Source: an uncultured beta proteobacterium (GTDB taxonomy: Bacteria; Pseudomonadota; Gammaproteobacteria; Burkholderiales; SG8-41). Taken from it: a DNA stretch of 63,149 nucleotides. The stretch covers positions 1 to 63,149 of the forward strand of contig CAIZLW010000002.1 of the NCBI GenBank assembly GCA_903933915.1. Reading direction: 5' to 3'. Shown in pieces: positions 1 through 63,149 of this stretch (positions are counted from its first letter, which is position 1; every line of letters begins with the position of its first letter). The notes beneath the pieces were generated by a model. That model did no database searches and had not been told where the DNA came from. It worked only from the letters and a program-made list of their open reading frames with translations. The translations under genes were made by a program, and so were the position numbers.

Positions 1-435
1 GGCTTCGCCGGCGCCGACCAGGTTGCAGAACAGGGCGTCGAAATGCAGCGGGTGCTTTTCAAACGCCTGCTTCAGATTCATGCCGGTTTCAACATCCGCT
101 TTGATGGTCATCAGCAACCGTGCCACCGCCGGGTTGGAGTGACCCTTGCCAACGATGTCGAAAGCCTGCAGCAGCGGCACGCCGGACTTCATCATGGTCG
201 CCAGCTGGCGCGTGAACAGCGTGATGTCCTTTTCGGAAACGGAGCCGCCCCGGCCGAGACGCTGCTTTTTGACCTCGGTGACTTTGATGCCCTGACGGCG
301 CAGCACCGCATTGACCTGAGCTTCACCGCTGGCCTGCATTTCACCGCGCACGGTTTTTCCGGCGCGATCCTGCCCGACCCAGCGGAACGTGACTTCAACG
401 ATCTCGGGTTTACGTGCGGCAGCGGCTGTGGCCAT
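1..435 (-). CDS. pilC: Type IV pilus inner-membrane platform protein PilC, N-terminal part (runs off the window)
   Basis: Partial gene: 145 codons are open from an ATG at 435 to the left edge with no stop. The product begins MATAAAARKPEIVEV and contains FTRQLATMMKAGVPLLQAFDI around residues 74-94, the hallmark start of the first GspF/PilC domain. In the family this polytopic inner-membrane protein is the platform on which the PilB and PilT ATPases drive pilus assembly and retraction. A strong ribosome binding site (ggaggctcagc) precedes the ATG. The plus-strand open frame over the same bases is an antisense shadow. GspF of a type II secretion system is the alternative, but placement next to a CorC-like gene and ffh fits pilC. 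Confidence 0.85.
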   Translation of the reverse strand, partial: MATAAAARKPEIVEVTFRWVGQDRAGKTVRGEMQASGEAQVNAVLRRQGIKVTEVKKQRLGRGGSVSEKDITLFTRQLATMMKSGVPLLQAFDIVGKGHSNPAVARLLMTIKADVETGMNLKQAFEKHPLHFDALFCNLVGAGEA

Positions 436-549
436 GCTGAGCCTCCAAAATCTCTCAAGGAACCAATAAGTTACGAGCGGTTATTGATGGAATGATGCCT
501 TTACTGGCCCCCTTTGTAAAGGCGATACCGCACACCGGCACACCGCCGC

Positions 550-1845
550 TCAGGGCTTGGCCGGGGGCAATACCCTGACGCTTTTGATCACCCGATCCTG
601 GGTTTGCACGATTTCCAGCGGATGGCCGGCGATGCGCACGCTGGTATTGGGCTCCGGAATGTCCTGCAAATGCTCCAGAATCAGCCCGTTCAGCGTCTTC
701 GGTCCGTCCAGCGGAAAGCGGAAGCCCAGTTTGCGGTTGAGTTCGCGCAGCAGCGTTCCGCCTTCAATGACGTAACTGCCGTCGGGTTGCGGGTGCAGGC
801 CGCGCGCCATCAGCGGCGACTGCGTGGTGAACTCGCCGATGATTTCTTCAAGGATGTCTTCCAGGGTCACCAGACCCATGATTTCGCCATATTCATCGAC
901 GACCAGGCTGACGCCGCTGGCGTGTTCCTGGAAATTCTGGATTTGCGCCAGCAGCGGCGTTGCGGAAGGCACGAAATGCGCATCGCGGATCATGTCGCGC
1001 AGGCTTTCCGTTGTGAGTTCGTCGCGCTGGATCAGGGTCAACGCGTGGCGCACGCGCAAAGTGCCGACGACGTTGTCAAACTGGTCCTGGTACACCACGA
1101 CACGGCGGTGGTGCGCCGTGGACAGTTGCGCGGTGATTTCCTCGAGCGGCAGATCCAGATTGATGCTCTCGATCTGATTGCGCGGGACCATCACGTCGTC
1201 GACGGTGATGGCGCCGATTTCCAGCAGATTGAGCAGCACCGAGGCATGTTTTTTCGGCAGGACGTTGGATGATTCGAGGACGATGGTGCGGATTTCATCG
1301 ATGGACAAGGGCTGAGCGCCGGATTCCTGCGGCTGCAGGCGCAGGGCCTTGAGTGCCATGCCGAGCAGGGTGTCGGTAGATTTCGTCAGGAGATGCACAA
1401 ACGGCGCGGTAGTCCAGGCGAGTATGCGCATCGGCCACGCCACGAAACGGGAAATGTTCTCGGCGCTGTGCTGGCCGAGCCGTTTCGGTACGATTTCACC
1501 GACGACAATCGAGAAATAGGTCACCACGACAACCACGATCGTGGTGGAGGCGATGTTGGCGGTTTTGTGTTCGAGGCCTTGGGCCTGCAGCCATACCGCA
1601 AACGGCTCGGCGAGAATGGCTTCGCCGACAATGCCGTTGAGCAGGCCGATCGAGGTGATGCCGATCTGCACGGTTGAAAGAAATCGCGTCGGATTGGCGC
1701 TGAGTTTGATCGCGGCAGCGGCCAGTTTGTCGCCGCGCTGCGCCAGCGTCGACAGTTTTGACTGGCGCGCGGTGAGCAGCGCAACCTCCGACATGGCGAA
1801 GGCGCCGTTGAGCAGGATCAGGCAGGCGAGAATCAGTACTTCCAT
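550..1845 (-). CDS. CNNM/CBS-domain membrane protein of the HlyC/CorC (TlyC-like) family
   Basis: 431 residues. An N-terminal DUF21/CNNM membrane domain (about residues 1-180, hydrophobic from the first residues, with the VGEIVPKRLG segment) is followed by paired CBS domains (about 200-330; VPRNQIESINLDLP, VDEYGEIMGLVTLEDILEEI) and a C-terminal CorC_HlyC domain (about 345-425). The full architecture is present and the length is normal. Relatives act in Mg2+/Co2+ resistance and possibly Mg2+ efflux; older names call them hemolysins. It reads in the same direction as the CcsA-like gene upstream (42-bp gap), so the two may be co-transcribed. Confidence 0.85.
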   Translation of the reverse strand: MEVLILACLILLNGAFAMSEVALLTARQSKLSTLAQRGDKLAAAAIKLSANPTRFLSTVQIGITSIGLLNGIVGEAILAEPFAVWLQAQGLEHKTANIASTTIVVVVVTYFSIVVGEIVPKRLGQHSAENISRFVAWPMRILAWTTAPFVHLLTKSTDTLLGMALKALRLQPQESGAQPLSIDEIRTIVLESSNVLPKKHASVLLNLLEIGAITVDDVMVPRNQIESINLDLPLEEITAQLSTAHHRRVVVYQDQFDNVVGTLRVRHALTLIQRDELTTESLRDMIRDAHFVPSATPLLAQIQNFQEHASGVSLVVDEYGEIMGLVTLEDILEEIIGEFTTQSPLMARGLHPQPDGSYVIEGGTLLRELNRKLGFRFPLDGPKTLNGLILEHLQDIPEPNTSVRIAGHPLEIVQTQDRVIKSVRVLPPAKP

Positions 1846-1887
1846 TTGTGCACCTCGATATCGAGGCCGGCATTGACGCCGGCCCGG

Positions 1888-2712
1888 TCAGCTGCGGCCG
1901 AGCAGAATTTCCAGAACGAACTTGCTGCCGAGATAGGCCAGCACCAGCAGCAGGAATCCGGCGAGCGTCCAGCGTACGGCGACGCGGCCGCGCCAGCCGC
2001 GGAAATGGCGGCCGAGCAGCAGCGCCGCAAATACGGCCCATGACACGAAGCCGAAGATGGTCTTGTGATTGAGCCGGGCGGCTTTGCCGAATACTTCTTC
2101 CGAAAAGAAAACCCCGCTGACGAGTGTCAGCGTCAGCATGATGAATCCGGCCCAGATGATGCGGAACAGGAGCGTTTCCATGGTCAGCAGCGGCGGCAGG
2201 CGGCGCAGGCCGGCGGGCAGTGAGCCCAGATGCAGGCGGCGTTCCAGCATCGCCATCAGCAGCACGTGCAGCGATGCAATGGTGAACAGGCTGTAGGCCG
2301 CCATCGACATCAGCAGATGCAGTTTGAACGCCAGCAGTTCGGTGTTGGGAAGCGGTTTTGCAGCGGGCAGAAGCGCGGGCAGTAAAGCCGCCACGGCGGC
2401 GACCGGCAGGATCAGCGCCTGCAGGCCCTCAAGCCGGTAGAACAGACTGCCCAGCCAGTAAATCAGCACGGTGAGCCAGAGGATTGCGGAGATTGCGTCG
2501 CCGACGCCGATGCGCAGTGTGTTGCCGGCGAACATCGCGCCGAACAGCACCGCGCCATGCACGGTGAGCGTGGCCAGCACAGCGGCGCGTTCGGCAATGC
2601 CGCGCGCGGGCGTCATTGCCGGCGTCGACGCTGACCAGTGCAGCCGCCAGAAGTAAGCGGCCATGGCCGCATAAAGAAGCGCGCTGCCGAGATACGGTAA
2701 AATTACCTGCAT
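1888..2712 (-). CDS. ypjD: CcsA/YpjD-like inner-membrane protein (cytochrome c assembly family)
   Basis: 274 residues, almost all hydrophobic with about eight membrane segments, starting MQVILPYLGSALLYAAMAAYF. Size and pattern match the YpjD branch of the cytochrome c assembly (CcsA/CcmC) family, whose gene often lies next to ffh in beta- and gammaproteobacteria. Family members are linked to haem handling, but YpjD's own role is not settled. It is divergent from ffh with only 21 bp between the start codons, so the two promoters must overlap each other or the coding regions. The start could lie a few codons downstream. Confidence 0.8.
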   Translation of the reverse strand: MQVILPYLGSALLYAAMAAYFWRLHWSASTPAMTPARGIAERAAVLATLTVHGAVLFGAMFAGNTLRIGVGDAISAILWLTVLIYWLGSLFYRLEGLQALILPVAAVAALLPALLPAAKPLPNTELLAFKLHLLMSMAAYSLFTIASLHVLLMAMLERRLHLGSLPAGLRRLPPLLTMETLLFRIIWAGFIMLTLTLVSGVFFSEEVFGKAARLNHKTIFGFVSWAVFAALLLGRHFRGWRGRVAVRWTLAGFLLLVLAYLGSKFVLEILLGRS

Positions 2713-2733
2713 GCAACCAGTTTACCTTAAGCC

Positions 2734-4089
2734 ATGTTCGACAACCTGACCGGCCGTCTGGCGCGCGTCGTCAAGACGCTGCGCGGCGAAGCGCGGCTGA
2801 CCGAAGCCAACACCCAGGACGCGCTGCGCGAAGTGCGCATGGCGCTGCTTGAGGCCGACGTTGCGCTGCCCGTGGTGAAGGCGTTCATCGACCGCGTCCG
2901 CGAAAAAGCCGTGGGTGAAGAGGTGGTCGGTAGCCTGACGCCGGGCCAGGCCCTGGTCGGTGTCGTGCACCGCGAACTGGTGGCGCTGATGGGCGAGCAC
3001 AATGAATCGCTCAACCTCGCGGTGCAGCCGCCGGCGGTTATCCTGATGGCGGGTCTGCAGGGCGCCGGCAAAACGACGACGGCGGGCAAGCTGGCGCGCT
3101 GGCTGCGTATCGAACAGAAAAAGAAGGTGCTGCTGGCGAGTTGCGACGTCTACCGTCCTGCGGCCATCGAGCAGCTGAAAGTGCTGGCGGGACAGGTCGA
3201 GGTTGATTTTCACCCCGTCGCCGAAGGCGAGAAGCCGGTTGATATCGCGAAGCGGGCGCTGCAATACGCGCGCACTCATTACCACGATGTGCTGATCGTC
3301 GATACCGCGGGCCGGCTCGCCATCGACGAGGCGATGATGCAGGAAATCCGCGAACTGCATGCCGCGGTAAACCCCATCGAAACGCTGTTTGTGGTCGACG
3401 CAATGCAGGGCCAGGATGCAGTGAATGTCGCCAAGGCCTTCGGCGAGGCATTGCCGCTGACCGGGATCATCCTGACCAAGCTCGATGGCGACTCGCGCGG
3501 CGGTGCCGCGCTGTCGGTGCGCCATGTCACCGGCAAGCCGATCAAGTTTGCCGGCACCGGCGAGAAAGTCACCGGGCTGGAAGCGTTTCACCCGGACCGC
3601 CTGGCGTCGCGCATCCTCGGTATGGGCGATGTGCTGTCGCTGATCGAGGATGTGACGAAATCGATCGATCGCGATGAGGCCGAGAAACTGGCGCGCAAGG
3701 TCAAAAGCGGCAAGGGTTTTGACCTTGAGGATTTCAAGCAGCAGGTCGCGCAGATGCGCAAGATGGGCGGCGTCACTGCGCTGATGGACAAATTGCCCGC
3801 GCATCTGGCGCAGGCGGCGGCGCAGGGCGCTCCGCAGATGGACGACAAGGCGACGCGCCGCATCGAGGGCATCATCAACGCGATGACGCGGCTTGAGCGC
3901 ACCAAGCCGGAACTGATCAAGGCTTCGCGCAAGCGGCGCATTGCCGCCGGCGCCGGGGTGACGGTTCAGGAAGTGAACCGGCTGCTCAGCCAGTTCGAAC
4001 AGACCCAGAAAATGATGAAGATGGTCGCCAAGGGCGGTATGGCGAAAATGATGCGCTCGATGAAAGGCATGTTCCCGGGCATGCGCTGA
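2734..4089 (+). CDS. ffh: Signal recognition particle protein Ffh (SRP54)
   Basis: 451 residues, normal for Ffh. The N domain begins MFDNLTGRLARVVKTLRG. The GTPase domain carries the P-loop GLQGAGKTTTAGKLA (about 105-119), DTAGR (about 190) and TKLDGDSRGG (about 248-257). The C-terminal methionine-rich M domain ends MMKMVAKGGMAKMMRSMKG and binds signal peptides and 4.5S RNA. It targets ribosomes making membrane proteins to FtsY at the inner membrane. The 4.5S RNA gene is not visible nearby. The long minus-strand frame over positions 2722-3804 is a shadow. Confidence 0.98.
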   Translation: MFDNLTGRLARVVKTLRGEARLTEANTQDALREVRMALLEADVALPVVKAFIDRVREKAVGEEVVGSLTPGQALVGVVHRELVALMGEHNESLNLAVQPPAVILMAGLQGAGKTTTAGKLARWLRIEQKKKVLLASCDVYRPAAIEQLKVLAGQVEVDFHPVAEGEKPVDIAKRALQYARTHYHDVLIVDTAGRLAIDEAMMQEIRELHAAVNPIETLFVVDAMQGQDAVNVAKAFGEALPLTGIILTKLDGDSRGGAALSVRHVTGKPIKFAGTGEKVTGLEAFHPDRLASRILGMGDVLSLIEDVTKSIDRDEAEKLARKVKSGKGFDLEDFKQQVAQMRKMGGVTALMDKLPAHLAQAAAQGAPQMDDKATRRIEGIINAMTRLERTKPELIKASRKRRIAAGAGVTVQEVNRLLSQFEQTQKMMKMVAKGGMAKMMRSMKGMFPGMR

Positions 4090-4133
4090 GCATTTCCGGG
4101 GCCGTCGTTTTTTGTGTTGTGCCTTGCGGCCGC

Positions 4134-4985
4134 CTATTTCAGGCTGAAGCCCTGGCGCCGGATGTAGGCGCCGAAATCCGCACGCTCCGGCTCGGCGTAT
4201 TGCCGGGCCTTGTCTTCCGACCAGCCGTAAAATTCTGCAGCGCCGAACTGCTTGATACGCCGCTGCTTGCCGTACGGGTGGTTGGCATTACGCCGCTGGT
4301 CGTAGGCATCCACATGTTCGCGCAACCGGGTTTCGTCGTAGCGGTCGGTATGCACCGTGACGTCCAATGGCAGCCGCGGGCTGATGTGGCCAGACGCCGC
4401 CGGGTAACCCACGCATAAGCCGGCGACCGGAAACACACCTTCCGGCAGTTCCAGTTCACGGCTGACGGTATCAATGGCGTTGCGGATGGCGCTGATCGGG
4501 CAGGTGCCGAGACCGGCGGCTTCGGCGGCGCTGATGAAATTCATCATCACGATGCCGGCATCCACCGCCGCATTCATGAAGTGGTCGAGGTGTTCGTTGG
4601 CGAAGGGTTTGCCGCGCCATTCCCCGATGTGGCGGATGCGCCGGTTGTTGCCGCAGAACACCAGGAACACCGGCGCATCCAGGATCCACGGCATTTCCGG
4701 GAGATGCGCGACGATGCGCCGGCGTTTGGCGGCGTCGGCGACATGAATGATGTCGGCCTGCTGCAGATCGCTTTTGGTCGGTGCCGACAGCGCGCAGGCG
4801 CAGAGCAGCCGCAACAGGTCCGGACTGACCGGATCCGGGCGATAGCGGCGCAGCGACCGGTGTTCGGCGATACGCGCCAGTTCGGCGATGCCGGACTGTT
4901 CTGGCGTCACGGTGAAGGCTTCACCGTAGCGGGTATTGCAGGCGGCTGTGATGCGATCCGCCGGGCTTTTTTCAGATTTATTCAT
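4134..4985 (-). CDS. Nitroreductase-family FMN oxidoreductase
   Basis: 283 residues with the nitroreductase fold. RSLRRYRPDPVSPDLLRLL, then CACALSAPTKSDLQQADI matches the first FMN-contact region, and GLGTCPISAIRN and LPEGVFPVAGLCVGYPA match the second. These enzymes are usually NAD(P)H-dependent flavin dimers acting on nitroaromatics, quinones or flavins; the substrate here cannot be read. It is an NfsA-like branch with a long C-terminal tail. It converges on ffh (45-bp gap) and is divergent from rpsP. An AT-rich repeat sits immediately upstream of its ATG. Confidence 0.85.
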   Translation of the reverse strand: MNKSEKSPADRITAACNTRYGEAFTVTPEQSGIAELARIAEHRSLRRYRPDPVSPDLLRLLCACALSAPTKSDLQQADIIHVADAAKRRRIVAHLPEMPWILDAPVFLVFCGNNRRIRHIGEWRGKPFANEHLDHFMNAAVDAGIVMMNFISAAEAAGLGTCPISAIRNAIDTVSRELELPEGVFPVAGLCVGYPAASGHISPRLPLDVTVHTDRYDETRLREHVDAYDQRRNANHPYGKQRRIKQFGAAEFYGWSEDKARQYAEPERADFGAYIRRQGFSLK

Positions 4986-5014
4986 AATATTTTATTTAAA
5001 AACAATTGGTTATG
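4984..5014 (-). repeat. AT-rich dispersed repeat, copy A
   Basis: An almost pure A/T stretch containing TTTAAAAACAA on the plus strand, directly upstream of the nitroreductase start. It matches the core of the other dispersed copies (13921, 22585, 36313, 50647, 52743, 58716) but diverges after the AAACAA. It may carry the nitroreductase promoter. Confidence 0.5.
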
Positions 5015-5071
5015 TTATTTTTCCGCAATTCCGGCTGTATCCCGGGTATTTGCGCTGATCGTCATTAAACG

Positions 5072-5101
5072 TTGCTTCAAGAGGTGAAAGTAACGTAAAA
5101 T
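5072..5101 (+). promoter_or_regulatory. Possible sigma-70 promoter for the rpsP operon
   Basis: TTGCTT (5072-5077), an 18-base spacer and TAAAAT (5096-5101), 40 bp before the rpsP ATG, in the only sizeable non-coding gap upstream of this operon. Confidence 0.4.
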
Positions 5102-5140
5102 CCGCCCCTTTCGACTTTTTCAGTCACCGGGAAATCCGTC

Positions 5141-5398
5141 ATGGTGGTGGTCCGTTTAGCTCGTGGAGGCGCCAAAAAGCGCCCGTTTTTCAATCTCGTC
5201 GTAGCCGACTCGCGGTTTCCTCGCGACGGCCGCTTTATCGAGCGCCTGGGTTTTTACGATCCCAAAGCGCCGGAAGGCCGCGAACGTCTGCGTATCAACA
5301 GTGAGCGCCTTGCATTCTGGCAAGACAAAGGTGCGCAACTGTCAGACACAGTCACCCGTCTCGTCAAGCAGGCTGGTGCCCAAAAAGCTGCTGCCTGA
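5141..5398 (+). CDS. rpsP: 30S ribosomal protein S16
   Basis: 85 residues starting [17 protein letters not shown], with [21 protein letters not shown], the highly conserved S16 core. It is a component of the small ribosomal subunit needed for 30S assembly. It is the first gene of the classic rpsP-rimM-trmD-rplS operon. Its 3' end may overlap the start of rimM. Confidence 0.98.
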
Positions 5399-5921
5399 GC
5401 AGTCGGTTGCTGAACGGCTGGTAGTCATGGGGCGCGTGATTGCGCCCTACGGTGTCAACGGCTGGATCAAGATTCAGCCGTTCACGCAGGAAAGCCGGGG
5501 GTTGCTCGATTATTCGTTGTGGCAGGTCGGTCGCGAAGGCGCCTGGCAGCCGCGATCCGTGGAGTCTGCAAAAGTGCATGGCGCTACGGTGGTTGCAAAG
5601 CTGGCCGGCGTCACCGACCGTGATCAGGCGGCGGTGCTGCAGGGAATGCGGATCGCGATATCGCGCGACGAATTTCCCGAGTCGGCGTCCGGGGAGTTTT
5701 ACTGGGCTGACCTTGTCGGGCTGCGGGTGGTGAATGCGGCCGGGGTTGATCTGGGAACAGTGTCCCGGGTGTTTGAAACCGGGGCCAATGATGTGCTGGT
5801 GGTGGAGGATAAGGTGGCGGGTGGTGAGCTCGAACGGCTGCTTCCCTTCATCGAGACGGTGATCCTCAATGTTGATCCCGCAGGCGGCAAGATAACCGTC
5901 GACTGGGAAGCTGATTACTGA
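5376..5921 (+). CDS. rimM: Ribosome maturation factor RimM
   Basis: About 181 residues from a GTG at 5376. The RimM N-terminal barrel ([21 protein letters not shown]) and PRC-barrel domain ([45 protein letters not shown]) are intact. It assists 30S assembly around S19/16S helix 33. The start is uncertain: the frame is open upstream to 5301 and the first downstream ATG (5427) would cut into the conserved first strand, so a start overlapping the end of rpsP by about 23 bp is favoured. It ends in an ATGA overlap with trmD, implying translational coupling. Confidence 0.9.
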
Positions 5922-6685
5922 TGTTGCAGTTTGATGTGGTCACGCTGTTTCCGGCGATGTTCGATGCGGTAACCGAATTGGGGGTTACCGGTCGCGCCAG
6001 GGAGCGCGGGTTGTACCAGTTTGTGGCGTGGAATCCGCGGGATTTCACGACGAATGCGCACCGCACCGTGGATGACCGGCCTTACGGCGGCGGTCCCGGC
6101 ATGGTGATGATGGCGGAACCGCTGGACAAGGCGCTGGCAGCAGCGCGGCAGCGGCAGATGAGCGCCGGGGTCGAGCGGCCGCGGGTCGTGCACCTGACGC
6201 CGCAGGGAAGATTGCTGGATCATGCGCTGGTTGCAGAGTTGGCGCATGAGCAGGGGCTGGTGCTGCTGGCAGGTCGCTACGAAGGTGTGGACGAGCGACT
6301 GATCGAGCGCCAGGTCATCGAGGAAATCTCGATTGGTGATTATGTATTGAGCGGCGGTGAACTGGCCGCGATGGTGTTGATGGACAGTGTGGTGCGGCAA
6401 TTGCCCGGCGCTTTGGGTGATGCCGAATCAGCCAGCCAGGATTCGTTTGTCGACGGCCTGCTGGACCACCCGCACTACACGCGCCCGGAAGTGTACGGGG
6501 ACGCGACGGTGCCGGCGGTGCTGCTGTCAGGTAACCACGCGGTAATCACGCGCTGGCGTTTGAAGCAGTCGCTGGGGCGAACGTGGCAGCGACGGCCGGA
6601 TTTGCTGGAACGACGGGTATTGACCGCAGAAGAGCGGGAACTGCTCGACGAGTATCGCCGCGAACAGGACAGCGGTAGGGTTTAA
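5921..6685 (+). CDS. trmD: tRNA (guanine-N1-)-methyltransferase TrmD
   Basis: 254 residues, normal size. It starts [19 protein letters not shown], followed by [15 protein letters not shown] and the trefoil-knot S-adenosylmethionine site [15 protein letters not shown] and [15 protein letters not shown]. It makes m1G37 in tRNAs, preventing +1 frameshifting. The ATG overlaps the rimM stop (ATGA). Confidence 0.98.
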
Positions 6686-6734
6686 CCGCGAACGCCATGA
6701 TGGCGGACGCAATCAAGTTTGAGGGAGTTACGAG

Positions 6735-7142
6735 ATGAACGTCATACAGCAGCTGGAACAGGAAGAAATGAAGCGTCTGGGCCGCAAGACCCCGGAATTC
6801 GTCGCCGGTGACACGGTCATCGTCAACGTCAACGTGGTCGAGGGCGAGCGCAAGCGTGTCCAGGCCTACGAAGGCGTGGTCATTGCCAAGCGCAACCGGG
6901 GTATCAACTCCTCGTTCATCGTGCGCAAGATTTCCTCGGGTGAGGGTGTCGAGCGGACATTCCAGACCTACTCACCGTCAATCGCCAGCATCGAAGTGAA
7001 GCGTCGCGGTGATGTCGGCCGTTCGAAGCTCTACTACCTGCGCGGCCTGTCGGGCAAAGCGGCCCGCATCAAGGAAAAGCTCACCGTCAGCACCGCGGTG
7101 GTTGCTGCGGTCGAGGCAGAAGCCGCGCCGGCCGAAAAGTAA
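6735..7142 (+). CDS. rplS: 50S ribosomal protein L19
   Basis: 135 residues starting [15 protein letters not shown], with [31 protein letters not shown]-type sequence and the C-terminal [18 protein letters not shown]. It lies at the subunit interface of the 50S particle. It is the last gene of the operon, with a clear ribosome binding site (gagggagtta) and a strong terminator 17 bp downstream. The C-terminal extension (about 20 residues, Ala/Glu-rich) is common in betaproteobacteria. Confidence 0.98.
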
Positions 7143-7158
7143 GTATTTTGTATCCCTG

Positions 7159-7190
7159 AAAAAGGCGGCCGCGGCCGCCTTTTTCTTTGT
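7159..7190 (+). terminator. Rho-independent terminator of the rpsP-rplS operon
   Basis: A perfect 12-bp stem (aaaaaggcggcc, 7159-7170, with ggccgccttttt, 7173-7184) and a 2-base loop end in a T-run just after rplS. Confidence 0.9.
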
Positions 7191-7241
7191 TCATGACTGT
7201 CATGCAGGGGCTCTGCGGCGGGGCGCCGCTACAATAACGGC

Positions 7242-8975
7242 ATGATTCTGCAACGCCAGACCGCGGCCTTTTTTGCATGTACTTTCGTGACAGCGATGAT
7301 GATCGCGCCGACAGCACATGCCGCCGACGAACTCGCCGCCACGCGCAGCTTGGCGGAAGCCGGTGCGGCCCAACTCGCACTGCAGCGCGTGGATATGCTG
7401 CAGCCGGCTGCGGTGACAGCGTCGCCCCAGAAGGGGTCTTCCCCGGGGGCGCCCCCCAAGGGGACTTCCTTCGGGGCGCCCTGGGCTGAGTGGGAGCGCC
7501 TGCGACTCCAGTTGCTGGTGTCCGGTGGATCACATGAAATGCTGCTGCAGCGCGTTGCCGCCATGCCTGTCGGTGTCGAGGCGGCGGTTGCCGCCGATTT
7601 TCATGCGGCGGCGGCGCGTTCAGCGCTGGCCATCGGGCGCGGCGCTGCCGCACGTGATCAGGCGGCGCGCGCGCTGTGGTCCCCGGGCACTGACGCCGCG
7701 CGTCTGCGTGAGTTGCGCCTGCTGGTGATCCGCAGTCTGGTTGATGACGGGCAGACCGACGAAGCCTATCGCAGCATGCTGCGGTTTCAGCAGGATTACC
7801 GGCCGCTGGATGCGGCGACGGCGACACAGTTTGTCGACGGTTTGCTGGATATGAAACGGGTCAAGGAAGCCGTGATCTGGCTGGGTCTGCTCGATGAGCG
7901 CGGCGCGACGAAACTGCGCTTGCGCCTGCATACCGGCCTACTATCCCCCGCGGATGTGGCCACGCAGGCGCGGGCCGGCATCGCGCGCAGCGAAGATCCG
8001 GCATGGTGGCGGGTATTGCTGGAAGCCGGCGAACGGCAGCCTGCGGCGGCGCTGAAAATCGAAGCCCTGGAGCAATTGCTCGACCGCGCGGATGCGTCTG
8101 CTGCCGATGCATCACGACTGTGGGAGGTTTATCTCGCGTATGCGCGCAGTGCCGCGAATACGCACCAGCTGCTGGCCGGGGATGAATCCAGCTGGCTGGA
8201 GTTTGCGCTGAAACGCAAAGACGCCGAGCCAGTCGTGGCACGCGCGTACCTGGCCTACCTTGCGCGCGAGGGGCGCGCTGAATTCTTGCGCCGCACCGCA
8301 CAGGCTCAGCTCGCATCAAGCCTGATTGCTGCGCGCCTGCCGCGTACGGCGCTGCAGGTTTTCAGTGCCTGGCCCGCTGATCCGGCGGTGCTGGCGGCGG
8401 ATACGCGTTATCAGTTAGGCAGCGCGGCCGAGGCGTTGCAGCAGCCTATGCGCGCACTGCAATACCGGCAGGGACTGCCGGCGCCGGAGGGCATTGCCCC
8501 CGCGGTTTGGGATTTGCGCATGGCGGGGCTGGCCTTGCGCGCCGGGCGAGGTGATGTCGTTACCGGTATCACCCGGCAACTGGCGGCGGCCAACACGCCG
8601 ATTCCGGCTGTACAGTTGCCCGAGTGGATAGCGCTGGCGGCGCAACTGGCCGACCACGGACTCGCCGCAGAAACGCAGCTGCTGGTCGGGCGCGTCATGC
8701 CTTATGCCGACTCGACGCAGGGGCGCGCCCTGCTCGCCGCAACAGTCCGTGCGTTGGAGTCCGGCAGCCAGCCTTTGCTGGTCGCTGAATATCACCTGCG
8801 TCTCGCTTTGAACGCGCCGCAGGTCGATGCGGCGGCAGAGGCCCGGTTGCGCGCGGGACTCAATCTGGCGCGCGGCGGCTTGCGCGATGATGCCCGCGCA
8901 CAATTCGAATGGTTGCTGAAAAATGCACGTGATCCGGCGCAGATTGCCGTGGCGCGCCGCGAACTCGGGTTTTAA
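7242..8975 (+). CDS. Exported TPR-like helical-repeat protein, function unknown
   Basis: 577 residues with a signal peptide (MILQRQTAAFFACTFVTAMM...TAHA|AD), so probably periplasmic. After residue 80 the protein is Ala/Leu/Arg-rich and wholly helical in character, with repeats resembling degenerate tetratricopeptide repeats (ARLRELRLLVIRSLVDDG, ALGRVMPYADS-like units). I do not recognise a named family. Residues 61-78 (SPQKGSSPG then APPKGTSFG) come from a DNA repeat inserted in frame. The ATG follows a TACAAT box by only six bases and has no Shine-Dalgarno sequence, so the message may be leaderless. Confidence 0.7.
   Translation: MILQRQTAAFFACTFVTAMMIAPTAHAADELAATRSLAEAGAAQLALQRVDMLQPAAVTASPQKGSSPGAPPKGTSFGAPWAEWERLRLQLLVSGGSHEMLLQRVAAMPVGVEAAVAADFHAAAARSALAIGRGAAARDQAARALWSPGTDAARLRELRLLVIRSLVDDGQTDEAYRSMLRFQQDYRPLDAATATQFVDGLLDMKRVKEAVIWLGLLDERGATKLRLRLHTGLLSPADVATQARAGIARSEDPAWWRVLLEAGERQPAAALKIEALEQLLDRADASAADASRLWEVYLAYARSAANTHQLLAGDESSWLEFALKRKDAEPVVARAYLAYLAREGRAEFLRRTAQAQLASSLIAARLPRTALQVFSAWPADPAVLAADTRYQLGSAAEALQQPMRALQYRQGLPAPEGIAPAVWDLRMAGLALRAGRGDVVTGITRQLAAANTPIPAVQLPEWIALAAQLADHGLAAETQLLVGRVMPYADSTQGRALLAATVRALESGSQPLLVAEYHLRLALNAPQVDAAAEARLRAGLNLARGGLRDDARAQFEWLLKNARDPAQIAVARRELGF
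7423..7476 (+). repeat. Two tandem 27-bp GC-rich units inside a coding region
   Basis: Unit 1 (7423-7449) and unit 2 (7450-7476) share the pattern CGCCCC..AAGGGG.CTTCC..CGGGG and each contains internal dyads (CCCC..AAGGGG, CCTTCGGGG). Because 27 is a multiple of three, the reading frame is kept and two related nonapeptides result. It resembles an intragenic palindromic repeat (REP/RPE-like); I saw no other copy in the window. Confidence 0.7.
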
Positions 8976-8986
8976 TCACACCGCGC

Positions 8987-9745
8987 TTAACGCGCGGCGC
9001 TTTTCCACAGGTCGCTCAGGTATTCGTGGTCGCTGGTGTTGATCCAGCTGTAGCGGTATTCCACCGGCGTGTCGTTGTAGGTGTAGGCGACACGGCGAAT
9101 CTGCAGCACCGGTTGGTCGGTGCGCGTGCCGAGGATGGCCGCGACGTCCGCCGGCGGGTGAGCCGCCGACAGCCGTTCGCTGATGCGAACGACATTGACG
9201 CCGTAACGCGCCTGATACAAGCCGTAGATGGTGCCTTCGCGGTTGCGGAAAGTGGATTCATCGAGACGGGCAAAACGCTCGGTCGGCACCGTGATGTCGT
9301 CCAGCACCACCGGCTTGCCGGCCAACTTCAGCAGATTGCGCACCCGCGCCACGCGGCTGCCGCGGATCAGCCCGAACTGGGTTTCATCGTTGGCGTCGGC
9401 GCGTTCCTTGCGAAAATCCAGCAGCTCCGACACCGGAAACTCGCGGCTGCCGTCCTTGCCGACGACATGGAAAAAATAGAACAGCGTGCGGTCTTCGGTG
9501 TGCGTCGCGACAAAAGTGCCTCGTCCCTGCTGGCGCACCAGGATGCGGCCGGCCACCAGTTCGTCAATGGCGCGGCGGATGGTGCCGATCGACACATTGA
9601 ACTGCCGCGCCAGCCGCGACTCGCTGGGAATGGCTTCGCCCGGCTTCCATTCCCCGGCGGCCAGTGCGCGCGTAATACGCCATTGCACTTCGCGGTACAG
9701 CGGTGCGGTGGCCAGGTTGTCAGCGATGGGGGCGGGGGTGTCCAT
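8987..9745 (-). CDS. GntR-family regulator, HutC/UTRA type
   Basis: 252 residues. An N-terminal winged helix (about 15-85: APLYREVQWRITRALAAGEW, IPSESRLARQFNVSIGTIRRAI, GRILVRQQGRGTFV) is followed by a UTRA effector domain (about 100-245). Such proteins repress adjacent catabolic genes until a small acid, sugar or amino acid binds. It is divergent from the sulfo-lyase-like operon with a 158-bp gap holding direct repeats, so it is the likely local regulator of that cluster; the inducer is unknown. Confidence 0.9.
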   Translation of the reverse strand: MDTPAPIADNLATAPLYREVQWRITRALAAGEWKPGEAIPSESRLARQFNVSIGTIRRAIDELVAGRILVRQQGRGTFVATHTEDRTLFYFFHVVGKDGSREFPVSELLDFRKERADANDETQFGLIRGSRVARVRNLLKLAGKPVVLDDITVPTERFARLDESTFRNREGTIYGLYQARYGVNVVRISERLSAAHPPADVAAILGTRTDQPVLQIRRVAYTYNDTPVEYRYSWINTSDHEYLSDLWKSAAR

Positions 9746-9781
9746 GTCAGCGCGCGGCAGTCTATCACGCAGATCGTGGAT

Positions 9782-9828
9782 TCATATAGGTCATATAGTT
9801 GACTGTCTGAAAGCGCGGGGGTTAGCAT
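9782..9828 (+). promoter_or_regulatory. Putative promoter with tandem operator between the GntR gene and the sulfo-lyase operon
   Basis: TCATATAG occurs twice in direct orientation (9782-9789 and 9791-9798, 9-bp period), directly abutting TTGACT (9799-9804) with TAGCAT 18 bp downstream (9823-9828). Repeats touching the -35 box of the operon are well placed for repression by the divergent regulator. Confidence 0.4.
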
Positions 9829-9903
9829 CTGCGGCCCTGCATTATCGTTTTCATTCCGGTTGCACCGGTTGCTTATCACCCCAGCACTCATCCAGGAGGC
9901 AAA

Positions 9904-10185
9904 ATGATTCACTTGTTGGTACACGATAAAAAGGACACGGTCGGCGTGGCCGTCATCGAAGGCATCAAGGCTGGCCAGGAGATGGTTGGCTGGGTCATGG
10001 AAGATGACTCCACGATCAAGGTCAAAGCGCTAAACGACATTCCGATCGGGCACAAGGCTGCGCTGTGCGAGATCAAGAAGGGCGACACCATCATCAAATA
10101 CGGTTTTGACATTGGCAAGGCCGTGGCCGACATCAAGCTCGGCGAGCACGCCCACGTCCACAACATCAAAACCAAGCGTTGGTAA
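9904..10185 (+). CDS. suyA: Sulfolactate sulfo-lyase-like small subunit (UxaA-family SAF domain)
   Basis: 93 residues, a lone SAF domain: [43 protein letters not shown] and the end [15 protein letters not shown] domains of this type form the small subunit of altronate/galactarate-type dehydratases and of (2R)-sulfolactate sulfo-lyase (SuyA); the KTKRW ending matches what I remember of SuyA rather than UxaA. The reaction by family is 3-sulfolactate to pyruvate plus sulfite. It has a strong ribosome binding site (aggaggcaaa) and is the first gene of the cluster. Family is certain; the exact substrate is inferred. Confidence 0.7.
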
Positions 10186-10244
10186 CAGCGGCTGCCAAGT
10201 CAGCACGACCCCGAACCCGATTCCGATCCAAAACGGAGATACAA

Positions 10245-11414
10245 ATGATCGACAGCAAAACCACATTCATGGGCTACCGCCGCGAGAACGGTCGCGTTGG
10301 TGTCCGCAACCATGTCCTGATCCTGCCGGTGGACGATCTGTCCAACGCCGCTGCTGAAGCCGTGGCCAACAACATCAAGGGCGCGATTGCGATCCCGCAT
10401 CCTTACGGCCGCCTGCAATTCGGCGCCGACCTGGACCTGCATTTCCGCACCATCATCGGCGCGGGTGCCAACCCCAACGTCGCCGCCGTGGTGGTGATCT
10501 GCATTGAAGAAGGCTGGGCGAAAAAAGTGGTCGACGGCATTGCCAAGACCGGCAAGCCGGTCACCGGTTTCGGCATCGAACTCCATGGCGATCACGACAC
10601 CATCATGCGTGCGTCCAAAGTGGCCAAGGAATACGTGCAATGGGCTTCCGAACTGCAGCGCGTGGAATGCCCGATCAGCGACCTGTGGGTGTCGACCAAG
10701 TGCGGCGAGTCCGATACGACCTCCGGTTGCGGCTCCAACCCGACTGTCGGCAGTGCTTTCGACAAACTCGAGCCGCTGGGCGTGACCATGTGTTTCGGTG
10801 AAACCACCGAAATCACCGGCGGCGAAAATATTGTTGCTGACCGTTGCGCAACTCCGGAAGTGCGCAAGGAATTCATGCGGATGTTTGATCGTTACCAGGA
10901 AATCGTCGAGAAAAACAAAACCAGCGACCTGTCCGATTCGCAGCCGACCAAGGGCAATATCGCCGGCGGCCTGACCACGATCGAGGAAAAAGCGCTGGGC
11001 AACATCCAGAAAATTGGCAAGAAGTGCAAGGTCATCGGTGTGCTCGACAAGGCCGAAGAACCGACCAAACCCGGCCTGTGGTTCATGGATTCGTCCTCGG
11101 CCGCAGCGGAAATGGTCACGTTGTGCGCAGCATCCGGCTACGTGGTGCACCTGTTCCCGACCGGGCAGGGCAATGTTATCGGTAATCCGATCATACCGGT
11201 GGTGAAGCTGACCGCGAATCCGCGTACTGTGCGCACGATGAGCGAACACGTTGATTACGACTGCTCGGGACTGTTGCAGCGCGAGAAAAACCTCGACCAG
11301 ACCGGCGACGAGTTGATCGAAGTCATGCTGCGCACCTGTAACGGCCGGCTGACTGCCGCTGAAGCACTGGGCCATCGCGAGTTTGTGCTGACCCGCCTGT
11401 ACGAAAGCGCTTAA
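10245..11414 (+). CDS. suyB: Sulfolactate sulfo-lyase-like large subunit (UxaA family)
   Basis: 389 residues from the ATG at 10245, chosen because GGAGAT precedes it and [19 protein letters not shown] fits the family start; the frame is open 22 codons further up. Motifs: [39 protein letters not shown] (about 150-168), [38 protein letters not shown]. These match my memory of SuyB, the catalytic subunit of sulfolactate sulfo-lyase, more closely than altronate dehydratase. It pairs with the small subunit 59 bp upstream. It would release sulfite from a 2-hydroxy-3-sulfo acid in the cytoplasm. Confidence 0.7.
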
Positions 11415-11433
11415 ACCGACAGACCGCCGGAGG

Positions 11434-11482
11434 TCCGTGACCGGGCTGCGATGCGAAGCATAGCGTCGAGGCCGTTCACGGA
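11434..11482 (+). other. Structured spacer: nested hairpin between the sulfo-lyase and ThDP-enzyme genes
   Basis: TCCGTGA (11434-11440) pairs perfectly with TCACGGA (11476-11482). Inside, CGG/CCG and ATGC-gaa-GCAT can pair as well. There is no T-run, so it is not a standard terminator. It could be an mRNA processing or stability element setting different levels of upstream and downstream genes. Confidence 0.4.
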
Positions 11483-11523
11483 TTCAGTGCGGTCGTTGTT
11501 TTTTTGAACGGAAGAACCTGTCA

Positions 11524-13182
11524 ATGACCCCAATGCGCGGTGCCGATATTCTGGCGCGTTCGCTGGCTGCGGCCGGACTGACGCGGGTATTTTCGCTTTC
11601 CGGCAATCACATCATGCCGGTGTATGACGCGGCGATTGAAGCAAAACTGGATATTACGCACGTGCGTTATGAAGGCGCTGCCGTGCACATGGCGGATGCC
11701 TGGGGACGCCTCACCGGCGAACCGGGAATTGCAATGCTGACCGGTGGTCCCGGTCATGCCAATGGCGTCGGCGCCTTGTATACCGCGCTTGCTTCAGAGT
11801 CACCGATGGTACTGTTGTCCGGGCATGCACCCTTGAACGAACTGGGCCGCGGTTCGTTCCAGGAAATGCGCCAGGCTGACATCGCGGCGCCGCTGGTCAA
11901 GGCGTCATGGATCGCAGCCAGCGCCGAATCGCTGGGCGATGACATCGCCAAAGCCTGCCGCATTGCGCGCTCCGGCCGGCCGGGCCCGGTGCATCTGAGT
12001 TTGCCATTTGACGTACTCGAAACCAAAGTTGCCGACGGCGAGCGCGTGCTGGCGAGCGCCGCCGATTTCCTGTCGACCGAACACGGCCTGGAGAGCAAGA
12101 CGCTGACGGCGCTGGCGGCACTGCTGCAGTCGGCAGTCCGTCCGCTGATCGTGCTCGGGCCGGCAATGGCGCATGCGCCGGTAGCCGCGCTGGTGGATGA
12201 ACTGGCCAGGGCCACAGGTGTGCCGGCGGTGTGCATGGAAAGCCCGCGCGGCGTCAATGATCCCGCGCTGGGCGCTTTTGCCGGTGCGCTGGCGAAAGCC
12301 GACCTGGTGGTGTTGCTCGGCAAGCAGCCTGATTTCACGCTGCGTTTCGGCAAGGCGCCCGCGCTGGCTACCGATTGCCGTTTTGCGGTCATCGATCCCG
12401 AAGCAGAGGTGCTGCAACGCTCGGTGAAGAATCTGGGGAAATCGCGTGTGGTCTTGTCCGCACAGGCGGATTCCGCTGTGGCCGTACGTGCGCTGATCAA
12501 AAGCGCGCAACGCAAGGCAGGGCAGTCGTCGTGGTTCGACGAGGTTGCCGGCGCAGTGGCGTTCCGTCCGTCGGCGTGGCGTGAGATCAGCAGCGGTGAC
12601 GCCGGTCCGGTGCATCCGGTCGAACTGGGCCGCGCGGTACAGGAATTACTCGATACTTCACCAGAGGCGGTGTTTGTCGCCGACGGCGGCGAGATTGGCC
12701 AGTGGGCGCAGGCTTGCATCAGCGTGCCGACCCGCATCATCAATGGCCCCGGCGGTTCCATCGGCAGCGGCGTGCCTTTTGCGTTTGCCGCGCGCATGGC
12801 GCGGCCCAAGGCGCCGGTTATTGCGGTAATGGGCGACGGCGCCTTCGGTTTTCATCTGATGGAGTTCGACACGGCGGCGCGCGCCGGCGTGCCGATGATC
12901 GTTGTGGTCGGCAACGATTCCTGCTGGAACGCCGAACACCAGATTCAACTGCGCACTTACGGCAAGGAACGCGCGCACGGCTGCGAACTCGCCGGCGGCA
13001 CGCGTTATGATCTGGCGGTGGCGGCACTGGGCGGCCACGGTGAACTGGTGACCAAGGTCGCGGATCTGCGGCCGGCATTGCAGCGGGCCATTGCCAGCGG
13101 CAAACCCGCCTGCATCAATGTGATGATTCAGCGTCTTGCTGCGCCGACGGTCACCGCCGGCACAGCGGGCGCGGCGCACTAG
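11524..13182 (+). CDS. Thiamine-diphosphate-dependent enzyme (acetolactate synthase/2-oxo-acid decarboxylase family)
   Basis: 552 residues with the full three-domain fold. The PYR domain (1-165) has the cofactor-activating Glu in VRYEGAA (E50) and GPGHANGVGALYTA; a central NAD/FAD-binding-like domain follows (about 190-330); the PP domain has GDGAFGFHLMEFDTA then GNDSCWN (about 438-465), the Mg-ThDP motif. It probably decarboxylates or transfers a 2-oxo acid. It does not look like Xsc (sulfoacetaldehyde acetyltransferase) by length or start, nor like the short ComDE sulfopyruvate decarboxylase. Its substrate in this cluster is unknown. Confidence 0.75.
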   Translation: MTPMRGADILARSLAAAGLTRVFSLSGNHIMPVYDAAIEAKLDITHVRYEGAAVHMADAWGRLTGEPGIAMLTGGPGHANGVGALYTALASESPMVLLSGHAPLNELGRGSFQEMRQADIAAPLVKASWIAASAESLGDDIAKACRIARSGRPGPVHLSLPFDVLETKVADGERVLASAADFLSTEHGLESKTLTALAALLQSAVRPLIVLGPAMAHAPVAALVDELARATGVPAVCMESPRGVNDPALGAFAGALAKADLVVLLGKQPDFTLRFGKAPALATDCRFAVIDPEAEVLQRSVKNLGKSRVVLSAQADSAVAVRALIKSAQRKAGQSSWFDEVAGAVAFRPSAWREISSGDAGPVHPVELGRAVQELLDTSPEAVFVADGGEIGQWAQACISVPTRIINGPGGSIGSGVPFAFAARMARPKAPVIAVMGDGAFGFHLMEFDTAARAGVPMIVVVGNDSCWNAEHQIQLRTYGKERAHGCELAGGTRYDLAVAALGGHGELVTKVADLRPALQRAIASGKPACINVMIQRLAAPTVTAGTAGAAH

Positions 13183-13206
13183 AGCGTCAGGCAAAGGAAC
13201 AAGCGT

Positions 13207-13920
13207 ATGGAAACCCTGCAGGTCAGAATCTGGCGCGGCAAGGAAAACGGCGGTTTTCAGGAATTCGAAGTACCACGGCAGGAAAGCCAGACCGTGCTGG
13301 ATGTTGTCACCTACGTGCAGCGCAAATGCGACCCGACGCTGTCCTACCGGTTTGCCTGCCGCGTCGGCGTCTGCGGTTCGTGTGCGATGACGGTCAACGG
13401 CGTATCGCGCTGGACCTGCCGCACGCATGTCTCGAAAGTCGCCGAAGACAACAAGGTCGAAATCGCGCCGCTGCGCAACCTGCCGGTGATCAAGGATCTG
13501 GTCACCGACATGAGCGAGTTCTTCGATAAATGGGCCAAGGCGCGCGGCAGTTTCAAGGGCAGCAGCACGCGCAAGGACGGATTTGCGCAGGTGTCCCCGG
13601 AGTCGAAGGAACGCAAGCGCGTCGATGCCGGCATCGAATGCATCGGCTGCGGCGTTTGTTACAGCGCCTGCGACGTGGTGACCTGGAACAAGGATTACCT
13701 CGGCCCGGCGGCGCTCAATCGGGCGTGGACACTGGTCAACGATGTGCGCGACACCGGGCGGGCCGAGCGCCTCGCGGCGGTCGCTGGCGATGCCGGCTGT
13801 CACGCCTGCCACACCCACATCAGTTGTACCGAGCGCTGCCCGAAAGGCCTGTCGCCGACCGCTGGTATTGCCGGACTGAAACGCGCAGTGCTGGCGGCGA
13901 CCTTGTCCGGCGAAATATAA
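13207..13920 (+). CDS. Succinate dehydrogenase/fumarate reductase iron-sulfur subunit
   Basis: 237 residues with all three cluster motifs. [2Fe-2S]: C51-R-V-G-V-C56-G-S-C59 and C71. [4Fe-4S]: C145-I-G-C148-G-V-C151-Y-S-A-C155. [3Fe-4S]: C198-H-A-C201, C207, C211-P. It passes electrons from the flavoprotein to the membrane anchor. The genes for the two anchors follow, while the flavoprotein gene lies 4.9 kb downstream. Placement in a catabolic cluster suggests a dedicated paralogue acting on a succinate analogue rather than the housekeeping enzyme. Confidence 0.88.
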   Translation: METLQVRIWRGKENGGFQEFEVPRQESQTVLDVVTYVQRKCDPTLSYRFACRVGVCGSCAMTVNGVSRWTCRTHVSKVAEDNKVEIAPLRNLPVIKDLVTDMSEFFDKWAKARGSFKGSSTRKDGFAQVSPESKERKRVDAGIECIGCGVCYSACDVVTWNKDYLGPAALNRAWTLVNDVRDTGRAERLAAVAGDAGCHACHTHISCTERCPKGLSPTAGIAGLKRAVLAATLSGEI

Positions 13921-13951
13921 AAATGTTTAAAAACAATAATTTATATTTGTT
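13921..13951 (+). repeat. AT-rich dispersed repeat, copy B
   Basis: Contains TTTAAAAACAATAATTTAT in a GC-rich neighbourhood, exactly between the iron-sulfur subunit and the first membrane anchor. It supplies the ATG and first residues of a 17-codon open frame. Confidence 0.55.
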
Positions 13952-13976
13952 TCTCGTGGAGGGATGCCGCGCATGA
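13923..13976 (+). CDS. Possible 17-residue leader peptide coupled to the membrane-anchor gene
   Basis: ATG at 13923 opens MFKNNNLYLFLVEGCRA and stops in an ATGA overlap with the next gene's ATG at 13973. Its start lies inside the AT-rich repeat. There is no obvious Shine-Dalgarno sequence, so it may be untranslated. If translated it would couple ribosomes into the anchor gene. Confidence 0.3.
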   Translation: MFKNNNLYLFLVEGCRA

Positions 13977-14323
13977 GCCGGCGCAGCGAAGTGCTGCTGT
14001 GGGGTGCGCAACGTATCAGCGCGATGGCGCTGGCGGTGTGCGTGATCGTGCATCTGGTGACGATGATCTATGCAGTGCGCAGCGGACTGAGCGGCGCTGA
14101 AATCCTCGGCCGTACGCAGGGCAACATCGGCTGGCTGGCATTCTATGCCGTGTTTGTTGCCGCGATTTCGGTGCATGCGCCGATCGGCCTGCGCACCATA
14201 CTCGCCGAAATATTCAACTGGCGCGGTCACGGCGCCAATGTGTTTGCAGCGGTCGTCGGGTTGAGTCTTGCGATGTGGGGCTTGCGCGCAGTGATGGCCG
14301 TATTCGGCGGGGCGCCGGCATGA
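13973..14323 (+). CDS. Membrane anchor subunit of the succinate dehydrogenase/fumarate reductase-like complex (first)
   Basis: 116 residues with three hydrophobic segments (about 15-37, 58-77, 88-110) and several His residues (HLVTMIY, VHAPIGLR) suited to haem or quinone sites. The start at 13973 is preferred over 13964 because GGAGGG is then at proper distance. It ends in an ATGA overlap with the second anchor. I assign it by gene order and membrane pattern; the sequence itself is divergent. Confidence 0.7.
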   Translation: MSRRSEVLLWGAQRISAMALAVCVIVHLVTMIYAVRSGLSGAEILGRTQGNIGWLAFYAVFVAAISVHAPIGLRTILAEIFNWRGHGANVFAAVVGLSLAMWGLRAVMAVFGGAPA

Positions 14324-14667
14324 AGAACGATTACCGCGCACGCAATCATCCAGCGTACTGGGCGTTCATTGTCCATCGCGTATCGGGCCTGCTGCTAACA
14401 TTGTTTCTGCCGCTGCATTTCTGGGCGCTGGGCCAGGCTTTTCATGGTGCTGCCGGGCTCGACCATTTTCTCGAATGGACGCACAACCCGCTGGTGAAAT
14501 TTGCCGAAACTGGTCTGGTGCTGCTGCTGTCCGCGCACATGGCCGGCGGCGTACGCCTGCTGATGATCGAATTTCTCGATTGGCGTGAATGGCAGAAAAC
14601 ACTGCTTGTCGCCGCGGGGTGCATTTCGCTCGTGGTGGTGCTCGCTTTCCTGTTGAATCTCGTCTGA
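14320..14667 (+). CDS. Membrane anchor/cytochrome b subunit of the succinate dehydrogenase/fumarate reductase-like complex (second)
   Basis: 115 residues from the ATG at 14320, which overlaps the previous stop. It carries the cytochrome b556 signature HRVSGLLLTLFLPLHFWALG (about 19-38) and SAHMAGGVRLLMIE (about 71-84), with the likely haem-ligand His. There are three membrane helices. It anchors the complex and passes electrons to quinone. Confidence 0.8.
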   Translation: MKNDYRARNHPAYWAFIVHRVSGLLLTLFLPLHFWALGQAFHGAAGLDHFLEWTHNPLVKFAETGLVLLLSAHMAGGVRLLMIEFLDWREWQKTLLVAAGCISLVVVLAFLLNLV

Positions 14668-14689
14668 TGGCCCAAGCCGTGCGGAGTCA

Positions 14690-16105
14690 ATGCGTATGAA
14701 AAAAAATAAACCGAAGAAGCCGAATATTCTGCTGATCCTGGTCGATGACCTGCGTTTCGATGAATTCGGTGCCGGTGGCCATCCGTACATGAAAACGCCG
14801 CATATCGACCGCATCGCCCGCGAGGGGGTGAAGTTTGACCGTGCGTTTCACACCACGTCGATCTGCTCGCCGAACCGCGCGTCGATACTCACCGGACAAT
14901 ACGCCAGCCGCCACGGCATTATCGACAACGTCGCCCGCGACCTGGCCAGCCATCGCCTGCCGAATTACCACCTTGAACTGCAGCGTCTGGGGTACGAAAC
15001 CGCGCATATCGGCAAATGGCATATGGGCAACGACGGCAAGCCGCGACCGGGTTACGACTTCTGGGTGGCGTACGACGGCCACGGCAATCTTTACGATCCG
15101 AAACTGAACGAGAACGGCAAATACGTCCAGCACAAGGGTTATGTCACCGACATCATGAACACGATGGCGGTGGACTGGATCAAAGGCCAAAGCCGGCGCA
15201 AGGGGAAGAATGCCGACAAGCCGTGGTCGCTGTGGTTTGCGCACAAGGCCGTGCACCCCGATGCCGAGCAGGCCGCTGACGGCTCGTTCAGAATGGACGG
15301 CTATCGCCCGGCCAAGCGCCACGAGAATCTTTACAAGGGTTGCGTGTTCCCGAAAAAACCGAACATGCAGAAGCCTGCGGAGTTTCTCAAACACAAGCCG
15401 GTGTGGGCCGAAGCGGTGGAGCTGCGCAAGACCGAAGCCTCGAAAATCATGCACGACGCCATCCACTCCGGCAAACAGGAAGAAATCCGCCTGCGCGCTG
15501 CGATGATGGCAGCGGTGGACGAGGGTGTTGGCATGCTGTTCAAGACCCTCGAAGAAACCGGCGAGCTGGACAATACGGTGATCCTGTTCCTTGGCGACAA
15601 CGGGTATTTCTTCGGTGAGCACGGTCTTGGACCGGAGCGTCGTTTTCCGTACGAAGAGGGCATCCGCGCGCCGTTGCTGATCCGCTGGCCGAAATCGATC
15701 AAGCCGGGTTCCGAGGTACGCGATCTGGTGATCTTGCAGGACATCGCGCCCACACTGCTCGAGATCGGCGGCGGCAAGCCGGGCGAGCACATTCAGGGGC
15801 GTTCATTGCTGCCGGTGATCCGCGGCAAACGCGCCGGCTGGCGCAAGTCCTTTCTGGTCGAGTACTGGGCGGAGAATGCCTATCCGTGGCTGGTCGGCAT
15901 GAGTTTCAGGGCGATCCGTACCGACCGCTATAAATACATTCACTGGGTCAATCGCGCGCGTAACGGCGAACTCGATGAGCTCTACGATCTGCAAAAGGAC
16001 CCGTACGAGCTGATCAACTTGGCGAAGAAACCGGCTTACGCGGCGGTGCGCAAAAAAATGACCCGGGATCTGCGAGTGCTGGCCGCGGATGCGCTGGGGC
16101 TTTAA
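14690..16105 (+). CDS. Type I (formylglycine) sulfatase, probably cytoplasmic
   Basis: 471 residues. PNILLILVDDLRFDEF carries metal-binding D19/D20. C59-S-P-N-R in HTTSICSPNRASILTGQYASRHG is the CxPxR site converted to formylglycine. HIGKWHMG and LGDNGYFFGEHG complete the active site. No signal peptide is seen, so the enzyme may act on an imported sulfate ester. Relatives include choline-, aryl- and sugar-sulfatases; CxPxR phosphonate monoester hydrolases are also possible. Lying between dehydrogenase anchors and a Bug receptor gene, it suggests an organosulfur substrate for the cluster. Confidence 0.85.
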   Translation: MRMKKNKPKKPNILLILVDDLRFDEFGAGGHPYMKTPHIDRIAREGVKFDRAFHTTSICSPNRASILTGQYASRHGIIDNVARDLASHRLPNYHLELQRLGYETAHIGKWHMGNDGKPRPGYDFWVAYDGHGNLYDPKLNENGKYVQHKGYVTDIMNTMAVDWIKGQSRRKGKNADKPWSLWFAHKAVHPDAEQAADGSFRMDGYRPAKRHENLYKGCVFPKKPNMQKPAEFLKHKPVWAEAVELRKTEASKIMHDAIHSGKQEEIRLRAAMMAAVDEGVGMLFKTLEETGELDNTVILFLGDNGYFFGEHGLGPERRFPYEEGIRAPLLIRWPKSIKPGSEVRDLVILQDIAPTLLEIGGGKPGEHIQGRSLLPVIRGKRAGWRKSFLVEYWAENAYPWLVGMSFRAIRTDRYKYIHWVNRARNGELDELYDLQKDPYELINLAKKPAYAAVRKKMTRDLRVLAADALGL

Positions 16106-16215
16106 CGCAGGCAGAACGTCGCTTGCCGCCCCCGGGGGCGTCGGGTATTGTGAACCGCGGGTTCCGGGTTCTCGTATGGCAGCCAACAACAACACCAGAG
16201 CGTGAGGAGAAAAAG

Positions 16216-17178
16216 ATGAGCAAAGCAGGATTGATCGCCGCGGCATGTTTGCTCGCCGCATCCACCGCGTTTGCTGCGGATGTCTATCCCGTCCGTCCGG
16301 TGCGCATCATTGTGCCGTTCGCACCCGGCGGCGCCACCGATATCGTTGCTCGCCTGGTCGGACAGAAGCTCAATGAAGGCTGGGGGCAGCCCGTGGTCGT
16401 CGACAATCGCGCCGGCGCGGGCGGCAACATCGGCGGTGATATCGCGGCCAAATCAAACCCCGACGGTTACACGCTGTTCATGACCTCCGGCTCCATTGTC
16501 ACCGCCAACCAGCACATGTACGCAAAAATGCCGTTCAGCCCGGAAAAAGACCTGGTTGCGGTGACCAACGTTGCCAGCGGGCCGCAGGCCATCGTTGTCA
16601 ATCCGAGCAACCCGGCGAAAACGCTGAAGGAATTCATTGCAATGGCAAAAGCCAAGCCGAAGTCGATGACTTTCGGTTCGGCCGGCGTCGGCACCCAGAC
16701 GCATTTGGCGGCGGAGAATTTCATCTACGCCTCCGGCATTGACGTCACCCACGTGCCGTACAAGGGTGAGGGCCCGGCAGTCAGCGATCTCGTCGGCGGG
16801 CAGATCCAGTTCGTCACGCCCAATCTGTCGGCCGCCATTGCCTTCGTCAACACCGGCAAGCTGCGCGCGCTGGCGGTGACCAGCAAGGAGCGGTCGGCGC
16901 AACTGCCGAACGTTCCTGCCGTTGCCGAAACACTGCCCGGCTTTGAAAACCTCGGCTGGTTCGGCTTCATGGTGCCCACCGGCACACCGAAGGCGGTGAT
17001 CGCCAAGGTGCATGCCGACACCGTCAAGGCGCTCGCCAACGCGGATCTGCGCAAACGCATCACCGAAATCGGCATGACCGCTGTCGGCAACACGTCCGAG
17101 GAGTTTGCAAAGGACATCAAGGTGGAGTCGGAACGCTGGGCGAAGATCATCAAGGAACGCAATCTGCAGGTGAAGTAA
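16216..17178 (+). CDS. Bug/TctC-family periplasmic solute receptor (cluster copy 1)
   Basis: 320 residues from the ATG at 16216 (GAGGAG upstream), with signal peptide MSKAGLIAAACLLAASTAFA|AD. Family hallmarks: VRIIVPFAPGGATDIVARL, VVVDNRAGAGGNIGGD, VTHVPYKGEGPAVSDLVGGQIQF. Bug proteins clasp carboxylates in the periplasm for tripartite tricarboxylate transporters. Sulfolactate uptake (SlcHFG) uses this family, which fits the cluster. No TctA/TctB genes are nearby. Confidence 0.93.
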   Translation: MSKAGLIAAACLLAASTAFAADVYPVRPVRIIVPFAPGGATDIVARLVGQKLNEGWGQPVVVDNRAGAGGNIGGDIAAKSNPDGYTLFMTSGSIVTANQHMYAKMPFSPEKDLVAVTNVASGPQAIVVNPSNPAKTLKEFIAMAKAKPKSMTFGSAGVGTQTHLAAENFIYASGIDVTHVPYKGEGPAVSDLVGGQIQFVTPNLSAAIAFVNTGKLRALAVTSKERSAQLPNVPAVAETLPGFENLGWFGFMVPTGTPKAVIAKVHADTVKALANADLRKRITEIGMTAVGNTSEEFAKDIKVESERWAKIIKERNLQVK

Positions 17179-17263
17179 CGCATGGCAATGCCGGCGGCCG
17201 GTCTGCGCGGGCGCAACGCCCCGCAGCGGCTTCCGGGTTTTTCATTTTATTGAAGGTGCATTC

Positions 17264-18139
17264 GTGAAGGTCGATCTCAAACAGGTTGAAGAGGCGTGCA
17301 AGGAACTGTATATCCGCGCGCTCAAGATGCTGCCGCCGGACATCAAGCAGGGTTTTCAGCGGCTCGATCACGCCGAAACCAATGCCACCGGAAAAGCCAT
17401 CCTCGGCACCATGATCCGTAACATCACTGTGGCCGAGGACAATACCAATCTGCTGTGCCAGGACACCGGCATTCCGATTTACAACGTGGTGATCGGCAGC
17501 AATGTCGCGGTGGATGGTCATGCGCTGAAACAGGCCATCATCAGCGGCTGCGCCCGTGCCACCAAGGAGCATCCGCTGCGTTCGTCGGTTGTGCATCCGA
17601 CCACGCGCAAGAACGAGCACACCTCGGGCGGGCGTCACGTGCCGGTGATCAACATCGATTTTTCGCCGCAGGCTGAGACCTTGTCGATTGAAATGATTCC
17701 GAAAGGCTCCGGCTCGGAGAACAATTCCTGGCTGCGCATGGCGATTCCGGCCGAAGGCATTGATGCGATCAAGACCTTCGTCATCGACTGCGTGCTTGAG
17801 GCCGGCGGCAAAAGCTGTCCCCCGGTGATCGTCGGCGTCGGTGTTGGCGGCACCGCCGATCTGTGCGTGCATCTGTCAAAAGTCGCGGCGACGCGGCCGC
17901 TGGGCAGCCAATGCGAGGATCCGGAAGGCGCCAAGCTCGAAGCCGAACTCAGCGCCGTGGTCAACAGGCTGGGTGTCGGTGCGCAGGGTCTGGGCGGCGA
18001 TTCCACCGCGTTTGCGGTACATGTCGAAACGGCTGCCACGCACATCACGATGAATCCCGTTGCCGTGAACATGCAGTGCCATTCGGCACGGCGCGCGCGG
18101 GCGACCTTTACGCCGCAAGGCCTCAGCTACGGCTACTGA
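17264..18139 (+). CDS. Class I fumarate hydratase/L-tartrate dehydratase-type alpha subunit
   Basis: 291 residues from a GTG start. The N-terminal domain of the two-subunit iron-sulfur hydratases: NLLC65QDTGIPIYNV, KSC185PPVIVGVGVGG, MQC271HSARR. These three Cys bind the catalytic [4Fe-4S] cluster. It reversibly adds water to fumarate-like double bonds or dehydrates tartrate. The beta subunit follows 14 bp downstream. Within a cluster of SDH-, MDH- and sulfo-lyase-like genes it is a candidate for hydrating a substituted fumarate. Confidence 0.9.
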   Translation: MKVDLKQVEEACKELYIRALKMLPPDIKQGFQRLDHAETNATGKAILGTMIRNITVAEDNTNLLCQDTGIPIYNVVIGSNVAVDGHALKQAIISGCARATKEHPLRSSVVHPTTRKNEHTSGGRHVPVINIDFSPQAETLSIEMIPKGSGSENNSWLRMAIPAEGIDAIKTFVIDCVLEAGGKSCPPVIVGVGVGGTADLCVHLSKVAATRPLGSQCEDPEGAKLEAELSAVVNRLGVGAQGLGGDSTAFAVHVETAATHITMNPVAVNMQCHSARRARATFTPQGLSYGY

Positions 18140-18153
18140 ACGACGGATAAGAC

Positions 18154-18765
18154 ATGGCGCATTACGAACTCAACATGCCGGTGACGGAAGAGCAGGTCCG
18201 CAAGCTGCGCATCAACGACACCGTGACCCTGCACCAGACCCTGTACGGCATCCGCGATGCCACGCAGATTCACATGTTTGATCACGGCCGCAAGACACAT
18301 TTCGACATGCATGGCCACGCCGTTGTGCACACCGCACCCAACGTCAAATGGGTCGGAGAGACCCAGGAGCATCCGTCGGGTTACGCGCCGATCTGCATCG
18401 GCACCACCACCAGTGCGCGGATGGAGCGTTTCACCCGCCCGCTGATGGAACAGTACGGCGTGCGCATCATCATCGGCAAGGGCGGACTGTTCACCGCTTC
18501 AGCCAAGGCCTTTGCTGATTTGGGCGGCGTGTACCTCGCGATCATCGGTGGTACGGCTGCGCTGGAGACCACCTGGATCGAACAGATCGAGGAAGTCGAC
18601 CTCGACGATCTCAATCCTGAATCGCTGTGGAAATTCCGCATCAAGGGCTTTGGTCCGCTGCTGGTGGCGATGGACTCGCATGGGGGCAGCCTGTACACCG
18701 CAGTCAACGCGGCTGCCAAGGATAAACGTGCCGGCGTGCTCGCCGCACTCGGCGTCAAAAGTTAA
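18154..18765 (+). CDS. Class I fumarate hydratase/L-tartrate dehydratase-type beta subunit
   Basis: 203 residues, the C-terminal domain (TtdB/FumA-C). LRINDTVTLHQTLYGIRDATQ, GTTTSARMERFTRPLMEQYG and IIIGKGGLFTASAKAF carry the swivelling-domain residues and the KGGL motif; GGTAALETTWIEQIEEVDL follows. It forms the active site with the alpha subunit. Length is normal. Confidence 0.9.
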   Translation: MAHYELNMPVTEEQVRKLRINDTVTLHQTLYGIRDATQIHMFDHGRKTHFDMHGHAVVHTAPNVKWVGETQEHPSGYAPICIGTTTSARMERFTRPLMEQYGVRIIIGKGGLFTASAKAFADLGGVYLAIIGGTAALETTWIEQIEEVDLDDLNPESLWKFRIKGFGPLLVAMDSHGGSLYTAVNAAAKDKRAGVLAALGVKS

Positions 18766-18776
18766 TTAGCCCAATC

Positions 18777-20492
18777 ATGAAAACCATCAAGACCGACATC
18801 CTGATTCTCGGTTCCGGCGGAGCCGGCCTGTTTGCCGCGCTGCACGCCCACCAGCACAATCCCGATCTGTCGATTACCGTGGCCGTCAAAGGGCTGCTCG
18901 GCAAAAGCGGCTGTACGCGAATGGTGCAGGGCGGTTACAACGTTGCGCTCGCCGAAGGCGATTCGGTTGAACGCCACTTCATGGATACCATCGAAGGCGG
19001 CAAGTGGCTGCCCGACCAGGATCTGGCGTGGACGCTGGTCGAAACCGCGGTCGAACGCATTCATGAGCTGGAAAACGAACTCGGCTGTTTTTTTGATCGC
19101 AATCCCGACGGCACGATCCATCAGAAAGCGTTTGCGGGCCAGACCTTCGACCGTACCGTACACAAGGGTGATCTGACGGGCATTGAAATCATCAACCGTC
19201 TCGCCGAGCAGGTGTGGGCTCGCGGCATCAACCGTCTTGAAGAGCATCGTGCTGTCGAGTTCATCCGCACCAAGGCCGGCGACGCGGTTTCCGGCGTGCT
19301 GATGATCGACATGCGCAGCGGCGAGTTCACCTTCGTGCAGGCGCAGGCGGTGCTGCTGGCGACCGGCGGCGGACCGACGATGTACAAGTACCACACGCCC
19401 TCCGGCGACAAGAGCTGCGACGGTATGGCGATGGCAATGCGCGCCGGGCTGCAGTTGCGCGACATGGAGATGGTGCAGTTCCATCCGACCGGCCTGATCG
19501 CCGGCATGGACACACGCATCACCGGCACCATCATTGAAGAAGGTCTGCGCGGCGCCGGCGGTTACCTGCTCAACGGCGACGGCGAGCGTTTCATGCACAA
19601 GTACGATCCGCGCAACGAACGCGCCACGCGCGACATCGTCAGTCGCGGCATGTTCGAGGAAATGCGCGCCGGCCGTGTCGGCCCACGCGGCGGGCTGTAC
19701 ATCACCATGCGTCATCTTGATCCGGTGATGGTGCGCAAGGAATTCAAGGGTATGGTCGAGCGCTGCGCCGACTGCGGCTTCGATCTGGTCGGCGGACTCG
19801 CCGACGTGGTGCCGACAGCGCATTACATGAGGGGCGGTGTGGTGTTCAAAACCGACTGCACTACCGATCTGCACGGCCTGTTCGTCGCCGGCGAGGATTC
19901 GGGCGGCGTGCACGGCGCGAACCGGCTCGGCGGCAACGGGGTGGCTAACTCCACCGTGTTCGGCGGCATCGCCGGCGACGTGATGCCGGGTTGGATCAAG
20001 GCCAACGGCGAGTTCCGCGCCCCCGATCAGGAAGCCATCGATGCGGCCGTTGCCCGCTGCCAGGCGCCGCTGTCGCGCAAGGGCGGCGACATGAACGCCA
20101 TCCGCGAGCAGCTCTACAACGTGATGTGGGAGGACGTCGGCATCGTGCGCGATGCGAAGTCGCTGGTGCGTGCAGAAGACCAGCTCGACGAACTCGACGC
20201 CCGGCTTGATGCGATCGGCATCGATGGTTCGAATCTCGCCTTCAATCTGACCTGGCACGACTGGCTTAATCTGAAAAACCTGGTGATGGTGTCCAAGTCG
20301 ATTCGCTTTGCGGCGATGGCGCGGGAGGATTCGCGCGGCGCCCATTTCCGTGCCGATCATCCGGACGTGCGCGACCTTGAGAACTCGCGGTATACCTGCG
20401 TCGGCTGGCAGGGCGGCCGTTTCAACATTGAAACGCGACAGGTCAAATTCACCCGGGTCAAACCGGGCGAGTCGCTGCTGACCGCAGGCTGA
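18777..20492 (+). CDS. Succinate dehydrogenase/fumarate reductase flavoprotein subunit, with Cys at the usual flavin-linking position
   Basis: 571 residues. FAD-binding ILGSGGAGLFAAL (residues 10-22), QFHPTGL (about 235), EGLRGAGGYLLN, RNERATRDIVSRG, the HYMRGGV substrate loop and HGANRLGGN (about 380) are present. The segment normally reading S-H-T before AQGG reads S-G-C-T-R-M-V-QGG, so C46 stands where E. coli SdhA/FrdA have the His that binds FAD covalently. It starts 11 bp after the fumarase beta gene. It is the catalytic partner of the iron-sulfur subunit at 13207. The substrate is probably a succinate-like dicarboxylate. The 532-codon antisense frame is a shadow. Confidence 0.87.
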   Translation: MKTIKTDILILGSGGAGLFAALHAHQHNPDLSITVAVKGLLGKSGCTRMVQGGYNVALAEGDSVERHFMDTIEGGKWLPDQDLAWTLVETAVERIHELENELGCFFDRNPDGTIHQKAFAGQTFDRTVHKGDLTGIEIINRLAEQVWARGINRLEEHRAVEFIRTKAGDAVSGVLMIDMRSGEFTFVQAQAVLLATGGGPTMYKYHTPSGDKSCDGMAMAMRAGLQLRDMEMVQFHPTGLIAGMDTRITGTIIEEGLRGAGGYLLNGDGERFMHKYDPRNERATRDIVSRGMFEEMRAGRVGPRGGLYITMRHLDPVMVRKEFKGMVERCADCGFDLVGGLADVVPTAHYMRGGVVFKTDCTTDLHGLFVAGEDSGGVHGANRLGGNGVANSTVFGGIAGDVMPGWIKANGEFRAPDQEAIDAAVARCQAPLSRKGGDMNAIREQLYNVMWEDVGIVRDAKSLVRAEDQLDELDARLDAIGIDGSNLAFNLTWHDWLNLKNLVMVSKSIRFAAMAREDSRGAHFRADHPDVRDLENSRYTCVGWQGGRFNIETRQVKFTRVKPGESLLTAG

Positions 20493-20581
20493 TCCCGCAT
20501 CAGCATCTGCCGTTTGATTTTTCCGGGCTGGCGGGAGAGACTGCCGGCCGGCATTACATCACCAAGCTTGGAGGAGACATC

Positions 20582-21565
20582 ATGGACCGTTCCGTTGTAT
20601 TGAGCATCGCCCTTGTTGGTGCAACCATCGGCGGCGTATTTGCTGTCGCTGCACCGGCTGCAGCCCAGGAATTCCCGACCCGCAGCATCCGCATGGTACT
20701 GCCGTTCCCGGCGGGCGGCGGCAGCGATCTGGTCGCACGCATCATTGCGCAGAAATATTCGCAGCAACTGGGTCAGCAGGTCATCGTCGACAATCGCGCC
20801 GGTGCCAGCGGCAACATCGCGGCGGACATCGTGTCCAAGGCGCCCGGCGACGGCTACACGATATTTTTTGCCAACTCTTCAATCTCGATCAGCCCGGCGA
20901 TTTATAAAAAACTTTCCTTTGACCCGGTGAAGGATTTCTCGGCGATATCGATGGCCTCGTCGTATCCGTTTGTATTGGTGGCACATCCGGCATTGCCGGT
21001 CAAAAGCGTCAAGGAACTGGTGACGCTGGCCAGAGGCAAGCCCAACACGCTGGACTATTCTTCGGCCGGCACCGGGACGATGTCGCACATGGCGATGGAA
21101 ATGCTGCGCGTCAAAACCGGAACCCGGATTACCCACCTGCCGTACAAGGGCGCCGCGCCGGCAACGGTGGCTTTGCTGACCGGTGAGGCACAGGTCGCGT
21201 TTGTGGTGATGCCGGTGGCAGCGCCGCACATCGCCAGCAATCGCCTGCGCGGGCTGGGTGTAGCCGACAAGGTGCGTTCTGCCGTCGCACCGAACGTGCC
21301 GACCATGATCGAAGCTGGTGTCCCTGATCACGTGGCCGTGCAGTGGAACGGCCTGTTGGTGCCGTCCAAGACTCCGCAGGCGATCCAAGACAAGCTCTAC
21401 AAGGAATGGGTGGCTGCCGTGAAAGCGCCGGAAGTCGTGCAGCGGATTCGTGCTGAAGGCGCGGAACCCAGCGGCAACACGCCGGCGGAGTTTTCGGCGT
21501 TTTTCCGGGCGGAAGCCGCAAAGTGGGCGGATGTGGCGAAACAATCCGGCACCACGGTGGATTGA
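20582..21565 (+). CDS. Bug/TctC-family periplasmic solute receptor (cluster copy 2)
   Basis: 327 residues, signal peptide MDRSVVLSIALVGATIGGVF...AAA|QE and a GGAGG ribosome binding site. Hallmarks: IRMVLPFPAGGGSDLVARI, VIVDNRAGASGNIAAD, ITHLPYKGAAPATVALLTG. It is the second receptor of the cluster and may bind a different intermediate or stereoisomer from copy 1. Four bases separate its stop from the dehydrogenase ATG. Confidence 0.93.
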   Translation: MDRSVVLSIALVGATIGGVFAVAAPAAAQEFPTRSIRMVLPFPAGGGSDLVARIIAQKYSQQLGQQVIVDNRAGASGNIAADIVSKAPGDGYTIFFANSSISISPAIYKKLSFDPVKDFSAISMASSYPFVLVAHPALPVKSVKELVTLARGKPNTLDYSSAGTGTMSHMAMEMLRVKTGTRITHLPYKGAAPATVALLTGEAQVAFVVMPVAAPHIASNRLRGLGVADKVRSAVAPNVPTMIEAGVPDHVAVQWNGLLVPSKTPQAIQDKLYKEWVAAVKAPEVVQRIRAEGAEPSGNTPAEFSAFFRAEAAKWADVAKQSGTTVD

Positions 21566-21569
21566 CGCG

Positions 21570-22583
21570 ATGCCGCTGCTGTCGATTGCGGATCTGACCG
21601 AACTCGCCGCGCGCGCGTTAAAGCGCGCCGGTGCGTCCAAGGCCATGGCCGAAGCGACGGCGCAGGCGCTGGTGGCTGCAGAAGCCGAAGGACTGTCGGG
21701 CCACGGTTTGTCCCGCGTTGCACTCTACGTCCAGCATTTGCGCGAAGGCCGCGTCGACGGCAAGGTAAAACCCAAAGTCATTCGCAAGAACGGCGCCACC
21801 TGCCTGATCGACGCCGGCGGCGGATTGGCGCTTCCTGCCGCAGCCCTCGCAGTCAATGAAGCGATCAAACGCGCCAAACGTTATGGCGTGGCGTTTGCCG
21901 GCATCACCAACAGTCACCACTTCGGCGCGGCGGCTTATCATCTGGCCGCGATTGCCGATGCCGGCATGACCGGCATTGCGCTGACCAATTCACCGTCGGC
22001 GATCAATGCCTGGGGCGGCAGCAAGGCGTTTTTCGGTACCAATCCGATCGCCGCGATTTTTCCGCGCAAGAAGCAGCCGCCGATCGTCGTTGATCTGTCG
22101 CTGACCGAAGTTACCCGCGGCAAGATCATGCTCTATGCCAAGGAAGGCAAACCGATTCCGCTGGGCTGGGCCGTTGATCGCGACGGTAACCCGACGACCA
22201 GCGCGCAGGCGGCGTTGACCGGCAGCCTGACCGCCATCGGCGGCGTCAAAGGCACGGCGCTGGCGCTGATGGTTGAAGCCTTGTGTGTCGCGCTGACCGG
22301 CGCTGCATTGAGCTGCGAAAATGATTCGTACTTCGAACCCGGAAACAAGCCGCGCATCGGCCATGCGCTGATCGTCATCGACCCCAATGCGCTGGCTGGC
22401 GCTGAAATTTATTACGCGCGCATCGAAGACATGGTCGGGCACATGCACGCCGATGCCGGCGTGCGACTGCCCGGCGCACGCCGGCATCAGGCGGTGGCGA
22501 AAGCGCAAGCCGAGGGTATTGTTGTGGCAGACGCACTGCACCAGGAGTTGCTGAAACTCGCCGGGCGCAGCCGCAAGAATTGA
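21570..22583 (+). CDS. Ldh/MDH-2 family NAD(P)-dependent 2-hydroxy-acid dehydrogenase (ComC-like)
   Basis: 337 residues from the ATG at 21570, which follows the receptor stop by 4 bases. AEGLSGHGLSRVALYVQHLREG, CLIDAGGGLALPAA, FAGITNSHHFGAAAYHLAAIAD and GTNPIAAIFPRK are diagnostic of the type-2 malate/L-lactate/ureidoglycolate dehydrogenases, the family that includes (R)-sulfolactate dehydrogenase ComC. It is the last gene of the cluster. It probably oxidises a 2-hydroxy acid such as malate, sulfolactate or an analogue. Confidence 0.85.
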   Translation: MPLLSIADLTELAARALKRAGASKAMAEATAQALVAAEAEGLSGHGLSRVALYVQHLREGRVDGKVKPKVIRKNGATCLIDAGGGLALPAAALAVNEAIKRAKRYGVAFAGITNSHHFGAAAYHLAAIADAGMTGIALTNSPSAINAWGGSKAFFGTNPIAAIFPRKKQPPIVVDLSLTEVTRGKIMLYAKEGKPIPLGWAVDRDGNPTTSAQAALTGSLTAIGGVKGTALALMVEALCVALTGAALSCENDSYFEPGNKPRIGHALIVIDPNALAGAEIYYARIEDMVGHMHADAGVRLPGARRHQAVAKAQAEGIVVADALHQELLKLAGRSRKN

Positions 22584-22584
22584 A

Positions 22585-22614
22585 TTAAGTATTTGTTTTT
22601 AAACAATATTTTAT
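22585..22614 (-). repeat. AT-rich dispersed repeat, copy C
   Basis: The reverse complement contains TTTAAAAACAAATACTTAA, nearly identical to copies D and G. It lies between the dehydrogenase stop and recQ and forms the end of the catabolic cluster. Confidence 0.6.
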
Positions 22615-22680
22615 GACCGTGAACATTCGCTTCGCGGCTGCGACAACGCCCGCAAGCGCGCCGCGTCGTTATTGATCACC

Positions 22681-24486
22681 ATGAACACCGACGCTGAGTC
22701 ACGCCCGCTGCACCTGTTACGCACGGTATTCGGCCATCCCGCATTCCGCGGTGCGCAGGAAGACATCGTCACGCATGTTGCCGGCGGCGGTGATGCGCTG
22801 GTGCTGATGCCGACCGGCGGCGGCAAATCGCTGTGTTATCAGCTGCCGGCGCTGCTGCGCGAGGGCACCGCGCTGGTGGTGTCGCCGCTGATCGCGCTGA
22901 TGCAGGACCAGGTCGCCGCACTGAAGCAGCTCGGTGTACGCGCGGCCTTCCTCAATTCCACGATGGACGGCCGCGCAGTGAATGCATGCGAGAAGGCCTT
23001 GCGCAACGGCGAACTCGACCTGCTGTATGTCGCGCCGGAACGGCTGATGATGCCGCGCATGCTGGAATGCCTGGCCGAATCGAAGATTGCGCTGTTCGCG
23101 ATTGATGAGGCGCACTGCGTATCGCAATGGGGTCACGATTTCCGTCCCGAGTACCTGCAGCTGTCGGTGTTGCACGAACAGTTTCCGTCGGTACCGCGCA
23201 TTGCGCTGACCGCAACCGCCGATCCGCAGACCCGTGAAGAAATCATCCGTCGTCTCGCACTCGATGATTCGCGGGTATTCATTTCCAGTTTCGACCGCCC
23301 CAATATCCGTTACACCATTGTCGACAAGCAGGATGCACGCAACCAGCTGCTGCGTTTCATCCGCGAGGAACATGCGGGCGAGGCGGGCATCGTCTATTGC
23401 CTGTCGCGCAAGAAGGTTGATGAAACCGCTGCCTGGCTGGTCAGCCATGGCGTACGTGCGCTGCCGTACCACGCCGGCATGGATGCCGCATCGCGCGCGG
23501 ACCATCAGAACCGTTTCCAGCGTGAAGAGGGGGTGGTGGTTGTCGCCACCATCGCCTTCGGCATGGGTATCGACAAGCCGGACGTCCGGTTTGTCGCACA
23601 TCTGGATCTGCCAAAAAGCATTGAAGGTTATTACCAGGAAACCGGCCGCGCCGGCCGTGACGGTGCGCCGGCCGATGCCTGGATGGCGTACGGCCTCGGC
23701 GACGTGGTGCAGCAGCGGCGCATGATCGACCAGTCCGAGGGCAGCGAGGAATACCAGCGGGTACAGGTGGTCAAGCTCGATGCGCTGCTGGGACTGTGCG
23801 AGACGGCGGGTTGCCGGCGGGTGCGTTTGCTTGATTATTTCGGCGAGGCCAGTACGCCCTGCGGTAACTGCGACACCTGTCTCGAGCCGCCGCAGACTTG
23901 GGACGCCACCGAGGCCGCGCGCAAGGCGCTGTCGTGCATGTATCGCACCGGCCAGCGCTTCGGTGCGGTGCATCTGATTGATGTATTGCGCGGGCGCGCC
24001 ACCGAGCGCACCGCGCAATGGGGGCATCAGCAGCTCAACGTGTTCGGCATCGGCGCCGATCTGGATGAGCCGGCGTGGCGCAACGTGTTCCGCCAACTGG
24101 TGGCGCTGGGTTATGCCGAGCCGGATCACGATGCGTTTGGCGCGCTGAAGCTGACCGATGCCAGTCGTCCGGTGCTCAAGGGTGAGCAGTCCGTTGAGAT
24201 GCGCCATCTGCAGCCGCGCAAAGGCAAGGTGACCAAGGCGCGCAGCGCCGCAGTTTCCGGTTTATCGGCAGCCGATACCGGATTGCTGGATCAGCTCAAA
24301 GCCTGGCGGCTGGAGCAGGCGCGCGAGCAGGCGGTGCCGGCATACGTGATCCTTCATGATCGTACGCTGGCTGAAATCGCGGCATTGCGTCCCCGGGATA
24401 TGGATGCGCTGGCGACGATTAGCGGCATCGGCGCCAAAAAACTCGAACGCTACGGTGCTGCGTTGCTGGAACTGGTGCGGAGCTGA
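22681..24486 (+). CDS. recQ: ATP-dependent DNA helicase RecQ
   Basis: 601 residues from the ATG at 22681. Walker [16 protein letters not shown] (about 42-56), [17 protein letters not shown] (about 142), helicase C motif GRAGRDG, the RQC zinc cysteines in [12 protein letters not shown]...CGNCDTC, and a C-terminal HRDC domain with [13 protein letters not shown]. Full length and intact. It unwinds 3'-5' in recombination and fork repair. The start may be three codons further upstream. Confidence 0.96.
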
Positions 24487-24631
24487 GGCACGTGATCTGC
24501 GGCGTCCCGGTTGGTGCGCTGCACCAGCGATGGCCGCCACGGAATCCGGCCGGGCAGTGGCATTCTGCGGCGCGACGCGGTAACGTAATCGCCGCTGAGT
24601 CAAACCATTTGCGCCATCCTCAGGAGAAATC

Positions 24632-25669
24632 ATGAGAATTACCGCCGTCTGCTGCACGCTCGTCGCTGTTTTTGGTCTGCTCGCCAATGCGCCCGTGCTG
24701 GCGCAGAACGTCAAAATAACGCCGATCGGCTCCCATCCCGGCGAACTCTGCGCGAATGATCGTGCGATCATTTTCGAGGATCCGACCGGTGTGCGCCTTC
24801 TCTACGACCCGGCGCACAACGTAACCGGTGGCGACGATCCGCGTCTGGGCACCATCCACATGGTGCTGCTGTCCCATATGCACGGCGATCACGTTGGCGA
24901 CCTCAAGCTGAAGGCCCCGGGGGCCGGAAGCTGCGCGAATTCGGAACGCCTGCCTGCCCCCAATTCCACAACCGCCGAAGTGGTTGCGGCAAAAAATGCA
25001 GCGATGGTGATGACCCGTGCCATCAGCGGTTTTGTCGGCAACAAAGTCGAAAAAATGACCGGCAGCAAGCCGATCGGTTTCTGCCCGCAAACCGGCGGCG
25101 CGACCACCGTGCCGGTTGCCACGGTGTGCGCTTCGCAGACCGATCTCGGCGGCGTTTTCGTCGCCAAGGCAGCCGGCGCATCGCAGGGCGTGGAAATTTC
25201 GATCGTATACGCTTCGCATGTCAACAATGTCCCGCCCGCGCTGCTGTCGGAGGCGCAGCGTGCCTTGCTGAAGGCGGACGGTGGAGTTGTCGAATACGGA
25301 CCTGCCACCGGCTTCGTCGTCAGGTTCAGCAACGGGCTGGTCGCCTATCTCTCGGGCGACACCGGCATTCATTCCGAAATGAAAACGGTCGTCAACGAAT
25401 ACCACAAGGCCAACCTCGCCGTGCTCAATCTCGGGCCGAACCCCGGCATCTTCTTTTCTGGCGGGCGCGTCATCAATGAACTGATCCAGCCGGCATCAGT
25501 GATCCTCACCCATGCCAACGAGCCCGTGACCGAAGGCGGAAAACTGCGGCCGGGTTCACGCACGGCAGCATTCATGAAGATGCTCAAGCCGGCTTCTCAT
25601 CTCGCCCTCAGCGAACGCACGATGGAGTTCGACGGCCAGGGCAAGTGCGTGGCGGGTTGCGAACCCTGA
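24632..25669 (+). CDS. Secreted metallo-beta-lactamase-fold hydrolase
   Basis: 345 residues, signal peptide MRITAVCCTLVAVFGLLANAPVLA|QN, AGGAG ribosome binding site. The zinc motif is LLSHMHGDHVGD (about 91-102), followed by YASHVNN, YLSGDTGIHSE and LTHANEPV. It resembles UlaG/arylsulfatase-like members of the fold with a periplasmic location. Substrate unknown. Confidence 0.8.
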   Translation: MRITAVCCTLVAVFGLLANAPVLAQNVKITPIGSHPGELCANDRAIIFEDPTGVRLLYDPAHNVTGGDDPRLGTIHMVLLSHMHGDHVGDLKLKAPGAGSCANSERLPAPNSTTAEVVAAKNAAMVMTRAISGFVGNKVEKMTGSKPIGFCPQTGGATTVPVATVCASQTDLGGVFVAKAAGASQGVEISIVYASHVNNVPPALLSEAQRALLKADGGVVEYGPATGFVVRFSNGLVAYLSGDTGIHSEMKTVVNEYHKANLAVLNLGPNPGIFFSGGRVINELIQPASVILTHANEPVTEGGKLRPGSRTAAFMKMLKPASHLALSERTMEFDGQGKCVAGCEP

Positions 25670-25697
25670 AATAAAACGGCCGGTCGCGGGCTCGCCG

Positions 25698-25994
25698 TCA
25701 GGCGATGCCCTCGACGATGCGCAGGTCGCGCTCGACGGCGCCGCCGTCGAGTTCTTTCAGCGCCGCCTGGTAGGCCGGCGTGTCGTGCGCGGCCAGTGCC
25801 TGCGCCAGAGATTCAAATTCGATGACCACGACGCGCTGCTGGATGCCCGCTTCGTAGACCTTTGCCGCCATGCCGCGCACCAGAAAACGGCCGCCGTTGG
25901 CCTGTACCGCTGCTGGCGCGACCGCGGCGTAGCGTGCAAAGGCTTCCGGTTTGTGAATTGCGCGGTAACTGACGACCCAGTAGGCTTTGGCCAT
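25698..25994 (-). CDS. DUF1330-family small protein
   Basis: 98 residues. AYWVVSYRAIHKPEAFARYAAVAPAAV, GGRFLVRGM and VVIEFESLAQALAAHDTPAYQAAL fit the ferredoxin-like DUF1330 (NIPSNAP-like) fold. The biochemical role is unknown. It is divergent from the TfdA-like dioxygenase. Confidence 0.85.
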   Translation of the reverse strand: MAKAYWVVSYRAIHKPEAFARYAAVAPAAVQANGGRFLVRGMAAKVYEAGIQQRVVVIEFESLAQALAAHDTPAYQAALKELDGGAVERDLRIVEGIA

Positions 25995-26109
25995 GTTGTT
26001 TCCCCTGTAGAAGTTGTGCCCGGAGATGCATGATACGCCGGCTGCTCCGCGCTATGACGGGGCTATCCATAGGCAGCAGCTCCTGCCGCCATAATCCGGA
26101 ATAAGCGCT

Positions 26110-26128
26110 GCAACCGCGCAGCGGTTGC
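26110..26128. promoter_or_regulatory. Perfect 8-bp inverted repeat in the DUF1330/dioxygenase divergent region
   Basis: GCAACCGC-gca-GCGGTTGC lies in the 212-bp gap between two divergent starts. It could be an operator or a small hairpin; no regulator gene is adjacent. The rest of the gap shows nothing clear. Confidence 0.35.
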
Positions 26129-26206
26129 GTGTATGTTGGCGTATCAGCATCTTGCGTACATAACAATAATCCGGCGCAGGGATGCGTTTCAATGAGGAGC
26201 GCAGCG

Positions 26207-27118
26207 ATGGCGATCACGATTATTCCGGTAACGCCAAACTTTGCAGCCGAGGTTGGCGATGTTGATTTGACCCGGGCGCTGTCCGGCGAGGATTTTGAGG
26301 CGATCCGGCAGGCATTCTGGAAATACGCCGTACTGATCTTCCCGCAACAGCAGCTGACCACCGACCAGCAGCTGGCCTTTTCCGGGCGATGGGGGGCGGT
26401 CGAGAACGAGCGCACGCTGGATCCGAAGGCGACGCCGACACGTTACAGCGGCGCGTTCTCCGACATTTCCAATCTTGCGATAGACGGCAAGATCTGGGGT
26501 GAAGACAGTCGGCAGCGCATGTACAAGGCCGGCAACAAGCTGTGGCATACCGACAGCTCGTTCAAGCGCCTGCCCAGCCTGTGTTCGCTACTGTATTCGG
26601 AGACCGTGGTGCCGATCGGCGGGCACACCGAGTTTGCCGACCAGCGCGCAGCCTATGATGCACTGCCTGCCGCAATGAAAAAGAAGCTCGAAGGACTGGT
26701 TGCCGAGCACTGGATCGCGACTTCGCGCCGGCGCAGCGGCTTCCACGATTTCAATGAAGACGAACAGAAACGCCTGCCGCCGGTACCGCAGCTGCTGGTG
26801 CGCACGATTCCGCAGAACAAACGCAAATCACTGTTTGTCGCGTCTCATGCCGGGCGCATCTGGGGTATGCCGGATGACGAAGGCCGCGCGCTGATCGACG
26901 AGCTGCTCGCCCATGTCACGCAGCGCCAGTTCGTCTACACCCATCGCTGGCGTCCGAATGAGCTGGTGATGTGGGACAACCGCTGCACGATGCACCGCGG
27001 CACCGACTTTGACGACCTGCGCTGGGTGCGCGTGATGCGCCGGGTGACGATCAGCGATGTCGCCAACAGCTGCGAGCAGGAAGGCGTGCCGTTGCCGGAA
27101 CCGATGCCCGTCTGCTAG
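26207..27118 (+). CDS. TauD/TfdA-family Fe(II)/2-oxoglutarate dioxygenase
   Basis: 303 residues from the ATG at 26207 (GAGGAG upstream; the frame is open to 26129). Iron ligands: LWHTDSSF (about 112) and the distal His in CTMHRGTDF (about 262), with the 2-oxoglutarate-binding Arg in WVRVMRRVT. FADQRAAYDALPAAMKKKLEGL and FVYTHRWRPNELVMWDNRC resemble 2,4-D dioxygenase TfdA more than TauD. It probably hydroxylates an ether or acid. Its stop shares CTAG with the stop of the convergent oxidase gene. Confidence 0.88.
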   Translation: MAITIIPVTPNFAAEVGDVDLTRALSGEDFEAIRQAFWKYAVLIFPQQQLTTDQQLAFSGRWGAVENERTLDPKATPTRYSGAFSDISNLAIDGKIWGEDSRQRMYKAGNKLWHTDSSFKRLPSLCSLLYSETVVPIGGHTEFADQRAAYDALPAAMKKKLEGLVAEHWIATSRRRSGFHDFNEDEQKRLPPVPQLLVRTIPQNKRKSLFVASHAGRIWGMPDDEGRALIDELLAHVTQRQFVYTHRWRPNELVMWDNRCTMHRGTDFDDLRWVRVMRRVTISDVANSCEQEGVPLPEPMPVC

Positions 27119-28398
27119 CGTCCGAACGCGCCGTCAAAACCCCGGGCATCCATCAGGCAGGCGCGGGTGACCTCGGAGATGGTATTGGTGCCGAGCATGG
27201 CCATGTCGCGATCGATTTCATCGCGCAGCAGCCGGACCGCATGGCTGACGCCGGTTTCGCCGGCGACTGCGGCGGCGTAGAGCATCGGCCGGCCGACGAA
27301 CACGAACTTCGCGCCCAGCGCCAGCGCTTTTAGTACATCGGTGCCGCGGCGAAAGCCACTGTCCATCATCACCGTCATGTCGCCGGATGCCGCAACGATG
27401 CCCGGCAGCACGCGCAGCGGTGACGTTGCCGTGTCCAGTTGGCGTCCGCCGTGATTGGAGACGATGATGCCGTCGGCGCCGTATTCGCGCGCGATGACGG
27501 CGTCTTCCCTGGCAAGGATGCCTTTGATGATCAGCTTGCCTTTCCACAGACGGCGCATCAGCGCAACATGCTCCCAGTTCAGGTGATCGCGGTTGGCGCG
27601 TTCGCGCACCGCGGTGCTGGAAACCAGCGGCGTGCGTTTGCCCATGTTCTCGAAATGCGGCATGCCGGTGGTGAAGTAGGTGCGCAGTGCGGTGCCCAGC
27701 AGCCAGCGCGGATGCGCCAGACATTGCAGCGCGAGACGCAGGCTCGGCCGCAGCGGCGCGTTGTAGCCGTTGCGCACATTGTTCTCGCGGTTGGATCCGA
27801 CCGGAATGTCCACCGTCAGCACCAGCGTGTCGTAGCCGGCTTTGGCGACGCGTTCGACCAGTTCGGTGATGGCCTGCTCCTCGCCGGGCAGATAGGCCTG
27901 GAACCAGCTGTTGTGCGGACTTGCGGCGCGCACTTTTTCCAACGGAGTCAACGAGGCTCCGCTCAGGATCATCGGTATGTTGTTGGCTTTCGCGGCGCGC
28001 GCCAGTGCGAGATCGCCCTCATAACCGGCGAGCGAAGTGCCGCCCATGGGCGCAATGCCGAACGGCGAATCGTAGCTGCGGCCGAAGAGTTCTGTTTTCT
28101 GCGAACGCTGTGAAACCCCGACCAGCATGCGCGGCACCAGTGCGATGTCTTCAAATGCGGACCGGTTCCAACCCAGCGTCACGTTGCTCTCGACGCCGCC
28201 GGAAACATAACCGTAGATCGGCCGCGGAATATAGCTTCTCGCGGGTGCTTCGAAATCCTCCAGCGCCAGCATCATGCGCAGCGCGGGCGGCGCGTTGGCG
28301 CTGGTGATCTGCGGTGTGGCGCGGTCGGCGGACGAAAAGGGTTGCTGCGTGGCGTTCGGCATGACGGCATGACTTTCCTGCGGTGTAGGAGGCGTCAT
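27115..28398 (-). CDS. FMN-dependent alpha-hydroxy-acid oxidase/dehydrogenase
   Basis: 427 residues (the true start may be the ATG about 12 codons in). GIAPMGGTSLAGYEGDLALARAA, VLTVDIPVGSNRENNVRNG, catalytic GADGIIVSNHGGRQLDTATSPL, and MMDSGFRRGTDVLKALALGAKFVFVGRP match LldD/glycolate oxidase/mandelate dehydrogenase. It oxidises an L-2-hydroxy acid to the 2-oxo acid. It converges on the TfdA-like gene with a 4-bp overlap at the shared stop. Confidence 0.92.
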   Translation of the reverse strand: MTPPTPQESHAVMPNATQQPFSSADRATPQITSANAPPALRMMLALEDFEAPARSYIPRPIYGYVSGGVESNVTLGWNRSAFEDIALVPRMLVGVSQRSQKTELFGRSYDSPFGIAPMGGTSLAGYEGDLALARAAKANNIPMILSGASLTPLEKVRAASPHNSWFQAYLPGEEQAITELVERVAKAGYDTLVLTVDIPVGSNRENNVRNGYNAPLRPSLRLALQCLAHPRWLLGTALRTYFTTGMPHFENMGKRTPLVSSTAVRERANRDHLNWEHVALMRRLWKGKLIIKGILAREDAVIAREYGADGIIVSNHGGRQLDTATSPLRVLPGIVAASGDMTVMMDSGFRRGTDVLKALALGAKFVFVGRPMLYAAAVAGETGVSHAVRLLRDEIDRDMAMLGTNTISEVTRACLMDARGFDGAFGR

Positions 28399-28445
28399 GA
28401 TAGCGTCAACCCCTGCGGGAAAGCCCGCGAAAGTCCACGTATTCG

Positions 28446-28712
28446 TCAGCGCTTTTCGGCGGTGACGCGACCCTGGGCGTTTACATAAACCCGGTAGCGG
28501 TTGCCGTCGCTGCAGGTAACGAGATGGTCGCGCTCACTCGGGGACGTGACGCTGACCACCTGACCGCAGGGCAGGCTGAGCAGTGCAAGGGATGCGGCCA
28601 GGTCCCTGGCCAGCGCACCGCTGTCAGCAGCCTGCACCGTTGCGATGCCGGTCAGCGCAAAGCTTGCCGCCAGTAACGCGTGGCACAACAGTCGGGATGA
28701 TTTCTGAATCAT
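28446..28712 (-). CDS. Small exported protein, unknown function
   Basis: 88 residues with a signal peptide (LLCHALLAASFALTGIATVQA|AD). The mature part has two Cys (LPCGQ, VTCSDGNRY) that could form a disulfide. No family recognised. It follows the lipoprotein gene by 16 bp in the same direction. Confidence 0.65.
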   Translation of the reverse strand: MIQKSSRLLCHALLAASFALTGIATVQAADSGALARDLAASLALLSLPCGQVVSVTSPSERDHLVTCSDGNRYRVYVNAQGRVTAEKR

Positions 28713-28728
28713 GGAGTGCGGTCTTTCT

Positions 28729-29328
28729 TCAGAGTTTTGCGAACTTCGCCGGGTCGGTCAACACACTCCAGATGGCTTCGCGCGAGTTCACGATCGCCCC
28801 GGCGAGCGCCGGGTCGCCATCTTTCAACAAGTTAAGCACTTTGGCGAGCAGTTGTTCGTAGTTTTGCCGCAACTGCGGAATCGTCAGGCCGCCGCGGCCT
28901 TCGTAATACGCGCGGAAAAGGCTCAGCAGATCGTCGACCTGGTTCTTCAGTGTGAGTTTGGTGAACACGCCGATGGCGGGCGTCTCTTTCAGTCGCTGTT
29001 CCAGTGTATCCAGCGCCAGCGGTGCGGGGGCTGGGGCGGCGATCTGCGGCTTTGGTGCGGGCGCCGGTGCCACAGGTTTAGCCGCGGCTTTAACTGCGGG
29101 CTTGTCCGGTTTCGGTGGCTCGATTCTGGGCGGTGCGGCAACGACCGGTGCCACGGGAGGAGTGACGACGGGTTGTGGCGCGACCGGTGGCGGCTTTGCC
29201 GGTGCAGGCGCCGGGAGGACCGCAATCCTGTCGTCCGGTGGCGACGGCGGGGTAACGATACAGCCGGCGCTGAACAGCATTGAACTGGTCAGGACGGCAA
29301 TAAAAAGGGGATGTCTGGGTTTGATCAT
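28729..29328 (-). CDS. Lipoprotein with a proline/alanine-rich linker
   Basis: 199 residues. A lipobox (LFSAGC) after a short hydrophobic leader, then a long Pro/Ala/Lys linker (about 30-100), then a folded C-terminal part (about 100-199: LEQRLKETPAIGVFTKLTLKNQVDDLLSLFRAYYEGRGGL). The layout suggests a wall-spanning lipoprotein holding a small domain in the periplasm. No family recognised. Confidence 0.7.
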   Translation of the reverse strand: MIKPRHPLFIAVLTSSMLFSAGCIVTPPSPPDDRIAVLPAPAPAKPPPVAPQPVVTPPVAPVVAAPPRIEPPKPDKPAVKAAAKPVAPAPAPKPQIAAPAPAPLALDTLEQRLKETPAIGVFTKLTLKNQVDDLLSLFRAYYEGRGGLTIPQLRQNYEQLLAKVLNLLKDGDPALAGAIVNSREAIWSVLTDPAKFAKL

Positions 29329-29455
29329 GGCTATTTAACGCATGGCGCGCGATCGTGGTTGTCGTGAACGATTCGAACACGGCGCCACAACATGGTTCCC
29401 ATGTGTAACTGTTCCAGTATCATGGCTGCTTGATCATAAAGAGACGAGCCTGTCC

Positions 29456-29677
29456 TTGGAAACCCGTGAATTCAGACTGCGCGACGACCACGTGCGCCTG
29501 TGTGACCTGCTGAAACTGGCCGGCGTCGCCGACAGCGGCGGTCGCGGCAAGCAGCTGGTCGCCGCCGGTGCGGTTACCGTTGACGGCCAGGCCGAGAGCC
29601 GCAAGACGGCGAAGATCCGCGCCGGGCAGCAGGTCGACTGCGAGGGCGTGCGCATTCTTGTGCGCGCGCCGGAATAA
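29456..29677 (+). CDS. S4-domain RNA-binding protein (YbcJ-like)
   Basis: About 73 residues from a TTG at 29456, chosen because aaagag lies upstream and earlier residues do not fit the family (the frame is open to 29342). REFRLRDDHVRLCDLLKLAGVADSGGRGKQLVAAGAVTVDGQ is the compact S4 fold. It probably binds structured RNA on the ribosome. It is followed 10 bp later by slyX. Confidence 0.8.
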   Translation: METREFRLRDDHVRLCDLLKLAGVADSGGRGKQLVAAGAVTVDGQAESRKTAKIRAGQQVDCEGVRILVRAPE

Positions 29678-29686
29678 GAGCCTGCC

Positions 29687-29890
29687 ATGGATGAATCCCG
29701 ACTCGCCGAAATCGAAATCAAGCTGAGCTTCAACGAGGATCTGCTGGAGGAGCTTAATCGCACGGTGGCGCAACAGCAGCAGCGCATCACCGATCTTGAA
29801 CAACGGGTGCGCGACCTTCGTCTGCAGTTGCAGCGCAGTCTGCCGCCCGAGTCCGATGCCCCGGCCCATGAAATTCCACCGCATTACTAG
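29687..29890 (+). CDS. slyX: SlyX-family protein
   Basis: 67 residues. MDESRLAEIEIKLSFNEDLLEELN, then RTVAQQQQRITDLEQRVRDL forms a coiled coil, with the typical P-rich tail ending PPHY. A conserved small protein of unknown function. Probably co-transcribed with the S4 protein and the esterase. Confidence 0.9.
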   Translation: MDESRLAEIEIKLSFNEDLLEELNRTVAQQQQRITDLEQRVRDLRLQLQRSLPPESDAPAHEIPPHY

Positions 29891-29904
29891 GACAGGGACA
29901 TTGC

Positions 29905-31131
29905 ATGAACAAGCCTGAAATCATCGCCGCGTTGCCATTGCCGCGTGCTGAACCGCAGGCACTGGGATTCGTCGTTGACCGGTTGCCGCGCATTGCGGCG
30001 GCGTTGCAGGCCGAAGTGGCGCGCAGCGCATTGCCCGGCGCGGTGCTGATGATCGCGCGCCGCGGCAAGCTCGCCTATTGCGAAACCTTTGGCCATCTCG
30101 ATCCTGCCGCAGGCACCGCGATGCCCGCCGATGCCTTGTTCAGCATTGCGTCGATGACCAAACCGCTGGTCACCGTCGGCGCGCTGATGCTGTGCGAAGA
30201 AGGCCGCATGGCCGTCAACCAACCGGTGCGCCATTACCTGCCGCAGTTGACGGGCATGCGCGTCAATCCGCCGCAGTGCGATGGCGCTCCCGGTGAGCCC
30301 ACCGAAGCCGCGCTGCGTGAAATGACCATCGAAGACCTGATGCGGCATACCGCCGGCCTTAGTTATGGCCGCGGCGACAAGACGATTTACCAGCGTTATC
30401 CCGCGTCGTCGGACGCCGCGTCGTCGCGGTGGAATGGCAGCGAGTTTCTCGCGCAGTTGGCATCGCTGCCGCTGCATTACCAGCCGGGATCGAACTGGGA
30501 ATATAGCCTGGGTCTTGACGTGCTGGGGCTGGCGATTGAAGCCGTGGCCGGCATGCCGCTTTCACGCTTTCTAGACGAACGTCTGTTCAGTCCGCTGGGC
30601 ATGCGCGACACCGCATTCACCGTGCCTGCCGATCAGGTGGCGCGTTACGCGAAGGCGCTGGCGCGAGATCCCGTTAGCGGCGAAGCGCAGACCCTGCGCG
30701 ACGGCACCACGCCGCACAAGTTCGATTGCGGCGGCGGCTGCGCGATATCGACTGCAGCTGATTATCTGCGGTTTGCGCAAATGCTGCTCAATGGTGGCGA
30801 ACTCGACGGCGTGCGCGTGCTGTCACGCAAAACGGTGGCGTTCATGATCAGTGATCACCTCGGCCCGGAGGTTGATCTCGTCAAACTCAATGACTACCCG
30901 AACATCCGCGGTTATGGTTTCGGCCTTGGGGTTGCAGTACGGCGCAGCAGCGGACGCGGGGGCATGCCCAGCACAGCGGGTGAATTTCACTGGGCGGGTT
31001 CCACCGGTACCTATTTCTGGGTCGACCCCGCCGAGGAGTTGGTGACGGTGTTCATGGCCCACGCCCCCGGGGCCATTCGCTACTACCACCGGCAGCTGTT
31101 ACACACCTTGGTACTGCAGGCGCTGGCCTAG
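29905..31131 (+). CDS. Beta-lactamase-fold serine hydrolase (class C/EstB-like esterase)
   Basis: 408 residues. S83-M-T-K86 is the SxxK nucleophile motif in FSIASMTKPLVTVGALMLCEEG; WEYSLGLDVLG holds the Tyr motif; HKFDCGGGCAISTAADYLRFAQM and FHWAGSTGTYFWVDP complete the site. No signal peptide is evident, so a cytoplasmic esterase is likelier than a beta-lactamase. It follows slyX by 14 bp. Confidence 0.88.
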   Translation: MNKPEIIAALPLPRAEPQALGFVVDRLPRIAAALQAEVARSALPGAVLMIARRGKLAYCETFGHLDPAAGTAMPADALFSIASMTKPLVTVGALMLCEEGRMAVNQPVRHYLPQLTGMRVNPPQCDGAPGEPTEAALREMTIEDLMRHTAGLSYGRGDKTIYQRYPASSDAASSRWNGSEFLAQLASLPLHYQPGSNWEYSLGLDVLGLAIEAVAGMPLSRFLDERLFSPLGMRDTAFTVPADQVARYAKALARDPVSGEAQTLRDGTTPHKFDCGGGCAISTAADYLRFAQMLLNGGELDGVRVLSRKTVAFMISDHLGPEVDLVKLNDYPNIRGYGFGLGVAVRRSSGRGGMPSTAGEFHWAGSTGTYFWVDPAEELVTVFMAHAPGAIRYYHRQLLHTLVLQALA

Positions 31132-31185
31132 GCCACGCAAAATCAACGGCTTGGCAGCGTTCTGTACGCTAACTTGTTGTTTTAA

Positions 31186-31214
31186 TTGAAGGTTGCCGCG
31201 TACAGTGCGATAAT
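31186..31214 (+). promoter_or_regulatory. Sigma-70-like promoter giving a near-leaderless transcript
   Basis: TTGAAG (31186-31191), a 17-base spacer and GATAAT (31209-31214). The ATG of the glycine-rich gene is at 31223, so transcription would begin at or just before the start codon. No Shine-Dalgarno sequence is present. Confidence 0.5.
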
Positions 31215-31222
31215 GTCGAACT

Positions 31223-31648
31223 ATGAACGATTCGCAACCACCCCAGCCACCCGTTTCACCGCGCCAGCGCATGCAGGAACTGCTGGCCATTCCCGATCGC
31301 AATCGCACCGATTCCGAGTGGGACGAACTCAATGAACTCGAGATCGCGCTCGCTTCGGGCAATCGCCCCGGCGCGCCTGATCCCCAGCAGCAACGCCGCA
31401 GCATGGGCGTCATGTCCAGCGGCAGCGGTCAGCCCAAAATGGGCGGCGGACGTCCGCAGGGTAAAAACCTGGGTGGAGGCGGAGGCGGCGGCGGAGGTGG
31501 TGGTGGCGGCGGCGGTGGCGGCGGCAAGAAATTCCACAAACGTCCCGGCAAACGTCGTGGTGGTGGTGGTGGTGGTGGCGGCGGCGGGGTAGGCGGTGGT
31601 GGCAACGGTAATGTGGGCGGCGGCGGACCGCAGCAACCGCCGCAGTAA
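31223..31648 (+). CDS. Poly-glycine protein with basic patches, unknown function
   Basis: 141 residues. The N-terminal 60 residues (PRQRMQELLAIPDRNRTDSEWDELNELEIAL) look like an ordinary short helical domain. Two pure glycine runs follow, separated by KKFHKRPGKRRG. The basic, Gly-rich tail suggests an RNA- or nucleic-acid-binding disordered region. The GGT/GGC codon runs are prone to slippage, so length may vary between strains. Not a recognised family. Confidence 0.6.
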   Translation: MNDSQPPQPPVSPRQRMQELLAIPDRNRTDSEWDELNELEIALASGNRPGAPDPQQQRRSMGVMSSGSGQPKMGGGRPQGKNLGGGGGGGGGGGGGGGGGGKKFHKRPGKRRGGGGGGGGGGVGGGGNGNVGGGGPQQPPQ

Positions 31649-31668
31649 TCCACGGTACATTTTTCCAG

Positions 31669-31699
31669 GGCCGCGCAGTTCGCGCGGCCTTGTCATTTC
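31669..31699 (+). terminator. Likely terminator after the glycine-rich gene
   Basis: GGCCGCGC-agttc-GCGCGGCC (31669-31689), then a weakly T-rich stretch. Confidence 0.45.
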
Positions 31700-31729
31700 T
31701 GCATAGCACTGAATCCGGAGTCCGCAATC

Positions 31730-31999
31730 ATGACCATGAAGCCTAGCGAATTGCAAAAGTACAGCGCGTTGAAGATCGTCAACAAAATGAAAAAAGCTGC
31801 GACGCCGGATCGTTTTGGCGGCACCGCGGTGCTCGATCGCCGCGAACAGCGCCGCCTCGATCAGGCGGCCGGATTGATTCCGTTTGCCGTCAAACTGAAC
31901 AGCGATCTCGTCGCGCAGGTGAATGCGCTGGCGCAGCAGCGCAAGGTTGCAGTCAATGAAATCGTTGCAGAACTGCTGCAGGCTGCGCTGAAAAAATAA
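31730..31999 (+). CDS. Small basic protein with a ribbon-helix-helix-like C-terminus
   Basis: 89 residues. LQKYSALKIVNKMKKAATPDRFGG is basic; the C-terminal FAVKLNSDLVAQVNALAQQRKVAVNEIVAELLQAAL has the strand-helix-helix pattern of ribbon-helix-helix DNA-binding proteins. No partner toxin is seen. Function unknown. Confidence 0.6.
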   Translation: MTMKPSELQKYSALKIVNKMKKAATPDRFGGTAVLDRREQRRLDQAAGLIPFAVKLNSDLVAQVNALAQQRKVAVNEIVAELLQAALKK

Positions 32000-32062
32000 A
32001 CCGGGTTTGCCCCTCAGCGGCTTTCAGGAGCTGACACTTTGTGGCGCTCGGTTTCATATTCG

Positions 32063-32197
32063 TCATAGCCGGGCCGGCGCGGCGCCGGCTGGCCGCTCAC
32101 CGGCGGATTTTTTGACCGCTTTCTGCTGCTGCATTCCCGCATAAACCCCGCGCGTAATGCATCCCGCGAGCCATGCGGCCGCGATGGCCGATGTCAT
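32063..32197 (-). CDS. Possible 44-residue membrane or lipoprotein peptide
   Basis: The only open stretch in the otherwise empty 32000-32225 gap. It reads MTSAIAAAWLAGCITRGVYA then a basic tail. LAGC resembles a lipobox, but only 9 residues precede it. It lies just downstream of the VOC gene on the same strand. Weak. Confidence 0.3.
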   Translation of the reverse strand: MTSAIAAAWLAGCITRGVYAGMQQQKAVKKSAGERPAGAAPARL

Positions 32198-32225
32198 GAG
32201 CCATGACAGTCTGCGCAGGATGATC

Positions 32226-32645
32226 TCAGTCGTGGTGCGCGCCGCCGACCGGCAGTTCGGCCAGTTCGATCAGGCAGTTTTCAGTGGCGGACGGGTCGAG
32301 GAAGGCGATACGGCAGCCGGCATGGCCGATGCGCGGTACCTGGTCGAGCAGCGGGATGCCCTTGGCTTTCAGTTCGGCCAGCGCTTCATCGATGTTTTCG
32401 ACTTCAAGGCAGACATGGTTGAGCCCGCCCTTGCCCTCGGCAATCATTTTGGCCTGCTTGCTGTCGGGCGTCAGGCCGGCGATCAGTTCCACCATGGAAT
32501 CACCGACCGGATACAGCGCCAGTCGTCGCGTGGCATTGTCCTCGGTGCCGCCCAGCTTGATGCCGAAACAGCCTTCCCATAATTTGCGGCTGGCCTCGAC
32601 ATCACGGACGACGATGCCTACGTGTTCGATGCGTTTGACTTTCAT
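32226..32645 (-). CDS. VOC-family protein, methylmalonyl-CoA epimerase-like
   Basis: 139 residues. VKRIEHVGIVVRDVEASRKLWEGCFG, GGLNHVCLEVENIDEALAELKAKG and AFLDPSATENCLIELAEL carry the paired beta-alpha-beta-beta units and His/Glu metal ligands. Length and spacing fit methylmalonyl-CoA epimerase, but related glyoxalase/dioxygenase activities cannot be excluded. It is divergent from the thioesterase. Confidence 0.82.
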   Translation of the reverse strand: MKVKRIEHVGIVVRDVEASRKLWEGCFGIKLGGTEDNATRRLALYPVGDSMVELIAGLTPDSKQAKMIAEGKGGLNHVCLEVENIDEALAELKAKGIPLLDQVPRIGHAGCRIAFLDPSATENCLIELAELPVGGAHHD

Positions 32646-32742
32646 GGGCTCCCCCCGATGTGTTCAGGCCGGCATCATGCGCCAGGCAAGCCGTGGACTC
32701 AAGCCCGCGCCGGTGTAACATCGGCAGACCGCCCAAATCCTG

Positions 32743-33180
32743 ATGGCCATGACTGCAAAAACATCACCGGCGCCGCAATGGCGTTCTTCGGTTCCGCTCT
32801 ACAAGCATCTCGGTTTTCACCTCGACGGTCTCGAAGACGGCCGCTCCCAGGTGCGCCTGTCATTCCAGCCCCATCTCGGCAACAGCCGCGGCGAAGTTCA
32901 CGGCGGCACCGTAGCCGCAATCATCGATGCCGCGATGTCGCAGGCGGTGCGTTCGCTGATCGACATGGAAATGGGCGTGGCGACGATGACCATGACCCTC
33001 AATTACCTCGCGCCGGCGAAAGGCGAGATCATCTGCAAGGGCAGCGTGATCAAGCGCGGCCGCAGCGTCATGTTCACCGAAGCCGAAGTCTATGGCGAGG
33101 ACGGCGTGCTGGCCTGCCGCGCCAGCGCCAATTACCGCATCCTGCCGAAGACGGTTTATGACAAAAAATTACCAGCATGA
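32743..33180 (+). CDS. PaaI-type hotdog thioesterase
   Basis: 145 residues. HLGNSRGEVHGGTVAAIIDAAMSQAV is the hotdog helix with the HGG motif; MTMTLNYLAPAKGEIICKGSVIKRGRS and FTEAEVYGEDGVLACRASANYRI follow. It hydrolyses an acyl-CoA, often an aromatic one. It sits 13 bp before a Bug receptor. Confidence 0.88.
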   Translation: MAMTAKTSPAPQWRSSVPLYKHLGFHLDGLEDGRSQVRLSFQPHLGNSRGEVHGGTVAAIIDAAMSQAVRSLIDMEMGVATMTMTLNYLAPAKGEIICKGSVIKRGRSVMFTEAEVYGEDGVLACRASANYRILPKTVYDKKLPA

Positions 33181-33193
33181 ACGGAGACGCTGC

Positions 33194-34195
33194 ATGAACA
33201 TTGCAACCCGACACAACAGCGGCCTGTTTGTTGCCCTGATCGCTGCCGTTTGCGCAATGCCTGCACTGGCTGCGCAACCGAAGTCCGCGGATGTGGCGCC
33301 CGGCTTCCCCAGCAGACCGCTGCGCATGATCGTGCCGTTTGCGCCGCAGGGACCCAACGACCAGTTGGCGCGCATGGTGGGCGCCAAACTGAGTGAGTCG
33401 TGGGGCCAGCAGGTCGTCATCGACAACCGTCCCGGCGGCGGCACCGTGATCGGCACCGAACTCGCCGTGCGCGCGCCGGCCGACGGCCACACCATGCTGA
33501 TGGTTTCGTTGAGCACTGCGGTCAATCCGATGCTGCAGAAAAAACTGCCGTACGACACCGCGAAAGACCTGCAGCCGCTGGTCAATCTCGCGTTTTCACC
33601 GAATCTGCTGGTGACCCATCCAGGTGTTCCCGCTAACAACATTGCGCAGTTGCTGGCGCTGGCCAAGGCCAAGCCAGGCAGCATTATTTACGCGTCCGGC
33701 GGCAATGGTTCGACCACACATCTCGCCGCCGAACTGCTTGCCAACATGGGCGGCGTCAAAATGACCCACGTGCCGTACAAGGGGGCCAATCCGGCGACGC
33801 TGGATCTGCTCGGCGGCCGTGTGTCCTGCATGTTCGGCACCATCCTGCCGACGCTGCCGCACGTGAAGGCCGGCAAGCTGCGCGCGCTGGGCGTCAGCTC
33901 ACCCAAGCGCACCGCGGCGCTGCCCGAAGTGCCGGCGATCGCCGAGACGCTGCCCGGATTCGAGGCGGTGTCCTTTTATGGCGTGGCGGTGCCTTCAGGC
34001 GTGCCCAAGCCGGTGATGGCCAAACTCAACGCCGAGATCGCTCGCGTCATCACCGCGCCCGATGCCCGCGAGTTGCTGCGCCTGCAGGGCGCCGATGCAG
34101 TCGGCGACACCCAAGCTGAATTCACTGCGTTTTTCAACACCCAGATGAGCAAGTGGGCGAAGCTGATCCGCGAAGCGGGCATACAGCCGGAATGA
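33194..34195 (+). CDS. Bug/TctC-family periplasmic solute receptor (tandem copy 3)
   Basis: 333 residues from the ATG at 33194 (GGAGACG upstream). Signal peptide MNIATRHNSGLFVALIAAVC...ALA|AQ. LRMIVPFAPQGPNDQLARM has Q-G-P in place of the usual G-G-G loop, a change in the ligand-clasping loop. VIDNRPGGGTVIGTEL and MTHVPYKGANPATLDLLGG are normal. First of two adjacent receptors. Confidence 0.92.
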   Translation: MNIATRHNSGLFVALIAAVCAMPALAAQPKSADVAPGFPSRPLRMIVPFAPQGPNDQLARMVGAKLSESWGQQVVIDNRPGGGTVIGTELAVRAPADGHTMLMVSLSTAVNPMLQKKLPYDTAKDLQPLVNLAFSPNLLVTHPGVPANNIAQLLALAKAKPGSIIYASGGNGSTTHLAAELLANMGGVKMTHVPYKGANPATLDLLGGRVSCMFGTILPTLPHVKAGKLRALGVSSPKRTAALPEVPAIAETLPGFEAVSFYGVAVPSGVPKPVMAKLNAEIARVITAPDARELLRLQGADAVGDTQAEFTAFFNTQMSKWAKLIREAGIQPE

Positions 34196-34248
34196 CCTTG
34201 CCGGGATTCAACAATAAAAATGAAATGTTTTCCGGGGAGAATCATGTC

Positions 34249-35220
34249 ATGAGCCCATCAAAACTGGATACAGGCCGTCTGATTGCGGCAGTTTTTTTAC
34301 TGACGTTCGGCGCGGTTGCTGTCGCGCAGACTTTTCCGTCCAGGCCGATACGCCTGGTCGTGCCGGCAGCCCCCGGCGGCGGCACCGACATCCTGGCCCG
34401 GCTGCTCAGCCCGGAACTGACCAAACAGTTCGGCCAGCAGATTGTCATCGAGAACCGCGCCGGCGGCGCGACGATGATCGGCTCTGAGTTTGTCGCGCGT
34501 TCGGCGCCCGACGGCCACACGCTGGTGATCGCGACGACACCGCACGCGATCAATCCGACGCTGTACAAAAAGCTGCCCTTCGATCCGGTGAAGGATTTCA
34601 CCATGATCAGCCAGCTCGGTCTGACCACTACCGTGCTGGTGGTGCACCCGTCGCTGCCGGTCAGCAACGTCAAGGAATTCATCGCGCTGGCCAAGGCGCG
34701 GCCGGGGCAACTGACCGCGGGCACCGCCGCCGGCAACTCCGCGTACCTTGCGGTTGAAATGCTCAAGACCATGGCCAAGATCGATGCGGTGAACATCCCG
34801 TACAAGGGGGCAGGCCAGGCGCTGACCGATCTGGTTGCCGGCCACATCCAGTTCCAGGTCAATACGCTGCTGGCAGCGAAGCCGTTCATCGATTCGGGGC
34901 GCCTGCGCGCGATCGGCGTATGCAGCGCCAAACGCTCATCCACGCTGCCCAATGTGCAGGCGATCGGCGAGACGCTGAAAGGATTCGAGACCAGCGGCTG
35001 GTACGCGCTGCTCGGCCCGGCCAATATTCCGCGCGAGACCACGCTACGCATTCACGACGGTTTCGCCAAGTCGCTGCGCATGCCGGAGATCACCAAGCGC
35101 CTGGCCGATCAGGGCGTCGAAGTGACCGCCGGAACGCCTGACGAGTTGTCAAAAGTGATGCCGCTGGAAATCAGGAAGTGGGGCGAGGTGGTCAAATCTT
35201 CGGGCGCCACTCCCGGCTGA
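34249..35220 (+). CDS. Bug/TctC-family periplasmic solute receptor (tandem copy 4)
   Basis: 323 residues from the ATG at 34249 (GGGGAGA upstream; the frame is open to 34153). Signal peptide ends AVAVA|QTF. IRLVVPAAPGGGTDILARL, VIENRAGGATMIGSEF and VNIPYKGAGQALTDLVAG. It lies 53 bp after copy 3; the two differ clearly in sequence, so this is not a recent duplication. Confidence 0.92.
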   Translation: MSPSKLDTGRLIAAVFLLTFGAVAVAQTFPSRPIRLVVPAAPGGGTDILARLLSPELTKQFGQQIVIENRAGGATMIGSEFVARSAPDGHTLVIATTPHAINPTLYKKLPFDPVKDFTMISQLGLTTTVLVVHPSLPVSNVKEFIALAKARPGQLTAGTAAGNSAYLAVEMLKTMAKIDAVNIPYKGAGQALTDLVAGHIQFQVNTLLAAKPFIDSGRLRAIGVCSAKRSSTLPNVQAIGETLKGFETSGWYALLGPANIPRETTLRIHDGFAKSLRMPEITKRLADQGVEVTAGTPDELSKVMPLEIRKWGEVVKSSGATPG

Positions 35221-35227
35221 TCAATCG

Positions 35228-35680
35228 CTAAAAATCGCGATACTTGCCGCTCGCCAGCAGGCGGGCGATCTCCGCGCGCAGTTCGACGATGTCGTCCTCG
35301 CGCAATGCTTCGAGCTTGCCCATCTCTTTGTGAAAGGCTTCGCGCGTCGGCGGAAATGCCAGCGCGTGACCGAAGGGTTGCAGCGTCGCGCCTTGCGCGC
35401 GACCGTACAGATGCACATGCAGTTCGGCGCGCCAGTTGCCGTTGTCCTGATAATTGATGCGGCCGATGTTGATGCCCTTGCGCGAGAGCACCGTTTTCAT
35501 CGCTTCGCCGCCGACCATGGTCAGCTTGATCAGTTCGATCGCCTGTTCACGGCTGAGTTGCGTGCGGTCTTCGACCGCGACCTTCGGATCGATGACAATG
35601 TGGCCGCCGTCGCTGCGCGACACATGCGGCTGATCCAGCGTGCGCAGCACGAAGTGCCGCGCCTCGTAAATCACCGCCAC
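35228..35680 (-). CDS. HIT-family protein
   Basis: 150 residues. GGHIVIDPKVAVEDRTQLS and NWRAELHVHLYGRAQG; the HVHLYGR segment is a histidine-triad motif with the third His missing, close to other degenerate HIT branches. Probably a nucleotide hydrolase or transferase. It follows the carboxymuconolactone decarboxylase-like gene in the same direction with a 1-bp gap. Confidence 0.7.
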   Translation of the reverse strand: MAVIYEARHFVLRTLDQPHVSRSDGGHIVIDPKVAVEDRTQLSREQAIELIKLTMVGGEAMKTVLSRKGINIGRINYQDNGNWRAELHVHLYGRAQGATLQPFGHALAFPPTREAFHKEMGKLEALREDDIVELRAEIARLLASGKYRDF

Positions 35681-35681
35681 C

Positions 35682-36302
35682 TTATTTTTTGAGTGGCGGC
35701 AGCGGCAGCGGCGTGCCGGGCGGCACCGGCGTGCGGTCGACGTTCAGGCACATCGATACCAGCACATAGAAGCCATTGACCGAAATCAGGTCGACCACGC
35801 CGCGTTCGCCGAAACGGGCGACGGCGCGTGCATGCATCGCATCACTGACGCCCTGCGTTTGCTGCAGCTCGCTGGAGAATTCGTAGACCAGCGTTTCATC
35901 CGCATCCATGCCGGCCGGGCGTTGGCCCTGGGCAATGGCATCGGCGATTTTCGGATCAAGACCGCCTTCGAGCGCCAGCTTGTGATGGGCGACCCATTCG
36001 TATTGCGAGGTCCAGTTTCTCGCGGTGACGAGGATGGCGAGTTCATTGAGCTTGCCGGCCAGCGAACTGCGAAAGCGGATTTCCTCGCCGAGTTGTTGCA
36101 CCAGATTGCCGATGCCCGGGCTGCGCAGCCAGACGTTGAACGGTCCGCCCAGCGGTCCGGGTTTCGATGCGCCCGAACTGGCGAGTTTCGCGCGCGGTCC
36201 GGATTTGATCGCATCGGTCAGCGCCTGCTGTTCCGGCGTCAGTTTGTCGATGGGAATCAGCTGGAAGCGGCGGGTGTCGGCAGACTGCACATCATTGCTC
36301 AT
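35682..36302 (-). CDS. Carboxymuconolactone decarboxylase/AhpD-family protein
   Basis: 206 residues. FNVWLRSPGIGNLVQQLGEEIRF, LAGKLNELAILVTARNWTSQYEWVAHHKLALEGGLDPKIADAIAQG is the all-helical CMD core with the EWxxHxxxA motif; the AhpD CxxC is absent, so it is not a peroxidase partner. Enzymatic role unknown. An AT-rich repeat lies just upstream of its ATG. Confidence 0.85.
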   Translation of the reverse strand: MSNDVQSADTRRFQLIPIDKLTPEQQALTDAIKSGPRAKLASSGASKPGPLGGPFNVWLRSPGIGNLVQQLGEEIRFRSSLAGKLNELAILVTARNWTSQYEWVAHHKLALEGGLDPKIADAIAQGQRPAGMDADETLVYEFSSELQQTQGVSDAMHARAVARFGERGVVDLISVNGFYVLVSMCLNVDRTPVPPGTPLPLPPLKK

Positions 36303-36312
36303 GGGTGGCCTT

Positions 36313-36341
36313 TAAAATATTAATAAAAACAAATACTTATA
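36313..36341 (+). repeat. AT-rich dispersed repeat, copy D
   Basis: AATATTAATAAAAACAAAT and then ACTTAT, between two minus-strand genes, 11 bp upstream of the carboxymuconolactone decarboxylase-like ATG. Confidence 0.6.
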
Positions 36342-36374
36342 CTGAAATCCCTGAAGCGCGACCGGATCCGGCTT

Positions 36375-36968
36375 TCAGGTGAAGTCGAGGCGCGCGTCGC
36401 GCAGCACGCCGAAGAGTTGAACCGGATCGCGGCGGGTAATTTCCAGCGGCGGCAGCGGTTCTGCCTGAAGGGTGGCGCGGTCGTTGCCGAGGGCATCCAT
36501 CACCGCTGCCGAGAGTACGAATTCGCCGGCGCGCGCGCGATGCAGCAGGCGGGCCGCGATGCTGACGCTGTCGCCGATGACCATGGACGGCGTTTTTCCG
36601 GCAGCACCCATGACCACGTCGCCGGCATGCAGGCCCATCGCGACCGCGGCGCGAATGCCGAAGTCGCGTGTCCATGCATCCTCGATGGCGTCGAAATCAT
36701 GCTGGATTTCCTGCGCGGTCTGCACGGCCTGCCGCGCATTCGAGGCTCCGGTGAAAAAAGCCATTAGCGTGTCGTTCAGCATGTTGTGCACAGTGCCGCC
36801 GTTGCGTTCGACAGCGGCGCGCACCAGATCAAAAAATACGGCGGCCTGGTTCAGTACCACCGCCGGTTGCAACATGGCCGAGGTGCGCGTGAAGCCGCGG
36901 GTCTCGGCGAACAGGATTACGGCCGGCAGGCGCGCCGGCGTGTTCATCGCGATAATCGTCGAAGTCAT
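36375..36968 (-). CDS. Stand-alone class III adenylate/guanylate cyclase-like domain, probably degenerate
   Basis: 197 residues, a bare cyclase homology domain. The metal-binding segment reads LFAETRGFT instead of FADIRGFT, replacing the first Asp; LNDTLMAFF keeps the second acidic residue; GDSVSIAARLLHRA has Ser where transition-state Asn is usual. No sensor or membrane part. It may be inactive or act as a regulatory partner. Confidence 0.75.
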   Translation of the reverse strand: MTSTIIAMNTPARLPAVILFAETRGFTRTSAMLQPAVVLNQAAVFFDLVRAAVERNGGTVHNMLNDTLMAFFTGASNARQAVQTAQEIQHDFDAIEDAWTRDFGIRAAVAMGLHAGDVVMGAAGKTPSMVIGDSVSIAARLLHRARAGEFVLSAAVMDALGNDRATLQAEPLPPLEITRRDPVQLFGVLRDARLDFT

Positions 36969-37034
36969 GCGGGAAACTCCATATGCGGAGGATGCGCGGG
37001 ATGCATGGGCATTATAGCCACTACACGAAATATT

Positions 37035-38102
37035 TCAGTCCAGCAGCGAGAAGCCCAGCCCCGGTGTTGCCGGCACCTGCAACAGCCCGTCACTGAATTC
37101 CGGATGAGATGCAAAGCGCGTGCGCAGCGCGGCGTGCGCACCATGCACTTCCAGCATGCCGCCGTGCGCATGGCCGGCCATCGCCGGCAGATTCGCCGCT
37201 TCATAACCGCCGGCGCCGGTGACCGGCACGCCGTGCGCTTCGGCCAGCGCAAGGATGCGCAGCATCGCGCTGAGGCCGCCGCAGAACGCCGCGTTGGGCT
37301 GCAGGACGTCGAGCGCGCCGCCGGTCAGCGCATCACGGAACCAGGCCATCGACTGGATCATCTGTCCCGAAGCCAGCGGGATCGGGATTGCGCGCCGCAG
37401 TTCGGCCAGCGCGGCAAGGTCGTTGCCGCGCACCGGCTCCTCGAAAAATGCGATATCGCAATCGGCCACCAGTGTTGCCAGGCGTTTGGCTTCGGCCACG
37501 GTATAAGCGCAGTTGGCATCGAGCATCAACGGCGCACGGCCGATGGCGGCGCGCACGGCGCGGATGCGCTGGGCATCCTCGGTGATGCTGCGTCCCGCGC
37601 CGACGAGGATTTTTGCGCCGTGAAATCCTGCAGTCAGCGCGGTCGTGCAGGCGTGGATCAGTTCGGTTTCGGTGAATGCGGGAAGACCAACCGTGGCGTA
37701 GGCGGGCACTGCAGCGCGGGCGCCGCCGATCAACCGCGCGACCGGCAGGTTGAGCATTTTCCCCTTGATGTCCCACAGCGCGAGATCCAGCGCCGACAGT
37801 GCGGATACGAACACGCCGGTCGATTGCCGGGGGTTGAATTTTTTCGCCAGCGTCGCGGTCACCGCTTCGATGTCGAGCGGATCGAGACCTTTCGCGGTCT
37901 CTGCAAAACCGCCATTGAGCAGATGCGCGACCTCAGCCGAGAGGAAGCGGCCGGTAACGCCGATGCCGGTGATGCCGTCGCGGGTAGTGACCTTGCAGCG
38001 GACATAAGTCAGGCTTTCCTGGCCGGCATAGGCGTCGGCAGCGCGTTCGGGTTTGATGTGTTCGACGGCGGCGTGGATGCTGGCGATAGTCATGAAAGTC
38101 AA
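37035..38102 (-). CDS. Mandelate racemase/muconate-lactonizing enzyme superfamily protein with altered active site
   Basis: 355 residues with capping and barrel domains: ALSALDLALWDIKGKMLNLPV, LMLDANCAYTVAEAK (first metal Asp), IAFFEEPVRGND (second Glu). The KxK base motif reads GAKILVG, lacking the second Lys, and the third metal ligand position reads SGQMIQS with Gln instead of Glu. Reaction unknown. Possibly evolved toward a different acid dehydration, or inactive. Confidence 0.82.
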   Translation of the reverse strand: MTFMTIASIHAAVEHIKPERAADAYAGQESLTYVRCKVTTRDGITGIGVTGRFLSAEVAHLLNGGFAETAKGLDPLDIEAVTATLAKKFNPRQSTGVFVSALSALDLALWDIKGKMLNLPVARLIGGARAAVPAYATVGLPAFTETELIHACTTALTAGFHGAKILVGAGRSITEDAQRIRAVRAAIGRAPLMLDANCAYTVAEAKRLATLVADCDIAFFEEPVRGNDLAALAELRRAIPIPLASGQMIQSMAWFRDALTGGALDVLQPNAAFCGGLSAMLRILALAEAHGVPVTGAGGYEAANLPAMAGHAHGGMLEVHGAHAALRTRFASHPEFSDGLLQVPATPGLGFSLLD

Positions 38103-38274
38103 CCTGTGGCGTGCGGCGGAGGCTGGAGTTTACCCGTCTGCAGTCCTGGCGGTAATGCGCTTGCGGCAAGAAGGGGCACGCAGTGGCGACTTGTTTATAC
38201 TGTGGACAGTGTTATCGCGCGAACGCCAGCGCGAGTCAGAATAAAAAGCGGCGTTTGAGCGACAGGGGAAGTGA

Positions 38275-40530
38275 TTGCCGGCAAATAAGAATGAAGCCGT
38301 GGCCGGTGGCCACGGTGCATGGGGCGGACAAGCGCTCAAAGTCCTGATGGGTGATCTTGCAGGCGGGTTTACCGCCACACTGATTGCCATTCCCCATGCG
38401 ATGGGCTTGGGACTGCTCGCATTCGCCGCGCTCGGGCCGGCCTGGGCGCCTGTCGGAGTGGTCGCGGGGCTGCTGTCGGTGGTTGTCGGCAGCTTTGTTT
38501 CAGGCGTAATCCCGTCCGGCACCTGCATGATGATGGGCGCCCGGACGTCAGTGACTATGGTCTTTGCCGGCATTCTGGCGGCACTGGCGGCGCATCCGCT
38601 GCTGCAGACGCCGCAGGGTCCCGATGTACCGCAGGTGCTGACGCTCGCATTTATTGCGGTGTTTCTGTCCGGACTGCTGCAGATGGGTTTTGGCGCGCTG
38701 CGGATGGGTCGTGCCATCAAATTCGTGCCGTATCCGGTCATCGCCGGTTTCATGAACGGCATTGCCATTCTGATGATCGTGTCGCAGATCGGCCCGATGC
38801 TGGGCGTTGATGCGAGCCTGCCGCTGCGTGATCTGATCGCGCATGCCGGTGTGATCCGTCCCGCCAGTCTGCTGGTCACGGCAGTCGTTATCGCGGTGAT
38901 TTTTCTGGCGCCGCGCATGACCCGCAAAGTCCCGGTCCTGCTTTGCGGCCTGCTGGCAGGCATGCTTCTGCACTATCTGCTGGCAGCCATGGCGCCTGAT
39001 GCCGTCGGCGCACTGGTCGGCGAGCTGCCGGCCACGTCATTTGCCCCGCGCGAACTGGTCTCGATGATGCATATTTCAGCGCGCGACGATTTCGTCGACT
39101 GGCTGGCCTTCCTGCTGCCGAGCGCACTGCTGCTGGCCGCGGTGGCGGCGCTGGACGGACTGATGGCCGCCGTTGTTACCGATCCGGTAACACGCAGCCG
39201 TCATGACAGTGATCGGCAACTCAAGGGGCAGGGCGCAGCCGCGGCACTGGCTGCCGCATTCGGCGCCGTTCCGCCGGCCGCCAGCACGCACACCCGCGCC
39301 GCCGGCTACCTCAGCGGAGGACGGACATTTCGCTGTTCACTGTTTCACGCCCTGTTCATGTTGCTGTCATTGTTTGCGCTCGGCCCGCTGATTGCGCGCA
39401 TACCGGTGGCGGCACTTGCGGGCATCATCATCTATACCGCGTTGACGCTGGTGGATCGCTGGACGCGCGACCTGGTCCGGCGTCTTGGAACAGACGGTAT
39501 TGACCGGCTTGAAATCCTGCTCAATCTGGCTGTGGTATTGGTCGTCACGCTGTCGATGCTGGTGTTGAACCTGATGGCGGCTTTTACTGTCGGCATCGCG
39601 GCCGCAATATTCCTGCTGCTGGTCAAACTGAGCGGCTCGCCGGTGCGCAGGATGCTTGACGGCACGGTCCGCGCTTCACTGAAGATCCGCAGCGGGGAAG
39701 ATCGGGCGATACTGCGGCCGCTGGGCCGGCAAATCCGCATTTTCGAACTCGAAGGCGCCATTTTCTTCGGCACTGCGGATCGCCTGCAGATGGACGTTGA
39801 AAACCTTCCCGATGAGGTGCGCTATGTCATTCTCGACTTCCGCCGGGTGACCGAGGTCGATGCCAGCGGCGCGCGTGCGCTTGAAACCATCTGTCATACG
39901 GCAGCCCAGCGCAATATGCGGGTGCTGCTGAGCCATCTGCAAGGCGATGCAGGTCACGGGCGTTATTTGCGCGCGCTGGGCATTGCCGCGGTTGTCGCGG
40001 CGGAACACTGGTTTATCGATCTGGACCGCGCACTCGAATGGACGGAAGACCAGTTGCTGGGGCGTGACCGCTTCCAGGATGGCTCGGAGCTCGCTCCCCG
40101 GGATATGGCATTGTTTGCCGGGCTGGACGCCGTGGAAATGGCTGCGCTTGCTGAATTGCTGGAGCGCCACGAGCTTGTGCATGGTGATGTCGTGTTCAGG
40201 GAAGGTGATGCGGGCGACCGGGTTTACCTGATCGCGCGGGGTTCGGTCAGCATCAAGTTGCAGCTGACGAATGAGAGCCGTGCGCGCCGGCTGGCTACCT
40301 TTGAGCCGGGCGTGTTTTTCGGCGAGATGGCGATGTTCGAGGGTGAGCGCCGCTCGGCTGACGCCTTTGCCAGGGGCGAACGTGTGGTGCTGTATACGCT
40401 CAGCGCGGAAAGATTGGCGCAGGTCATGCATCAACAGCCGCAGATAGGCATCAAACTCTACCGCAACCTGAGCCGCGAACTGGCCATCCGCCTGCGTGTT
40501 ACCAGCGGCGCGCTGCGCGCGCTGGAATAA
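38275..40530 (+). CDS. SulP-family anion transporter fused to STAS and cyclic-nucleotide-binding domains
   Basis: 751 residues from a TTG start (AGGGGAAG upstream). A polytopic SulP transport domain (about 20-430: GDLAGGFTATLIAIPHAMGLGLL, SGVIPSGTCMMMGARTSVTM, YPVIAGFMNGIAILM), then a STAS domain (about 480-575: VILDFRRVTEVDASGARALE), then a cNMP-binding domain (about 620-740: VVFREGDAGDRVYLIARGSV, FGEMAMFEGERRSADAFA). It may import sulfate, bicarbonate or carboxylates under nucleotide control. The 172-bp divergent gap before it shows no clear promoter. Confidence 0.9.
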   Translation: MPANKNEAVAGGHGAWGGQALKVLMGDLAGGFTATLIAIPHAMGLGLLAFAALGPAWAPVGVVAGLLSVVVGSFVSGVIPSGTCMMMGARTSVTMVFAGILAALAAHPLLQTPQGPDVPQVLTLAFIAVFLSGLLQMGFGALRMGRAIKFVPYPVIAGFMNGIAILMIVSQIGPMLGVDASLPLRDLIAHAGVIRPASLLVTAVVIAVIFLAPRMTRKVPVLLCGLLAGMLLHYLLAAMAPDAVGALVGELPATSFAPRELVSMMHISARDDFVDWLAFLLPSALLLAAVAALDGLMAAVVTDPVTRSRHDSDRQLKGQGAAAALAAAFGAVPPAASTHTRAAGYLSGGRTFRCSLFHALFMLLSLFALGPLIARIPVAALAGIIIYTALTLVDRWTRDLVRRLGTDGIDRLEILLNLAVVLVVTLSMLVLNLMAAFTVGIAAAIFLLLVKLSGSPVRRMLDGTVRASLKIRSGEDRAILRPLGRQIRIFELEGAIFFGTADRLQMDVENLPDEVRYVILDFRRVTEVDASGARALETICHTAAQRNMRVLLSHLQGDAGHGRYLRALGIAAVVAAEHWFIDLDRALEWTEDQLLGRDRFQDGSELAPRDMALFAGLDAVEMAALAELLERHELVHGDVVFREGDAGDRVYLIARGSVSIKLQLTNESRARRLATFEPGVFFGEMAMFEGERRSADAFARGERVVLYTLSAERLAQVMHQQPQIGIKLYRNLSRELAIRLRVTSGALRALE

Positions 40531-40615
40531 CTTCGAACCGGCATTGTCGGGAGTGCAGCTTCGTGACGGCGGGCGTAAAATTACGCGCATCAACAATATT
40601 CCACTCCAGGACACC

Positions 40616-41620
40616 ATGATCATCAACAATCAGATACACCATGCCCTTGGGCTTGCGCTCTGCCTTGCAGCAGCATCATCCGGCCTTGCGGCAGCGGCCG
40701 TGGCGACCGAAGATCCGGCCAGATACCCGAGCAAATCCATTCGATTCGTCGTGCCGTTCCCCCCGGGCGGCGGCAACGACACCATCGCGCGACTGGTCGG
40801 CCAGCAGATGGCGGCGTCGCTGGGCCAGCAGGTGGCCATCGACAACCGTCCCGGCGCTGCCGGCGCGCTCGGCGCGCAGATTGCCGCTGCCGCAGCTGCC
40901 GACGGTTACACAATTTTCCTCGCTGGCGTGGGCAGCCATGGTCTTAATCCGAACCTGACCAGAAAACCACTTTATGATCCGATCAAGGATTTTGACGCGA
41001 TCAGCCTGATTGCCTCGGCGCCGCTGCTGGTGGTGGTGCACCCGTCGCTGCCGGCAAAGTCCGTGAAGGAGCTCATCACGCTGGCCAAAGCCCGCCCCGG
41101 CGCGATCAACTACGCCTCCAACGGTACCGGCGGTTCTTCGCACATGGCCGTTGAACTGTTCGACATGATGGCCGGAACAAAAATGGCGCATATCCCGTAC
41201 AAGGGGCTGGCACCGGCGCTGACCGAGCTGATGGCTGGCGAAGTGCAGGTGATGTTTTCCAGCGCGGTGGCGATGCTGCCCCAGGTGAAGGCGGGGCGGC
41301 TGCGCGCGATCGCGATGACCGGCAGCAAACGTTCGGCGGCGCTTCCCGATGTGCCGACTGTGGCGGAATCGGGCCTGAAGGGCTACGAAACCGGTTCCTG
41401 GTATGGCGTGGTGGCTCCGGCGGGTACGCCCAAATACGCAATCGACAAACTGTCTTCCGAAATTATCCGCATCACCAAATCCCCGGCGATTACCAACAAG
41501 CTGGTCGAGGAAGCGGTGATTCCGGTGGGCAGCACGCCGGCGGAATTCACCGCCTATATCAAGTCCGAGATCGCGCGCTGGGGCAAGGTCATCAAGCAGG
41601 CCGGGCTCAAGGTCGAATAA
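40616..41620 (+). CDS. Bug/TctC-family periplasmic solute receptor (copy 5)
   Basis: 334 residues from the ATG at 40616. Signal peptide MIINNQIHHALGLALCLAAA...AAA. IRFVVPFPPGGGNDTIARL, AIDNRPGAAGALGAQ, AHIPYKGLAPALTELMAG. It follows the SulP gene by 85 bp; whether they work together is unknown. Confidence 0.92.
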   Translation: MIINNQIHHALGLALCLAAASSGLAAAAVATEDPARYPSKSIRFVVPFPPGGGNDTIARLVGQQMAASLGQQVAIDNRPGAAGALGAQIAAAAAADGYTIFLAGVGSHGLNPNLTRKPLYDPIKDFDAISLIASAPLLVVVHPSLPAKSVKELITLAKARPGAINYASNGTGGSSHMAVELFDMMAGTKMAHIPYKGLAPALTELMAGEVQVMFSSAVAMLPQVKAGRLRAIAMTGSKRSAALPDVPTVAESGLKGYETGSWYGVVAPAGTPKYAIDKLSSEIIRITKSPAITNKLVEEAVIPVGSTPAEFTAYIKSEIARWGKVIKQAGLKVE

Positions 41621-41643
41621 ACGGGTGCTGCAGTAATGGCTTG

Positions 41644-41934
41644 TTACTGCAGCGAAGGATCCGGTTCGTCGTCCCTGATCGTGGCCAGGGCCATCGCCAG
41701 CACTTCAAGACCGTCGGCGACGCGGTCGGCCTGCATTTCAGTCAGGCCCTTGCTTTCCAGCAGATCGATATTCTCGTCCATCGGCAGCGCCCCGTGCAGG
41801 CGCTGGTAGGTGGCGACCTGCAGCGCCAGCAACCGCGTTGCGGTAATGAGCGCGTCCCGTGACGCATCGTTTATCATTCTGTCGGTCAGTGTCGCCAGTT
41901 TGGCGAGGCGTCCGTATCCGGTGAGGTCAAGCAT
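41644..41934 (-). CDS. Small helical protein, unknown function
   Basis: 96 residues from the ATG at 41934. LTDRMINDASRDALITATRLLALQVATYQRLHGALPMDENIDLLESKGLTEMQADRVADGLEVLAMAL looks like a coherent soluble helical protein. The frame is open further upstream, but that region belongs to the divergent exported protein. Start codons of the two genes interlock in CATG. Confidence 0.6.
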   Translation of the reverse strand: MLDLTGYGRLAKLATLTDRMINDASRDALITATRLLALQVATYQRLHGALPMDENIDLLESKGLTEMQADRVADGLEVLAMALATIRDDEPDPSLQ

Positions 41935-42445
41935 GTTGAGGTTCCTGGTGGTAATTGCGGTCCTGGCCATGCTGCCGCCAGCGATAATGGCCCAGACTGT
42001 AGCCCCCGGGGCGGTTGCCGTCCATGAGTCCGCACACACATCTTCCACTATGGAATCATTTTTCAAGAGTCTGCGCAGACCGGGTTCGCCGAACCACTGG
42101 CTGGCCGCGCCTGCAGACTATGCCGTCAAACCGGATGCCGTGGCACCCGTTTTTGCGCTGCCGGCTGCCGCATTGCATGCCGCCTTGAAGGCAGTCGTGC
42201 AGCAAACCAAAGGCGCTGAGATCAATGCGGAGACGGTGGATGGCCTGCATGTGGTTTTTACCTCGGCGGTGTTCAACTTCAAGGACGATGTCCGCATTCA
42301 CATCATTGCGCTGTCGCCGCAACAATCGACCCTGGCCCTGTATTCGGCATCCCGCGTGGGCTACTGGGACCTGGGCGCCAACCGGCGGCGGGTCGAAGAG
42401 TGGCTGGCCCGCCTGCAGATGGTAATCTCCGCTCCCAAACCGTAA
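41933..42445 (+). CDS. Exported DUF1499-like protein
   Basis: 170 residues from the ATG at 41933, signal peptide MLRFLVVIAVLAMLPPAIMA|QT. PGSPNHWLAAPADYAVKPDAVAPVFALPAAALHAAL and SRVGYWDLGANRRRVEEWLARL match the DUF1499 pattern. Function unknown, probably periplasmic. It shares the CATG start with the divergent gene. Confidence 0.7.
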   Translation: MLRFLVVIAVLAMLPPAIMAQTVAPGAVAVHESAHTSSTMESFFKSLRRPGSPNHWLAAPADYAVKPDAVAPVFALPAAALHAALKAVVQQTKGAEINAETVDGLHVVFTSAVFNFKDDVRIHIIALSPQQSTLALYSASRVGYWDLGANRRRVEEWLARLQMVISAPKP

Positions 42446-42521
42446 TTCAAGGTGCCGCCGCAGGCGTGGCGGGGCACCGGCAGACATCACCACCGCGCCC
42501 TACATAACGACTGATTACCCC

Positions 42522-44240
42522 ATGCATACCGAAAGTTTCATCCCAGGCAAAGATGCCTCGCTCGAATCCACCATTGCGACGATGCAGCATAAGCTCGCGG
42601 CCCGCGGTTTTCATCTCGATGAATCGTCCTGGCTCAATCCTGTCGAATCGATCTGGTCGGTCCATGTGCGTGACCGCGAATGCCCGATGCTGTTTGCCAA
42701 CGGCAAGGGCGCGACCCAGCTCGCCGCCCGCGCCAGCGCGTTGGGCGAATTTTTCGAGCGCCTGGGTACGCATTATTTCTGGACCCATTTTCATCTTGGC
42801 GCGACCCGCGCCAGCGCGCCCTACGTGCATTACCCGCAGGAGCGCTGGTTTGCACCGACGGATGACGGCCACTGGCCGCAAGAGCTGCTCAATCCCGAAC
42901 TGCACGCGTTTTATAACCCGGATGGCGACATCGACGGCGAAGTGCTGGTCGATCTCAACTCCGGCAACGTGGAGCGGGGCATCTGCGCGCTGCCGTACAA
43001 ACGGCTGCACGACGGTGCCGAAACCTGGATTCCCGTCAACATCATCGGCAATCTGTACGTCAGCAACGGCATGGCGGCCGGCAACACAGCGATGGAAGCA
43101 CGCGCCCAGGCGCTGTCGGAAATTTTTGAGCGCCACATCAAATATCGCATCATTCGCGAAGGCCTGTGTCTGCCCGAGGTTCCGGAACAAGTGATCGCGC
43201 GTTACCCGGGCATTGCTGCCGGCATCAAGGGTTTGCGTGCGGCAGGTTTTGGCATCCTGGTGCGCGACGCCTCGCTGGGCGGCCGTTATCCGGTGATGAA
43301 CGTGACGCTGCTGCATCCGAAGGATCAGGGCGTGTTTGCCAGCTTCGGCGCCCACCCGCGATTCGAGATCGCGCTGGAACGCGCATTGACCGAACTGCTG
43401 CAGGGACGTGCGCTGGATGCGCTGGGCAGTTTTCCGGAAGCCGGTTTTGACATGGAGGAAATCCAGCTCGCTTCGAACCTTGAAATCCATTTCGTCGATT
43501 CCAGCGGCGTGATCAGCTGGAATTTTCTCGGCGACACACCGGATTACCCGTTCGCCGACTGGAACTTCAGTACTACCACCGCCGAAGACTATCAATGGCT
43601 GTGCGACTGCATCAAGGCCGAAGGGCATGACATCTACGTTGCAGATTTTGCCGAGCAGGGCGCTTACAGCTGCCGCATCCTGGTGCCGGGCATGTCGGAG
43701 ATTTATCCGGTGGAAGATCTGGCCTGGGAAAACAACAGCATCGGCAACCGCATCCGTCCGTCGCTGGTGAAGCTGCCCGATCTGAGTGATGACGAATCCC
43801 GCGCATTGCTCGACGACCTGCAGACCATGAATCTCAACGACGAGCGCCCGCTGTGGGAAATTCTCGGCCTCGCGGTGCCGCTCGACACGGTGTGGAAGGA
43901 ACTGCGTATCGGCGAGCTGAAGACGCTGCTGGCGCTGGCCATCGGCGACGAAGAGGCGACGCGCGAGGGTTGCGACTGGGTGCGTAATTTTCAGGAAATG
44001 AACCCGGTCCGGCATCTGGTGTACCGCTGCGTCGAAAGCCTGCTCAACCTTGACGATGCGGATAACTACCGGCGTTCGCTGACCTTGCTCTACGGCGCGG
44101 AGACCGTGCGCCAGGCGCAGGCGCTGCTTGATCGCAGCGAACGTTTTTTCGGGCTGGATACGCTGGGGTCCGACATGCAGGGCAGTGCCATGCACCAGAC
44201 GCTGCTCAAGGCCTATGACAAACTGTTTGCCGCAGCGTAA
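42522..44240 (+). CDS. ycaO: YcaO-type protein (E. coli YcaO orthologue)
   Basis: 572 residues. FIPGKDASLESTIATMQHKLA, SWLNPVESIWSVHVRDRECPM, GKGATQLAARASALGEFFERL, NIIGNLYVSNGMAAGN and FIDSSGLISW-like VDSSGVISWNFLG align along the length with E. coli YcaO. The N-terminal YcaO fold binds ATP; E. coli YcaO is linked to RimO-dependent beta-methylthiolation of S12, mechanism unclear. No RiPP precursor or dehydrogenase lies nearby, so it is not a thiazole-peptide cluster. The 600-codon antisense frame is a shadow. Confidence 0.93.
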   Translation: MHTESFIPGKDASLESTIATMQHKLAARGFHLDESSWLNPVESIWSVHVRDRECPMLFANGKGATQLAARASALGEFFERLGTHYFWTHFHLGATRASAPYVHYPQERWFAPTDDGHWPQELLNPELHAFYNPDGDIDGEVLVDLNSGNVERGICALPYKRLHDGAETWIPVNIIGNLYVSNGMAAGNTAMEARAQALSEIFERHIKYRIIREGLCLPEVPEQVIARYPGIAAGIKGLRAAGFGILVRDASLGGRYPVMNVTLLHPKDQGVFASFGAHPRFEIALERALTELLQGRALDALGSFPEAGFDMEEIQLASNLEIHFVDSSGVISWNFLGDTPDYPFADWNFSTTTAEDYQWLCDCIKAEGHDIYVADFAEQGAYSCRILVPGMSEIYPVEDLAWENNSIGNRIRPSLVKLPDLSDDESRALLDDLQTMNLNDERPLWEILGLAVPLDTVWKELRIGELKTLLALAIGDEEATREGCDWVRNFQEMNPVRHLVYRCVESLLNLDDADNYRRSLTLLYGAETVRQAQALLDRSERFFGLDTLGSDMQGSAMHQTLLKAYDKLFAAA

Positions 44241-44263
44241 TCCTGCCACTGAAGGAGATCGTC

Positions 44264-44638
44264 ATGGCGCAGAACAATGACCGGCTGGACAAGGTGGTTC
44301 TTGAGGCGCGCCGCGCGGCAGACCAGCGGGATGCCGGTTACCGCGCGCAGGCGCTGAAGCTCTATCCCTGGGTGTGCGGGCGCTGCGCCCGCACCTTCAC
44401 CCATGCCAATCTGCAACTCCTTGAAGTACATCATAAAAACAGCAATCACCAGGACAATCCGGCGGACGGCAGCAACTGGGAATTGCTGTGCACCTATTGC
44501 CACGAGCACGAGCATTCGAAGATCAAGGATGGCGCCGGGCGCACGGCGGTGGCAGATGAACTGGCGGCGGCGACCTTCAACCCGTTTGCTGAACTGAAGG
44601 CGAAGCTCGACGCAAAAAAACAGGGTGGCGGCGAATAG
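44264..44638 (+). CDS. yajD: YajD-like HNH nuclease-fold protein
   Basis: 124 residues. YPWVCGRCARTFTHANLQLLEVHHKNSNHQDNPADGSNWELLCTYCHEHEHSK has the two CxxC zinc knuckles around an HH...N...H HNH core. Its cellular role is unknown. GGAG ribosome binding site, 23 bp after ycaO. Confidence 0.9.
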   Translation: MAQNNDRLDKVVLEARRAADQRDAGYRAQALKLYPWVCGRCARTFTHANLQLLEVHHKNSNHQDNPADGSNWELLCTYCHEHEHSKIKDGAGRTAVADELAAATFNPFAELKAKLDAKKQGGGE

Positions 44639-44656
44639 CAGCTCTGGTCGGGCGGC

Positions 44657-45775
44657 TCAAGCTGGGAACTGATAGTTTTTTTCGCGGAACAGTCGGAGAC
44701 AGGCGTTGACGACATCGGTGTCGTAGAGCGTCCCGCTGCCGCTTTCGATTTCCGCAAGCGTGCGGTCGATCCCCAGCGCAGCGCGGTAGGGGCGGTGTGA
44801 TGACATGGCTTCGACCACATCCGCGACAGCCATGATGCGCGCTTCCGGGATGATCTGATTCCCTGTCAGTCCGTTCGGATAGCCGCTGCCGTCCATGCGC
44901 TCATGGTGCTGGATTGCGACCTCGGCCACCGGCCATGGCCATTCCATTCTGCTCAGCACGTCGTAGCCCGCCTGCGCATGTGCTTTGATCAGTTCCATTT
45001 CAATCCTGCTGATTTTTCCAGGTTTGGAGAGGATTTCGGACGGAATGCTGATCATGCCGATGTCGTGCAGCGCGCCGGCAACGCGCAGGCCCTCTTGTCG
45101 TACTTCATCAAAGCCCAGTTCGGCACCAATGGCTCCGGCGAGAAGTGAGGAACGCCGCTCGTGCTTTGCAGTGTACGGATCGCGCATCTCGCTGATGATC
45201 GTCGCAACCTCCACGGTATTCATCAGCGCGACCTTGAGTTGCTCCAGGTAACGCAGGGATGCCCCCTCTGCCCGCTTGCGTTGGCTGATGTCGCGGATAT
45301 TGCACTGGATGACGCGCACGCCTTCGCAGTCGTAGGCGTTGCTGATAAATTCAACTTCAACCATTGCGCCGGATTTTGTTTTCAGCGGCAGGTCTTCGTA
45401 GCGGATGTAATCGTTGGCCTGCAGCTCAAGGAACAATTTCTGGCTCTCGGCGATGTCGGCGAATGCACCGACCTCCCACAGCTTCTTGCCGAGAAATTCC
45501 TCGTGCGAGTAGTCCAGCATTTTTATCAGGAAGGGATTGACGTCTTCGACCTGCGCGGTTTCGGCATTCAGCAGCAGGATGCCGTCATGAGCGGCCTCAA
45601 ACAGCCGGCGGTAGCGGCTTTCGGAAGTTCGCAGCGCATCGAGCGCCAGTGCAGAAACCCGGTTGGCCTCAGCCGCAAGCTTCCCCAGCGCCTCGATGGC
45701 CGCTGTCACTTCGGAAGTGGGGGGGACGATGGGCATGGAACTGCTGATCCTGGTAGCGCTGCAAGTCAAGTCCAC
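44657..45775 (-). CDS. PAS-HD-GYP cyclic-di-GMP phosphodiesterase-like signalling protein
   Basis: 372 residues, no membrane segment. A PAS domain (about 50-165: RRLFEAAHDGILLLNAETAQVEDVNPFLIKML, FLGKKLWEVGAF, NIRDISQRKRAE) is followed by an HD-GYP domain (about 185-360): KHERRSS, ALHDIGMISIPSEIL, HHERMDGSGYPNGLTG. All metal ligands and the GYP loop are present, so it should hydrolyse cyclic-di-GMP. The signal sensed is unknown. Confidence 0.92.
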   Translation of the reverse strand: MDLTCSATRISSSMPIVPPTSEVTAAIEALGKLAAEANRVSALALDALRTSESRYRRLFEAAHDGILLLNAETAQVEDVNPFLIKMLDYSHEEFLGKKLWEVGAFADIAESQKLFLELQANDYIRYEDLPLKTKSGAMVEVEFISNAYDCEGVRVIQCNIRDISQRKRAEGASLRYLEQLKVALMNTVEVATIISEMRDPYTAKHERRSSLLAGAIGAELGFDEVRQEGLRVAGALHDIGMISIPSEILSKPGKISRIEMELIKAHAQAGYDVLSRMEWPWPVAEVAIQHHERMDGSGYPNGLTGNQIIPEARIMAVADVVEAMSSHRPYRAALGIDRTLAEIESGSGTLYDTDVVNACLRLFREKNYQFPA

Positions 45776-45810
45776 TATACGCGCAATCGTGTGCTGCCCC
45801 GACAGTACTC

Positions 45811-45845
45811 CGAAATAAAAAGGCCGGGCGCCAAGGCCCGGCCTT
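45811..45845 (-). terminator. Rho-independent terminator of the MBL/DoxX/amidohydrolase set
   Basis: A 10-bp stem AAGGCCGGGC (45820-45829) with GCCCGGCCTT (45836-45845). On the minus strand it runs into TTTTTATTT, just past the metallo-hydrolase stop. Confidence 0.85.
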
Positions 45846-45864
45846 AAACAGGGTGAAGCCCGAA

Positions 45865-46818
45865 TCAGGGATAGGCGTTCTCGGCGCGGCCCTTGGTCAG
45901 GAAGTGGTAATAACTGCTGATGAACAGGTTCATCCGGTAGTAATTGCGCACGTCGCGGTACTGCTCGAATTTGACGTTTTTGATGATGTCGTCGCGGCTC
46001 ATGCCCTTGGCCACGGCGTCGCGCATGCCGCGGTCGAAGTCTTCGAGCATTTTGGCTTCGTGCAGCACATCGGCCTTGGCGCCGATGTCGCCGTGACCGC
46101 CGAGATAGATGTCGACGTCCATCACCGTGAGCTTGCGCAGGATATCGACCCAGCCCGTCATCGACGGTGTGAACGACGGATTCGGCCAGCTGTTCTTGGA
46201 GAACGGGCCGCCGGCGAAGATCACCTTTTCTTTGGGGAAACGCACAAAGGTGTCGCCCGGATTCTGGCCGGCACCCATATACAGCAACTCCACGGTGCGT
46301 CCGCCGAGATTCAGCGTCAGGTTGGAATCGAAGGTGACATCGGGCAGTACTAGCGTGACTTCCTTCGGATCAAAGCTGCGCTGTCTGAAATAACCCTGGC
46401 GGCGCTTCTGTTCAAGGCCGTAGAGCGATTTCATCATGCCCGCGGTATCGTTGTGGGCGATGAAAGTGGCGCCTTCACGCTTGAACACCGAGTTGCCGAA
46501 ATAGTGATCGCCGTGGGCATGGGTGTTGACCACCCAGCGGATCGGTTTGTCGGTGGTCTTGCGGATCGCCGCGAGCAGTTCTTCGGCGCGCCGCGGATGC
46601 TGGCGCGTGTCGATGACCAGCACGCCCGCATCGGTGACCAGCCAGGCATTGTTGGATTCTTCGTGGTGGTACTGGAAGAACAGCCCTGGCGCGACTTCGG
46701 TCACTTTGATCGGGATGTTTTTTTCTTCCACCTCGCCCGCGCCGCTGGCCTGGGCCCAGACACTGCCGGCCACAGACATCAGCAGGGCCGAGCAGATCGT
46801 TACTAATATGCGTTTCAT
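45865..46818 (-). CDS. Exported metallo-beta-lactamase-fold hydrolase
   Basis: 317 residues, signal peptide MKRILVTICSALLMSVAGSVWA|QA. NTHAHGDHYFGN zinc motif (about 100-111), FIAHNDTAG, and VDIYLGGHGDIG. Similar to periplasmic MBL proteins found with quinoprotein dehydrogenases. It follows doxX by 18 bp. Substrate unknown. Confidence 0.88.
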   Translation of the reverse strand: MKRILVTICSALLMSVAGSVWAQASGAGEVEEKNIPIKVTEVAPGLFFQYHHEESNNAWLVTDAGVLVIDTRQHPRRAEELLAAIRKTTDKPIRWVVNTHAHGDHYFGNSVFKREGATFIAHNDTAGMMKSLYGLEQKRRQGYFRQRSFDPKEVTLVLPDVTFDSNLTLNLGGRTVELLYMGAGQNPGDTFVRFPKEKVIFAGGPFSKNSWPNPSFTPSMTGWVDILRKLTVMDVDIYLGGHGDIGAKADVLHEAKMLEDFDRGMRDAVAKGMSRDDIIKNVKFEQYRDVRNYYRMNLFISSYYHFLTKGRAENAYP

Positions 46819-46836
46819 TATTGATCCTCAGATAAT

Positions 46837-47256
46837 TCAGTGACTGTCCGGTTTGTCGACGCTCATGCCGCCGGAGCCCATGCCCATCACCATGAACAGC
46901 GTGCCGATGATGGCGAGGTTCTTGAAGAAGTGGTGGAACTGGTTGACGAGCTGCGCTTCCGGGTAGGTCCAGAAACTGTGGAAGATCAGCGTTGCCGGGA
47001 TCATGAACAGGATCAGCGCCAGAGCTGCCCAGCGTGCTTTCCAGCCCACCAGCAGCATCACGCCGCAGGCGAGCAGCAGCACGATCGTCGGCACCAGCAG
47101 GATGTCGGGCATCGGTATCGCTTTGGAGGTCATCAGCTTGACCGTCTTGTCGAAGTTCAGCAGCTTGTCGATGCCGGACTGCAGGAAGATCGCCGCGAGC
47201 AGGACGCGGCCGAACAGCACCCCCCAGGTCTGGGACAGTTTGCACAGATTGTTCAT
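46837..47256 (-). CDS. DoxX-family membrane protein
   Basis: 139 residues with four membrane helices: LFGRVLLAAIFLQSGIDKLLNFDKTV is the DoxX signature, then ILLVPTIVLLLACGVMLLVGW and FFKNLAIIGTLFMVMGMG. DoxX proteins are linked to thiosulfate:quinone oxidation and redox homeostasis; the role here is unclear. Confidence 0.9.
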   Translation of the reverse strand: MNNLCKLSQTWGVLFGRVLLAAIFLQSGIDKLLNFDKTVKLMTSKAIPMPDILLVPTIVLLLACGVMLLVGWKARWAALALILFMIPATLIFHSFWTYPEAQLVNQFHHFFKNLAIIGTLFMVMGMGSGGMSVDKPDSH

Positions 47257-47301
47257 GTTGTTTTCACCTTAGGCTGGATGAGTCAATGAGTCGATCGAAA
47301 T

Positions 47302-48963
47302 TCAGAACTTGTCCTGGTACACCACGCGGCCGCCGACCATGGTCATCAGCGGCTTGATGTCCTTGATCTGGTCGGCCGGCACCGTGAAGTAATCGCGGTC
47401 GAGCACCAGCAGGTCGGCGTATTTGCCGGGTGCCAGTGATCCCAGGTTGCCTTCCTGGAACAGGATCAGGGCGTTGCTGCGGGTGTGCGCGATCAGTGCT
47501 TCTTCACGCGTCACCGACTGGCGGTTGACGTGGTGGCCACCGATCATTTTTCCGGTTACCGCGAACGACAGCGTGTAGAACGGGTTGGAGGTGGTGACTG
47601 CCGTTGCATCAGAGCCCAGCCCCCAGGTGATGCCGCTGTCCTGCACGCGGCGGAAGGGGGGCATGTCCCAGGCGGCTTCACCGTGAATGCGGTGCATCAG
47701 TACGCCCTGGATCAGCGGCCGGCTGTGGATCTGCGCGTTCATGCCCAGCTTTTTCATCCGCGCCAGTTGTGCGTCAGTGATCTGGTCGAGGTGCGAGAAC
47801 GACCAGCGCAGGCCGCGGATCGGCGCTTCTCGGTTCAGCGCTTCATACTGGTCGAGGAAGGCGTCGATGACATTGACCATCTCGACATGCGAGTTGAGAT
47901 AGATGCCTTTTTCCGCCAGCGCGCGGACGATGCGCATCATCTGCGCGAGGTCTTCCGGCTTGGTGTTGCCGCCGCGCGACAGCAGTTGCGTGGTCAGCGG
48001 GCGGTAGACCGTCTCGCCCCAGCCGATATGATCGAAATAGTCGTTGCCCTGGAACGGCTTCAGCGAGGGGATTTCCAGCAACACCTTGTCCACTTCCGCT
48101 GTATTCACCGGCTGGCGGATCGTGGTCCAGAACACGCGCACGTTCAGTTCGTCGCGGTCCGCCAGATCCTGATAGGGCTGGTAGTGTTTCGGACCCATGC
48201 CGCGGCCACCGGCGTCGCCCCAGGCGGTAATGCCCAGGCTGTTCAGATAGGTGGCGAGCTTGCGCGTGTTGTCGAGCCAGGCGTCGCGATCCTTCAGCGG
48301 CACCTTGCCGGCGACAAAGGCCACGCCGCCTGCGCCGCGCACCACGCCGGTGATTTTGCCGGCGGCATCTTTCTCGATAGTGCCGCCCGGCGGGTTGGGG
48401 GTGCTGTCGTCGATTTTCGCCATCTTCAGCGCGGTGCTGTTCAGATAGCTGTGACGGTAGATCGACTGCAGCACCACCGGATTGTTGGGCGCGATGGCAT
48501 CGAGTTCCGCCAGCGGGAAGCCGCGCACCTCATCGGTGAACTGTTCCTCCGACCAGCCGCCAAGCACGACGACCCATTCCCCCGGTTTTTTGGTGGCGAG
48601 TCGCTCGGCGAGCATTTTGACGGCCTGGGCGCGGGTGGTGACGCCGTCGAAGCGCAGTTCGTCGTGCTCCGCCGCACGGATCCAGTGCGAGTGGTTGTCG
48701 ATCAGGCCCGGGACGACGGTGCGGCCCTTGAGGTCGATGACTTTGGTCGATGCGCCCGCATGCTTGCGCACGGCGTCATTGCTGCCGCTGGCGATGATGC
48801 GGCGATCCTTGATCGCCAGCGCCTGCGCCATGGTGAACCGGTCATCGACCGTGGCGATCTTGCCGTTGATCAGTATCGTGTCGGCCGTGCCGGCGCCTTG
48901 TGCCGCTGCGGACAATGACAGCAACGCCAATACCAGCAGGCCAGCTGCTTGAAGCTGTTTCAT
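47302..48963 (-). CDS. Exported YtcJ-like amidohydrolase
   Basis: 553 residues, signal peptide ending LSAAAQG|AG. TVVPGLIDNHSHWIRAAEHDELRF holds the HxH metal site, NSHVEMV and WSFSHLDQIT further ligands, and GLGSDATAVTTSNPFYTLSFAV the C-terminal Asp. The family hydrolyses C-N bonds of diverse metabolites. It is the first gene of a three-gene run with doxX and the MBL gene. Confidence 0.9.
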   Translation of the reverse strand: MKQLQAAGLLVLALLSLSAAAQGAGTADTILINGKIATVDDRFTMAQALAIKDRRIIASGSNDAVRKHAGASTKVIDLKGRTVVPGLIDNHSHWIRAAEHDELRFDGVTTRAQAVKMLAERLATKKPGEWVVVLGGWSEEQFTDEVRGFPLAELDAIAPNNPVVLQSIYRHSYLNSTALKMAKIDDSTPNPPGGTIEKDAAGKITGVVRGAGGVAFVAGKVPLKDRDAWLDNTRKLATYLNSLGITAWGDAGGRGMGPKHYQPYQDLADRDELNVRVFWTTIRQPVNTAEVDKVLLEIPSLKPFQGNDYFDHIGWGETVYRPLTTQLLSRGGNTKPEDLAQMMRIVRALAEKGIYLNSHVEMVNVIDAFLDQYEALNREAPIRGLRWSFSHLDQITDAQLARMKKLGMNAQIHSRPLIQGVLMHRIHGEAAWDMPPFRRVQDSGITWGLGSDATAVTTSNPFYTLSFAVTGKMIGGHHVNRQSVTREEALIAHTRSNALILFQEGNLGSLAPGKYADLLVLDRDYFTVPADQIKDIKPLMTMVGGRVVYQDKF

Positions 48964-49247
48964 GGACTCCCCCTTTGGACGATCGGAACTGCGATTGCGG
49001 CAAGTCAGTGCATGCCTGACATTTTTTATGGGGCTACATTAAATCAATGCGTACAGGGTTGCAATGCAGGTTTGTGGCAATGGGTCGGGGAACAGCCCCA
49101 TCCCGGCTCATACCCATGAAGCCCGCGGCTTTTATTGCGTTGCAATGTCGTGTGTGGCGGGCGAAAGGCAAGTAAAGTTACGCCTGTTAAGCAAAACGAA
49201 TACGAAACGGTCACGTTTCCATCCGATCCACACACTGACAAGCACTT
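48964..49247. other. Divergent intergenic region, 284 bp
   Basis: Between the amidohydrolase and MazG-like genes. It holds a short direct repeat of TTGCAATG (near 49050 and 49140), but no gene or clear promoter. Confidence 0.4.
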
Positions 49248-49670
49248 ATGAACAACACCTTCGCACGCCGCATCGCCGCCATGAACGCCATGTACCGCCT
49301 CCCTGCCAGCGAGTGCCCGGTACTGCCGGAAGACATCGTCGGCCGCTTGACCAAGTTCAAGGCGACGCTGATGGATGAAGTGCATGAAATTGACGAAATT
49401 GTCGTGCTCGCGCAGAAGGGTGTGCCTTCTGCCGATATCCTCGTCGCCATGGCCGACCTGCTCGGCGACGTCATTGTTTATTGCCGCTCCGAGGCGCTGA
49501 AATACGGGCTGCCGCTGGAGGAAGTGCTCGACATCATCATGGACAGCAATGAAAGCAAGCTCGGCGCCGACGGCAAGCCGATCTATGACGCCAACGGCAA
49601 ATTCCTCAAAGGCCCCGGGTACTGGAAGCCGGAGCCGAAGATCAAGGCGCTGCTCGAAGCCGCCCGATAA
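49248..49670 (+). CDS. MazG/HisE-like nucleotide pyrophosphohydrolase-fold protein
   Basis: 140 residues. KFKATLMDEVHEIDEIVVLAQKG and MADLLGDVIVYCRSEALKYGLPLEEVLDIIMDSNESKLG carry the ExxE...ExxD acidic helices of all-alpha NTP pyrophosphatases. It may hydrolyse a non-canonical nucleotide. A plausible weak ribosome binding site precedes the ATG. Confidence 0.8.
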   Translation: MNNTFARRIAAMNAMYRLPASECPVLPEDIVGRLTKFKATLMDEVHEIDEIVVLAQKGVPSADILVAMADLLGDVIVYCRSEALKYGLPLEEVLDIIMDSNESKLGADGKPIYDANGKFLKGPGYWKPEPKIKALLEAAR

Positions 49671-49693
49671 CGCGGTCACCGGGCGGCGGGTCA

Positions 49694-50671
49694 TCAATCC
49701 ACCGTAATGTTCGCCGCCTTGATCACCTTCGCCCACTTGGCGAGTTCGCTGCGCATGTACTTGCTGAGTTCGTCGGGCGTGCCGCCGTCCGGCTCGACCC
49801 CGGACTTGGTCAGGAAGCCGCGGATGGCAGAGTCACCCAGCACCTTGCGGAATTCCTCGTGCAGACGGGCAATGATGTTCTGCGGCGTGCCCCGGGGCGC
49901 GAGCATGGCGTACCACACGCCCGAGTCGTATCCCGGCACACCGGATTCGGCGATCGTGGGCAGCTTCGGCATGCTGCTGAGGCGCTTGGTGGTGCTGATG
50001 GCAATGGCGCGCAGGCGGCCCGATTCGACATGCCCCGCCGAAGAAATCGGCGGCGTGAACAGCAGTTGCGTCTGGCCGGCGACGGTGTCGACCATGGCCT
50101 GGCCGCCGCCCTTGTACGGCACGTGGGTGATGCGGACGCCGGCCATCACATTGAACAGTTCGCTGGCCAGATGGCCGCCCGAACCGTTGCCCGACGAGGC
50201 ATAAAGCAGTTCGCCCGGGCGCTTCCTGGCGATGGCAATCAGGTCGGTGACTGTTTTTGCCGGCAGCGAAGGGTGGGCGACGAGCAGATAACCGCCATTG
50301 GCCAACAGCATGATCGGTTCGAAATCCCGGATCGGGTCGTAAGGGATTTTCGTGAAGAGTGCCGGGTTCACCGCCAGCTGTGCGGTCAGGCCCATCACCA
50401 CGGTGTAACCGTCAGGGGCCGCCCGCGCCGCGGCTTCCATGCCGATGTTGCCGCCCGCGCCGCCGCGATTGTCGATGACGACCTGCTGACCGATGTTCTC
50501 CGACAGCTTGCGGGCGAAAGGCCGAGCGATGGTGTCACTGCCGCCGCCGGGCGGATAGGGCAGGATCCAGCGGATCGATTTGCCCGGAAATGCCTGGGCC
50601 AGTGCCGGCGTGACCGGTGCGGCAATCGCCGTCACTGCAGCCAGTAAATATAAGTATTTTATTTTATTCAT
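49694..50671 (-). CDS. Bug/TctC-family periplasmic solute receptor (copy 6)
   Basis: 325 residues. Signal peptide MNKIKYLYLLAAVTAIAAPV...ALA|QA, its first residues encoded inside an AT-rich repeat. IRWILPYPPGGGSDTIARP, VIDNRGGAGGNIGMEA, ITHVPYKGGGQAMVDTVAG. It lies alone, convergent with the MazG-like gene. Confidence 0.93.
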   Translation of the reverse strand: MNKIKYLYLLAAVTAIAAPVTPALAQAFPGKSIRWILPYPPGGGSDTIARPFARKLSENIGQQVVIDNRGGAGGNIGMEAAARAAPDGYTVVMGLTAQLAVNPALFTKIPYDPIRDFEPIMLLANGGYLLVAHPSLPAKTVTDLIAIARKRPGELLYASSGNGSGGHLASELFNVMAGVRITHVPYKGGGQAMVDTVAGQTQLLFTPPISSAGHVESGRLRAIAISTTKRLSSMPKLPTIAESGVPGYDSGVWYAMLAPRGTPQNIIARLHEEFRKVLGDSAIRGFLTKSGVEPDGGTPDELSKYMRSELAKWAKVIKAANITVD

Positions 50672-50680
50672 TAATTTATC
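50647..50680 (-). repeat. AT-rich dispersed repeat, copy E (spans a start codon)
   Basis: The reverse complement contains ATGAATAAAATAAAATACTT, so the start of the Bug receptor (MNKIKYL) lies within the repeat. It matches the core less closely (AAATACTTAT is kept). Confidence 0.5.
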
Positions 50681-51261
50681 CTCGCCTTATTGCCTAATGG
50701 TTTGTCAGAGCGCCCGGCCGCGCCGGATCGTGGGTCTACATGATATTCAATTCTGGTGAGCGGAGGGCCGCCGATGCCGGACGCAGCCCGAAACCATTGC
50801 GGCCGGGCATTGGCCCGGTTGCGGGACACAAAAAAGCCGGGGCCGAATATTCAGCATTCGGCCCCGGCCTGTTGTGGATCCGCCGGCTGTCAACCGCCTG
50901 CAGATCGGGTGACGGATCCGATCCGCACCCTTGGCGACATCTGTCTTGAGCGAGGCATCAACCACCGGCTTGATCTTGGCCGCTTGTCGGGAATTGCTGG
51001 GAAATGTTCAGTGAGACGGCTGCTGCGTCATGCGGCGTACAAAGACCCCGACTGCTGCCTGAACAACAACGCTAAAATGCTTTTGTAATCGGGCTGGATT
51101 GCAATTACTGCAATCTGGGCGCAACTTTTACCCGACGGTATTGAATCAATCGTCCTGGCCGGACGCTCTGATCCGGATCAACAGTATTCCGGCCGTGCAA
51201 CAGCGCCGTTGATCGGCGGGATCCGGGCGCCAATGATGGCGGGTCCATAAAGGAAATCAGC
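50681..51261. other. 580-bp gap, probably a decayed gene end
   Basis: No convincing gene. On the minus strand one frame around 50900-50990 reads KIKPVVDASLKTDVAKGAD before losing sense, and a strong terminator lies downstream of it, so this may be the remains of a gene's 3' end. The stretch 51090-51260 is featureless apart from the ribosome binding site (aaaggaaa) of the carboxypeptidase. Confidence 0.35.
50830..50868 (-). terminator. Strong orphan terminator hairpin
   Basis: A perfect 13-bp stem (50836-50848 with 50856-50868), 7-base loop. On the minus strand it ends in six T. No intact minus-strand gene lies upstream. Confidence 0.75.
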
Positions 51262-52752
51262 ATGTCTTCCACACCCAACTACACTGAACTGACCCGCGTT
51301 TATACCCGTCTGTATCGCTACTATCACCTCTCATCCATTGTCGGCTGGGACCGCAACGCGATGATGCCGCCCAGGGGCAACGAAGCGCGCGCGGCGGCGG
51401 AAGCCGAATTGTCCGCGCTGATCCACCGCACCCGCACCGACCCGCAACTGAAGGGCTGGCTGGATGGCGCGGAGCGTGAGGAACTGGACGAGGTCGCCCG
51501 CGCCAATCTGCGCGAAATTCGCCGTGACTGGCGCGACGCCAATGCGCTGCCCGAATCGCTGGTCGAGGCGAAGACGCTGGCCGGTGCGCGCTGCGAACAC
51601 GCCTGGCGCAGCCAGCGCCCGGCGAATGACTGGAAGGGGTTTCTGGATAATTTCCGTCCCGTGGTCAAGCTGGCGCGTCAGGAAGCGCAACTGCTTGCCG
51701 ATGACAGCGGTCTCGCGCCGTATGACGCGTTGATGGATCGCTTCGAGCCCGGCGTGCGTGCCGCCGACATCGACCGCATCTTCGCTGACGTCAAAACCTG
51801 GCTGCCTGATTTGATCAATCGCGCGCAGGCGAAACAGGCTGCAGAGCAGGTGATCGTGCCGGCGGGGCCGTTCCCGGTGGCGGCGCAGCGCGCGCTGAAT
51901 GCCGGGGTGATGACGCTGCTCGGGTTTGACTTCGAAGCCGGTCGGCTTGATGAAAGTACCCACCCGTTCAGCGGCGGCGTACCGGAAGACGTGCGTCTGA
52001 CCACGCGCTACAGCGACAGCGATTTTGCGCGCAGTCTGCTCGGCACCATTCACGAGACCGGACACGCCCGTTACGAACAGAACCTGCCGCGTGCCTGGCT
52101 CGGTCAGCCGGTGGGTACCGCGCGCTCCTACGGCGTGCATGAAAGCCAGAGCCTGTCGTTTGAAATGCAGCTCGCGCGCAGCCGCGCGTTTGCCGGCGTG
52201 CTGGCGCCGCTGCTGGTCAAACACTTCGGTGACCAGCCGGCTTTCGATCCGGACAATCTCTACCGGCTGTGGACCCGCGTGAAGCGCGGCTTGATCCGCG
52301 TCGATGCCGATGAAGTGACTTATCCTGCGCACGTGATCCTGCGCTACGAAATCGAACGCGCGCTGGTTGAAGGTGCGATCGAGCCCGACGACATTCCGGC
52401 GTTGTGGGATGAAAAGATGCAGGCGCTGCTGGGCCTCGACACCCGTGGCAACTACAAGGACGGCTGCCTGCAGGACGTGCACTGGACCGAGGGCGCGTTC
52501 GGGTATTTCCCGAGTTACACGCTGGGCGCGAGGTATGCCGCGCAGTGGTTTGCGGCGATCCGCCGTGAAACCCCGGAGCTGGATGCGCGTATCGTGACAG
52601 GCGATCTCAAGCCGGTGTTCAACTGGATGAACAGCCACATCTGGTCACAGGCCAGCCTGTGGCCGACGCCGCTACTGGTGCAGCGGGCCAGTGGCGAAGC
52701 TTTGAATCCGCAGCATTTTCGCCGGCATCTGGAAACGCGTTATTTAAAGTAA
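51262..52752 (+). CDS. M32-family metallocarboxypeptidase
   Basis: 496 residues. TIHETGHARYEQNLPRAW carries the HExxH-type zinc site (HETGH, about 264) and VHESQSLSFEMQLARS the third ligand region; HPFSGGVPEDVRLTTRY and YPAHVILRYEIERAL are family markers. It removes C-terminal residues from peptides in the cytoplasm. Normal length. Confidence 0.95.
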   Translation: MSSTPNYTELTRVYTRLYRYYHLSSIVGWDRNAMMPPRGNEARAAAEAELSALIHRTRTDPQLKGWLDGAEREELDEVARANLREIRRDWRDANALPESLVEAKTLAGARCEHAWRSQRPANDWKGFLDNFRPVVKLARQEAQLLADDSGLAPYDALMDRFEPGVRAADIDRIFADVKTWLPDLINRAQAKQAAEQVIVPAGPFPVAAQRALNAGVMTLLGFDFEAGRLDESTHPFSGGVPEDVRLTTRYSDSDFARSLLGTIHETGHARYEQNLPRAWLGQPVGTARSYGVHESQSLSFEMQLARSRAFAGVLAPLLVKHFGDQPAFDPDNLYRLWTRVKRGLIRVDADEVTYPAHVILRYEIERALVEGAIEPDDIPALWDEKMQALLGLDTRGNYKDGCLQDVHWTEGAFGYFPSYTLGARYAAQWFAAIRRETPELDARIVTGDLKPVFNWMNSHIWSQASLWPTPLLVQRASGEALNPQHFRRHLETRYLK

Positions 52753-52777
52753 TTAATTAAAACAATGACTTGCTTAT
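52743..52777 (+). repeat. AT-rich dispersed repeat, copy F (weak)
   Basis: TTTAAAGTAATTAATTAAAA and CAATGACTT, spanning the stop of the carboxypeptidase and the end of the DUF2721 gene. A poor match to the core. Confidence 0.35.
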
Positions 52778-53241
52778 TCGCCACTGTTGCGTTCCAGCGG
52801 CAGCCGCTTGCTCGTCGATGGCTTTGAAAAGCGCAGCGTGTGTGTCGCCAGCAGTGTTTCCGCAAGGAAGCAGATCAGTGCGCAGGAAAAACAGGCGATG
52901 CCGCCGAGAAAACTCCAGCGCACGAAATTATCGGTGACCGAGTCCATGGTCACGTCGAGAAACAACCCGGTGACGGTGAGTCCGATGCACAGTGCGCAGA
53001 ACACCAGAAAACCGATCGACCAGTTGACGACGCTGCCGCGCAGGCCGAGCCGCCGCAGTTCCCAGTAGGCAGCGTCTTCATTCTTGATGCGCTGGGTATC
53101 CAGCCGCTCCTCGATCCAGCGCGCACGGTCAATGATGCGCGACAGCCGGGTGGCCAGCGCGCCGATCATCGCGGCCACAGCGGTCAGCATAAACACGGGG
53201 GCGACGGCGGCCTGGATGCCGTGAACAATGGTGGAATTCAT
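52774..53241 (-). CDS. DUF2721-family membrane protein
   Basis: 155 residues from the ATG at 53241 (MNSTIVHGIQAAVAPVFML fits the family; the frame is open to 53301). Three membrane helices (about 10-30, 70-92, 105-130) and the conserved LATRLSRIIDRARWIEERL cytoplasmic segment. Function unknown. Confidence 0.82.
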   Translation of the reverse strand: MNSTIVHGIQAAVAPVFMLTAVAAMIGALATRLSRIIDRARWIEERLDTQRIKNEDAAYWELRRLGLRGSVVNWSIGFLVFCALCIGLTVTGLFLDVTMDSVTDNFVRWSFLGGIACFSCALICFLAETLLATHTLRFSKPSTSKRLPLERNSGE

Positions 53242-53418
53242 GGGGTGTGATGCTCCGTGGGATGGGGCGGGTGCGCAGTCACCGGGACTGCGGCGCTGCA
53301 TTGAATATCAATAGTTACTGTGACAGCCGTATGATTACTGAAGAGCCGTTCCAAAGTAAACTGCTGCGGAATTCCGCTGCAACGGGGCGCCGCGAAGGGT
53401 CATACAGGGGTAACACAC

Positions 53419-53940
53419 ATGAGCCGCAGGAAAACACCGATCATCATCGACGTCGAGGCCTCCGGTTTCGGCGGCGCGAGCTACCCGATTGAAGTGGGCG
53501 TTGCGCTGGATGACGATACCAAGTACTGCTCGCTGATTCATCCCGCTCCGCAATGGGATCACTGGGACGACGCCGCCGAAAAAGTGCACCGCATCGCCCG
53601 CGACATCCTCGAAACCTACGGCAAACCCCTGCAGGAAGTCGCCGCCCACCTCAACCACTTGCTCGAAGGCAAGACGCTGTACACCGACGGCTGGGTCGTC
53701 GACAAACCCTGGCTGACCACGCTGTTCTACGAAGCGAAGATGGAGATGAAATTCAGCGTCAGTCCGCTGGAGATGATCCTCTCCGAAGAGCAGATGGCAA
53801 TCTGGCACGACACCAAGGACAAACTCCTCGCCGAAGTGCAGAAGCACCGCCATCGCGCGAGCTTCGATGCCTGGATCATCCAGGAAACCTACAAGCGCAC
53901 GCTGCAGGAATCAGTGAGCCTTGACGGGCAGGGCGTTTAG
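53419..53940 (+). CDS. DEDD-type 3'-5' exonuclease-like protein
   Basis: 173 residues. PIIIDVEASGFGGASYPIEVGVAL has the DxE motif of Exo I, and HRASFDAWIIQETY the distal His/Asp. Smaller than DnaQ-type proofreaders. Its 3' end overlaps the convergent metallo-hydrolase by 30 bp. Confidence 0.75.
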   Translation: MSRRKTPIIIDVEASGFGGASYPIEVGVALDDDTKYCSLIHPAPQWDHWDDAAEKVHRIARDILETYGKPLQEVAAHLNHLLEGKTLYTDGWVVDKPWLTTLFYEAKMEMKFSVSPLEMILSEEQMAIWHDTKDKLLAEVQKHRHRASFDAWIIQETYKRTLQESVSLDGQGV

Positions 53941-54792
53941 CGGAATCCGCAGATAGGCAACCCCGTTGTCGTCCGGCGGCGGCAACCGGCCGCCGCGCAC
54001 ATTGACCTGTATCGACGGCAGGATCAGCGTCGGTACATCCAGCGTCGCATCCCGTGCCCTGCGCATCTGCACGAATGCCTCTTCGCTGATGCCGTCATGC
54101 ACATGAATGTTATGGGCGCGCTGTTCCGCGACGGTGGTCTGCCAGCGGGCAGCGCGCGACGACGGCGGATAATCGTGACAGACGTAGACCGCCGTTTCCG
54201 GTGGCAGGTCGAGCAGCCGGTGGATGGAGCGATAGAGCTGATGGGCGTCGCCGCCCGGGAAATCAGCGCGCGCGCTGCCGACATCCGGCATGAACAGCGT
54301 ATCGCCGACAAAAACCGCACCATCAATCCGATAGGCCATGTCCGCCGGCGTGTGTCCCGGTACCAGCAGTGCCGTGGCTTCCAGTTCGCCGATGCGGAAC
54401 GTTTCGCCATCCCTGAATAAATGGTCGAACTGGCTGCCGTCCGGCAGGAAGCTGCGTTCAAGGTTAAAGAGTTTTTTGAACGTGGCCTGCACTTCGCGGA
54501 TGTGCTCGCCGATGGAGATGCGCCCGCCGGCGTGTTGCTGGAAGTAGCGCGCCCCGGACAGATGGTCGGCGTGGGCATGGGTTTCCAGTATCCAATCAAC
54601 CTGCAGTTCATTGCTGTGCAGGTAGGCCAGCACCTCGTCAGCCGATGCGGTGCCGGTATGCCCGGACTTGAAGTCGTAATCCAGTACCGGGTCGATCACC
54701 GCGGCGCGCCGGGTCGCGTGGTCCCAGACCACGTAGGTGACCGTGAAAGTCTTCGGGTCAAAAAATCCCCGGGTCGTTGATCGGGTGCTCAT
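53911..54792 (-). CDS. Persulfide dioxygenase-like MBL-fold hydrolase (ETHE1/Blh type)
   Basis: 293 residues from the ATG at 54792. FDPKTFTVTYVVWDHATRRAAVIDPVLDYDF, WILETHAHADHLSGARYF (THAHADH), LVPGHTPADMAYRID, VFVGDTLFMPDVGSARADFPGG and YVCHDYPP. These match Blh/ETHE1, iron enzymes oxidising glutathione persulfide to sulfite. It is divergent from a BigR-like repressor and faces two sulfur-transport-like genes, the classical bigR-blh arrangement. Confidence 0.88.
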   Translation of the reverse strand: MSTRSTTRGFFDPKTFTVTYVVWDHATRRAAVIDPVLDYDFKSGHTGTASADEVLAYLHSNELQVDWILETHAHADHLSGARYFQQHAGGRISIGEHIREVQATFKKLFNLERSFLPDGSQFDHLFRDGETFRIGELEATALLVPGHTPADMAYRIDGAVFVGDTLFMPDVGSARADFPGGDAHQLYRSIHRLLDLPPETAVYVCHDYPPSSRAARWQTTVAEQRAHNIHVHDGISEEAFVQMRRARDATLDVPTLILPSIQVNVRGGRLPPPDDNGVAYLRIPLNALPVKAH

Positions 54793-54820
54793 CAGAGTGT
54801 CTCCACAGTGGGAATAACAA

Positions 54821-54860
54821 TATATTTGCAGATAATATATATATTGATATAATGTTGTCA
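54821..54860. promoter_or_regulatory. AT-rich promoter/operator between the persulfide dioxygenase-like gene and the ArsR regulator
   Basis: Contains the perfect 12-bp palindrome AATATATATATT (54834-54845) flanked by further TATA-rich stretches in a GC-rich genome. BigR-type repressors bind AT-rich palindromes in such divergent regions, so this is the probable shared operator. Confidence 0.55.
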
Positions 54861-54886
54861 AGTCGTTCTATTGAAAACCCATCAAC

Positions 54887-55222
54887 ATGCCATCCGCAAA
54901 ACCCGTGATTGAACCTGAAGTCCTGCGCGGCGCCGCCGCCCAGGCGGTCAGCGCACTGAAGGTGCTGGCCAACCGTGAGCGCCTGCTGCTGCTGTGCCAG
55001 ATCGCCAAGGGCGAGTGCTGTGTCAGCGAACTCGAACAGGAACTGGGCATCCGCCAGCCGACGCTGTCGCAGCAGCTCGGTGTATTGCGGCGCGACGGCG
55101 TGGTGGATACGCACCGCGAAGGCAAGAACATTTATTACAGCGTTCGCGATCCGCGAATGCTGGAAATTCTGGAAACGCTGTACCGGATTTATTGCCCCAA
55201 AGACAGAAAAGGGAAATCCTGA
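54887..55222 (+). CDS. bigR: ArsR-family persulfide-sensing repressor (BigR/SqrR-like)
   Basis: 111 residues, winged helix: LKVLANRERLLLLCQIAKGECCVSELEQELGIRQPTLSQQLGVLRRDGVV, NIYYSVRDPRMLEIL. Cys at 44/45 and 103 sit where BigR has its paired sensing cysteines (C42, C108), supporting polysulfide sensing. Its stop overlaps the next start (TGATG). Confidence 0.83.
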   Translation: MPSAKPVIEPEVLRGAAAQAVSALKVLANRERLLLLCQIAKGECCVSELEQELGIRQPTLSQQLGVLRRDGVVDTHREGKNIYYSVRDPRMLEILETLYRIYCPKDRKGKS

Positions 55223-55656
55223 TGTTGATCGACTGGAATGCATTCACGCCGTGGCCGGCACTGGCCGGCGGCGTGCTGATCGGTGTTGCTGCAGCGATGT
55301 TCGTGCTGCTCAACGGCCGCATCGCCGGCATCAGCGGTGTCATCGGCGGGCTGCTGCGCTACGCCAAAGGGGACACACTGTGGCGTGTGGCGTTCGTACT
55401 GGGCCTGCTGGGGGCACCGCTGCTATACGCGTTGTTTGCAACACTGCCGCGGCCGCAGATCGATGCCGGTTACGGCGCGCTGATTGCGGCCGGACTGCTG
55501 GTCGGCATCGGCACCCGCTACGGCGCGGGTTGCACCAGCGGCCATGGCGTTTGCGGACTGTCGCGGCTGTCCCCGCGTTCGCTGATTGCCACCGTAACTT
55601 TCATGGCGGCCGGTTTCATCACGGTTTACGGATTTCGCCACCTGACGGGTTTTTGA
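55222..55656 (+). CDS. YeeE/YedE-family membrane protein, first half
   Basis: 144 residues, four membrane helices. [42 protein letters not shown] is the YeeE/YedE signature with conserved Cys in G-C-T-S-G-H-G. Members carry thiosulfate or sulfur equivalents through the inner membrane. It works with the second half 10 bp downstream. Confidence 0.88.
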
Positions 55657-55666
55657 GGAGTACGCC

Positions 55667-56146
55667 ATGAGTACAAGGACGGCTGCATCAACCACCGCAA
55701 TGACGGCATTGTTCTCCGGCCTTGTTTTCGGCGTCGGGCTGATCGTCTCGGGCATGGCCAATCCGGCCAAGGTACTGGGATTTCTCGACCTCGCGGGGCT
55801 CTGGGATCCGTCGCTGGCCTTGGTGATGGCCGGCGCCATCGGCGTCGGACTGGTTGCGTTTTTTGTGGCCAACAAGCGCACGGTGTCTTTCATCGGCGCG
55901 GCCATGCAACTGCCCACGGCGCGCCACATCGACCGCCGGCTGGTGATCGGCAGCGCGCTGTTCGGCATCGGCTGGGGCATCGCCGGCTTCTGCCCGGGAC
56001 CGGCGCTGGTCGCACTGGGCATGGGTGAAATCAAGGCGCTGGTATTCGTCGCGGCGATGCTGAGCGGCATGCTGCTGTTCGAGATGCTTGAAGTGGCCCG
56101 GCTTTATGTAATCCACCGCATCACCATCAGCAAGGGGCAGTCATGA
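55667..56146 (+). CDS. YeeE/YedE-family membrane protein, second half
   Basis: 159 residues. ALFSGLVFGVGLIVSGMANPAKVLGFLDLAGLWDPSLALVMAGAIG and ALFGIGWGIAGFCPGPALVALG complete the two-part YeeE/YedE (PmpAB-like) carrier, with Cys in FCPGPA. Its stop overlaps the next start by 4 bp. Confidence 0.88.
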   Translation: MSTRTAASTTAMTALFSGLVFGVGLIVSGMANPAKVLGFLDLAGLWDPSLALVMAGAIGVGLVAFFVANKRTVSFIGAAMQLPTARHIDRRLVIGSALFGIGWGIAGFCPGPALVALGMGEIKALVFVAAMLSGMLLFEMLEVARLYVIHRITISKGQS

Positions 56147-56790
56147 CCGACGCCATGACCTGGCTGGCCGCGCTGGCAACGATCGCCGTGTTGTTGATTT
56201 ACGAAGTGGCGCAGATGATTGCCCGTCGCCGCAACCCGGCTGCGAGGGCGCGAACCGCCCACGCCGAACTGCGCGAAGAATGGTTCATCGCCATTTCCAG
56301 GCAGCCCGGTTCGGAAATCCTTGCCGTGCAGACGCTGCGCAATTCATTGATGTCGGCGACGATGATTGCATCAACGGCAGTGCTGGGGCTGATGGGAACG
56401 GTGACGCTGGCCGCCCCTTCGCTGAATGCCGCCCTTGACGCATCGACCATCGGCATTCCGCAGCTGACGCCGCGGTTGATGCTCGAACTCGTGCTGCTGG
56501 CGCTGCTGTTTGCCTCGCTGATTTCTTCGGTGATGGCGGTGCGTTACTACAACCATGCCGGCTTCATCAGTGCGATCCCGGTGGGTTCAGCGGAGCGGCA
56601 GCGTTGGGCGGCTACCGGCGTTGATTACATGCGCCGCGCCGGCTTGCTCTACGGCTGGGGCCTGCGCCATCTCATTCTCATTGCCCCCATTCTGGCGAGC
56701 ATGCTGCATCCGCTGGCCGGTCCGGTTGCGGCGGTGGTGGTGGTAGCGATGCTGTCAGGTTTTGACCGCCTGGATACGAAGCGGCTCTAG
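56143..56790 (+). CDS. DUF599-family membrane protein
   Basis: 215 residues with four hydrophobic segments: an N-terminal helix, LMSATMIASTAVLGLMGTV, LMLELVLLALLFASLISSVMAVRYYNHAGFISAI, and a C-terminal helix. ATGA overlap with the preceding gene suggests co-transcription. Function unknown. Confidence 0.8.
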   Translation: MTDAMTWLAALATIAVLLIYEVAQMIARRRNPAARARTAHAELREEWFIAISRQPGSEILAVQTLRNSLMSATMIASTAVLGLMGTVTLAAPSLNAALDASTIGIPQLTPRLMLELVLLALLFASLISSVMAVRYYNHAGFISAIPVGSAERQRWAATGVDYMRRAGLLYGWGLRHLILIAPILASMLHPLAGPVAAVVVVAMLSGFDRLDTKRL

Positions 56791-56814
56791 CGCCCTGTAT
56801 TCCGGGCCGCCAGC

Positions 56815-57159
56815 CTAGCGTGACCGCGCGGCTTTCACGAAGTCCAGCGCTGTCTGGAACAGCTCCAGATCCTTCACGTAATCCGCCGCGTCGGCGCGGG
56901 TGATCTGTATCCATTCGCGTGTCGCCGCGATGCCGCCGGGCTGGAACGCGCTGACATGGTCGCGCGAGAAATGCAGCTCGGTCGCCGTGGCTGCGGGCAG
57001 GCGCAGACCGACGCCGTTGCCGCTGATGCAGGCGAACATTTTGTCGCTGACAAAATAGGCGTCGAGACCGTTGATGGTGCGCGCGCTGACGCCGGGGAGT
57101 TTAAGCAGTAGCGCATCAAGCTGCGCCTTGGGGCCGGATTTCGAAGATTCAGTGCTCAA
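56815..57159 (-). CDS. TfoX/MmcQ-like small protein
   Basis: 114 residues. LLLKLPGVSARTINGLDAYFVSDKMFACISGNGVGLRLPAATATEL resembles the TfoX N-terminal/MmcQ-YjbR fold. No role can be read. Convergent with the DUF599 gene. Confidence 0.65.
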   Translation of the reverse strand: MSTESSKSGPKAQLDALLLKLPGVSARTINGLDAYFVSDKMFACISGNGVGLRLPAATATELHFSRDHVSAFQPGGIAATREWIQITRADAADYVKDLELFQTALDFVKAARSR

Positions 57160-57332
57160 GAGGGCTCGCTGTCGATGGGTTGAACGGGATGGGGGATTTT
57201 ATACACCAAGTCTGCATCGACTGCCGCACTAGTTGCGCCGGTATTTTTGGCTGACACGCAGGCCGGATTCGGATCGCATGGAAGGGCTTGGCTTACAATG
57301 GCCGCCATTCATCGCCGACCCGTTTCCAGAAT

Positions 57333-58700
57333 ATGACCACTCTTGCACAACGCCTCGGCGCCTGGGCCGCGGACCTCCGTTACGAAGACCTGCCTCCGGC
57401 AGTCGTGCACCAGGCCAAACGCATGATTGTCGACACGCTGGGCTGCGCGCTGGGCGGCTATGACAGCGAGCCGACGCGGATTGCGCTGGCGCAGGCCGCC
57501 ACCGTCACCAGCACCCAGCCCGCCACCATACTCTGCACCGGGCAGCAGACCAGTCCTGATCTCGCGGTGTTCGCCAACGGCGTGATGATCCGTTACCTCG
57601 ATTTCAACGACGGCTACATCGGCCGCGAAGCCGGGCACCCCAGCGACAGCATCGCCGCGCTGCTGACCGCTGCCGAGATCGGCAAGGCCGATGGCCGCGA
57701 ACTGATCGTTGCCACGGTGATCGCCTACGAAATGTTCTGCCGCATGTGCGACATCGTGAATTTCAAGCCCATGGGTTTTGATCACACCACCATCGGTGCG
57801 ATGGCCAGCGTGCTCGGTGCGGCGCGGCTGATGAAACTCGACCGCGAACAGATCGCGACGGCGCTGAGCATCACCGTGGCCGCCAACGTTGCGCTGTATC
57901 AGACGCGGATCGGCAATGTGTCGATGTGGAAGGGCTGCGCCTATGCCAATGCCAGCCGCAACGCGATCTTTTTCGCGCAGCTGGCGCAGCGCGGCATGAC
58001 CGGTCCCGATCCGGTATTCGAAGGGCGGGGTGGGTATTTTGTCGCCGTGACCCGCCAGCCGTTTGAACTCGCGCCCTTCGGCGGCAAGGGCAATCCGTCG
58101 TTCAGGATCATGGACTGCCTGATCAAGCGTTATCCGCTGGGCCAGTATTCGCAGTCGGTGGTGCACGCCGCGCTGGAAGCGCGCACCCGCGTGAAGAATG
58201 TCGATGACATTGCCGAGATCCATGTGCGCACGCTGCACACCGCGATTGAGATGATGGCGGGAGACCCCGACAAATGGAAACCGGCCAATCGCGAAACCGC
58301 CGATCACAGCATGCCGTACACCGCAGGCGTTGCGCTCAAATACGGTTCGGTCGACATCCCGTATTTCGATGATCCCTATCTGCACGATCCCGCGCTGCTC
58401 GAGTTGGTGAGCAAAATCCGATGCACGGTGTCCGAAGAAGCCAACAGCCGCGAGCCTGAAGCGATGCTCTGCGACATGGATATTGTGCTGAAGAACGGAC
58501 AACGCGAAGCCATCCGTGTCGAATACCACCGGGGTCACCCGAAGAATCCGATGACCGACGCCGAAATCGAAGAAAAATTCCGGCCGCTGGCCGTCCGCGT
58601 GCTGGCGCCGGCTCAGGTGGATGCGCTGTTGAAACAGCTATGGGCGCTCGATACGCTGCCGGATATGAAACCGTTGTTTAAGTTGACTCAAATGGGCTGA
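57333..58700 (+). CDS. MmgE/PrpD-family protein
   Basis: 455 residues from the ATG at 57333. LAQRLGAWAADLRYEDLPPAVVHQAKRMIVDTLGCALGG, YLDFNDGYIGREAGHPSDSIAALLTAAE, and KYPLGQYSQSVVHAAL-like segments match 2-methylcitrate dehydratase/aconitate decarboxylase relatives. It probably acts on a tricarboxylate-like acid. Paired with a Bug receptor 21 bp downstream, which may supply the substrate. Confidence 0.9.
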   Translation: MTTLAQRLGAWAADLRYEDLPPAVVHQAKRMIVDTLGCALGGYDSEPTRIALAQAATVTSTQPATILCTGQQTSPDLAVFANGVMIRYLDFNDGYIGREAGHPSDSIAALLTAAEIGKADGRELIVATVIAYEMFCRMCDIVNFKPMGFDHTTIGAMASVLGAARLMKLDREQIATALSITVAANVALYQTRIGNVSMWKGCAYANASRNAIFFAQLAQRGMTGPDPVFEGRGGYFVAVTRQPFELAPFGGKGNPSFRIMDCLIKRYPLGQYSQSVVHAALEARTRVKNVDDIAEIHVRTLHTAIEMMAGDPDKWKPANRETADHSMPYTAGVALKYGSVDIPYFDDPYLHDPALLELVSKIRCTVSEEANSREPEAMLCDMDIVLKNGQREAIRVEYHRGHPKNPMTDAEIEEKFRPLAVRVLAPAQVDALLKQLWALDTLPDMKPLFKLTQMG

Positions 58701-58715
58701 CCCGTACCGGGAGTT

Positions 58716-58752
58716 AAAAAAATGTTTAAAAACAAATACTTATGCAATATTG
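58716..58752 (+). repeat. AT-rich dispersed repeat, copy G (spans a start codon)
   Basis: TTTAAAAACAAATACTTAT in full. The ATG of the following receptor (58722) lies inside, so the repeat encodes MFKNKYL, the start of the signal peptide. Confidence 0.65.
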
Positions 58753-59711
58753 CCGGGGTTCTCTGTGCGCTGGCGCCAACGTTGTTCACAGTGCCGGCGC
58801 AGGCTGCCGCCGACGATTACCCGGCACGACCGGTGCGCCTGCTGGTGCCGAATCCCCCGGGCGGCGGCAGCGATGCGGTCGCACGCATCCTCGCGCAGAA
58901 ACTCGGCGAACGCCTGAACCAGCAGTTCGTCGTCGACAACCGCGCGGGCGGCGGCGGCATCATCGCCAACGAAACCGTGGCGCGCGCCAACCCCGATGGC
59001 TACACGCTGCTGCTGGCGTTCATCGGACCGGTGGCGATCAGCCCGGCGCTGACCAAGGTGCCGTACGACTCGGTGAAGGATTTTGCGCCGGTCGCGCTGG
59101 TGGCGGCGGGGCAATACATGCTGGTGCTGCACCCGTCGGTGCCGGCGAAAACACTGAAGGATTTTGTTGTCTATGCCAAGGCCAACCCCGGCAAGATCAA
59201 TTACGCTTCCGCCGGCAACGGATCGCCGCTGCACCTCGCCGCCGAACTGTTCAAGGCGCGCGCCGGCGTCAACATGATCCATGTGCCGTACAAGGGCGGC
59301 GGCCCGGCGACGGCGGCGATTCTCGCCGGTGAAGTGCAGGCGGTGTTTGGCAGCCTCACTTCGGTGGTGCCGCAGATCAAGGCGGGCAAACTCACAGCTA
59401 TCGGCGTCACCGGCGCCAAACGTTCGACACTGGCGCCCGAGTACGCCACCATCGCCGAACTCGGTTATCCCGGATTTGAAATGACTTCGTGGTACGGCGT
59501 GCTGCTGCCGGCAAAGTCGCCGCCGGCGGTGACGGCCAAGCTCAATGCCGGGATCAACGAATCGCTGCAGGCGAAAGATGTGATCGACAGTCTTAAGCGA
59601 CAGGGGCTCGATGCCACTGGCGGGACACCTGAAGTCTTTGCGGCGCATATCAAGAGCGAACTCGCAAAATGGGCGAAGGTGGTCAAGGACGCCGGCATCA
59701 AAGCGGATTAA
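58722..59711 (+). CDS. Bug/TctC-family periplasmic solute receptor (copy 7)
   Basis: 329 residues. Signal peptide MFKNKYLCNIAGVLCALAP...AQA|AA; the first seven residues come from the AT-rich repeat. VRLLVPNPPGGGSDAVARI, VVDNRAGGGGIIANE, IHVPYKGGGPATAAILAG. Probably serves the MmgE/PrpD enzyme. Confidence 0.93.
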   Translation: MFKNKYLCNIAGVLCALAPTLFTVPAQAAADDYPARPVRLLVPNPPGGGSDAVARILAQKLGERLNQQFVVDNRAGGGGIIANETVARANPDGYTLLLAFIGPVAISPALTKVPYDSVKDFAPVALVAAGQYMLVLHPSVPAKTLKDFVVYAKANPGKINYASAGNGSPLHLAAELFKARAGVNMIHVPYKGGGPATAAILAGEVQAVFGSLTSVVPQIKAGKLTAIGVTGAKRSTLAPEYATIAELGYPGFEMTSWYGVLLPAKSPPAVTAKLNAGINESLQAKDVIDSLKRQGLDATGGTPEVFAAHIKSELAKWAKVVKDAGIKAD

Positions 59712-59739
59712 CAGACCGATTGAAGATCAGGAGCGTGTG

Positions 59740-59931
59740 ATGCCCGAAGACCCGAGAAACTGCGGCAGCGCTGCATGCATTGTGAATCCCGAGGGATATT
59801 GCTGGTGCGGCCTGAAATGGGATGGCCGCAAAATGTCGCGCGCGCCGCTGCAGCCCTTGCCGGCGCCGCCAACCGCAAAGCTGCCGGTCAGAAAGACCGC
59901 CAGGAAAAAGACTGCCAGGAAAACGAAGTAA
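59740..59931 (+). CDS. Small Cys-rich protein with Lys/Arg repeat tail
   Basis: 63 residues from the ATG at 59740 (AGGAG upstream). C8, C13, C21 and C23 (NCGSAAC, YCWC) could bind zinc; the tail KTARKKTARKTK resembles histone-like DNA-binding tails. No family recognised. Confidence 0.55.
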   Translation: MPEDPRNCGSAACIVNPEGYCWCGLKWDGRKMSRAPLQPLPAPPTAKLPVRKTARKKTARKTK

Positions 59932-59936
59932 AGCGG

Positions 59937-60689
59937 TTACTGCGCTGCGGCGGGACGATCGGGCAAGGCAGTCGCCTTCCCACCGTATCCGAACATCCAG
60001 TGATTGACGGTGGCCACCACCCAGCAGATCAGGCCGGTCCACAGCCCGTGGCTGGGATAATGCGCGCCGCGCAGCACCTGCGATGCGCCGCAGATCAGAC
60101 CGAACAGAAACACCGCGACAAAAAGCCGTTTGCCGGTTTGCCGCGCTGCAGGTGAATCCGAAAACAGGCCGGGCATGGCAAGCGCAAAAAATGCGTAGCC
60201 GGCCGAAGCGTGACCGCCCGGAAAACAACGTCCAGGCCCGCTGTCACCAACCCCCCATGACCAGTGCGATACATACGTCGCCACGCCGCCAAATTGCGCC
60301 AGATCCCAGGGGCAACTGGTCAGGCTGTAAAACTTGATCCGGTTGATGACCAGCAGTGCGACGGTCACCCCAACGAGCATTTCAATGCGTTGCAGACTTG
60401 AAGTCGCACGCAGGTATCCAAACGGTTTCCACAGTGAGAAAACTAGGGCGGCGTAGGCCAGCGTGGAAATCCAACGCAGGCCATCGTGAAAAACGGCCTT
60501 CAGCCACCAGTTGTTTTGCAGTGCGAAGCCATGACTGTCGGCCAGACGCGACATGGCCCAGCGGTCAGCGCCGCACCACTCCCAGATCACGATGAAACAC
60601 AGCCAGGCCGCGGCGACGAGCAGCGGCGTCGCAATTTGCGGATTCGTTGCGCCGGCAGTCCGGGCCATCACCGCGGGCAGGTTCATCAC
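59937..60689 (-). CDS. PAP2-family lipid phosphatase, membrane-bound
   Basis: 250 residues, about six helices. Catalytic blocks: FPGGHASAGYAFFALAM (the PSGH-like motif) and VLRGAHYPSHGLWTGL. Similar proteins lie next to mcr-type phosphoethanolamine transferase genes and process undecaprenyl or lipid A phosphate. It follows eptA in the same direction. Confidence 0.85.
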   Translation of the reverse strand: MMNLPAVMARTAGATNPQIATPLLVAAAWLCFIVIWEWCGADRWAMSRLADSHGFALQNNWWLKAVFHDGLRWISTLAYAALVFSLWKPFGYLRATSSLQRIEMLVGVTVALLVINRIKFYSLTSCPWDLAQFGGVATYVSHWSWGVGDSGPGRCFPGGHASAGYAFFALAMPGLFSDSPAARQTGKRLFVAVFLFGLICGASQVLRGAHYPSHGLWTGLICWVVATVNHWMFGYGGKATALPDRPAAAQ

Positions 60690-60735
60690 CTCAGGGCACC
60701 AGTATCCAAACCAGTATCGCGATAACGATCGCTGA

Positions 60736-60757
60736 CAAAACCCGCGGCGATCCGCGG
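60736..60757 (-). terminator. Possible terminator after eptA
   Basis: CCGCGG-cgat-CCGCGG (60742-60757) with a T-run on the minus strand. A second weaker hairpin is nearby. The rest of the 144-bp gap is empty. Confidence 0.4.
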
Positions 60758-60833
60758 CCCGCCGCTGTTTTTCATGGATGCGCCGTTGTCCGTGCGGGAA
60801 AGAGAGGAGGTGTCGTTGTTCATGCCCTTCGAC

Positions 60834-62459
60834 TTATTCCCGTTTCCGTGGTTTTGCGTTGTTCAGAATATCCATATCCGGTCGGTAAGACGCGGATTCA
60901 ACTTCAAAGAAGCCGAGCAGCGTGTGAAAAATGTTGTCGTGGGTAAAGCGCTTGGTGCTTTTAAGACGCAATTCCGGGGATGTGACTGCATGAAAATTCC
61001 TGCCGAACCACATGATTGCAGGAACGTTGAGCTGCGTATCCGGCGCGATGGATTTGGGCAGCCCGTGCAGGTACAAGCCCTTCTCGCCCAGGGATTCCCC
61101 GTGATCGCTGACGTAGAACAGCGCGGTTTCGAAACCGTGGTCGTTCCTTTGCAGCAGCTCGATGGCTTTCCCCAGGAAGTGGTCGGTGTACAAAATGGCG
61201 TTGTCATAGGCATTGCCGATTTCTTCCCGGGAGCACTGGCTCAGATCGCTGCTCTGGCAGACCGGCTTGAACTTCTCGAACGCCGGCGGATAGCGGCGGT
61301 AATAAGCCGGACCATGGTTGCCCATCTGGTGCAGCACGATCAGGATATCGCCGCGCGGATGCAGGTCGATGTATTCCTGCAATCCCGCGAGCATGCCTTC
61401 GTCGCGGCATTCGGGGGCGCACATCGGGTTAAGTTTCGGGGATTTGAAGTCCTGGAATTCCACGCGCCCGGCAACACCCTTGGAATCGGAATTGTTGTCG
61501 CGCCACAGCACATTCACGCCGCTGCGCTGCAAGACATCGAGCAGATTCTCTTCATGATTGATCGACTTCGTGCTCTTTGATGCCCCGTCGAGTAAAAACA
61601 TGCAGGGGACCGATGCCGCCGTGGATGTACCGCAGGCCCAGAAATTGGGGAAACTGATGACATTCTTCTTGCGCAACTGCGGATTGGTGTCGCGCAGATA
61701 TCCGTTGAGCGAAAAGCGGTCGGCACGCGCGGTTTCTCCGACAACCATGATGACCAGTTCGCGCGTAACATCCGAGGCGTTGATCATCGCATCCGCGCCG
61801 ACGGTCGTGATCGGCGCAGTCGAAACGGAAGCCATCTGCTGACCGGCAAATTTGATTGTCGAGTGAATGAAGTAGGACGGATTGGCACGCTGGCGCAAAT
61901 CCTTGTGCTCCCTGGCGAAAGAGGCATAGAAGCTGCTGAACAGGAAAACACCCGAGACAATCAGCGCGATGGTCATGCCGAAGAGTTTCAAACGGGCGAT
62001 GCTTTCGCTGCGCCAGCCACGCCAGCGTAACGGTACCCGGGCGACCGCGAGCGCCGGCAGCACACCCAACAACCCGATGTAGAGCAGCATTTTTACGTTA
62101 AACAGCTCCAGCGCCTCTGCGGTATTGGTGTGTGCAACATTGCGCAGCATGTCGTCGCTGATGATGATGCCGTAACTGTCCATGAAGTAGGCGGCGAGGG
62201 AGGACAGCAGCAGAAAGAGGATCAGCACCGGTTTGGTGGCACGCCTGAAACAAACGGCGCCGAACAGCAGAACGGTGACGCCGCCGAACACGATGAACAG
62301 CGACAGCAGGGGCAGCAGGTTGTCCGCGGTCGGTGGATAGACCCTGAGCGTGCTGGCAATAAAAGATCCGTTGCCCAGCAGGGTCAGGAACGCCGCGACA
62401 GCAAGAATCAGGGTGTTGGTGGTGAGGCCGGCCTTGGCCGTGGATGTGCTGCCCTGCAT
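60834..62459 (-). CDS. eptA: Lipid A phosphoethanolamine transferase (EptA/MCR-like)
   Basis: 541 residues. Five N-terminal membrane helices (to about 180), then a periplasmic alkaline-phosphatase-fold domain: IMVVGETARADRFSLNGY (metal Glu), ACGTSTAASVPCMFLLDG (Thr nucleophile), LHQMGNHGPAYYRRYPP, LYVSDHGESLGEKGLYLHG. Cys pairs suited to stabilising disulfides are present. It adds phosphoethanolamine to lipid A, lowering polymyxin binding. The downstream PAP2 gene repeats the mcr-pap2 pairing. Confidence 0.93.
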   Translation of the reverse strand: MQGSTSTAKAGLTTNTLILAVAAFLTLLGNGSFIASTLRVYPPTADNLLPLLSLFIVFGGVTVLLFGAVCFRRATKPVLILFLLLSSLAAYFMDSYGIIISDDMLRNVAHTNTAEALELFNVKMLLYIGLLGVLPALAVARVPLRWRGWRSESIARLKLFGMTIALIVSGVFLFSSFYASFAREHKDLRQRANPSYFIHSTIKFAGQQMASVSTAPITTVGADAMINASDVTRELVIMVVGETARADRFSLNGYLRDTNPQLRKKNVISFPNFWACGTSTAASVPCMFLLDGASKSTKSINHEENLLDVLQRSGVNVLWRDNNSDSKGVAGRVEFQDFKSPKLNPMCAPECRDEGMLAGLQEYIDLHPRGDILIVLHQMGNHGPAYYRRYPPAFEKFKPVCQSSDLSQCSREEIGNAYDNAILYTDHFLGKAIELLQRNDHGFETALFYVSDHGESLGEKGLYLHGLPKSIAPDTQLNVPAIMWFGRNFHAVTSPELRLKSTKRFTHDNIFHTLLGFFEVESASYRPDMDILNNAKPRKRE

Positions 62460-62632
62460 GGAATGGACACCTGTTCAGATGTGGGGTCGTGCAAAACGAC
62501 TTTTTTCTGGAGAGGGTCGTTCGCGCACGATCAGCGGGAAACCGGCATTGCCGGACACAGGGAATCAAGCTCGCAGGATACCGGTCGGATTGTGAGGATT
62601 GTGTTAACTGGCGTACATAAGCCGCCCCGCGT

Positions 62633-62851
62633 TTATGCGGCCGGGGCTGTGGGCGACACGGCATCCCTGTCCGGCATGCGCCAGCGCTTTTTCTTTGCCC
62701 CGGCAATGATTCCCTGCCACATGTCGATCTCGACGCGTCGCGAAGGATTTACCAGCGGGCGGCCGGCCTGTGCCTCGGGCTCGGCGCCGACACGGATGAA
62801 CTCGTGCCGTTTAAAAAGTACGCTAACGCCGTCAGCGGCGTCGGCAAGCCG
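62633..62851 (-). pseudogene. Gene remnant, minus strand
   Basis: 73 open codons with coherent protein-like sequence (LFKRHEFIRVGAEPEAQAG; VEIDMWQGIIAGAKKKRWR) and a stop at 62633, but no usable start; an upstream TGA cuts the frame. It could be a truncated 3' end. Alternatively only the 29-residue MWQGIIAGAKKKRW peptide (ATG at 62722) is real. Confidence 0.35.
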
Positions 62852-63060
62852 TCATCGGCCGCGCGCTGTTCGGCGGCGCCGAACACATCGAACGCATCGA
62901 CAGCCTGGTGCGGCGTATTGCCGGCCAGCGCGGACTCGAATGTGCCGCGCTGGCCGAGATCGTTGCGCGGGTCGACGACCGTATCGGTAAAAACCGCGCA
63001 AAGCACGAACAGCCGGCAGCACCGGTGTTTGGCTTTGAAGCGGTGCCGAGCATGGCCTGA
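62827..63060 (+). pseudogene. Gene remnant, plus strand
   Basis: 77 residues from a frame opened only by a TAA at 62824, with no start codon: VIGRALFGGAEHIERIDSLV, CAALAEIVARVDDRIGKN, ending PSMA. It looks like the end of an unidentified protein whose 5' part is missing. The final 89 bp of the window show nothing further. Confidence 0.4.
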
Positions 63061-63149
63061 CGGTTTCCTGGAGGGGGGGTGAACGGCACCTGCGGACCCC
63101 GTTTTGATTGGCATTCGACCGCGGCCGCTTTAGCCCCTAAGATGCATCA

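Follow-up and report, generated by a model that had tools for sequence, protein, structure and literature searches.

The window, a 63,149-nucleotide stretch of DNA from an uncultured beta proteobacterium, carries an operon that probably serves the catabolism of a C3 sulfonate mimicking a TCA-cycle acid, most likely 3-sulfopropanoate (3-SP). 3-SP is an isostere of succinate in which a sulfonate takes the place of one carboxylate. It is proposed that a dedicated complex II consisting of a flavoprotein, an Fe-S subunit and two anchors would oxidise 3-SP to 3-sulfoacrylate, a mimic of fumarate, with the Fe-S subunit as carrier of the electrons to quinone. A two-subunit [4Fe-4S] fumarase-like enzyme would hydrate 3-sulfoacrylate at C2 to 3-sulfolactate (a malate mimic), and a ComC-like dehydrogenase, together with SlcC where present, would interconvert sulfolactate and sulfopyruvate (an oxaloacetate mimic) and so yield the enantiomer fit for SuyAB. 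SuyAB is predicted to cleave (R)-sulfolactate to pyruvate and sulfite, and TctC receptors may bind the substrate outside the cell. We infer the substrate, each of these reactions, uptake and regulation from the observed genes, their families, their conservation and their linkage. As a copy of succinate, 3-SP needs no added step.

The gene run and its sulfo-lyase

All genes in 9904-22583 are co-directional, and open reading frames together with family scans (NCBIfam and Pfam; Pfam only for the last four proteins, fumarase beta to Ldh_2) recover every gene named in the initial annotation as well as its divergent GntR neighbour:

8987-9745 (-): GntR/HutC-type regulator with UTRA domain (Pfam PF07702, PF00392), divergent in many relatives
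9781-9803 (+): conserved box TTCATATAGGTCATATAGTTGAC, 23 bp, candidate operator/promoter, kept in relatives
9904-10185 (+): SuyA-like small subunit, 93 aa; weak match in the N-terminal part to NCBIfam TIGR03248, galactarate dehydratase (E 6e-8)
10251-11414 (+): SuyB-like sulfolactate sulfo-lyase large subunit, 387 aa (PF20629, GD_AH_second; PF04295, GD_AH_C)
11524-13182 (+): ThDP-dependent enzyme (NCBIfam/Pfam scans)
13207-13920 (+): complex II-type Fe-S subunit, SdhB (TIGR00384 above cut-off), with three cysteine motifs
13964-14323 (+): SdhD-like membrane anchor (PF01127, Sdh_cyt; TIGR02968 below cut-off)
14317-14667 (+): SdhC-like, cytochrome b556-like membrane anchor (TIGR02970 above cut-off)
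14690-16105 (+): sulfatase, accessory (PF00884, PF16347)
16210-17178 (+): TctC/Bug-type solute receptor (PF03401)
17264-18139 (+): class I fumarase-like alpha subunit, type F1 (PF05681; PRK06246)
18154-18765 (+): class I fumarase-like beta subunit, type F1 (PF05683)
18777-20492 (+): complex II-type flavoprotein, distinct subfamily (PF00890, PF02910)
20582-21565 (+): TctC/Bug-type solute receptor (PF03401)
21570-22583 (+): Ldh_2 family dehydrogenase, ComC-like (PF02615)

An SDH-like module lies beside SuyB in 50 of 80 loci (many of the other 30 being short contigs), and the gene order is largely alike among SuyB-bearing relatives, which indicates a grouping beyond chance. The run had been described as a second TCA-like gene set, and this label is correct because the remaining flavoproteins of the genome are at most 35% identical to that of the run and a FumC above cut-off is encoded elsewhere.

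The adjacent genes for the small and large subunits have the two-subunit layout of the UxaA family. SuyB is 82% identical to a UxaA protein of Cupriavidus pinatubonensis HN-2, the neighbourhood of which has the gene order of the hpsRNOUPsuyAB cluster described for strain JMP134 (PMC11382572). The SuyA-like protein, which has no match in the Pfam scan, is 61% identical to its HN-2 counterpart and is located 5′ of SuyB in relatives. At two alignment columns Cys is present in all six other UxaA/GarD-family rows, including three annotated altronate or galactarate dehydratases, and in none of the 118 SuyB rows, near-duplicates included, while a third cysteine column (C151 of the window) is common to both. 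The sulfo-lyase is known to depart from its family at such cysteines (PMC6336799). A phylogeny placing the pair among sugar-acid dehydratases had been named as refuting the proposed sulfonate pathway; in the tree SuyB falls instead into a clade with 100/100 support that contains the hps-linked HN-2 protein. With the dehydratase cysteines absent and the tree position outside the dehydratases, the sugar-acid dehydratase assignment is rejected and the SuyAB identity stands.

Complex II and fumarase

The complex II assignment is based on the catalytic residues, the three-cluster Fe-S subunit and the anchors. Among 91 aligned members of the flavoprotein subfamily R285, H349 and R383 are present in 91 and H236 in 90; the catalytic residues are, in FrdA numbering, H232, R287, H355 and R390. 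The position of FrdA-T244 is Glu and the covalent-FAD histidine motif is lost in all 91 members and in the window, and on both counts the set departs from a succinate dehydrogenase proper. In a tree of 77 rows (22 near relatives and four partial or odd rows were left out) the subfamily forms a single clade to the exclusion of three paralogues from the window's genome; by sequence it is a distinct complex II subfamily. Loss of the covalent-FAD histidine should reportedly weaken succinate-type oxidation, as in E. coli FrdA mutants, and this effect counts against the flavoprotein oxidising 3-SP.

The fumarase-like enzyme has the alpha/beta architecture (PF05681/PF05683) and the three cluster cysteines of class I. 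Relatives carry either this type, F1, or a second type, F2, which is about 32-37% identical to it; C65, C185 and C272 belong to the columns conserved in 95% or more of the rows of each type (57 F1, 34 F2). The alpha subunit passes the NCBIfam fumarate hydratase cut-off (PRK06246, 298.5 versus 276) and ordinary fumarate chemistry is therefore possible, although the genomic context suggests a substrate other than fumarate.

Sulfonate neighbourhood and choice of substrate

The flavoprotein subfamily is found in Proteobacteria, Rhodococcus and haloarchaea. It is rare: 11 of 398 genomes sampled across the phylum carry it, as do 51 of 399 from the order (own genome included in both) and 32 of 385 from the class of genome G183; the flavoprotein is present in 33 of the 44 SuyB-bearing genomes of the order and in 11/21 in the class of G183. 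Of 18 plasmid loci with the flavoprotein 10 were read and eight are annotated, and the annotated loci contain TauE/SafE exporters (8/8), putative sulfate exporters (5/8) and sulfite-oxidase-type genes (3/8). HpsN, HpsO, SlcC, ComC and SuyAB occur together with the module in some stretches (L151, L152 and L157), and the F1 stretches carry SlcC (14/55), ComC-like (39/55) and HpsN (5/55) genes, all of which are C3-sulfonate genes. The surroundings of the flavoprotein in relatives thus support the place given to the module in organosulfonate catabolism. Against the 3-SP reading, SlcC, TauE and sulfite oxidase are absent from the window run 9904-22583; PF00174 has no match genome-wide, and none of the eight TauE-family matches in the genome is close to three cluster TauEs.

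It is quite unlikely that the operon merely joins SuyAB and ComC to additional, unspecialised copies of complex II and fumarase for the catabolism of C4-dicarboxylate or tartrate type. The fumarase score would fit such copies, as would the TctC receptors, for which dicarboxylates are often the ligands. However, the flavoprotein is a single clade against its own paralogues and has diverged at both the substrate and FAD sites, its tie to sulfonate and sulfite genes recurs across distant lineages with differing gene orders, and FumC and other complex II-type flavoproteins are already present in the genome.

The initial annotation favoured a C4 route from sulfosuccinate via sulfofumarate to sulfomalate, followed either by a SuyAB-type elimination to oxaloacetate or by oxidation and decarboxylation to sulfopyruvate and sulfolactate. 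Such a route could use the same enzyme families, C4 dicarboxylates are substrates of both complex II and class I fumarase, and the sulfonate context is solid. In the SuyB tree (81 of 118 rows kept, from stretches at least 14 kb long; the RHA1 row labelled by hand from its locus) the module label changes nine times compared with a mean of 20.6 in 500 shuffles, none of which is as clustered, and some SuyB specialisation is therefore conceivable. Yet SuyBs with and without the module are not separated, with at least six label changes forced by supported branches, so that the module-locus SuyBs form no separate subfamily, and SlcC, ComC-like and HpsN genes are found in the same stretches. The C4 route would also require an additional decarboxylase or a new SuyAB specificity, and Glu at the FrdA-T244 position may suit replacement of one carboxylate better than an added group. 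Sulfosuccinate is accordingly an unlikely substrate, and the C4 route is not supported. 3-SP is preferred because the SuyBs are unseparated, because some module loci contain SlcC, ComC and HpsNO, and because the intermediates 3-SP, sulfoacrylate and sulfolactate are those of a route proposed for Roseovarius nubinhibens in a thesis, known here through its citation in PMC11489063, where the route is given without gene names.

Another sulfur-bearing mimic of succinate with SuyAB downstream, such as 3-sulfinopropanoate or a mercaptosuccinate- or homocysteate-derived acid, is improbable. On the Sulfitobacter THAF37 plasmid (L107) a gene annotated as 3-sulfinopropanoyl-CoA desulfinase does lie some 10 kb away from the fumarase, and the plasmid also encodes a ThDP enzyme and, below cut-off, an aminotransferase of the aspartate-transaminase type, but no recurrence of this is seen, the aminotransferase near the G339 locus is HisC with unrelated neighbours, and SuyAB is a sulfonate lyase. 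A homocysteate origin through ThDP decarboxylase, aminotransferase and aldehyde dehydrogenase, checked on L165, L193 and L107, is not adopted because only L107 is compatible: the aminotransferase of L165 is HisC and has saccharopine- and prephenate-dehydrogenase genes as neighbours, and in L193 the genes that come next encode an O-antigen-ligase-type protein, an aminotransferase and an AraC-type regulator.

The same flavoprotein subfamily is found with either fumarase, and SuyAB is nearby in 34 of 55 F1 stretches and in none of 28 F2 stretches. A sulfonate or sulfite marker from our panel is present in 44/55 and 9/28, respectively (31/34 and 8/19 for stretches of at least 19 kb), and the low F2 share counts against the 3-SP reading. 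Fisher values for the link between fumarase type and SuyB are 7e-9 nearby, 6e-8 genome-wide (genomes without SuyB having no match at E <= 1e-100, from a list entered by hand) and 0.017 within the alpha-type group, but they are not independent evidence because correction for lineage leaves too small a number of contrasts (two supported independent pairs, five if all branches count) for the sign test to reach significance. A tentative and rather doubtful explanation is that a single sulfonate dehydrogenase supplies two routes of desulfonation, the fumarase type deciding between them and F2 releasing sulfite directly. F1 would add water onto C2 of 3-sulfoacrylate to give sulfolactate for SuyAB cleavage, and F2 would add it onto the sulfur-bearing carbon. 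The resulting 3-hydroxy-3-sulfopropanoate, a bisulfite adduct, would yield sulfite and malonate semialdehyde, the latter possibly consumed by the methylmalonate-semialdehyde dehydrogenase that is encoded near F2 in a few loci. If true, F2 would add a new type to the enzymes that cleave C-S bonds: an iron-sulfur hydratase that works as a desulfonase.

Known systems and accessory genes

Like the hpsRNOUPsuyAB cluster of JMP134, the run includes SuyAB (the 82% for SuyB being versus strain HN-2, where TctC also adjoins SuyAB) with the predicted end step from sulfolactate to pyruvate and sulfite. Unlike the window, the DHPS pathway of JMP134 enters sulfolactate via oxidation of DHPS by HpsN/O/P, and the hps-suy stretch examined contains neither complex II nor fumarase. 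The pairing of a ComC-like Ldh_2 protein with SuyAB, joined by SlcC in some relatives, resembles the SlcC/ComC-SuyAB module of Chromohalobacter and Paracoccus wurundjeri; compared with that module as outlined in PMC12421959, the run adds complex II, fumarase and the ThDP enzyme and is without SlcC. Families, catalytic residues, Fe-S cysteines and quinone-type anchors are shared with TCA complex II (SDH/QFR) and class I fumarase, from which the window set differs by its Glu at FrdA-T244, its HK(G)D motif, the missing covalent-FAD His motif and its linkage to sulfonate genes.

Enterococcus gilvus produces 3-SP from sulfoquinovose/DHPS, and Burkholderia and Cupriavidus produce it from homotaurine (PMC11489063, PMC12890257). 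Its bacterial degradation is described as unreported apart from the thesis proposal in the account of PMC11489063, and the Bilophila mechanism as unclear in that of PMC12890257. If the 3-SP reading is true, candidate genes for its breakdown would be present in many Burkholderiales, in Alphaproteobacteria, in a Rhodococcus and, in altered form, in a haloarchaeon. A known metabolite would thereby be linked to sets of extra SDH and fumarase, the annotation of which would be corrected, and the module would show clearly how an entire section of central metabolism can be copied for an isosteric sulfonate. The module might likewise account for the P. wurundjeri cluster labelled "fumarate and tartrate", which includes a TauE and is induced on sulfofucose (PMC12421959).

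In a PDB search the Ldh_2 protein is nearer to delta1-piperideine-2-carboxylate reductase (1wtj, E 1.3e-57) than to the L-sulfolactate dehydrogenase ComC (2x06, E 1.3e-43), which weighs against the 3-SP scheme, where it is proposed as a candidate sulfolactate/sulfopyruvate dehydrogenase. The ThDP enzyme, homologues of which occur in 22/55 F1 and 10/28 F2 stretches, is rejected as Xsc (TIGR03457, 163 bits versus a cut-off of 676). The sulfatase (11/55 F1 and 0/28 F2 stretches) has a CxPxR motif and no evident signal peptide, both judged by eye. Neither enzyme has a place in the 3-SP scheme.

The GntR/UTRA protein is likely a local regulator and may control a single conserved promoter. The box upstream of suyA is a direct repeat of CATATAG with a 9-bp period that enters a -35-like TTGAC, and a -10-like TAGCAT follows 3′ of it at about 9823-9828. 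It occurs once in the genome at up to three mismatches (reversed control, 0) and is kept in an alignment of the window and 20 chosen relatives, in which one position is A or C.

The sulfo-lyase pair and its setting

The co-directional run at 9904-22583, which has a divergent GntR gene upstream, is present as the initial annotation described it, and family scans confirmed each gene named there. The ORF that follows the run at 22672, presumably recQ, was also located in relatives. The window genome, a draft assembly of 3.8 Mb in 246 contigs, has a contamination of 7.19%. Complex II (flavoprotein, Fe-S subunit and two anchors) together with the fumarase, here called the module, lies beside SuyB in 50 of the best 80 of 392 confirmed SuyB-search loci, many of them in the window's order, and the cluster is therefore no assembly accident.

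Among plasmids of known species, the closest SuyB (81.9%) comes from Cupriavidus pinatubonensis HN-2, where it forms part of a UxaA pair. Ahead of this pair lie genes for a LacI-type regulator, HpsN and HpsO, then an MFS gene and one labelled 'galactitol dehydrogenase'; this order agrees with the hpsRNOUPsuyAB cluster of strain JMP134 as given in the available portion of PMC11382572. The window pair is thus SuyAB by close homology, in line with the earlier assignment. According to the accessible text of PMC6336799, four cysteines are conserved across the UxaA/GarD superfamily with the exception of the sulfo-lyase. In our own alignment two Cys columns are filled in 6/6 other family rows (three annotated altronate/galactarate dehydratases, three UxaA-type only or unannotated) and in 0/118 SuyB rows, which include near-duplicates, and a third Cys column is common to both groups. 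In a 91-row IQ-TREE phylogeny the 81 SuyB rows form a single clade with support of 100/100; in the outgroup several very long branches occur, and the branching order is unsure. An affiliation with sugar-acid dehydratases, which would have undermined the sulfo-lyase assignment, is thus not what the tree gives.

The SuyB proteins that accompany the module are not separated on this tree from those of plain sulfolactate or DHPS loci, with nine label changes of which at least six are forced by supported branches. Even so, none of 500 shuffles (shuffle mean 20.6) clustered the label, which records what the fetched stretch shows, as tightly as it is on the tree. The lack of separation argues, not strongly, against a SuyAB specialised as a sulfomalate lyase.

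When the upstream regions of the window and of 20 selected loci were aligned, they showed the block TTCATATAGGTCATATAGTTGAC, in which one position is A or C, with a TAGCAT-like element shortly downstream. The box occurs once in the whole window genome when up to 3 mismatches are allowed (0 for the reversed control) and exactly in 22/213 loci searched; two of the 22 belong to the genome of the window itself, and some duplicate each other. The GntR protein is likely a local switch with this putative box as its single target.

Other genes in the window, outside the run, are:
26129-27118, TauD-family dioxygenase
33092-34195, 34153-35220, 40496-41620 and 49694-50671, four further TctC receptors
38275-40530, SulP-type sulfate permease with STAS and cNMP domains
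60834-62459, EptA/EptB-type phosphoethanolamine transferase

Four metagenome bins (L004, L006, L031, L034) whose titles name Bordetella parapertussis or Chitinophaga pinensis carry the cluster with a SuyB 89-100% identical to that of the window, and their names look wrong for these contigs.

A separate flavoprotein subfamily

The remaining flavoproteins of the window genome are at most 35% identical to the cluster flavoprotein and a FumC above cut-off is encoded elsewhere, so the cluster represents a second TCA-like set, as had been proposed. Judged by its sequence, the flavoprotein is a rare and well-separated subfamily. Among the matches listed, the weakest had E-values of 3.4e-243 (order search) and 1.4e-235 (class search) at a limit of 1e-120, and the next paralogue in the window genome reaches 2.4e-73. 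It was found in 11/398 genomes of the phylum (E <= 1e-200) and 51/399 of the order, the window's own genome counted in both, and in 32/385 genomes of the class of the sampled genome G183. SuyB is encoded in 44/250 genomes of the order, 33 of which also carry the flavoprotein, and in 21/240 genomes of the G183 class, 11 of which do. A quick tree of 77 rows places the subfamily in one clade against three paralogues of the window genome.

The alignment comprises 91 rows, 57 with the fumarase type of the window (F1) and 34 with a second type found with the same subfamily (F2); the window itself and 5 fumarase-less loci lie outside this count. Residue roles follow E. coli FrdA. The equivalents of R287, H355 and R390 are kept in 91/91 rows and that of H232 in 90/91. 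The T244 position, which we take to bind one of the two carboxylates, is Glu254 in 91/91 rows and also in the Rhodococcus and Haloarcula rows, and the active site would therefore be altered at this point. GK[SCT]GCTRMVQGG (GRSGCTRMVQGG in Rhodococcus) stands in place of the covalent-FAD histidine motif, and the residues preceding the conserved Asp132 have become HK(G)D. Loss of covalent FAD may be ill-suited to succinate-type oxidation. At codon 352 (19830-19832), beside the catalytic His349, the window flavoprotein has Arg, while Met stands there in every one of the 57 F1 and 34 F2 aligned members; the Arg is either a true variant or a sequencing error.

A proposed three-carbon route to sulfolactate

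If the substrate of SuyAB is sulfolactate, the TCA-like enzymes should supply sulfolactate. Exchanging one carboxylate of succinate for a sulfonate gives 3-sulfopropanoate as the starting compound, which would be oxidised to 3-sulfoacrylate (as succinate to fumarate) and hydrated to 3-sulfolactate (as fumarate to malate); the counterpart of malate to oxaloacetate would be 3-sulfolactate to sulfopyruvate. This scheme employs each core gene of the run once. The sulfonate context seen by the initial annotation was right. Its C4 route from sulfosuccinate via sulfofumarate and sulfomalate to oxaloacetate is probably wrong; the C3 isostere of succinate is the better fit. The cluster represents a new variation on sulfolactate-centred sulfonate catabolism, which is itself already known.

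The accessible part of PMC11489063 describes 3-sulfopropanoate formation by Enterococcus gilvus, cites homotaurine metabolism as a further source and a thesis in which Roseovarius nubinhibens was proposed to use sulfoacrylate and sulfolactate as intermediates, and states that bacterial degradation of 3-sulfopropanoate was previously unreported. Genes for such a route are assigned in none of the available portions of PMC6336799, PMC11489063, PMC12890257, PMC12421959, PMC11659671 and PMC11382572.

In the family scan the F1 fumarase scores as a fumarate hydratase. No PF00174 sulfite oxidase was found in the window genome by family search, and sulfite would therefore be exported, assimilated or oxidised by some other enzyme.

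Two fumarase types and their neighbours

Stretches of up to 20 kb around the flavoprotein, some shortened by contig ends, were compared at 88 loci, of which 55 carry F1, 28 F2 and 5 neither.

Genes accompanying the two fumarase types (within the stretch unless stated)
Gene: F1; F2
SuyB: 34/55; 0/28
SuyB anywhere in genome: 53/55; 12/28
SuyB anywhere in genome, G183 class and like genomes: 8/9; 9/25
ComC-like: 39/55; 0/28
SlcC: 14/55; 0/28
Sulfonate/sulfite marker: 44/55; 9/28
ThDP enzyme homologue: 22/55; 10/28
Homologue of sulfatase 14690-16105: 11/55; 0/28

The ThDP enzyme and the sulfatase, which lies inside the run and looks cytoplasmic, have no place in the C3 scheme. The genome-wide SuyB figures come from one search covering 80 genomes and a second covering the other 8. 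SuyB is likewise absent near F2 in named plasmids (0/6 stretches). An exception to the F2 pattern is a Paracoccus ferrooxidans plasmid with ComC, SlcC, HpsO and an HpsN-like gene about 4-13 kb past the F2 fumarase, and no SuyB in the stretch. The flavoprotein tree requires no fewer than 5 switches of fumarase type, of which supported branches force 3 or 4, and a lineage-corrected test against SuyB cannot reach significance because there are just 2 supported independent pairs.

In Pseudomonas MPC6 a CoA-acylating methylmalonate-semialdehyde dehydrogenase (MMSDH; score 695, cut-off 448.5) stands directly behind the F2 fumarase, which fits malonate semialdehyde as product. Full-length homologues lie near 3/34 F2 loci (L105, L112, L163) and 0/55 F1 stretches, a link that is suggestive only. 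The F2 locus of NT-25 encodes a sulfolactaldehyde-reductase-like protein scoring 324, just under its family cut-off of 348, as well as a succinate-semialdehyde dehydrogenase that passes its subfamily cut-off, which fits entry of 3-hydroxypropanesulfonate via 3-sulfopropanal. In a bolder but possible reading, F2 would be a desulfonating hydratase. At the F2 module of M. nodulans (L104) a 127-aa ORF matching MMSDH, perhaps a remnant, lies upstream of the Fe-S gene, flanked by two LysR-type genes. In four loci (L163, 12651-13514; L104; L112; L161) the gene next after the F2 fumarase encodes a protein that is Amidohydro_2 in the single member scanned, and folds of this type include C-S-cleaving hydrolases.

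Ten of 18 flavoprotein-bearing plasmid records were examined, 8 of them annotated and two (RHA1 and C. necator N-1) by tblastn only. A TauE/SafE sulfite exporter is close to the flavoprotein in 8/8 annotated records, a putative sulfate exporter in 5/8 and a sulfite-oxidase-type gene in 3/8. Methylobacterium oryzae and M. radiotolerans have a series of Fe-S subunit, anchors, fumarase, flavoprotein, ThDP enzyme, TauE, SuyAB, dicarboxylate carrier, SlcC-like protein, Ldh_2 and GntR; a region of about 25 kb in Rhodococcus jostii RHA1 contains fumarase, flavoprotein, aldehyde dehydrogenase, ComC-like, SlcC-like and SuyAB genes. Three small genomes of 1.6-2.1 Mb (L151, L152, L157) combine HpsN, HpsO, SlcC, ComC and SuyAB with the module in one C3-sulfonate island.

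On a Haloarcula sp. GH36 plasmid (L109, 8425-16422) the flavoprotein (48%) and Fe-S subunit adjoin an annotated argininosuccinate lyase, neither fumarase type was found at the locus, and a distant UxaA pair, Ldh_2 and TauE are also present. In family f98, 7/9 stretches (L123, L124, L126-L129, L132) have, in the position of the window's ThDP gene and flanked by suyB and the Fe-S gene, an oxidoreductase 35-40% identical to sulfite-oxidase queries.
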